From positions 1 to 24,754 of IMG/VR virus record IMGVR_UViG_3300035182_001655: DNA of 24,754 nucleotides. One strand, 5' to 3'. A model generated the notes under the pieces. The model saw nothing but the letters and a program-made list of their open reading frames with translations, was not told the origin of the DNA and did not search any database. Of this stretch, positions 1 to 24,754 are shown piece by piece. The position numbers and the translations under genes are program-made. The first letter of the stretch is position 1, and every line of letters starts with the position of its first letter. This DNA is from a virus.

Positions 1-24
1 TGGTTCTGTATTCTCTATACTCAT
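1..24 (-). CDS. 5' end of next late (probably virion) gene, truncated by window edge
   Basis: Only the first eight codons (MSIENTEP) are inside the window, beginning at the ATG complementary to 22-24. The start is supported by a well-placed promoter just upstream: a -7 box at 51-58 next to a long palindrome at 69-96. The gene follows terminase and portal genes in the same direction, so a scaffold, capsid or protease gene is the usual expectation in tailed phages. The eight residues themselves do not identify it. Confidence 0.5.
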
Positions 25-50
25 TTTGATTAGATTTAATTTTTATAAAA

Positions 51-96
51 CAAATGTATTAATTTAATTTAAACTAACAAACGTTTGTTAGTTTAA
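51..96 (-). promoter_or_regulatory. Late promoter with perfect 28-nt palindrome
   Basis: Positions 69-96 form a perfect 28-nt palindrome centred between 82 and 83; each half contains CTAACAAAC or its complement. On the minus strand its right half is followed, 20 nt on, by TACATTTG (51-58), an exact match to the Bacteroidota -7 consensus TAnnTTTG. It drives the gene starting at 24. The same palindrome family occurs at 2601-2620 and 12947-12966, each next to a TAnnTTTG box, so this looks like the operator or activator site of a shared late regulator. It could also act as a weak hairpin behind the portal gene. Confidence 0.7.
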
Positions 97-108
97 TGAT
101 TTAAAAAA

Positions 109-2565
109 TTATTCGTCAGTTAACTCAAACATTTTCATATTTGCATTTTTAGCTTCAAAATCGATTGGCTCTCCTTCAGAATGACGTTGTTTAATCATTT
201 CGCTTTGTGCAGTTGATTGTTTGTCAATTCTAGCATCTTTATTATCTTCAATTAAATCATTTTTCTTTAACATTCCTTCATTGACTAATCGGGTATTATC
301 ATTTCTTAATGCCCATTCTACTTGAAGTGATTTCCTAGTTTCATCCCCTTCTGCCTGAACTTTAGCAATCATAGTATCTCCTTGAACTTTAGCAGTTTGA
401 GCGTCTATCCGACCAATTAATTGAGCTGTTTGTTGTTTTGCTTGTTCTGCACCTTGTGCTGCTCTAATATTTTCATCAGCTTGAACTTTAAATTCTTGAG
501 TTTTAGCTTCTTGTTGTTTTTTATCACGTTTGTCAATAAGAATACTCAAATACTGAACTGCTAATTTAAAATTAGGAATATTTAAAATTTTAAATTTATC
601 ACTAATTCCTATAAATCCTTTAGACATAGCATCAGACAAATCTCTATTTAATTCAGCTTTTTCTTCATCATCAGCTTCTAAATCAAGATAAATAGCAAAA
701 TCACTAAGGTGTAAATCTTTAACATATTCTAAATCTTGTACAGAAGTTGCGCCAATTTTTCTAATTAAATCTTTTCTTAATTCAGGAAAGTATTGTAAAA
801 TATCAGCTATTCTATAACTAACTGCTTCTGCACTTTTTAAAGTAATATAACTACCCCCATCTAAAATATGACGAGTTGCTAAATTTGAATTTAAAGCCGC
901 TAATTTTTGAATACCTACTAATGAATCTTTATCAGGAGTTGAAGCATCAGAAGCCTTATTTAATCCTATAATATCAGTTAAAGTGTTTAAATATCCTAGA
1001 CTTTCATTTCGTAATGCTTGAAGTTTATTAATAGAATCCCCTGTTTTAATTTCAGTAAATGGTTTTTGAGCATTATTATAATCTCCACTTGCACCATAAC
1101 TCCTATAAAAAAATGAACCTTTTTGAAGCCACATATTATATTGGTCAAATGCAGTCATAGGAGCTTTTCCTTCTCCTAAATCTAATTCAGCAAGCGCATC
1201 AGTATCAATAGCAATACCATCAGGAGTAATTCCTTGAATTATTTGTTCTGCTTTTAGTTCTAAAATATTTAACTTATCATCAACTGGAATCATTCTAGCA
1301 ACTAATGAATCTATATATCCATCTTGATAATTAGGTGCAATCCCAATATATTGTTCTACTACTTTTTGTTTGTTACTTTTCGGGCGACCCATATTTTTAG
1401 AAACTTCCCATTTCAATAAAATATCAGTTCCTAAAACATAAACTCCTTCAAATAAAATTTCCTCAACTACAGAAACTCTTTTAAAATCATTAGTTTGACC
1501 TTTTTTAAGTTTAGTTTCATCAAAATTTTCCAAAGCATCAGTAACAATTTTTTCTCCAGTAGCTTTTTCTTTTATTTTTTTAGGATTATCTTTAAATGTT
1601 TTATAGGTAAAATATAAGAGGTTTGTAGTTCCTTTTATTTGTTGATTTGGCGGTATTTTTTGATATGCCCACCAGTTATCAGCAGAATACGTCAATTGAT
1701 TTTTTAAATCTGCATTTTCTACATCATTAAGCCAAGGATATTCTACTAAAACATCGCTAATTAAAACAGTTTTAAATTCTCCATGATAAAAACAATCTCT
1801 AAAATATGGGTCTTTTGTATAAGAATGAACCTTATTAACTGGGTCAACATACTCTAACATAATACCTTTACTGGCATTAAACCTATTTCTTACCCAAGCA
1901 ATTCCGCAAACAACTAAGTCTATCTTTACTTGTTTATCAATAGTTTGTCGATACATATTTTCTTCCATAGATACAGAAATAGCTAATTCTTCTGAAAGTT
2001 CAATAGAAGGTTTATATTCCATTTGCAAGTGTATATCTAATTCTTGCTTTGTTTCAGGTATTTTGTCAGTAGGCATACTTCCTATATCTATACCAAAAGT
2101 TTCTTTAGATTTTTGAATAATATCTATACTATTCATATCGTTTTCTAATTGTCTACGATATGCCATTTGATTATCTTGGGAAACTTGGTCAATAGCAGTA
2201 GCTCTAATAGAGTAATTTCTATTTACCATACCATTAACTACAACATCTACTAATTTTGGAATTCGTGAAATTGATTTTTTGGAAAGATTAAGTAATGAAG
2301 TATCGCCATTAGTACCCAACATTGGCAAGTATTTAGCCATTGAAATTTGACCTTTTGCATATAATCTTCTTTCCATTAATTCTAAACGTGAAGTATAAAA
2401 TTTACACATATAACCTTGTACGTTTAAATTATAAAACCATTCATATTGAATAGCTTGCGCCATCATTTTACCCCATTCAGGAGTATTTTTTTTAGAAAAA
2501 GAATCTAATTGATTAGGATATGTTAAAACTTCCTTTATTTGTATTCCTTTGTTTTCTAACTTCAT
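109..2565 (-). CDS. Phage portal protein
   Basis: The 818-aa product is called a portal protein. Portals form the dodecameric ring at the capsid vertex through which DNA enters and leaves. The call rests on its size, its place directly after the large terminase, and its layout: an alpha/beta N-terminal half with a segment near residues 100-130 of the type 'SRIPKLVDVVVNGMVNR', followed by a long Gln/Lys/Glu-rich helical C-terminus (about residues 650-800) that suits the crown or barrel. I start it at the ATG complementary to 2563-2565 (protein MKLENKG). An in-frame ATG 45 nt upstream lies inside the operator palindrome and upstream of the -7 box, so it should not be in the transcript. Portal and terminase of this size side by side recall crAss-like phages (Crassvirales), but that placement is inference. 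Confidence 0.8.
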   Translation of the reverse strand: MKLENKGIQIKEVLTYPNQLDSFSKKNTPEWGKMMAQAIQYEWFYNLNVQGYMCKFYTSRLELMERRLYAKGQISMAKYLPMLGTNGDTSLLNLSKKSISRIPKLVDVVVNGMVNRNYSIRATAIDQVSQDNQMAYRRQLENDMNSIDIIQKSKETFGIDIGSMPTDKIPETKQELDIHLQMEYKPSIELSEELAISVSMEENMYRQTIDKQVKIDLVVCGIAWVRNRFNASKGIMLEYVDPVNKVHSYTKDPYFRDCFYHGEFKTVLISDVLVEYPWLNDVENADLKNQLTYSADNWWAYQKIPPNQQIKGTTNLLYFTYKTFKDNPKKIKEKATGEKIVTDALENFDETKLKKGQTNDFKRVSVVEEILFEGVYVLGTDILLKWEVSKNMGRPKSNKQKVVEQYIGIAPNYQDGYIDSLVARMIPVDDKLNILELKAEQIIQGITPDGIAIDTDALAELDLGEGKAPMTAFDQYNMWLQKGSFFYRSYGASGDYNNAQKPFTEIKTGDSINKLQALRNESLGYLNTLTDIIGLNKASDASTPDKDSLVGIQKLAALNSNLATRHILDGGSYITLKSAEAVSYRIADILQYFPELRKDLIRKIGATSVQDLEYVKDLHLSDFAIYLDLEADDEEKAELNRDLSDAMSKGFIGISDKFKILNIPNFKLAVQYLSILIDKRDKKQQEAKTQEFKVQADENIRAAQGAEQAKQQTAQLIGRIDAQTAKVQGDTMIAKVQAEGDETRKSLQVEWALRNDNTRLVNEGMLKKNDLIEDNKDARIDKQSTAQSEMIKQRHSEGEPIDFEAKNANMKMFELTDE

Positions 2566-2584
2566 AGCGAGTTGTAAATAATAA

Positions 2585-2620
2585 CAAAGATAATTTTTTT
2601 TAACTAACATTTGTTAGTTA
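2585..2620 (-). promoter_or_regulatory. Portal promoter with TTAGTTA palindrome
   Basis: Positions 2601-2620 form a 20-nt palindrome (TAACTAAC and its complement flanking a mismatched central pair). On the minus strand TATCTTTG follows at 2585-2592, a match to TAnnTTTG. The palindrome sits where the -33 element belongs. A promoter here makes Met16 (2565) the portal start and gives the portal gene its own expression separate from the terminase. Confidence 0.65.
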
Positions 2621-2632
2621 GTATTATTTTTT

Positions 2633-5290
2633 TTAACTATATGTTTTCATTTTTAAAGTAAAAGTTTTTTTAACTTCTTGAGTTGGAACGTATGAGTGTC
2701 TATTTATTCCCATAAGTGCTAATCCCGAAGATATAGTTGCATCAAATTGAGTTCTTTTAGCTACATTAAATTTTAACCAATCTTTTAAAGTTCTATTAAA
2801 TGGCATTGCGCCAATTTCTCCTTCTTCACGAATTGGGTACACATCATCTCCTTGACTATAAATACCAACATATTTTTTAATATATGTTTCAATTGCTGTC
2901 CAATGCATTGTAATTACATCATCACCCGAACTTGGCATACCTCCTAATTTCTTTTCTGTTTGAGAAAGTCTATTCATAGATTTATCAAATCGGCTTAATG
3001 CAAAACCTCTATAACCTCTATTATAAAAATGTTGCAATAAACGAATTTTGTTATTTTCAATTAATGCTGGCATACCGTAAAATACGCAAGCCATTAAAGC
3101 ATCTTCAAAGAATATTTCAGCAGTTTGGGGTCTAGTTATATATTCTAAAAAGAAATAATTACTAGGAACATCTTTTAACGTCATTCCTGAAACTCCATGA
3201 ATAGAACCTTTAGAACCTAAGTTATATTCAGAACCATTTTCAGTTTCTTCTAAATGGCTATCTTGAACAGAATCTACATCATAGTTATCAATACCAGCAC
3301 AAAGACAATCATCATTTAAAGGATGTTTACTTAATCCTCCAAATACATTTCTTTTCATTTGCCATTTATTCTGCATTTCTTTTGGAGGAATCCATGCTAA
3401 TAAAAACCTACCTCTTTCGCTAGGTGTCCAAATAACTTCTGTATCTTGAACTCCATCTTTCCATGAAAAATTACCACGAACTAAATTATCTTGTATTTCA
3501 TGCTCTTGATTATGGTTTAATTGGTCATTAATTTTATCCATATCAAATAATGTAGAAATTAATTCATCTCTAAATGCTTCATCAATAGTCATTGGATTTG
3601 CTCTTAATTCTTCATTATAAAGAATATCAGATTGTTTTCTTTTAGATTTTCTAACTGCTTCTAAATATTGAATTGACCCAATTTCTTTTTTTATTCCTTG
3701 AGCATTATAGAAAAATTCACCATTTAATAAAATAGTATGACAAATTCCATATTTATCTGTAAATTCCTCCATATTTTTATGTGCTGGTAAGAAATAAGCA
3801 TAAAGTCCTGTAGGTGTCATATTAGTACCCTCATTTCTTTTTTTAATTACCGAACCTAAATACATTTTATGAAATTCTAAACCTCCTTTAGCCATAGGAT
3901 TAACAGTAGAACCTACAAATATTTTACCTACAATTCTACCACCATTATTAATAGTTGGAGATACACGACCCCAATGTGTAATAAGATTAAAAGGTTTTAA
4001 TGGTTTACTTGCTTCGTCAATTAAATATCTAAACATTCTTTGACCATCATAAGCACCATCAGTTGTTGTTTTCCAATCTAGTAATGTATTTAGATAATCG
4101 TCAGTATTGCTATTTCTTTTCTTTTTAGTTGCTTTACTTGCATCTGATGGCTTGGCGAATTCAATCTCTGTTTTACTATCTATTTTACCTTTAATTACTG
4201 GAATAAAAAAAAATGGTAAATTTTGTACTCCATAAGACATTTTTAAAAATGCTTCTTGAGCATCATCTCCTGTTTTAGAAGTCATACCTATTTTAGCATT
4301 ACTCGTACTTGTACCATCATTTATAAATTCGCAAATTATTTGATAAGTAAAACCAGTTCTTCTTGATTTAACAAATAACTCACCCAAACAACGTCTATCT
4401 AAAACACAAGCCTTAGTAAAATAGAACATATCTCTTTGAGCATATCGGAAATCCATATAATCCCCAGTATCTAACATTTTAATCCATTGTAATGCCATAT
4501 AATGCGCTCCTGTTATATATACTGGTTCTCCATTATTCATAAACCAAATACCTTCTCTACGTCGCCTAAATTCTTCTATTATAAATTCAGTATAAATTTC
4601 TTCATTTTCAGGAGTAAGTCCTTTAGGTAATTCTTGTCTACGCCAATATTGTTCTTCTTTTGGTAAATTGGCAAATAATATTTTTTTCTTCGCTATAGGA
4701 ACTTTTGGAAGCATTACATTCAATCCGTCAAGTGTAATTACTTCTCCTTTTGTACCTAAAGGGCAAAGCATAACACTATCTGTTTTTTCATCATGCCATT
4801 TTTGATGATAGTCTTTTAACGGTAGAAATTCTTGATTTGAAAAACGTTCTGGAAATCCCCTTTTAAACTCTCGTTCTCCTAAATTAATATTATCAGCTGC
4901 TAATTGCATTTTAAGTTCTAAAACACCCGAATTAATATCATTTATAGCTTTAAATAAAACTGGCTTTGCTCTTACTGCTTGACCATGCATAGTAGGGTCT
5001 ACTTTTATTAAATCTACACTTTTTCTTAATGCTGTTCTTAATATTTCAATAGAGTTTTCTCCAGCATTAATTAAATCTTGAATATATTTTTTTAGTTTAT
5101 CTTGTCTAGGTGAATTTTGAGAATTTTCCCAAGAATGAATAAGTTGTTTTGTAGATTGAAAACTATCTATTTTAGATTGCATTACAGCTTGTAATTTTTC
5201 GCTTTTTACATCTGAAATTACTACAGTATAATTTAATACATTAATACAATCTTTAATAGCTATTTCAATATCAGAAGATAAATTTTTCAT
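2633..5290 (-). CDS. terL: Terminase large subunit (packaging ATPase-nuclease)
   Basis: The 885-aa protein is a packaging motor. It would dock on the portal, hydrolyse ATP to translocate DNA and cut it. The ATPase half carries a Walker A-like VKSRRTGFTY (about 307-316), a Walker B RYLIDEA (421-427, Asp425-Glu426) and a coupling motif FVGST (458-462). The C-terminal half has the RNase H-like nuclease signature: GIDNYD (Asp668), LIENN (Glu745) and SGDD (788-791). It is longer than typical TerL (500-650 aa). The excess is an N-terminal helical region of about 200 residues and insertions around 470-640. It starts 28 nt beyond a -7-like box at 5310-5317 and lies behind a terminator, so it begins its own transcription unit, followed by the portal. 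No small terminase is recognisable nearby. Confidence 0.9.
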   Translation of the reverse strand: MKNLSSDIEIAIKDCINVLNYTVVISDVKSEKLQAVMQSKIDSFQSTKQLIHSWENSQNSPRQDKLKKYIQDLINAGENSIEILRTALRKSVDLIKVDPTMHGQAVRAKPVLFKAINDINSGVLELKMQLAADNINLGEREFKRGFPERFSNQEFLPLKDYHQKWHDEKTDSVMLCPLGTKGEVITLDGLNVMLPKVPIAKKKILFANLPKEEQYWRRQELPKGLTPENEEIYTEFIIEEFRRRREGIWFMNNGEPVYITGAHYMALQWIKMLDTGDYMDFRYAQRDMFYFTKACVLDRRCLGELFVKSRRTGFTYQIICEFINDGTSTSNAKIGMTSKTGDDAQEAFLKMSYGVQNLPFFFIPVIKGKIDSKTEIEFAKPSDASKATKKKRNSNTDDYLNTLLDWKTTTDGAYDGQRMFRYLIDEASKPLKPFNLITHWGRVSPTINNGGRIVGKIFVGSTVNPMAKGGLEFHKMYLGSVIKKRNEGTNMTPTGLYAYFLPAHKNMEEFTDKYGICHTILLNGEFFYNAQGIKKEIGSIQYLEAVRKSKRKQSDILYNEELRANPMTIDEAFRDELISTLFDMDKINDQLNHNQEHEIQDNLVRGNFSWKDGVQDTEVIWTPSERGRFLLAWIPPKEMQNKWQMKRNVFGGLSKHPLNDDCLCAGIDNYDVDSVQDSHLEETENGSEYNLGSKGSIHGVSGMTLKDVPSNYFFLEYITRPQTAEIFFEDALMACVFYGMPALIENNKIRLLQHFYNRGYRGFALSRFDKSMNRLSQTEKKLGGMPSSGDDVITMHWTAIETYIKKYVGIYSQGDDVYPIREEGEIGAMPFNRTLKDWLKFNVAKRTQFDATISSGLALMGINRHSYVPTQEVKKTFTLKMKTYS

Positions 5291-5309
5291 TTAATTAGAA
5301 TAATTTTAT

Positions 5310-5317
5310 CAAAAATA
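5310..5317 (-). promoter_or_regulatory. Probable terL promoter -7 box
   Basis: On the minus strand TATTTTTG matches TAnnTTTG and lies 19 nt before the terL start, just after a terminator. No good -33 element and no TTAGTTA palindrome are visible, so this promoter differs from those of the portal and fibre genes. Confidence 0.45.
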
Positions 5318-5329
5318 CGATTTTTTTAA

Positions 5330-5364
5330 TAAATAAAAAAAACCTCTAAATTACTAGAGGTTTT
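5330..5364 (-). terminator. Rho-independent terminator
   Basis: On the minus strand AACCTCTA pairs with TAGAGGTT across a six-base loop and is followed by a run of T. It ends the operon running from the lysis genes through the 213-aa virion protein and insulates terL. Confidence 0.85.
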
Positions 5365-5386
5365 ATCTTTCTAAAGAATATTTATA

Positions 5387-6028
5387 TTATACTACTACTA
5401 ATCCAATTTTAATTGCTGAGTTAAATGACGCAACTCCAATGTTTGAAACGGTAATTACTGCTGAACCCGAACTAGGAGTAACTGTAATAACTGCTTTTCC
5501 TGTTCCACCATTCATGTTTACAGTAGGCAAAACATTACTTGTTGCTGTAATTTTGCTATTTGTAAAAGTGAAATTAAATTCAGTATCTAAAGCATCACTT
5601 AAGGCTACTGTTGTTATAATAGTATTCAAAGTATTTGAAACTACAGTTGTATTTTTTGATGTTCCTTGAGTTACACTTGCTTTATCAGCAATCAAATCAC
5701 TAACAGTAGCGTTAGTTGGATTAGCAATAACAGCAACTAAATCTTTAACACAAAGGTCAAAGCTACCATAAGAAGTTCCAGTACTATCTAAAAATGAAGT
5801 CCATGATTGTGGTTCATCAAAAGGTAATAATAATTTGCTATAACTTACAGAATTTGAATCTGTTTTAGGAACTAACAAAATTTTTGTTCCTGAGAAATCA
5901 GTAACAATACCAGTTGTTTCATTAGGTTCAGTTTCTTTGTACTTAATAATGTAATCACCTTTTGTGTAGGCTTTTCCAGCAACTAAAAATGTTGTTGCGC
6001 TGTACGATGCAATTTTAATCTTACTCAT
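5387..6028 (-). CDS. Beta-rich virion or head-decoration protein
   Basis: The family is not recognised. The 213-aa product is Ser/Thr/Val/Asn-rich with few charges, especially from residue 110 on (VTPSSGSAVITVSNIGVASF). This pattern is typical of Ig-like or jelly-roll virion proteins. Near residues 150-200 (FTFTNSKITATSN and following) it resembles bacterial Ig-like surface domains. No signal peptide or membrane segment is visible. It is the last gene before a strong terminator and lies between the GroES-like protein gene and terL. A capsid decoration or tail-spike accessory role is plausible but inferred from composition and place only. Confidence 0.5.
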   Translation of the reverse strand: MSKIKIASYSATTFLVAGKAYTKGDYIIKYKETEPNETTGIVTDFSGTKILLVPKTDSNSVSYSKLLLPFDEPQSWTSFLDSTGTSYGSFDLCVKDLVAVIANPTNATVSDLIADKASVTQGTSKNTTVVSNTLNTIITTVALSDALDTEFNFTFTNSKITATSNVLPTVNMNGGTGKAVITVTPSSGSAVITVSNIGVASFNSAIKIGLVVV

Positions 6029-6054
6029 TGTTTTTAATATTTAAAGGTTAATTT

Positions 6055-6609
6055 TTACAATTTTACTAATATTCGATGGTTTTTCATCAAATATAATTTT
6101 TCATTATCAATTTCAAAAGGATATTCACAATCTTTATAAAATCCTATTTCATCTCCTTCAGTTATTCCTTGTGAAATTAGTTTTTCATTAGCAAATTTAA
6201 CGATTCCAACCCGTTCTTTTTCTATTTCTCCAAACCAATTATCAACTTCTTTTATCGGTTTTATAAAAACATGGTCGTCAATCGCTATTTTTTTACCGTT
6301 GCGAACAATCAAATATACTAAATCTGCATCAACAAAAAACAAATTATCTTTAATATGAAAATCAGATTGTCTAGCTATTCCTTTATCGTTATAAGTGATT
6401 CTAAATATATTATGATGAATAATTACTTCATCCCCTACTTTTATATCTCCTTTATAATCTAATGGTAACGCAATAACTATTCCGTTTCTATTTACATCTT
6501 CTGCTTCTTCAATTGACGTATTTATAATTAATTCAACTTCTCCAATTTGCTTTGTATTATTATATTGACCTCCTTTTGGAGAAACAATAAATCTATGTGG
6601 CATTTTCAT
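6055..6609 (-). CDS. Protein with two GroES-like beta-barrel repeats
   Basis: The 184-aa product reads as two consecutive GroES-type folds. The C-terminal unit (about 132-184) has GIVKFANEK, then ITEGDEIGFYKDCEYPFEI, then IDNEKLYLMKNHRILVKL. It parallels GroES, where RGEVLAVG, VKVGDIVIF and IDNEEVLIMSESDILAI occur in that order. The N-terminal unit (about 42-118) has GIVIALP, IKVGDEVIIHHN, DLVYLIV and HVFIKPI in the same order. No obvious GroEL-binding mobile loop (GG-I-V) is present except possibly the KGGQYNNT region at 12-19. The genome also encodes a separate GroES (14565-14861). This protein could be a second co-chaperonin, or a GroES fold reused in the virion as its tail/head neighbourhood suggests. 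The fold comparison is by eye. Confidence 0.5.
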   Translation of the reverse strand: MKMPHRFIVSPKGGQYNNTKQIGEVELIINTSIEEAEDVNRNGIVIALPLDYKGDIKVGDEVIIHHNIFRITYNDKGIARQSDFHIKDNLFFVDADLVYLIVRNGKKIAIDDHVFIKPIKEVDNWFGEIEKERVGIVKFANEKLISQGITEGDEIGFYKDCEYPFEIDNEKLYLMKNHRILVKL

Positions 6610-6612
6610 AGT

Positions 6613-6858
6613 TTAATCTATAAAATATTCAGGAGTTGTAATATTATTTTTAGGTATATCTTTCCAATGTTGTTCTGCTTCTCCGTTAGAAATATATAAC
6701 TTATAGTGATTCTCCGATTCTTGAATATTTGTTAAAGTTCTTTTTTCTACTGGCTTATCTTTGCCATTTATAGGAATTGGAAATTCACCACCAATTATAT
6801 AATGCCATTGCTCTTTAACTTCTGCTCCTATTGATAATTTACGAATTTTATTTGACAT
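6613..6858 (-). CDS. Small protein of unknown function
   Basis: The 81-aa product is hydrophilic, without a membrane segment or a motif I recognise. Its middle (KLYISNGEAEQHWKDIPKNN) resembles a short beta-hairpin domain. It ends 3 nt before the start of the GroES-like gene and begins 14 nt after the fibre gene, so it is cotranscribed with both and may be a virion accessory or assembly protein. Confidence 0.6.
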   Translation of the reverse strand: MSNKIRKLSIGAEVKEQWHYIIGGEFPIPINGKDKPVEKRTLTNIQESENHYKLYISNGEAEQHWKDIPKNNITTPEYFID

Positions 6859-6872
6859 AGATTTTATTATAT

Positions 6873-8105
6873 TTAAGTTCCAATATACATTATTTTTAAA
6901 CGTACTACAGATGGTTGTATATTAGTTCCTGTTAATGATGTTCCTATAGGATATGCTGGATGTGAGCCATCTACATCCCCAGCAACACCATTAGCTAAAT
7001 GTACTTGAGCTACAGCATCTTTTGAACCTAAAGTAGCATTTAAAGTTGGATAATCAGTACCGTAAGCTATATCGATAAGACCATTATCATTAGGAGTTCC
7101 GTTATTTCCATTGCAAATTGCCCAATCAACCCTATTTATACGACCTAACCCAGTACTATCAAAATTAACTCCTTTATAAGTACTATCGCAAAATACAAAT
7201 TTAGTATCTCCATATTCCCAACCAGCGTTTTTATCTGCTGCAATTATATATGGGTCGGCTTGTGTTCCTGTTCCTGTAACGGTGACATTATCCCCAGCTT
7301 GAACATAACTTTCGTTTTTTTCTATTTTTACTCCATCAGCATCTAAAGTTATAGTTAATGAATCAGACTTAATTTTTCTAAATTCGTCTAATTTACTTGA
7401 TGTGTTTAGCCCTTTATAAACATCAATTCCCGTAGCTCCTAATTTGGTACTTGCTTTTCGTTCTACTATGATATTATCAGAACTTAATGAAATATCTAAA
7501 CCAGTAGATTTTAAACAATAGTATTCGTCTAATTTAGATGTAGCATTTAATCCTTTATAGATAATTTGACCATCCCCTAAATTTGTACCTTCTTTTGGGT
7601 CAATTATAATATTTCCTGTTACAATACTAATATCTAACCCAGTAGATTTAATTCCATAAAATTCAAATTGTTTAGTAACTACATTATATCCTTTTAAAAC
7701 ATTTGTACCATCTCCTAACTTACCAAAATCTGTAATTAATATAAAATCAGCATTTGTAATAGGTGTTTCAGTAACTCCAAAAGAAAAATTTTGTTTTCTA
7801 AGAACATAAATTACGCCATTTATATTAAAAAACACTACTTCATATTGCCCTACTGCATAAGCTGGATTTTTAAAATTAGCAACTTCTTCAGGTGTTTTTG
7901 GCGCACCATTATAAATAAACTCTTGAAATTTTAAATTCCCACCAGTTTCGGGAGTAAGACCTTCTACTAATAAATTTTTAATGTCTGAGAGTTGTATTTG
8001 AATACTAATTTCGCCTTGAGTTTCAGAATCGGTTGCTAAAATCCTATCACTAAGAACTGGATTAGGTTTTACTTTATAAACATCTTTTCTACTATATCTT
8101 GTCAT
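6873..8105 (-). CDS. Tail fibre / collar-like protein with internal repeats
   Basis: The 410-aa product has three tandem repeats of roughly 40-45 residues between about 150 and 285. Each holds LG-DG-/GI-(V)YKG-N--(S/T)K-(D/F)E, then a KSTGLDIS-like strand and a -D-N-I-IE-K end. This is typical of trimeric fibre shafts. The C-terminal part (about 310-410, with VDWAICNGNNGTPND and GLIDIAYGTDYPTL) resembles phage tail-collar or microcystin-dependent-protein domains. The N-terminus (MTRYSRKDVYKVKPNP) would be the virion attachment end. A role in host recognition or tail tip structure is inferred. It follows the lysis genes in the same operon. Confidence 0.65.
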   Translation of the reverse strand: MTRYSRKDVYKVKPNPVLSDRILATDSETQGEISIQIQLSDIKNLLVEGLTPETGGNLKFQEFIYNGAPKTPEEVANFKNPAYAVGQYEVVFFNINGVIYVLRKQNFSFGVTETPITNADFILITDFGKLGDGTNVLKGYNVVTKQFEFYGIKSTGLDISIVTGNIIIDPKEGTNLGDGQIIYKGLNATSKLDEYYCLKSTGLDISLSSDNIIVERKASTKLGATGIDVYKGLNTSSKLDEFRKIKSDSLTITLDADGVKIEKNESYVQAGDNVTVTGTGTQADPYIIAADKNAGWEYGDTKFVFCDSTYKGVNFDSTGLGRINRVDWAICNGNNGTPNDNGLIDIAYGTDYPTLNATLGSKDAVAQVHLANGVAGDVDGSHPAYPIGTSLTGTNIQPSVVRLKIMYIGT

Positions 8106-8106
8106 G

Positions 8107-8679
8107 TTAATTTTTTAATTTAGTGAGTATTCCTTTAGCTGTTGATAGTAAATTTAATTGAGGAAAATAATATTTTTTAATTATAATAAATGCAATAATT
8201 ATAATTAACCATAACCACCAAAAAGATAAAATAAATGTACTCCAATTAAATTGCTCTTTAATTATATGCTTTATTGATGATTCAGAACTAGATTTTAAAT
8301 TTTGGTTATTATTAATTTCAGATTCATTTTGGAAACTACTAGATTCACTAACATTTTGTTCTTGATTTATTTGGCTATTATCAATAGTTTTTTTATGCTT
8401 GATTCTAGTATTTTTATACTTAGTTATCTTACCATCAGAATCAATTTTTTCAATTGGTTTTGTCGTATCTATAGGTTCTAATTCATCTTCTTCGGTAATT
8501 ATATTATTCTTAATTTCTATTTTATTTTCAGAACAACTATCTTTGTTTATAGATGTTTTTTCTTTTTCAATTTGTGAAATTGAAGCAGTTGTATCTGTCT
8601 TAATTACTTCTTTATCTACTTTCCTAGCACCGCAAGAAACTAATAAAAATAAAAACACTATATAAATTAGACTTTTCAT
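8107..8679 (-). CDS. Candidate unimolecular spanin (lipoprotein with C-terminal TM)
   Basis: The 190-aa product begins with a lipoprotein signal (MKSLIYIVFLFLLVSC, lipobox LVSC, acylated Cys16). A charged, low-complexity periplasmic stretch (about 20-140) follows, then one strong membrane helix near residues 147-167 and a short basic tail. An outer-membrane lipid anchor plus an inner-membrane helix is the defining layout of u-spanins such as phage T1 gp11, which fuse inner and outer membranes in the last step of lysis. The gene directly follows the endolysin: its ATG overlaps the endolysin TGA (ATGA), so translation is probably coupled. The layout is seen in the sequence; the function is inferred from it and from the lysis context. 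Confidence 0.7.
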   Translation of the reverse strand: MKSLIYIVFLFLLVSCGARKVDKEVIKTDTTASISQIEKEKTSINKDSCSENKIEIKNNIITEEDELEPIDTTKPIEKIDSDGKITKYKNTRIKHKKTIDNSQINQEQNVSESSSFQNESEINNNQNLKSSSESSIKHIIKEQFNWSTFILSFWWLWLIIIIAFIIIKKYYFPQLNLLSTAKGILTKLKN

Positions 8680-9125
8680 TTTGTAAAATATACATTAGCT
8701 TCTTTTGCACGTCTAGTAGTTAATCCATCGATAACTTTACCACCCGCTTTATTCCATTTAGCAAACTCTACTCTTATACTTGGGTCATTAGGATTAGCAT
8801 TTACTTTTTTTAATAATGTACTCGATAAAAAGTTTCCAGTTCCAATATTATAAGCAATAGATACTAATGAGTTAAACTGATTTTGAGTTATTTTAGATGA
8901 TAGTTTATTAGAAACTGCTAATGCAAATCTATCGCCAATTGTTTTAAACATTTCAAAAGCCTGTTCTTTGGTGATTGGTTTATCTAACAATGTTACTCTT
9001 TTACCATCAAGATAATATGTTGACCCAAAGCCAATAGTTGGAACTTTAATAGAATCTAAATAAGGATTTGCTCTAAATCCCTCAAAAGAACATATTAATA
9101 AATATCCATTTTCATCCAATTTCAT
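8676..9125 (-). CDS. GH24 phage endolysin (T4-type lysozyme)
   Basis: The 149-aa muramidase would hydrolyse MurNAc-GlcNAc bonds in peptidoglycan. It has the T4 lysozyme catalytic triad spacing: Glu15 (SFEGF), Asp24 (YLDS), Thr30 (VPTIGFG). It also has the family's later signatures, QFNSLVSIAYNIG (about 83-95) and GLTTRRAKEANVY (about 134-146). There is no signal peptide, and the N-terminus is cytoplasmic in style (MKLDENGYLLICSFEGF), so it needs a holin to reach the wall. A holin-like gene lies 10 nt upstream and a spanin candidate is coupled downstream. Confidence 0.93.
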   Translation of the reverse strand: MKLDENGYLLICSFEGFRANPYLDSIKVPTIGFGSTYYLDGKRVTLLDKPITKEQAFEMFKTIGDRFALAVSNKLSSKITQNQFNSLVSIAYNIGTGNFLSSTLLKKVNANPNDPSIRVEFAKWNKAGGKVIDGLTTRRAKEANVYFTK

Positions 9126-9135
9126 AATATTTAAT

Positions 9136-9423
9136 TTAAGTAGTTATATTTTCAGCATCTATATTATCAATAGTAGAATTATTTTTTAATTTAATTTGTT
9201 GTTGTAAATCGATTCCTAAACACCCAGCACTTAATCCAAAAAAACACATTACTACAAATTCTTTTACTTCAAAATTAGGTTTTAAATACGGAATAAAAGC
9301 ATATAATGTTCCAAAAATAAAACAAGAAAATGATAATACTCTTTTATGAGCAAATTTACCATTTACCATTAAAGTATCAGTAATTACTCTATAGAAAAAA
9401 TAAAAAGGCTGTAATATCCACAT
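9136..9423 (-). CDS. Holin-like small membrane protein
   Basis: The 95-aa product has two clear hydrophobic segments (about 30-46 and 54-70) and a hydrophilic C-terminal tail (QQQIKLKNNSTIDNID). An aromatic N-terminus (MWILQPFYFFYR) could be a further amphipathic segment. This size and layout, 10 nt upstream of the endolysin gene, fit a phage holin that opens the inner membrane at lysis time. No sequence family was recognised, so the call rests on topology and context. Confidence 0.6.
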   Translation of the reverse strand: MWILQPFYFFYRVITDTLMVNGKFAHKRVLSFSCFIFGTLYAFIPYLKPNFEVKEFVVMCFFGLSAGCLGIDLQQQIKLKNNSTIDNIDAENITT

Positions 9424-9455
9424 AATTAATATTTATTATATTTTAAAGTAGCATA

Positions 9456-9812
9456 CTAGCTATTTTTTAAATGCGTTATTATCCAAATCATTAATGAAAA
9501 AATACTCATAAAAACAAAACCTCCAAGCCATTTAATATTGTTTTCAGTTTGTATTCGCTCTAAATTAGTACGCTCTAATTCTTTTACTCTTTCATCAATA
9601 TGATTCAGTAAAAAAACAATTCCTTTATTGCCATTTAAACTATTTCCTACTAGGGTGTTTTTAATATCTTTTAAGGTATCGGTTTGCTCTTTACGCTCTG
9701 TCTTTCCTTCTGCCATGTGGCGTTGTATATTTTCAATATTCCCTTTAATTTCAATTATATCTGAGGCATAATCTTTCATTGAAGGTTCAAGTTGTTTTTT
9801 TGGTAATGCCAT
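9456..9812 (-). CDS. XhlA-like coiled-coil protein with C-terminal membrane anchor
   Basis: The 118-aa product has a charged helical N-terminal part (about 15-88, with IDERVKELERTNLERIQTEN) and one C-terminal membrane helix (about 94-113, WLGGFVFMSIFSLMIWII). This resembles XhlA/hemolysin-type phage proteins that assist holins, and phage proteins with a coiled coil plus anchor in general. It lies 3 nt after the 113-aa membrane protein gene and 32 nt before the holin-like gene, so it belongs to the lysis cluster by position. The exact role is inferred. Confidence 0.55.
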   Translation of the reverse strand: MALPKKQLEPSMKDYASDIIEIKGNIENIQRHMAEGKTERKEQTDTLKDIKNTLVGNSLNGNKGIVFLLNHIDERVKELERTNLERIQTENNIKWLGGFVFMSIFSLMIWIITHLKNS

Positions 9813-9815
9813 TGT

Positions 9816-10157
9816 TTACTTGCTTTTATTAATATTTGTTTTAACGGCTTCATATATAGTTGCTATTACTATAAAAAAATAAGATACATCATAAAAAATT
9901 CTATCTATATAAGGTTTTAAAATACACAATAATACTAAAATTGGAATTGCTCTTAAAATATACTTTGTCAGTATAGTATAATAATGCCAATTAAAAAAAG
10001 CATGAACATAAATTATAATTAAGAAACCCAAATCTATATAAGTATCATAAAAATAAAAATATTTTATATAGAATGAATTTTCCAATAAAGATATGCAAGG
10101 TATCAACCTAGTTAGAAAACAAAAAATTACTATAGATTGTATTATTTTATGTTTCAC
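9816..10157 (-). CDS. Multi-pass membrane protein of the lysis cluster
   Basis: The 113-aa product is strongly hydrophobic, with about three or four membrane spans (roughly 8-24, 43-57, 65-83 and 88-106). The start is a GTG at 10157, placed 7 nt after the stop of the preceding 36-aa ORF; no nearby in-frame ATG replaces it. The family is not recognised. Its place at the head of the holin/endolysin/spanin row suggests a second holin, an antiholin or a membrane-modifying protein, but nothing in the sequence decides among these. Confidence 0.55.
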   Translation of the reverse strand: MKHKIIQSIVIFCFLTRLIPCISLLENSFYIKYFYFYDTYIDLGFLIIIYVHAFFNWHYYTILTKYILRAIPILVLLCILKPYIDRIFYDVSYFFIVIATIYEAVKTNINKSK

Positions 10158-10164
10158 TTATTCA

Positions 10165-10275
10165 TTATTTTCTAGGTATAGGTAATCCTATCTCTAATTC
10201 TTTTAAATCAACTGATGCTAACATTTCATAACATCTGTTTATAACTTCTTGTTGTTCTTTGGTCAATTCTTTCAT
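10165..10275 (-). CDS. 36-aa ORF heading the lysis operon
   Basis: This short ORF starts at the ATG complementary to 10273-10275. It has a charged amphipathic helix (MKELTKEQQEVINRCYEM) and ends IGLPIPRK, 7 nt before the GTG of the next gene. The tight spacing and the absence of a better start for the operon support it as a real small gene. Its function is unknown. Confidence 0.5.
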   Translation of the reverse strand: MKELTKEQQEVINRCYEMLASVDLKELEIGLPIPRK

Positions 10276-10302
10276 ATCTATAAAATTAATCGGTTACTAA
10301 AT

Positions 10303-10336
10303 AAAGCCGTTCAATGTAAATCAAACGGCTTTTTAT
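10303..10336 (-). terminator. Hairpin terminator after the dockerin-like gene
   Basis: AAAGCCGTT (10303-10311) pairs perfectly with AACGGCTTT (10324-10332) across a 12-base loop. It lies between the stop of the 189-aa gene and the 36-aa ORF. The T tract is better on the plus side than on the minus side, so termination of the leftward transcript may be partial, allowing read-through into the lysis genes. Confidence 0.65.
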
Positions 10337-10339
10337 TGG

Positions 10340-10909
10340 TTATGCAGTTGGTCGATGTACGGATTTTCCGATACAAGTTTCCCATATACTAAAATCAGTT
10401 AAATCTACTAAGCCATCACCATTTGAATCTTCTGATTTTTCTCCAAAAGCAAAATCGGAATAAGCCGTTTCCCATAAAACTCGGTCGGCTTCATCAATTA
10501 CTCCATCTTGATTAATATCACCATTGTACAACGCAAATACTCCGCTTTCTACTTCAATTTGATTACTTCCGTATGCTTGACTATCCGCTGTAGTAAAATC
10601 ATATGTTACAGGAGTTGAACTAATAACAACCGGAGCATCTGTCCAAGTTTCAAGTAAATTAGAACCTTTCACTGCTAAATAGTAGCTGCCATCAGGAGAA
10701 TCAAAATTTACCTGTAATGTTCCGTTAGTGTAAAGCATTCCAGTTGCAGTTTCTACAACCTCAAATGTTACAGGATCTCGAAGCTCAACCGTCATTTCTT
10801 CAACGGTATTCGAGTTAACATCTGTTGCTTGATTTAACTTTCTTGAAGTCATTAATTTGCTACCTTGATAGTAGCCAAAAACAAACAATACTAAATTTAC
10901 TGTTTTCAT
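10340..10909 (-). CDS. Secreted-type or virion protein with dockerin-like calcium loops
   Basis: The 189-aa product ends in two dockerin/EF-type calcium-binding loops: DINQDGVIDEAD (about 131-142) and DSNGDGLVDLTD (about 161-172), each followed by a short helix. Before them (about 40-125) lies a beta-rich domain with YYLAVKGSNLLETWTDAP and YDFTTADSQAYGSN, a pattern common at the C-terminus of Bacteroidota surface proteins. The N-terminus (MKTVNLVLFVFGYYQGSK) has a weak hydrophobic run but no convincing signal peptide. It starts 10 nt after the stop of the 657-aa fibre gene, so it is probably a fibre partner. Calcium may rigidify it. Cohesin-dockerin binding in the virion would be speculation. 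Confidence 0.65.
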   Translation of the reverse strand: MKTVNLVLFVFGYYQGSKLMTSRKLNQATDVNSNTVEEMTVELRDPVTFEVVETATGMLYTNGTLQVNFDSPDGSYYLAVKGSNLLETWTDAPVVISSTPVTYDFTTADSQAYGSNQIEVESGVFALYNGDINQDGVIDEADRVLWETAYSDFAFGEKSEDSNGDGLVDLTDFSIWETCIGKSVHRPTA

Positions 10910-10919
10910 AAAAAAATAT

Positions 10920-12893
10920 TTAAGGTTTAATTATTACGTCGTACTCTAAACTTGCAGTTACAGGAGCGGCAAAATTTAATTTGAAACTTCCAGTTACCGA
11001 ATTGCTAATCCAACTTCCTATTAATGCTTGCGCTGAATCATAATTTTTAGCTACAATAGTCGGTATGTATTTTCCATATAATTGCTCAAAATCTCCTGTT
11101 GTAAATCCACTTATCGTAATATCGCTAACCGCTACTACGCTGTCACTATAAAAATATTTTAGGTCTTTTTGATTTAGATAAGTGCTTTCAATTTTGGTCA
11201 TTGCCCCATTGGGTACTTTGACCAAATTAACTTCTAAAAGCGCACCTTTTCCATCAGCTCCGAAATCAGTTGAGTTATTCCAACAAGTCACAAAAATCCT
11301 ATTACCAATTAAGTTAATTTCGTTCAGCCAATTTCCATTTAACTCAGCATAAAGGGTATATGCTATATCAGGATTAGTATATCCATAGGCAGTTTTTAGT
11401 AGTTCCACGCCCTCCCATACTTGCACGAATCCGTCGCTATTTGATACATATAATCTTTCTGTTGTCATATCCCAATAACAACCAGTAGAACGCATTGCTG
11501 AAATAGGAAATGTTTCTAGTGTGCTAGTATTTGTTAAATAACCACCCGGCATTCCTTTTTGGCGGTTCTCGGCGGGTGAATAAATAAAAGCATCGAAAGA
11601 AATTTCACTTAATGAAACATAAGGTATAAATGTAATGTCATCCGTGATTGAAGTACCCGCATAATAATCAACATAGCTCATGTCTGACGGATTAATTTTT
11701 GCGCCATGACAAATAGCTCCGTTTTGATGAAAATAAAGTTCTGTTTTGTCTAAATTCCAACAACCTGAGTGTATAGTATCTCTAGAAGAACTATCATCGC
11801 CAATCCAAGGCGTAACCGATACAACGGAATAGTCACTAATTAGTATTTTAATAAAGTTAGCTTGTGGAGTTTCCGCAGTTCCGATATAAATGTACGTATT
11901 ATCAGTCATTACTACGGAAGATGCACCAAAAGTAACGCCTCCGCTTAATGTAATATCAACAATTGTATAGTCACTTAAATCAGTAATGTCATTAAAAACA
12001 ATTATTTTTTTTGTGTTTACACAAGCGTATATTTTACCCGCTGTTGCATTATATGCGAAATATTCAATCGATCCGTAAGAATTTGGAAAATCAACGTAAG
12101 AGAAAATAGATAAGTTATCGATATTTGGAAATAAAATTGCTCTCGGAGGTGTAGTTCTTGTTCCGTAAAATTGCGCTTCGCCAATAATAAGGCTGGCATG
12201 TGCATTTCTGAAAGCATTATCGGAGCAACGACTAATGATTTTGGATAGGCTCATGTTTAAATCCACTACTATACTAGCAGCAGGCACAATATTTAATACC
12301 CAAGCACCAAATTCAAACTTTTTAAGTTCACAAAATGCTCCTTTTGGTATTGAAATATAAGTTAAATTTTCTTGACCATTATATGACATTACTCCATTAC
12401 CTATGCAAGTAAGAATACTATCAACAAAAAAGGACTGGAACTTTATTACTGCAAAATTTGGAAAGGCTGTAGCCATATCTAAAATATAGTTGTCAGTATC
12501 AGGATTATAAGTACTAAATACTAATTTTGTATGGTCGCCAAGTTCAAAAGTATAAGGATTAGTTGGAATAAGTTTAACTGGTCTATCTTGTTGTGTAAGT
12601 ACTTGTGCTAAATTAGGTTGGGGCGACACTCCGCCCGAACTAAAATTTTCAATTAAAGTATATAATTTTACAAAAGCATCGTTTAAATCTGTAGGTGTAG
12701 TACCTCCAATAGTTCCGATATGTTCAAAAGTAAAAGCATCTTTATAAGTGCCACTTTCAAAAATTCTAATTTTATCATTTGAAAGTTTAAAACTAGGAGC
12801 AAAATAAGTATATGATTCTCCTTGATATTCACCAGCTTCCGTATCTATTGCTACAATTAGCGAATTTGCTGTAGCTGTAAAATTAAATACCAT
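10920..12893 (-). CDS. Large tail-fibre / receptor-binding candidate with propeller-like repeats
   Basis: The 657-aa product begins with a head-to-fibre type segment (FEHIGTIGGTTPTDLNDAF, about 56-74), then a beta-rich domain. From about residue 270 to 560 it has repeating strands resembling YVTN/WD-type propellers (AGKIYACVNTKKIIVFNDIT, TYIYIGTAETPQANFIKI, TERLYVSNSDGFVQVWEG, NRIFVTCWNNST). No enzymatic motif was recognised. It leads the leftward late operon from a strong divergent promoter and is followed by the dockerin-like protein gene. Both point to a host-binding tail structure. The propeller assignment is by eye. Confidence 0.55.
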   Translation of the reverse strand: MVFNFTATANSLIVAIDTEAGEYQGESYTYFAPSFKLSNDKIRIFESGTYKDAFTFEHIGTIGGTTPTDLNDAFVKLYTLIENFSSGGVSPQPNLAQVLTQQDRPVKLIPTNPYTFELGDHTKLVFSTYNPDTDNYILDMATAFPNFAVIKFQSFFVDSILTCIGNGVMSYNGQENLTYISIPKGAFCELKKFEFGAWVLNIVPAASIVVDLNMSLSKIISRCSDNAFRNAHASLIIGEAQFYGTRTTPPRAILFPNIDNLSIFSYVDFPNSYGSIEYFAYNATAGKIYACVNTKKIIVFNDITDLSDYTIVDITLSGGVTFGASSVVMTDNTYIYIGTAETPQANFIKILISDYSVVSVTPWIGDDSSSRDTIHSGCWNLDKTELYFHQNGAICHGAKINPSDMSYVDYYAGTSITDDITFIPYVSLSEISFDAFIYSPAENRQKGMPGGYLTNTSTLETFPISAMRSTGCYWDMTTERLYVSNSDGFVQVWEGVELLKTAYGYTNPDIAYTLYAELNGNWLNEINLIGNRIFVTCWNNSTDFGADGKGALLEVNLVKVPNGAMTKIESTYLNQKDLKYFYSDSVVAVSDITISGFTTGDFEQLYGKYIPTIVAKNYDSAQALIGSWISNSVTGSFKLNFAAPVTASLEYDVIIKP

Positions 12894-12926
12894 ATTATAT
12901 TGTTTTTAGGTTATTTATATTATTCA

Positions 12927-12984
12927 CAAATGTATTAATTTTTTTAACTAACTAACATTAGTTAGTCTGTTTTTTTTATATTTG
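12927..12984. promoter_or_regulatory. Divergent promoter pair sharing one palindrome (fibre gene / groEL)
   Basis: A 20-nt palindrome at 12947-12966 (central pair mismatched; halves ACTAACTAAC and GTTAGT-type) lies between two -7 boxes. TACATTTG on the minus strand (12927-12934) reads toward the 657-aa gene, and TATATTTG on the plus strand (12977-12984) reads toward groEL. The palindrome occupies the -33 region of both promoters, so one regulator could switch both. It belongs to the same family as the palindromes at 69-96 and 2601-2620. Confidence 0.75.
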
Positions 12985-13018
12985 TACCTATATTTAATTT
13001 TATCAAATTTAATAAATT

Positions 13019-14572
13019 ATGAGTGAAAACAAAATTGTGAAAGATATTTCACAAGGACAGCCAGCAAAAGATTTAATTCTAAGCGGTGTAAATAAAGTTT
13101 GTGATGTAGTAGGTTCTACATTAGGTTATAGAGGTAAAACAGTTTTAATTGAAACTGATGGATATATGCCTGAAATTACAAAAGATGGTTATAAAGTATT
13201 ACATTCTATTTATTTAGAAAATCCTGTAGAAGCACTTGCTTCGGAAGTAATAAAAGAAGCATCTAAAAAAACCGTTGATTTTGCTGGGGATGCAACTACT
13301 ACCACAGCTATTTTAGCACAAGCATTTTTACAAAATTCATTTAAAGAATTAGAAAAAGGAAAATCGCCTATAGATATTAAGCAAGATATAGATAAATCTG
13401 TAGAATTAGTAGTAGAATATCTTAAAGAAATATCAATCCCAATAACTGATAAATTAATTTATGATATAGCCAAAACTTCTGCTAATGGCGATGAAGAAAT
13501 TGCTAAATTAGTACAAGATGCTTTTTTACAAACAGGAGAAAATGGAGCAGTAAGCCACGAAAGAAGTAATACGGATGAAACTTTTATAGATAAAATAGAA
13601 GGCACTTTAGTTGAAAGTGGATTTATAGACGAAGGTTTTATAAATGCTCCATCTAGCCAATCTGTTATTTTTGATAATGATCCAATGGTTTTATGTTCTT
13701 TAATTAAAATACAAACTAAAAATGAAATTTTACCATTTTTAGAATATGCTGTTTCTGTTAATAGAGATTTAGTAATTATTTCTGAAATGGAGTTTAATCT
13801 TGCTAATATGGTATTGGCAAATAAAATTAAAGGAAATAGTAATTTTGTTATTGTAAATCCTCCTAGTGGTGGTAAAAAACGTAAAGATTTAATGAAAGAC
13901 TTAGCTTTGGTTTGCGGAACTAATGCAATTGATTCTTTATCGGGAAATGATTTTACAAATAGAGAAACAATGTTTTTAGGAACTGCTAAAAAAGTTTCAA
14001 TTACATGTTCAAATACTATTGTAACTCATAGTGGAATGGTTGATAATTTGCCAATTGAAGGAAAAATAAAAGAATTAAAAGAATCAATTACCGATAGTAC
14101 TAATGAAGGTGAGAAAAAATATATCATGGAACGAATTTCAAAACTTCATGGAGGTATTTCAGTAATAAAAGTAGGCGGTATTACTCCTAGTGAAGTTGAT
14201 GAAAAAATTGATAGAGTTGATGATGCTATTTGTGCAGTTCGTTCGGCTAAAGAAGAAGGTGTTGTTGCTGGAGGAGGAATTGCTTTGAAAAACGCAAGTG
14301 ATTATTTGAGTTTAGATGAAATAACTAAAAAATCCTTATATGCTCCATATAATAAAATATTATCAAATGCTAATATTAAAGAGATTTTACAAACAAGAAA
14401 TTATCCTATAGGCTATGACGTAAAAAACTTTAAGGAAGTAAATATGATTGATACTGGTATTGTAGATTGTACTAAAGGTGTTCGTAACGCTTTAATAAAT
14501 GCGGTTTCAGCAAGTAATAATTTGCTAATGACAGATAATGTAATAACATTAAAAAGAATTACACATGAGTAA
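13019..14572 (+). CDS. groEL: Phage-encoded chaperonin GroEL
   Basis: The 517-aa product is a GroEL/Hsp60 subunit with the equatorial ATPase residues intact: ITKDG (Asp56), GDATTTT (Asp91, in place of GDGTTT) and RVDDAICAVRSAKEEG (Asp402), matching Asp52, Asp87 and Asp398 of E. coli GroEL. The highly conserved GVVAGGGIAL follows at 414-423. The apical domain (about 195-370) is more divergent, with GFIDEGFINAP in place of the RGYLSPYF region. The C-terminal GGM tail is absent, which makes it shorter than host GroEL (about 545 aa). It would fold virion proteins, probably with the GroES encoded next to it. It has its own promoter 35 nt upstream, divergent from the fibre gene. Divergence throughout argues for a phage lineage rather than recent capture. 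Confidence 0.93.
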   Translation: MSENKIVKDISQGQPAKDLILSGVNKVCDVVGSTLGYRGKTVLIETDGYMPEITKDGYKVLHSIYLENPVEALASEVIKEASKKTVDFAGDATTTTAILAQAFLQNSFKELEKGKSPIDIKQDIDKSVELVVEYLKEISIPITDKLIYDIAKTSANGDEEIAKLVQDAFLQTGENGAVSHERSNTDETFIDKIEGTLVESGFIDEGFINAPSSQSVIFDNDPMVLCSLIKIQTKNEILPFLEYAVSVNRDLVIISEMEFNLANMVLANKIKGNSNFVIVNPPSGGKKRKDLMKDLALVCGTNAIDSLSGNDFTNRETMFLGTAKKVSITCSNTIVTHSGMVDNLPIEGKIKELKESITDSTNEGEKKYIMERISKLHGGISVIKVGGITPSEVDEKIDRVDDAICAVRSAKEEGVVAGGGIALKNASDYLSLDEITKKSLYAPYNKILSNANIKEILQTRNYPIGYDVKNFKEVNMIDTGIVDCTKGVRNALINAVSASNNLLMTDNVITLKRITHE

Positions 14573-14861
14573 CGAATTTAAAGGAAAAGCACTAAACTAT
14601 GTTATTGTTTTAAAAGAATTAATAGTTGAAAATAAAACTGCTGGTGGATTTAACGTAAAGTCAGATGTAGATGCCAATGAAAAAAATAAAAGAGGATTAG
14701 TCGTGAGCGTTGGTAATCTTTGTCCTAAAGATGAAGATGGAAATAAAACAGTTTGCGAAGGTCAAGAAGTAATATATGATAAATATAAGGCAAGCGATTT
14801 AACTTTAGATGGAGTTACTTACCAATGTGTTTATTATTCAGATTTGATTATGGTTTTTTAA
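14565..14861 (+). CDS. groES: Phage-encoded co-chaperonin GroES
   Basis: The 98-aa product has the GroES order. A mobile loop at about 21-35 (ENKTAGGFNV, matching the KSAGGIVL loop that docks on GroEL) comes first, then RGLVVSVGN (43-51), a VKVGD-like segment CEGQEVIYDKY and a final YSDLIMVF. It overlaps the last codons of groEL by 8 nt, so translation is coupled and the two proteins should be made together. The order groEL-groES is the reverse of the usual bacterial groES-groEL operon. It is followed by a bidirectional terminator. Confidence 0.88.
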   Translation: MSNEFKGKALNYVIVLKELIVENKTAGGFNVKSDVDANEKNKRGLVVSVGNLCPKDEDGNKTVCEGQEVIYDKYKASDLTLDGVTYQCVYYSDLIMVF

Positions 14862-14884
14862 GTTTGTTATTTTTTTTTGTAAAT

Positions 14885-14916
14885 AAAAACCCCTAGTTTA
14901 ATAGCTAGGGGTTTTT
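14885..14916. terminator. Bidirectional terminator between convergent operons
   Basis: AAAAACCCCTAG (14885-14896) and CTAGGGGTTTTT (14905-14916) form a perfect 12-bp stem with an 8-base loop and with T runs on both strands. It serves groEL-groES from the left and the leftward operon ending at 14937 from the right. Confidence 0.92.
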
Positions 14917-14936
14917 AAATTCTAAGTGGTATATTA

Positions 14937-15518
14937 TTATGCTTGTAGATCTATTGGAGTATCAATAACATTTTCTGTATCCGTATCTGCTGTTGTTGTA
15001 GGTTCTACTGGAGTTTCTTCAACTACAGCCACTTCTTCTACAATTGGTGTTTCAACTACAGGAGTAACTTCTTCTGTTACGGGAGTTTGTTCGGGTAAAA
15101 CATTTGAATTAATTACTTCTTCAATTGGTACTGATTCAATTACTGGTTCAACAACAATATCTACAGTAGTTTCAACTACATGAACATCATTAACCATAGT
15201 AGGTTCTTTAACTAATGGTTCAGTTTGTTCAATTGGAGTTTCAACAACAACTTCGGGTGCTACAATAGTAGGCTCAATAGCTAATACTTCAACATATTCT
15301 ACTGGAATTTCAGAAAATCGTTCTTCAACAATAACAATATTTTCAGCAGTTACACAATCCGTAGGAACTCCATCGATATTTTTAACTACAATATCACTTT
15401 GTTCTATATAAACACCATCATAATTTTCTTTTAAACTTTCAATAGAGAAATGAGCTTCATTTGCTTCAAAATGGTACTTTACTTTTTTTACAACTAGGTC
15501 TTGTCTTGATAATTTCAT
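14937..15518 (-). CDS. Acidic Val/Glu/Pro/Thr-rich low-complexity protein
   Basis: The 193-aa product has a small folded-looking N-terminus (about 1-70, MKLSRQDLVVKKVKYHFEAN). From about residue 85 a long acidic repeat region follows, built of units such as VVETPI(V/E)E, VEPVIESVPIEE and EETPVEP. It has no signal peptide or membrane helix. The repeats suggest an extended spacer or binding arm rather than an enzyme. It is the last gene of the leftward operon behind the winged-helix gene and ends at the bidirectional terminator. The function is unknown; acidic disordered proteins in phages include scaffold-like and inhibitor-like proteins, but nothing here decides. Confidence 0.65.
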   Translation of the reverse strand: MKLSRQDLVVKKVKYHFEANEAHFSIESLKENYDGVYIEQSDIVVKNIDGVPTDCVTAENIVIVEERFSEIPVEYVEVLAIEPTIVAPEVVVETPIEQTEPLVKEPTMVNDVHVVETTVDIVVEPVIESVPIEEVINSNVLPEQTPVTEEVTPVVETPIVEEVAVVEETPVEPTTTADTDTENVIDTPIDLQA

Positions 15519-15540
15519 TTTTTTAAGATTTTTTAAATAT

Positions 15541-16284
15541 TTATAAATTGTTTTTTTGTTTTAAGTTATCTTCGTGAATAATTGGTTCAGGTTGTTTAAT
15601 ACCAGTTCGGAGTTCTTTAAATTCATCATCCATTTGAGATAAAATTTCGTGTAATTTTTGTTTTTGCTCGGTTGTTTTTTTACCAGTTTGCGAAATAGTA
15701 GTTAATCCTTCCATTCTTTTATAAAAGTAATGGCAAATATATTTCATTTGGGAACTTACTATATATAAATTAATCTCATTAAGCTCTTTAGTATTAACAG
15801 ATTTTCTTTTTACCTTAATAATATATCCTTTTCTAACAAATCTATCAAATACACTTACTTTTGGAGTTCCTGTTACTCTCAAATATGACATAAAAAATTC
15901 TTTATTAATAGGTAATTCATAACCATATAAATAAAGTGAAATTAATAAATCCTCAACAGTAATATCATACTTTAAACCTGCTAAATGCATCATTGAATGA
16001 GCATATTTCAAATAATTAAACTCTCTACCTTTAGTAATAAATAATAATTGATGCTCACTTCTAATTTTATTATTTCTTTTATTTTTTACTATTCTTATTT
16101 CTCTCTTGGCAAATTTTAGATTTTGTTTTCGCTCCATAGTAGTTAGCGTTGAGTATCTATTTGCTTTTAAAAATGCCAATTGGTCTATATATGCTTGACC
16201 AGTAAATATAGACCTTTTTTCACGAGTAGTGCCGACAGGTCTACCAGCTTTTCTTTTTGGTTTTTCTTCTTCTAAATTTTCCAT
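15541..16284 (-). CDS. Winged-helix (MarR-like) DNA-binding protein
   Basis: The 247-aa product starts with a basic AT-hook-like stretch (KPKRKAGRPVGT, about 8-19). The middle (about 85-190) follows the MarR winged-helix order: a helix (LKYAHSMMHLAGL), DLLISLYLYGY, a recognition region ending in FDRFVRKGYIIKVKRK, wing residues, then INLYIVSSQMKYICHYFYKRM. The start codon follows the upstream gene's stop with no gap. It is a candidate transcription regulator of the phage, conceivably the protein acting on the TTAGTTA palindromes, or a DNA-binding small terminase. Both roles are inference; only the fold pattern is visible. Confidence 0.6.
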   Translation of the reverse strand: MENLEEEKPKRKAGRPVGTTREKRSIFTGQAYIDQLAFLKANRYSTLTTMERKQNLKFAKREIRIVKNKRNNKIRSEHQLLFITKGREFNYLKYAHSMMHLAGLKYDITVEDLLISLYLYGYELPINKEFFMSYLRVTGTPKVSVFDRFVRKGYIIKVKRKSVNTKELNEINLYIVSSQMKYICHYFYKRMEGLTTISQTGKKTTEQKQKLHEILSQMDDEFKELRTGIKQPEPIIHEDNLKQKNNL

Positions 16285-16572
16285 TTAATTTAATTTAATT
16301 AATCTATCAAAAAAATCTTCGGTACTTTCATATACTAATTTTCCAAAATCGGTAAAGAAACAAAAATGTTCTATTTCAGAAAATCCTTCTGAATCTATAG
16401 GAAACCAATAATGTAAAAGTTCTATAATACCTTTTATAATTAAAGAATCATCATGCATAAAAGAAGCATTTGTATTAAATGCTTCTTTTAAAAGTTCAGA
16501 ATCTCTTTTGTTTTTAGCCATTTGAAGTCTAATACATTCAATAGAAGCTACGAATAATGGTTTTGGAATCAT
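16285..16572 (-). CDS. Small protein of unknown function
   Basis: The 95-aa product is mostly helical in appearance and mildly acidic, with FMHDDSLIIKGIIELLHYWFP as its most distinct stretch. No motif is recognised. It lies 11 nt after the oxygenase gene and directly abuts the winged-helix gene (no gap), so it is part of the same operon. Confidence 0.65.
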   Translation of the reverse strand: MIPKPLFVASIECIRLQMAKNKRDSELLKEAFNTNASFMHDDSLIIKGIIELLHYWFPIDSEGFSEIEHFCFFTDFGKLVYESTEDFFDRLIKLN

Positions 16573-16583
16573 AGAGTGCTAAA

Positions 16584-17138
16584 TTAAGTATTTTTTGAAT
16601 AAAAAACAACAAGTACAATTCTAATTCCTTCGGTAATTTCTTTTGGAACTTTAGAATGAAACATATTTGCCGAATATGTTAATAATCTATTAGGAAAAGA
16701 TGCAATATAATCATTTTGTTTCCAAAGTGATATATTATTACTATCTTCTAATAAAAGTCTATTAAATTCTTCTTCTGTAGCATCAATTGGAAAACTTTGA
16801 CCATGAATATGATGTGAATATAAAGCAGTTCCGTTAGGTGTTACTCCATCGGGTTCATTAATATATAAAACAGATGCTAAATCTGTTTTTTTATTCATTA
16901 TAATTCCATCTGAATGAATTCGCAAATCATCATCAAAACCTTTATAAGCAGACCTAATAAATGAAAATATTATATTATATCCTTGAATTTGCAAATAATC
17001 TAATGTGAATTTAGGAGTTTCTAGCATTGAAAAACTTTTATCTCCAGCTTGTACTATTCTAAATTTATTATTTTTACAGTATTGTTGCAAATTTAAAAAT
17101 ATAGTTTTTGGCAAATAGTTTTCATAGACTGAAATCAT
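16584..17138 (-). CDS. 2-oxoglutarate/Fe(II)-dependent oxygenase
   Basis: The product is 184 aa from the chosen ATG. It has the iron triad and cosubstrate arginine of the prolyl-hydroxylase-like 2OG-Fe(II) family: RIHSDG (His75, Asp77), NMFHSKV (His161) and GIRIVLVVFY (Arg173). Between them lies the jelly-roll core with SVLYINEPDG and a GGTAL-like NGTALY. Such enzymes couple oxidation of 2-oxoglutarate to hydroxylation of a protein, nucleic acid or small molecule. The substrate is unknown here. The start is the ATG at 17138, which overlaps the TGA of the preceding 33-aa ORF (ATGA); a TTG six codons upstream is less likely. It sits among regulatory genes rather than virion genes. Confidence 0.85.
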   Translation of the reverse strand: MISVYENYLPKTIFLNLQQYCKNNKFRIVQAGDKSFSMLETPKFTLDYLQIQGYNIIFSFIRSAYKGFDDDLRIHSDGIIMNKKTDLASVLYINEPDGVTPNGTALYSHHIHGQSFPIDATEEEFNRLLLEDSNNISLWKQNDYIASFPNRLLTYSANMFHSKVPKEITEGIRIVLVVFYSKNT

Positions 17139-17236
17139 ATTTTTAAATTTAGGCAATAACTGACTTGTTGAACATAATTTTCAACTAAATCATAAGTAGC
17201 TTCAATAACTACTGGTTTTTTTATATATTGTTTCAT
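17135..17236 (-). CDS. 33-aa ORF coupled to the oxygenase gene
   Basis: The peptide begins MKQYIKKPVVIEATYDLVEN. The KKPVVIEA segment resembles the N-terminus of a common family of small phage proteins, and the rest of that family's usual length is missing. Its TGA overlaps the oxygenase ATG by sharing ATGA, which implies coupled translation. It may be a leader peptide or a truncated remnant. Confidence 0.5.
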   Translation of the reverse strand: MKQYIKKPVVIEATYDLVENYVQQVSYCLNLKI

Positions 17237-17317
17237 AATTTTTTTAGCATTTTACCTTGCAATCGGGTTTTTAATATTTACTTTGGTAACTATATACAAC
17301 TTTGAAGAAAATAATCA

Positions 17318-17503
17318 CTAAATAATTTGTTTTAGTTTTTCTTCTGAAAGCACACCGTGGTAGCCTTTTAGAAATTTAGATAAATTTGGTTGCGATAATC
17401 CTTTTATGTTTTTACACAATTCAGTTTGAGAAATTCCACGATAACCCATTGCTACTTTCAATGCACTTGGTTTTATTTCTGAGCATAATTTAATCACGTC
17501 CAT
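17318..17503 (-). CDS. Small XRE/Cro-type helix-turn-helix protein
   Basis: The 61-aa product is almost entirely one HTH domain: ALKVAMGYRGISQTELCKN (about 14-32) then GLSQPNLSKFLKGYHG (35-50), with a recognition helix SQPNLSKFL of the kind found in lambda-Cro-like proteins. It could be a repressor or antirepressor controlling the switch of this phage. It sits between the candidate RHH gene and the oxygenase operon. GTTATAAC, a short perfect palindrome just upstream of its start (17513-17520), could be its operator. Confidence 0.7.
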   Translation of the reverse strand: MDVIKLCSEIKPSALKVAMGYRGISQTELCKNIKGLSQPNLSKFLKGYHGVLSEEKLKQII

Positions 17504-17549
17504 AAAAACGAGTTATAACAGTTGTTTGGCACTATTGCTGTTTAGTTTT

Positions 17550-18116
17550 CTATTTTATTTCATTGTTTTTACAAAACCTATCAAATTCTTTTTTATCGAT
17601 GAATTTCAAAAATCTCCCTTCCCATCTAACATAGAATATTCCCAAATCATATTTATCATAAAATGAAATTTGCTTTTTATCAATTGGGATTTGACAATCT
17701 AAATCAGGTAATATGTTTACAACTTCAAAATCGTATTCTTCATCGATACTAATTTTAGTTTTAACCATCGATTCGCTAATTGGATTATTAGACTTAATAG
17801 AATCCGCTAATGCCTGTAATTCTTTTACCTTTTCTGATTTTGAAATAGCAATCTCTTTTTCGGGAATTATTGCTTTAATAGGTTCTGTATTTTCTACAGT
17901 AAATTTACTAGAAATAGATTTTATTACTTCTTTATGATTTTTAGAAAATGAAGAAGGATTTTTATCTACTTCTACCTCAACTACTTTTAAATCTACATAC
18001 TCTTTTAGAATATCCTTGAATCTTTTTTCTATTTCCGTTCGTTTGCTTTGAGGAATTCTAAAGTTAACTTGAACAGTTCCCTCTCCATAAAGCATCGTTA
18101 TTCGTCTTGTTGCCAT
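17550..18116 (-). CDS. Candidate ribbon-helix-helix DNA-binding protein
   Basis: The product is 188 aa from the ATG complementary to 18114-18116. Its N-terminus reads as a ribbon-helix-helix: a strand (GTVQVNFRIP, about 13-22) followed by a helix (SKRTEIEKRFKDILKEY, about 24-40). A charged linker follows, then a C-terminal domain (about 120-188, with FYDKYDLGIFYVRWEGRFLK). An open frame continues 46 codons upstream, but it would translate the 11-bp repeats at 18121-18185 as LQQRY repeats. I prefer the later start, with the repeats as upstream binding sites. Possible roles are autoregulated repressor, partition or replication protein; none is proven. Confidence 0.55.
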   Translation of the reverse strand: MATRRITMLYGEGTVQVNFRIPQSKRTEIEKRFKDILKEYVDLKVVEVEVDKNPSSFSKNHKEVIKSISSKFTVENTEPIKAIIPEKEIAISKSEKVKELQALADSIKSNNPISESMVKTKISIDEEYDFEVVNILPDLDCQIPIDKKQISFYDKYDLGIFYVRWEGRFLKFIDKKEFDRFCKNNEIK

Positions 18117-18120
18117 ATTT

Positions 18121-18185
18121 ATTGCTGTAACGTTGCTGTAACGTTGCTGTAATGTAGATACGATGCAAATGTAACGTTGCTGTAA
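18121..18185. repeat. Iterons: four copies of an 11-bp unit
   Basis: The unit CGTTGCTGTAA occurs at 18131-18141, 18142-18152 and 18175-18185, and as ATTGCTGTAA at 18121-18130. The first three copies are head to tail at 11-bp spacing, one helical turn, so a bound protein would sit on one face. They lie immediately upstream of the candidate RHH gene, suggesting an operator for autoregulation or a replication-origin iteron set. Confidence 0.75.
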
Positions 18186-19350
18186 TGAACGTACAAGTTT
18201 TTTACTATTTATTTTATTTATGTATTTTAAGCCAAATAAAGCCTTAAAATACATAAATCATATACACACATAGTTTTATAAAATAAACGCTTTAAAATAG
18301 TATTAAAATAAGCATTGTGCATTGTGTAGTGTTTTTATATAGAATTAATCTTGTTGAATTATAGTTTATTCAGTATTATTTTATTTATATAACTTGATTT
18401 TAAATAGCTATATTATTTGTAAGTTGTTAATATTTAAAGAGTTAAGTAGGTGGTTTAGGCTCTATACCCGTATATGCACGCCTTCCATGAAAAGAAAAAC
18501 ACTTTTTTTCGATGGGCGGGGTTACTTTTCAAATTCAACTTTTCAAATGTTTTAGCTTTTAATAGCTAATACATAATACGTTACGTTAAACTAATTTGTC
18601 ATTTACCTAGTGATAAATATCGTTAATTTAACTAAGTTAATCTATCTATGATTAACTATTTATAATCTAACTTATTGATTTATAATGCTTTATAATTATC
18701 TATGCTTAAATAGTTCCGAAATAGTTCCGAAATGATTAACTAAATCCTTGCTAAGTATTGGTTTTACTTGCTTTTGTAAAACTAATAGGTTATCTATAAA
18801 GTTGGTGTAAACAACTACTAAAACCCTTGTAAACCCTATTAAAATAAGGTATTTCAAATAAAATTTTTATAAAAATTTAAATAATATATATATTTGTTAA
18901 TTGATATATAAAAAAGGAATAAAAAAAACACACTGCTTGCTATTTTAAAATGTTGTTTTTGCTTGGGTGTTTATTGTTTGTTTTTTGTTGTGGCTCTTTC
19001 CTAATTGGCGAATCTGTTATTAAGCATTAGGGGGCATTCATAAAAGGAAATAAGAATATAGGCTATCATTGATGAAACAAGCGATATACATCTTTAAAAC
19101 CGCTATAAAACGCCTTGTTTAATACATACGATTTGTAAGATTATTACATAGAATTTAAATAAAAGTGTTAAAATGCTAAAATTTTTTATTTACGTTAAGT
19201 ATTGATTTTATTGATATTTACAAGATTTTTGTTTAAATATAGTAAAATGAATATTTGGACTTTATATTTGTTTGTAGTTATCTTTGGTTCGTGGTTGAGA
19301 GGGAGTTGTCTTACTTCTTATTATTGTTGCTCTTTTTCAATTGGCGAATT
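18186..19350. other. Non-coding, AT-rich region with repeats between phage operon and cassette array
   Basis: About 1.2 kb with no convincing gene on either strand. It holds an 11-bp tandem pair, ATAGTTCCGAA, at 18710-18731; many short palindromes around TTAAC/GTTAA at 18615-18700; and a 21-bp imperfect direct repeat (gctctttNNNaattggcgaat) at 18993-19013 and 19329-19349. It also has plus-strand -7-like boxes at 18889-18896, 19263-19270 and 19279-19286. The region could be a phage replication origin and control region, a prophage-host boundary, or the recombination and promoter platform in front of the array. No integrase or recombinase gene is present. Confidence 0.6.
19228..19270 (+). promoter_or_regulatory. 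Possible promoter in front of the cassette array
   Basis: TTTG (19228-19231) is followed 18 bases later by AATATTTG (19250-19257), and TATATTTG lies at 19263-19270. Both resemble Bacteroidota -33/-7 elements. It points into the array, comparable in position to an integron Pc promoter, but the match is modest in such AT-rich DNA. Confidence 0.35.
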
Positions 19351-19354
19351 TCAA

Positions 19355-19391
19355 AAAAAACAAATCATTTTACTTAAATCTTAAAATTATG
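19355..19391 (+). repeat. Leader direct repeat, copy 1
   Basis: This 37-nt stretch (AAAAAACAAATCATTTTACT, then an A/T-rich end into ATG) is repeated at 19664-19700 with two differences. Each copy ends in the start codon of a small gene, so the two genes share one translation leader. Confidence 0.85.
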
Positions 19392-19577
19392 AAAACTTTA
19401 TTTTACATCATAAACACAAAAAATGACAAAAATTTTGACACTCAAGAAATGAAATTTTATGATAAAAATTGGGAGCCAACTTATGAAGATGATAAACAAT
19501 GGTTAGAGCAATTAATTGAAAATGACCCTGAAAAGTTTGAAAACTGCGTAGTTGAAGAAATCGAAATAGAAGATTAA
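19389..19577 (+). CDS. Small acidic protein of unknown function
   Basis: The 62-aa product starts at the ATG ending the leader repeat (MKTLFYIINTKNDKN). An in-frame ATG 48 nt upstream would translate the repeat and is not preferred. The protein is acidic with a Trp-rich middle (NWEPTYEDDKQWLEQL) and a C-terminal run EEIEIED. No family is recognised. It is followed by a hairpin at 19598-19632 and then by a second gene with the same leader. Confidence 0.6.
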   Translation: MKTLFYIINTKNDKNFDTQEMKFYDKNWEPTYEDDKQWLEQLIENDPEKFENCVVEEIEIED

Positions 19578-19597
19578 TGCCTTTCATTTTAAAAAAC

Positions 19598-19640
19598 AAA
19601 GAAACCGAACAATCTATATTGCTCGGTTCTTTACCTATCC
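19598..19640 (+). terminator. Hairpin after the first small gene
   Basis: AAAGAAACCGAACAAT (19598-19613) pairs, with one or two mismatches, with ATTGCTCGGTTCTTT (19618-19632) across a 4-base loop. It looks like a terminator, although the T tract is short. It differs from the attC-like sites because it lacks TAAC/GTTA cores. Confidence 0.5.
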
Positions 19641-19663
19641 TTTGCCGAAGCATTGGATTTGAC

Positions 19664-19700
19664 AAAAAACAAATCATTTTACTTAAAACTAAAAATTATG
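19664..19700 (+). repeat. Leader direct repeat, copy 2
   Basis: This is the second copy of the 37-nt leader found at 19355-19391. It again ends in an ATG. Confidence 0.85.
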
Positions 19701-19919
19701 ACTATCAAAAAAATTGACTACTCGAAAAGCACGGAAGGTATATTTTACAAAATAATCTATCCAATTTACGCAAAGGATTTTTTATATGGCAATAGCTATG
19801 AAAACTTTGCTTTTACCGTATCAGCTAACTTTATTTTGAACGCTCCACAATGGGAATACATTTTAGAGCATTGGGAACAAAAGGAAAGTATTTTAACCTA
19901 CGAAAGAACGAGGTGGTAG
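19698..19919 (+). CDS. Small protein of unknown function (cassette 1)
   Basis: The 73-aa product (MTIKKIDYSKSTEGIFYKII...) is aromatic-rich, with YGNSYENFAFTVSANFIL and NAPQWEYILEHWEQ as distinct stretches. No family is recognised. The start is the ATG ending the leader repeat. The gene stops 6 nt before the first attC-like site, as a cassette gene should. Confidence 0.65.
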   Translation: MTIKKIDYSKSTEGIFYKIIYPIYAKDFLYGNSYENFAFTVSANFILNAPQWEYILEHWEQKESILTYERTRW

Positions 19920-19925
19920 CAATTA

Positions 19926-20060
19926 GCGCTAACGGTCGAGGCTAAGAATAGGCAGGGATAACGAGCGACACCCTTTCAGCCTACATAAATGATAAAACGA
20001 AGCTCGCAGGCTTGATTAAGCACATACGCCCTGCTTATTTTTAGCCTTTGTTATAGGGCG
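19926..20060 (+). repeat. attC-like site A
   Basis: The left core GCGCTAACG is at 19926-19934 and the right core GTTATAGGGC at 20050-20059. The stem 19940-19957 pairs with 20029-20046 at 16 of 18 positions, with a loop of about 70 nt. The left core has no complementary start found upstream, so the beginning of this first cassette is unclear. Confidence 0.8.
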
Positions 20061-20077
20061 TTTTTAATTCAAATAAA

Positions 20078-20338
20078 ATGAGAAATTGTTGCCAAATTAT
20101 TAGTCAGATGATTGAGAAAATACCAACTGACAAAACTGATTTTATTAAAGATTTACAGTGGAATTATGAAGATGCAAGTTATAAAGCACCCGAAGAAACT
20201 TTGCAATGGCATAGAACACAATCAACTTTAATAAAACATATTCCAAAACCAAGTGAAAATTGGGAATTTGAAGTATTAAGTATATTCACAACTCAATCAG
20301 TTGAAGATATTCGGAGTGCTGTCCAAAATGCCCTATAA
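20078..20338 (+). CDS. Protein of unknown function (cassette 2)
   Basis: The 86-aa product (MRNCCQIISQMIEKIPTDKT...) has no recognised motif. It looks like a small soluble alpha/beta protein with a helix-rich N-terminus. It starts 19 nt after the right core of site A and stops inside the left core of site B, filling its cassette exactly. The cassette's start (GTTATAGGGC) and its left core (GCCCTATAAT, 20329-20338) are complementary except for one base. Confidence 0.65.
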   Translation: MRNCCQIISQMIEKIPTDKTDFIKDLQWNYEDASYKAPEETLQWHRTQSTLIKHIPKPSENWEFEVLSIFTTQSVEDIRSAVQNAL

Positions 20339-20454
20339 TAGTCGAGTATTGGCGTAGTGCCATCACTAATGTTTAATTGAAAACAAAAACTTAAAAATAT
20401 GTATAAAAGATTAATTGGAAAACTAAAGGCATTACGCCAATACTTTGTTAGGCG
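20331..20454 (+). repeat. attC-like site B
   Basis: The stem 20346-20361 pairs with 20428-20443 with one mismatch. The right core GTTAGGC (20447-20453) fits the integron consensus GTTRRRY exactly. The left core is degenerate, ending TATAAT rather than TATAAC, which might weaken recombination. Confidence 0.8.
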
Positions 20455-20638
20455 TAGTTATTCTATTTGGTACGGAGTGAAATTTGAAAGCGGATATAGA
20501 TATAAAATGATAAAGCACTCGAATTTATACTTGTTAGAAAAACATCATTATCTACTGCTTGATATTGGATGGGAAAGATTTACTGGTGTTGATGCGGGAT
20601 TTTCGAGTGCTTGGTGTTGGTATAGGATGAAACTATAA
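20399..20638 (+). CDS. Protein of unknown function whose frame starts inside attC site B (cassette 3)
   Basis: The open frame gives 79 aa (MYKRLIGKLKALRQYFVRRS...). Its first ATG lies in the loop of site B, and residues of the first 17 codons are encoded by the attC stem. If translation starts within the cassette, the first ATG is at 20507 and the product is 43 aa (MIKHSNLYLLEKHHYLLLDI...). The C-terminal half, with DIGWERFTGVDAGFSSAWCW, looks like real protein. The longer form would be a fusion created by cassette insertion. No family is recognised. Confidence 0.45.
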   Translation: MYKRLIGKLKALRQYFVRRSYSIWYGVKFESGYRYKMIKHSNLYLLEKHHYLLLDIGWERFTGVDAGFSSAWCWYRMKL

Positions 20639-20641
20639 TTA

Positions 20642-20694
20642 CGCCTAACTACTTGCTAACAACGATAAAAGTATTACTTTTCTATGTTAGTGCC
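20642..20694 (+). repeat. Short attC-like site C1
   Basis: The left core CGCCTAAC (20642-20649) is complementary to this cassette's start at 20447. A compact hairpin at 20656-20690 (CTAACAACGATAAAAG against CTTTTCTATGTTAG, one or two bulges) leads to the right core GTTAGTGCC (20686-20694). At 53 bp it is near the lower limit of known attC lengths. Confidence 0.65.
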
Positions 20695-20741
20695 TATAAA
20701 ATATAGCAACGGTGACTATTAAAGTAGTCTTGCCTATAACG
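20646..20741 (+). repeat. 96-bp exact repeat, copy 1
   Basis: This segment is identical to 23819-23914. It starts at the TAAC of one left core and ends at the TAACG of the next, and carries site C1 plus a 46-bp ORF-less stretch containing a small GACTA/TAGTC hairpin. The sequences on both sides of the two copies are unrelated. Confidence 0.95.
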
Positions 20742-20825
20742 GCGGATGATAGTGGCTGTTTGCCACTACAGAAGTTGTTTCGGAGAAAAATGGTTATGCA
20801 AATAGCCATTATCATATGTTATCAC
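20733..20825 (+). repeat. attC-like site C2
   Basis: The left core CCTATAACG ends at 20741 and the right core GTTATCAC is at 20818-20825. The stem 20746-20763 pairs with 20798-20815 at 16 of 18 positions. Its left core does not match the start of the short unit before it (GTTAGTGCC), which hints at a past rearrangement. Confidence 0.75.
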
Positions 20826-20888
20826 TAGTGCATTTATGTATTTAAAATTAACGGATTGAGCGTCCTTAAAAAACTCAAAACAAATATT

Positions 20889-21065
20889 ATGAAAAAAGTA
20901 ATTTTATTAATCGTTTTAGCATTTTCATTAAGTATAAATGCACAAGAAAAATCAGGAGATAACTTTCAAAACACGATAAACATGGAAAATAGCAATGAAG
21001 TTCAAAAAACCACTAATGTAGGCAATGAAGCTAATACCTTGTTACCTGCTGATGCGGTTAATTAG
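20889..21065 (+). CDS. Small secreted protein of unknown function
   Basis: The 58-aa product has a clear Sec signal peptide (MKKVILLIVLAFSLSINAQ, cleavage likely after INA). It leaves a mature peptide of about 39 residues rich in Asn, Thr and Glu. The start is the ATG at 20889, because the upstream in-frame ATG (20856) would spoil the signal. No family is recognised. It shares one cassette with the membrane protein gene that begins 51 nt later. A secreted peptide beside a membrane protein could be a functional pair, but this is inference. Confidence 0.6.
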   Translation: MKKVILLIVLAFSLSINAQEKSGDNFQNTINMENSNEVQKTTNVGNEANTLLPADAVN

Positions 21066-21116
21066 GACAAAACTTAAATTGGAATACGAAACAAAAACAT
21101 TTTAAATTTTTAAGCG

Positions 21117-21692
21117 ATGGAAACAATTACGATTTTAATTATTTTCGGTTTTATGGGATGGTTTTTTGCTAAATCATTGCGGACTGAAACTGCAAGTAAA
21201 AGCAACATTACTCGAATTGATGATAAGAATTGGATAGTGAATAACGAATTTGTATCATTTGAAGAAGATACTCAAATTCTTAGATTTAAACAGGAAATGG
21301 AAGATAAAAAGCATTACTACAATTATGAAAGCGAAAAATTAAGCAGGGACAGAGAACGAATATTTAAAGATTGGATGAAAACAACACAAGCTATTCACAA
21401 CCATTCTGATTTGAAAAATTGTGTAACGGAAGAAAAGTTAGAGGCGATAACAGAAAAATTCGATAAGTATCTTTTTATGTGCAAAAAACTTGGCGAAACA
21501 ACAATGATATTGAGCAAGGAAGAGTTTTTAATCAAAGAAGAAAATCCGATGTTTTGTGTTGATTGGACTAATATGATGTGGTTTCCGAAACGCTTAGGAA
21601 TTTATGAAATACATAATGAGAAAACCGCAAAGTATTACAAAGGCAATATGAGTGAACTGATAGAAAAAGAATTTGAAACGAAATGGTATTAA
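21117..21692 (+). CDS. Membrane-anchored protein of unknown function
   Basis: The 191-aa product has one N-terminal membrane helix (about 3-19, TITILIIFGFMGWFFAKSL) and a large charged soluble part. The part at about 50-105 is helical and highly charged, and a C-terminal region with FCVDWTNMMWFPKRLGIYEI follows. It is probably oriented with the soluble domain in the cytoplasm. No catalytic motif or family is recognised. It is the largest gene in the array. The start context AAGCGATGGAAA also precedes the gene at 22731. Confidence 0.65.
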   Translation: METITILIIFGFMGWFFAKSLRTETASKSNITRIDDKNWIVNNEFVSFEEDTQILRFKQEMEDKKHYYNYESEKLSRDRERIFKDWMKTTQAIHNHSDLKNCVTEEKLEAITEKFDKYLFMCKKLGETTMILSKEEFLIKEENPMFCVDWTNMMWFPKRLGIYEIHNEKTAKYYKGNMSELIEKEFETKWY

Positions 21693-21761
21693 AAGTGCGT
21701 AGGCAAAAATTTAAAATGTTTTTGAACCGAAATGTTATTTAGAACACGAATGTAGCATTTG

Positions 21762-21898
21762 CAGGTAACGTTTTGCAGATACCCGAAGGAGGGGATTACG
21801 AAGCACAAAATTTAAAATTAATTCAAATGTTTAACCGAAGCAAAAATGTTCATATAACCACTAAAACCCCTCTTTTGGGTATGTGCTGTTATAAGCCG
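21762..21898 (+). repeat. attC-like site D
   Basis: The left core is GTAACGTTTTGC (21765-21776) and the right core GTTATAAGCCG (21888-21898). The stem 21779-21794 pairs with 21867-21882 at 14 of 16 positions. The left core (GCAGGTAAC) does not match the start of the preceding cassette (GTTATCAC), so two cassettes were probably fused between 20826 and 21761. Confidence 0.8.
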
Positions 21899-21926
21899 TT
21901 TTTTATACTCATAAACACAAATAACT

Positions 21927-22172
21927 ATGTTTAACTACGCAGCAATTGACAAAACACCAACAGTAACTCAAATAAAAGCCATTATTGAGTATATGGAAAA
22001 AGACCCAAATGTAAAATATAATTTTTCTAATATGATGGGTATGCAAAGACTTGAACCAAATAAAATTTTACTTGATTTAAACAACGCTCATTTTGGAACA
22101 ACCTATGATATTTTATTTAATGATGAGAACGAAATTATCAGTTTTAAGCAGAATGGTTCTTGGATGTCCTAA
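21927..22172 (+). CDS. Protein of unknown function (cassette)
   Basis: The 81-aa product (MFNYAAIDKTPTVTQIKAII...) appears as a small alpha/beta domain with an N-terminal helix (VTQIKAIIEYMEKDP) and C-terminal strands (TYDILFNDENEIISFKQNGS). No family is recognised. It fills a cassette whose start GTTATAAGCC (21888) is complementary to its left core GGCTTATAAC (22176-22185). Confidence 0.65.
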   Translation: MFNYAAIDKTPTVTQIKAIIEYMEKDPNVKYNFSNMMGMQRLEPNKILLDLNNAHFGTTYDILFNDENEIISFKQNGSWMS

Positions 22173-22175
22173 AAT

Positions 22176-22273
22176 GGCTTATAACGGAAAAGCTTGTAGC
22201 TGTATGCCAAGATAAAATGCGAATAGAAAGAAAATAGTCGTAACATATAGCTACAAGCGTATGTTAGCAAATC
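22176..22273 (+). repeat. attC-like site E
   Basis: The left core is GGCTTATAACG (22176-22186) and the right core GTTAGCAAATC (22263-22273). The stem 22192-22206 pairs with 22244-22258 with one mismatch. Confidence 0.85.
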
Positions 22274-22291
22274 GTTTATAAATTTATAATT

Positions 22292-22567
22292 ATGATAAAA
22301 ATACTTAAAATATTAAAAATCAATTTATCCTTTGTTTTTAGACATAAATGGGATAAAAAATCAAAAGAAAGAATGGATATAACTTTTAGAGATTATCGTT
22401 TCGGATTTTGGTTTAGAAAAAGCAGGATGGTTGGTAAAAAAGATTTTAAAAACGTAAATAAATGGAGTTCTAATTTAGTGAATAGCTATATTGTTGGAGT
22501 TGATTTATTTATTGCTAAATTTTGGATTTCTTTCGATTTCAACGGGATGCACTTAAATGTTTGCTAA
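22292..22567 (+). CDS. Basic protein of unknown function (cassette)
   Basis: The 91-aa product (MIKILKILKINLSFVFRHKW...) is very basic and aromatic-rich, with RFGFWFRKSRMVGKK and GVDLFIAKFWISFDF as distinct stretches. The C-terminal stretch may lie at a membrane surface. No family is recognised. Its TAA stop lies inside the TAAC left core of site F, so gene end and recombination site are fused. Confidence 0.6.
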   Translation: MIKILKILKINLSFVFRHKWDKKSKERMDITFRDYRFGFWFRKSRMVGKKDFKNVNKWSSNLVNSYIVGVDLFIAKFWISFDFNGMHLNVC

Positions 22568-22668
22568 CGTTTTGCGGCTTTGTGTCTGTTTGCCCCTTGC
22601 ACAAAGTTTCAAGTTACTACAAATGTTGATGGGGCAAATAGCACAAAACCGCTGTTATATGAAGTGCC
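22560..22668 (+). repeat. attC-like site F
   Basis: The left core TTTGCTAACG starts at 22560; the right core GTTATATGAAGTGCC is at 22654-22668. A stem at 22574-22596 pairs with 22631-22652, leaving one unpaired base in the left arm, like the extrahelical bases of attC sites. The left core matches this cassette's start GTTAGCAAA (22263). Confidence 0.88.
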
Positions 22669-22730
22669 GACTTATTTAGCACTAAACCTGAATTGAAACA
22701 CTAAACAAAAAAACAAAAAGAAAAAAAGCG

Positions 22731-23246
22731 ATGGAAAATTTAAACATTGACAAATTAATTGAAGATTTATGTTATGTAAATCCACAATACGATAAAGCTG
22801 ACATTGAACGGCTGGAAAAAGAATTTAACTGTGAAATAAGTTGCTCAACTGAAAAACACAACGCCTTGCAACTTACATACTTTTATGAAGTTGATTTTGG
22901 TAAAGAGGAAAACTTCTTTATTGAAATTGAAAGCGGAATAAACAACGGAACGCAAGTAAATAATGCTGAATGGGGAAATAATACTTTTAGCAAAACTAAA
23001 ATTATAGAAGTGTTAAAAGATTTTGTTTTAGATATGGATTTTTATGAAAAGGGAAGTTTTATGGCAAAAAAAGCACAAGCTGTTTTAGATGCTAACAAAA
23101 GTAAATTATTTGAATTTCATAGAAAAAACAATTATGATAACTACGTTACTGGCGGTAATTCTAAAATGAAATTAGACCCATTATTGAGCCAATTACGTTT
23201 AATAAATGTTTATGAAGAACAAGAAGTTTATTGTAATATTTTATAG
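22731..23246 (+). CDS. Protein of unknown function (cassette)
   Basis: The 171-aa product (MENLNIDKLIEDLCYVNPQY...) is soluble and acidic. Its features are an N-terminal helix, a strand-rich middle (LQLTYFYEVDFGKEENFFIE) and a helical part (about 95-135, KIIEVLKDFVLDMDFYEKGS). It has four cysteines but no recognised metal motif. The family is unknown. It is transcribed alone in its cassette, 62 nt after the right core of site F. Confidence 0.7.
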   Translation: MENLNIDKLIEDLCYVNPQYDKADIERLEKEFNCEISCSTEKHNALQLTYFYEVDFGKEENFFIEIESGINNGTQVNNAEWGNNTFSKTKIIEVLKDFVLDMDFYEKGSFMAKKAQAVLDANKSKLFEFHRKNNYDNYVTGGNSKMKLDPLLSQLRLINVYEEQEVYCNIL

Positions 23247-23307
23247 TGCGGTGGCTTTTTTCTTTTTGTTTTTTCTTCACGGAACTTCAATTGGAACACG
23301 TCAGCAA

Positions 23308-23405
23308 GGCATTTCATATAACGTTTTGCGTATAAGGGAAGCCGACAATTGCGTTGGCTTTGTGGGCAGGGATTGGCGGTTTACTTTATACGCTGTTATG
23401 CCTTC
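23308..23405 (+). repeat. attC-like site G
   Basis: The left core GGCATTTCATATAACG (23308-23323) is complementary to the cassette start at 22654-22668, with one mismatch over 15 bases. This is the best case in the array. The right core is GTTATGCCTTC (23395-23405); the stem 23328-23344 pairs with 23377-23393, imperfectly. Confidence 0.88.
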
Positions 23406-23433
23406 GTGCTTTTCACTAATTTAATTTAAAGAT

Positions 23434-23814
23434 ATGCCAATAGATTACAAAAAATATCCGTCAAACTGGTTGAAAGAAATAAGACCAAGAATAATGCAAA
23501 GAGCAAATAATACTTGTGAGTGTGAAGGTTGCGACTTTAAACATTTAGAAGAAGTTTGGGCAGTTCGTTACAGAGGAAGAACAACTGGTTGGTTTCGTGA
23601 TTTTGATGAAGCAAATTCATATCCTAAAACGATAGAAGGCAAACTTGGTAAAACAATCCCAAACCCAAAAAAAGTAAAAGTTATTTTAACAATAGCACAC
23701 CTTGACCACGATGAAACAAACCACGATGTTACAGACGAAAGATTAAAAGCAATGTGTCAAATATGCCATTTACGTTACGATGCTAAGGAAAAGTATCGGA
23801 GGTCTTTAGCATGA
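23434..23814 (+). CDS. HNH endonuclease-like protein (cassette)
   Basis: The 126-aa product has paired cysteines at the N-terminal side (CECEGC, Cys28-Cys33) and a C-terminal HNH region: TIAHLDHDETNH (about 86-97), then LKAMCQICHLRYDAK (105-119). His92 and Asn96 with the CxxCH at 108-112 fit the HNH metal finger, so DNA nicking or cutting activity is expected. Small HNH proteins of this type are common in phages. Here it lies inside a mobile cassette with matching ends (GTTATGCCTTC at 23395 and GAGGCATAAC at 23813), so it moves as cargo. A phage-defence or competition role is plausible, not shown. Confidence 0.8.
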   Translation: MPIDYKKYPSNWLKEIRPRIMQRANNTCECEGCDFKHLEEVWAVRYRGRTTGWFRDFDEANSYPKTIEGKLGKTIPNPKKVKVILTIAHLDHDETNHDVTDERLKAMCQICHLRYDAKEKYRRSLA

Positions 23815-23867
23815 GGCATAACTACTTGCTAACAACGATAAAAGTATTACTTTTCTATGTTAGTGCC
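23813..23867 (+). repeat. Short attC-like site H1
   Basis: The left core is GAGGCATAAC (23813-23822), complementary to the HNH cassette start. The rest of the site, including the right core GTTAGTGCC (23859-23867), is identical to site C1. Confidence 0.65.
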
Positions 23868-23914
23868 TATAAAATATAGCAACGGTGACTATTAAAGTAG
23901 TCTTGCCTATAACG
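23819..23914 (+). repeat. 96-bp exact repeat, copy 2
   Basis: Identical over 96 bp to 20646-20741, from the TAAC of one left core to the TAACG of the next. The flanks are unrelated on both sides. Confidence 0.95.
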
Positions 23915-24006
23915 TATTGGGGCTTTGCGTAGTAGCCCTTAGTAGAAACTTAAAATTAACCACGACACTTGATAGGGCTATTACGCAAAGCCCTTGTTAT
24001 GTGCCG
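23905..24006 (+). repeat. attC-like site H2
   Basis: The left core is CCTATAACG (ends 23914) and the right core GTTATGTGCCG (23996-24006). The stem 23920-23938 pairs with 23975-23993 with one mismatch in 19, the strongest stem of the array. Confidence 0.85.
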
Positions 24007-24022
24007 TAATAATTCAAAAATT

Positions 24023-24205
24023 ATGATTGAAGTAGGATTTAGCATTGATATGCACGACAAAGATGGAGATAAGTTTGACGACTGTTTAATACTCCATTTT
24101 AATGACACTTTCTTGTTAAGATTAGCTGACTTGAAAGACTTAGATAACTTGATAAAACAGTTGTCAAATATTCGGGAGGAGGTGTCTGTAAATTATGGCA
24201 CATAA
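24023..24205 (+). CDS. Small protein of unknown function (cassette)
   Basis: The 60-aa product (MIEVGFSIDMHDKDGDKFDD...) begins with strands and has DKDGDKFDD, which resembles a calcium-loop but lacks a clear partner, then a C-terminal helix (DLKDLDNLIKQLSNIREEV). The start is the ATG at 24023. An upstream in-frame ATG (23969) lies inside the stem of site H2 and is rejected. The cassette ends match: GTTATGTGCC (23996) and GGCACATAAC (24197). Confidence 0.65.
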   Translation: MIEVGFSIDMHDKDGDKFDDCLILHFNDTFLLRLADLKDLDNLIKQLSNIREEVSVNYGT

Positions 24206-24333
24206 CGGGAAAGCTAACCGATGTTCAGGAAAAGTAAGGACTGAACTTTCGGATTATGACTAGACTTACAAACACAAAACGAAAATTGAATTTAACCTAA
24301 AGACTGAATAGCGGTTAACGTATGTTATCACTT
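24197..24333 (+). repeat. attC-like site I
   Basis: The left core is GGCACATAACG (24197-24207) and the right core GTTATCACTT (24324-24333). The stem 24212-24228 pairs with 24304-24320 imperfectly (about 13 of 17). Confidence 0.7.
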
Positions 24334-24356
24334 CGGATTTTCAAACGCAAAACAAA

Positions 24357-24590
24357 ATGAAAAACTATGTAGTAGGAATACTTTCTTTATTTGAGAATGA
24401 CCTAAAATTATTTAAAATAGTAGCAGTAAACGAGTATGAAGCAGTAAAAAAAGGAATGATAGATTTTTGCGAAAATGAAGAATCTAAACAATATGAAATT
24501 GACTTGCAAAACTCAAAAGATTACCCAACAACAATAGAAGATTTATTCTACACATACGAAGAAGTACATTTCAACGTAATCGAGGTTTAA
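24357..24590 (+). CDS. Small acidic protein of unknown function (cassette)
   Basis: The 77-aa product (MKNYVVGILSLFENDLKLFK...) has a beta-alpha-beta look: a strand, KIVAVNEYEAVKKGMIDFC as a helix, then an acidic C-terminus (TIEDLFYTYEEVHFNVIEV). No family is recognised. It starts 23 nt after the right core of site I and stops 3 nt before the left core of site J. Confidence 0.65.
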   Translation: MKNYVVGILSLFENDLKLFKIVAVNEYEAVKKGMIDFCENEESKQYEIDLQNSKDYPTTIEDLFYTYEEVHFNVIEV

Positions 24591-24593
24591 GCT

Positions 24594-24732
24594 GAGTGAT
24601 AACGGTTCGCAGCCTTGATTTGTAGCCGACTTGCAAACCGTAAATTTTCGGCTACTACTAAATTAAATTATGAAAACTAAATATTAATAAACCACTGAAC
24701 GAGGCTATAAGGCAAGACTGCTGTTAGCCGTT
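24594..24732 (+). repeat. attC-like site J
   Basis: The left core GAGTGATAACG (24594-24604) is complementary to the cassette start GTTATCAC (24324); the right core is GTTAGCCGTT (24723-24732). The stem 24609-24627 pairs with 24703-24721, imperfectly. The next cassette begins here and runs off the window. Confidence 0.8.
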
Positions 24733-24754
24733 CGGTTTTTTAAACCCAAAAATA

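Follow-up and report, generated by a model that had tools for sequence, protein, structure and literature searches.

A cassette array on a tailed-phage contig as a probable fragment of a phage-borne integron outside the IntI lineage

Integrons have so far been treated as bacterial systems defined by the integrase IntI, with phages as occasional carriers. A classical attC site reads gene-TAACA...CGTTA-next gene, and the ability of IntI to act on folded single strands is ascribed to the IntI-specific insertion. Xer enzymes resolve chromosome dimers at dif-type sites. Integrase-less attC clusters (CALINs) borne by phages were already known before this work (Qi et al. 2023, PMC9892861). They resemble the array described here in being clusters of attC sites without an integrase; they occur in virulent phages, including a Polaribacter phage, and often together with DNA methyltransferase genes. 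That study looked for IntI with standard attC models, and its text, as consulted here, reports neither a XerA-like integrase nor an inverted gene orientation (PMC9892861).

The stretch of DNA analyzed here (the window) spans 24,754 bp and is a fragmentary IMG/VR virus record, whose left part is a tailed-phage module with genes for portal, large terminase (TerL), endolysin, GroEL, and GroES. Homologous terminase, portal, and chaperonin genes show kinship with the Flavobacterium elemo phages, whose TerL is 58% identical to that of the window over its full length. The window TerL is 69% identical to that of a 72.8-kb viral contig (L007, record G029), which is matched by the portal, TerL, and GroEL of the window alike. 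Beyond this module lies an array of small genes and attC-like sites. With a probability of roughly 0.78, we read the window as carrying part of a phage-borne integron whose lineage is separate from IntI integrons. The features of the array are as follows.

19926..24729 (about 24730), + strand: cassette array; co-directional small genes and attC-like hairpins antisense to them; ended by the contig
19926..20056, + strand: attC-like site A; TAAC...GTTA, paired stem
20078..20338, + strand: cassette gene, 86 aa; PHROG 31550, no function given; 66% identity to a Cellulophaga phage phi17:2 protein
20329..20453, + strand: attC-like site B; core mutated to TAAT
20399..20638, + strand: cassette ORF, 79 aa; ATG inside site B, later start possible
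20646..20737, + strand: 92-bp insert of site C, separating left core from hairpin; identical copy at 23819-23910
20737..20824, + strand: hairpin of attC-like site C (duplex finder)
21117..21692, + strand: cassette gene, 191 aa; 91% identical protein in the integrase-bearing array L354
21760..21894, + strand: attC-like site D (duplex finder)
21927..22172, + strand: cassette gene, 81 aa (ORF)
22179..22269, + strand: attC-like site E (duplex finder)
22292..22567, + strand: cassette gene, 91 aa (ORF)
22562..22660, + strand: attC-like site F; isolated Flavobacterium phages have sites 82-91% identical to it
22731..23246, + strand: cassette gene, 171 aa (ORF)
23316..23401, + strand: attC-like site G (duplex finder)
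23434..23814, + strand: cassette gene, 126 aa, HNH-endonuclease-like; homologues at 84% and 76% identity in arrays that have an integrase
23819..23910, + strand: second copy of the 92-bp insert, site H; between left core and hairpin
23910..24002, + strand: hairpin of attC-like site H (duplex finder)
24024..24206, + strand: cassette ORF, about 60 aa; portion of ORF 23969-24205
24200..24330, + strand: attC-like site I (duplex finder)
24357..24590, + strand: cassette gene, 77 aa (ORF)
24597..24729, + strand: attC-like site J; following cassette interrupted by the contig end

For most of the window's cassette genes, neither Pfam nor PHROG searches indicated a function. The initial annotation had counted twelve hairpins. 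We count ten on the + strand, because two left cores (20646 and 23819) stand apart from their own hairpins (20737-20824 and 23910-24002), from which they are parted by the identical 92-bp insert; this insert has no match in the phages or viral contigs searched. Our duplex finder, which asks for TAAC, a paired stem, and GTTA, returns ten array sites on the + strand, plus a doubtful extra one at 23582-23728. It finds no + strand attC-like site in the phage module (positions 1-19900 of the window). Applied to structural regions from related phages (L007-L045), it gave no cluster and two lone sites, both in a single contig.

The window combines folded attC-type sites with complementary cassette ends, as integrons do. 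Eight self-complementary cassettes had been proposed. In seven of them, the two ends pair without a break for 9-10 bases, starting at GTT/AAC. In the eighth (20050/20329; GTTATAGGGC vs GCCCTATAAT), nine bases pair and the sole change is core C to T. With the seven exact pairs alone scored as matched, the true assignment is the only one among 40,320 start-to-end assignments that reaches the observed match count.

Related hairpins do occur in other genomes, namely in three isolated phages of Flavobacterium (11b, lillamy, and snusmum) and in an uncultured phage of 462 kb. One geometry is common to 64 distinct phage sites, and the 43 distinct stems among them align without gaps, with 98.2% of cells paired and a stem covariation score of 0.659 (0.151 when shuffled). 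A covariance model (R1) gave a significant E-value for only 3 of the 10 window sites, and its whole-genome search, in which 15 candidates were scored per genome, missed a genome known to hold sites; because of this insensitivity, we relied on the duplex finder. A strand-stability test of wobble pairs was set aside, since the finder scores one strand and thereby biases it. The pattern of one site subtype matches 26 times in viral contigs; across 84,980 bacterial and archaeal genomes it matches twice, each time on a small MAG contig. The chromosomal IntI-type attC pattern was found in 0 viral contigs but in 23 of 395 genomes. The near absence of the phage attC type from bacterial genomes (6/395) is partly an artefact of a pattern that allows short sites only; sites of this type measuring 124-127 bp occur beside chromosomal XerA-like integrases.

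Phage sites read gene-TAACG...TGTTA, the reverse of the classical attC order, which is also seen in chromosomal examples. Among ORFs adjoining phage sites, 819 are inverted and 12 canonical, whereas IntI-adjacent arrays of Bacteroidota chromosomes hold 271 canonical ORFs and 32 inverted ones. Phage cassette genes therefore do not lie in sense with their attC sites, as those of IntI integrons do.

This inverted polarity is more than a naming matter. Between near-identical Flavobacterium phages from the Baltic, whole cassettes are cleanly present or absent in blocks. Of 18 distinct junction types, 17 have the left-core TAAC at both ends, with 5-12 bases in common. The remaining type looks like a blurred alignment at the same left core, and the right core, which is equally conserved, is used in 0 of the 18. 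In several of these phages, different blocks directly abut one fixed flank, TAAC/TACAATATTAC. As cassette gains and losses have both ends in the left core TAA/C, the attC sites are antisense to the genes. G/TT exchange had been placed at the right-hand GTT; the natural breakpoints lie instead at the left core TAA/C, that is, at G/TT of the opposite strand.

Cassette mobility at the core site is seen in a second group of related isolates, those of Polaribacter phage Freya, which encode an integrase of the XerA-like phage family described below (34% identical to the L145 integrase). Freya_1 and Freya_10 have 100% identity over all 43,978 bp, and Freya_1 is without exactly 4,942 bp of Freya_10, located between two AAC cores; the two sides meet at an AAC that lies 49 bp ahead of the integrase start. 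Other blocks are absent from Freya_2 and Freya_5, again ending at the attI-like site with AAC ends, while Freya_8 is without an inner block that has CAAC ends, and Freya_6 carries sequence at the array position that is not present in Freya_10. Ordinary homologous recombination would need longer identity than the three or four bases shared at these joins. Freya also encodes RecT. The isolation paper gives genomes of 44.0-48.9 kb with one integrase and leaves integrons unmentioned (PMC8776804).

A tyrosine recombinase was detected in 9 of 76 array-bearing IMG/VR records searched. Seven of these nine belong to one XerA-like family (266-289 aa) and are encoded just after the last cassette; the family is therefore present in 7 of 76 array-bearing viral records, many of which are fragments. 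The recombinases in L357, L360, and L361 fall outside this family. Using only the protein profile, a search of viral contigs turned up 379 relatives, the best 80 of which were kept. Among the 60 of these with at least 1.5 kb upstream, an inverted attC site lies upstream of the integrase in 57. Site polarity at the 60 loci is 234 inverted vs 0 upstream, and 8 vs 7 downstream. The XerA-like integrase at the array end measures 262-289 aa, and at most of its loci an attI-like TAAC/TA(C/T)TATATGTA lies about 51 bp ahead of the start codon; a cassette end that can pair with the start of its own cassette precedes this motif. In related phages, this places an attI-like TAAC/TACTATATGTA where the array ends on the 3' side of its genes, at this same spacing of about 51 bp from the integrase start. 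When the strand is chosen so that attC has its canonical polarity, the sequence of the locus reads as an integron layout: integrase, attI, first cassette.

The initial annotation had expected an IntI with its specific insertion. A recombinase does adjoin the arrays, but the ~42-residue IntI-specific insertion is absent from the phage XerA-like integrases: the KxDR-to-HxxR spacing spans 53-59 residues in the phage family, against 100 in all IntIs measured. The one scanned against the IntI model TIGR02249, from G025, scores 142.6 bits, below the cut-off of 265 bits. IntIs form one clade (100/100) in our trees, and the phage integrases group apart. All 39 phage integrase rows fall in one clade in the first tree (90/86), and 20 of 22 phage integrases stay together when chromosomal relatives are added (87/96); these trees do not resolve the deeper branching order. 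The integrase alignments show no variation at the catalytic R, K, HxxR, H, and Y.

By sequence, the closest solved structures are those of archaeal XerA (4a8e, 5hxy), which align with the phage integrase end to end, whereas IntI4 aligns in two stretches. An AlphaFold model of the integrase (mean pLDDT 92.5) likewise matches the fold of XerA (Z 23.1, rmsd 14.1 over 248 residues), followed by XerH (Z 20.2, rmsd 3.9 over 263) and IntI4 (Z 20.2, rmsd 4.2 over 257 residues). Unlike Xer enzymes, the phage integrases adjoin attC arrays rather than dif-type sites. With IntI integrons the phage systems share a tyrosine recombinase gene by an attI-like site, a cassette array, R''/L''/L'/R'-type folded sites, self-complementary ends and, we infer, exchange at G/TT of one strand. 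They differ in the shorter interval between motifs (58 vs 100 residues), the separate tree group, genes antisense to the sites, and the site spacers and stems. We found no earlier report, in the open-access literature, of a XerA-like integrase beside such arrays, of inverted polarity, or of natural cassette turnover.

Relatives of the integrase are also encoded in 90 of 296 Bacteroidota genomes at a strict threshold, in a profile search that is broad. About half of 20 sampled chromosomal regions border attC sites with self-complementary ends, and the genes at these sites are mostly canonical (47 vs 7). In this small sample, inverted polarity looks like a phage feature.

The window itself contains neither a tyrosine recombinase nor an attI-like site in its 24,754 bp; as its record has two or more attC sites and lacks IntI, it falls within the definition of a CALIN. 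Its contig ends at 24754, inside the array and 28 bp past the last right core, so the integrase end of the array is probably missing. The closest TerL relative found, G029, encodes a XerA-like integrase beside its array (L145 4786-5589, minus strand, 267 aa), with an attI-like CAAC/TACTATATGTAC some 51 bp ahead of the gene. Inverted attC sites occupy L145 6462-9287; this array is a possible counterpart of the one in the window. The phrase "without an integrase" in the initial annotation therefore probably reflects the contig end. Cassettes point the same way: the L354 homologue (91%) of window gene 21117-21692 lies between two attC sites upstream of an integrase, and gene 23434-23814 recurs in the integrase-bearing arrays L388 (84%) and L400 (76%). 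The integrase end is expected rightward of the window's last base. What stood of the initial annotation was the set of integron-type cassettes with folded attC-like sites, and relatives pair matching arrays with a recombinase; an IntI array that lost its integrase is not what these data describe.

In sequence, each cassette consists of a gene and a folded attC-like site of polarity antisense to it. We propose that the recombinase may recognize cassette sites as folded strands and exchange one strand at G/TT, as IntI does. New cassettes would enter next to the integrase, with insertion at attI as the preferred reaction. Since the genes point toward the integrase, a new cassette would arrive farthest from the promoter, opposite to what happens in a class 1 integron. 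Phages with arrays and no integrase gene could be served in trans by the enzyme of a co-infecting phage, a prophage, or the host. The window's own attI and integrase presumably lie just past its right end.

Could the arrays instead be ordinary attC clusters, captured from a host IntI integron and moved by host IntI only? Of 395 Bacteroidota genomes, 105 carry a full IntI; many phages with arrays do not encode an integrase themselves, and attC sites of a Polaribacter phage are described as usable by IntI1 (PMC9892861). Nevertheless, the phage sites are opposite in polarity to their genes, the viral contigs lack the chromosomal IntI-type attC pattern, and the recombinase adjoining phage arrays differs from IntI; we therefore regard this origin as unlikely. 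It is also quite improbable that the arrays are relics, with isolate differences produced by homologous or RecT-mediated recombination between repeated hairpins. The hairpin cores are indeed repeated, and annealing at short repeats by the RecT of Freya is conceivable. Against this, the Freya joins share merely AAC or CAAC, the equally conserved right core is never used, and different blocks end at one fixed flank beside the integrase.

If the hairpins were transcription terminators, or repeats dispersed among small phage genes with no relation to one another, their position between co-directional genes would be accounted for, and attC sites are thought to hold weak terminators, according to PMC9892861. 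Mutually complementary cassette ends are not expected of terminators, however, and both the precise presence or absence of cassettes and the linkage to a recombinase would go unexplained. This reading is already contradicted by the isolate comparisons, and we give it almost no credence. The phage-borne integron may belong to a second integron lineage. We think it fairly probable that such a lineage, with XerA-like integrases without the IntI domain, exists in Bacteroidota chromosomes (genes in sense) and in the phages of Bacteroidota (genes antisense), and lets tailed phages, including Freya, swap accessory genes in nature.

The Freya isolates, of which Freya_1 and Freya_10 are identical outside the array, are a ready experimental system. 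The need for the IntI-specific insertion in recombining folded attC sites also becomes a testable question. Phages appear to own a version of the integron, with an integrase without the IntI domain, reversed cassettes, and isolates that differ only in their cassettes. If this is true, phages gain a dedicated means to trade genes such as those for DNA methyltransferases.

Two attC-like sites of the window carry the same 92-bp sequence between the left core and the hairpin, in identical copies:

20646-20737, 92-bp insert, first copy
23819-23910, 92-bp insert, second copy

Because both ends of each copy fall at TAAC, the insert looks, from its sequence, like a tiny cassette or a core-targeting element. 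No other copy was found in phages by BLAST search or in viral contigs by exact-match search. In the bacterial arrays of loci L477 and L480, which adjoin integrases of the XerA-like family (tyrosine recombinases), near-perfect 96-bp hairpins are repeated at the core, immediately ahead of attC sites. They are possibly the chromosomal counterpart of the insert.

Copies of the 96-bp hairpin in bacterial arrays
L477: 7097-7192; 9222-9317
L480: 2914-3009; 5188-5283; 7108-7203

At window position 21041, GTTACCTGC is the exact complement of the left core of site D (21760), and no hairpin precedes it. The position is perhaps the remnant of a deleted attC site.

DNA methyltransferase genes are the most frequent recognizable cassette cargo in Baltic Flavobacterium phages (L005, L332-L344), where the stretch examined in each phage holds between one and four of them. 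The window phage encodes GroEL and GroES (13019-14861), and a cpn10 chaperonin is likewise annotated in its elemo relatives, Flavobacterium phages related by TerL.

Full-length IntI is present in 105 of 395 Bacteroidota genomes; at several AT-rich IntI loci (e.g., L131, L134, and L139), our own duplex finder (TAAC, paired stem, GTTA) detected no attC site. A bacterial contig of genome G090 (L147) combines phage-type attC sites with an integrase of the XerA-like phage family, and may represent either a prophage or a chromosomal array.
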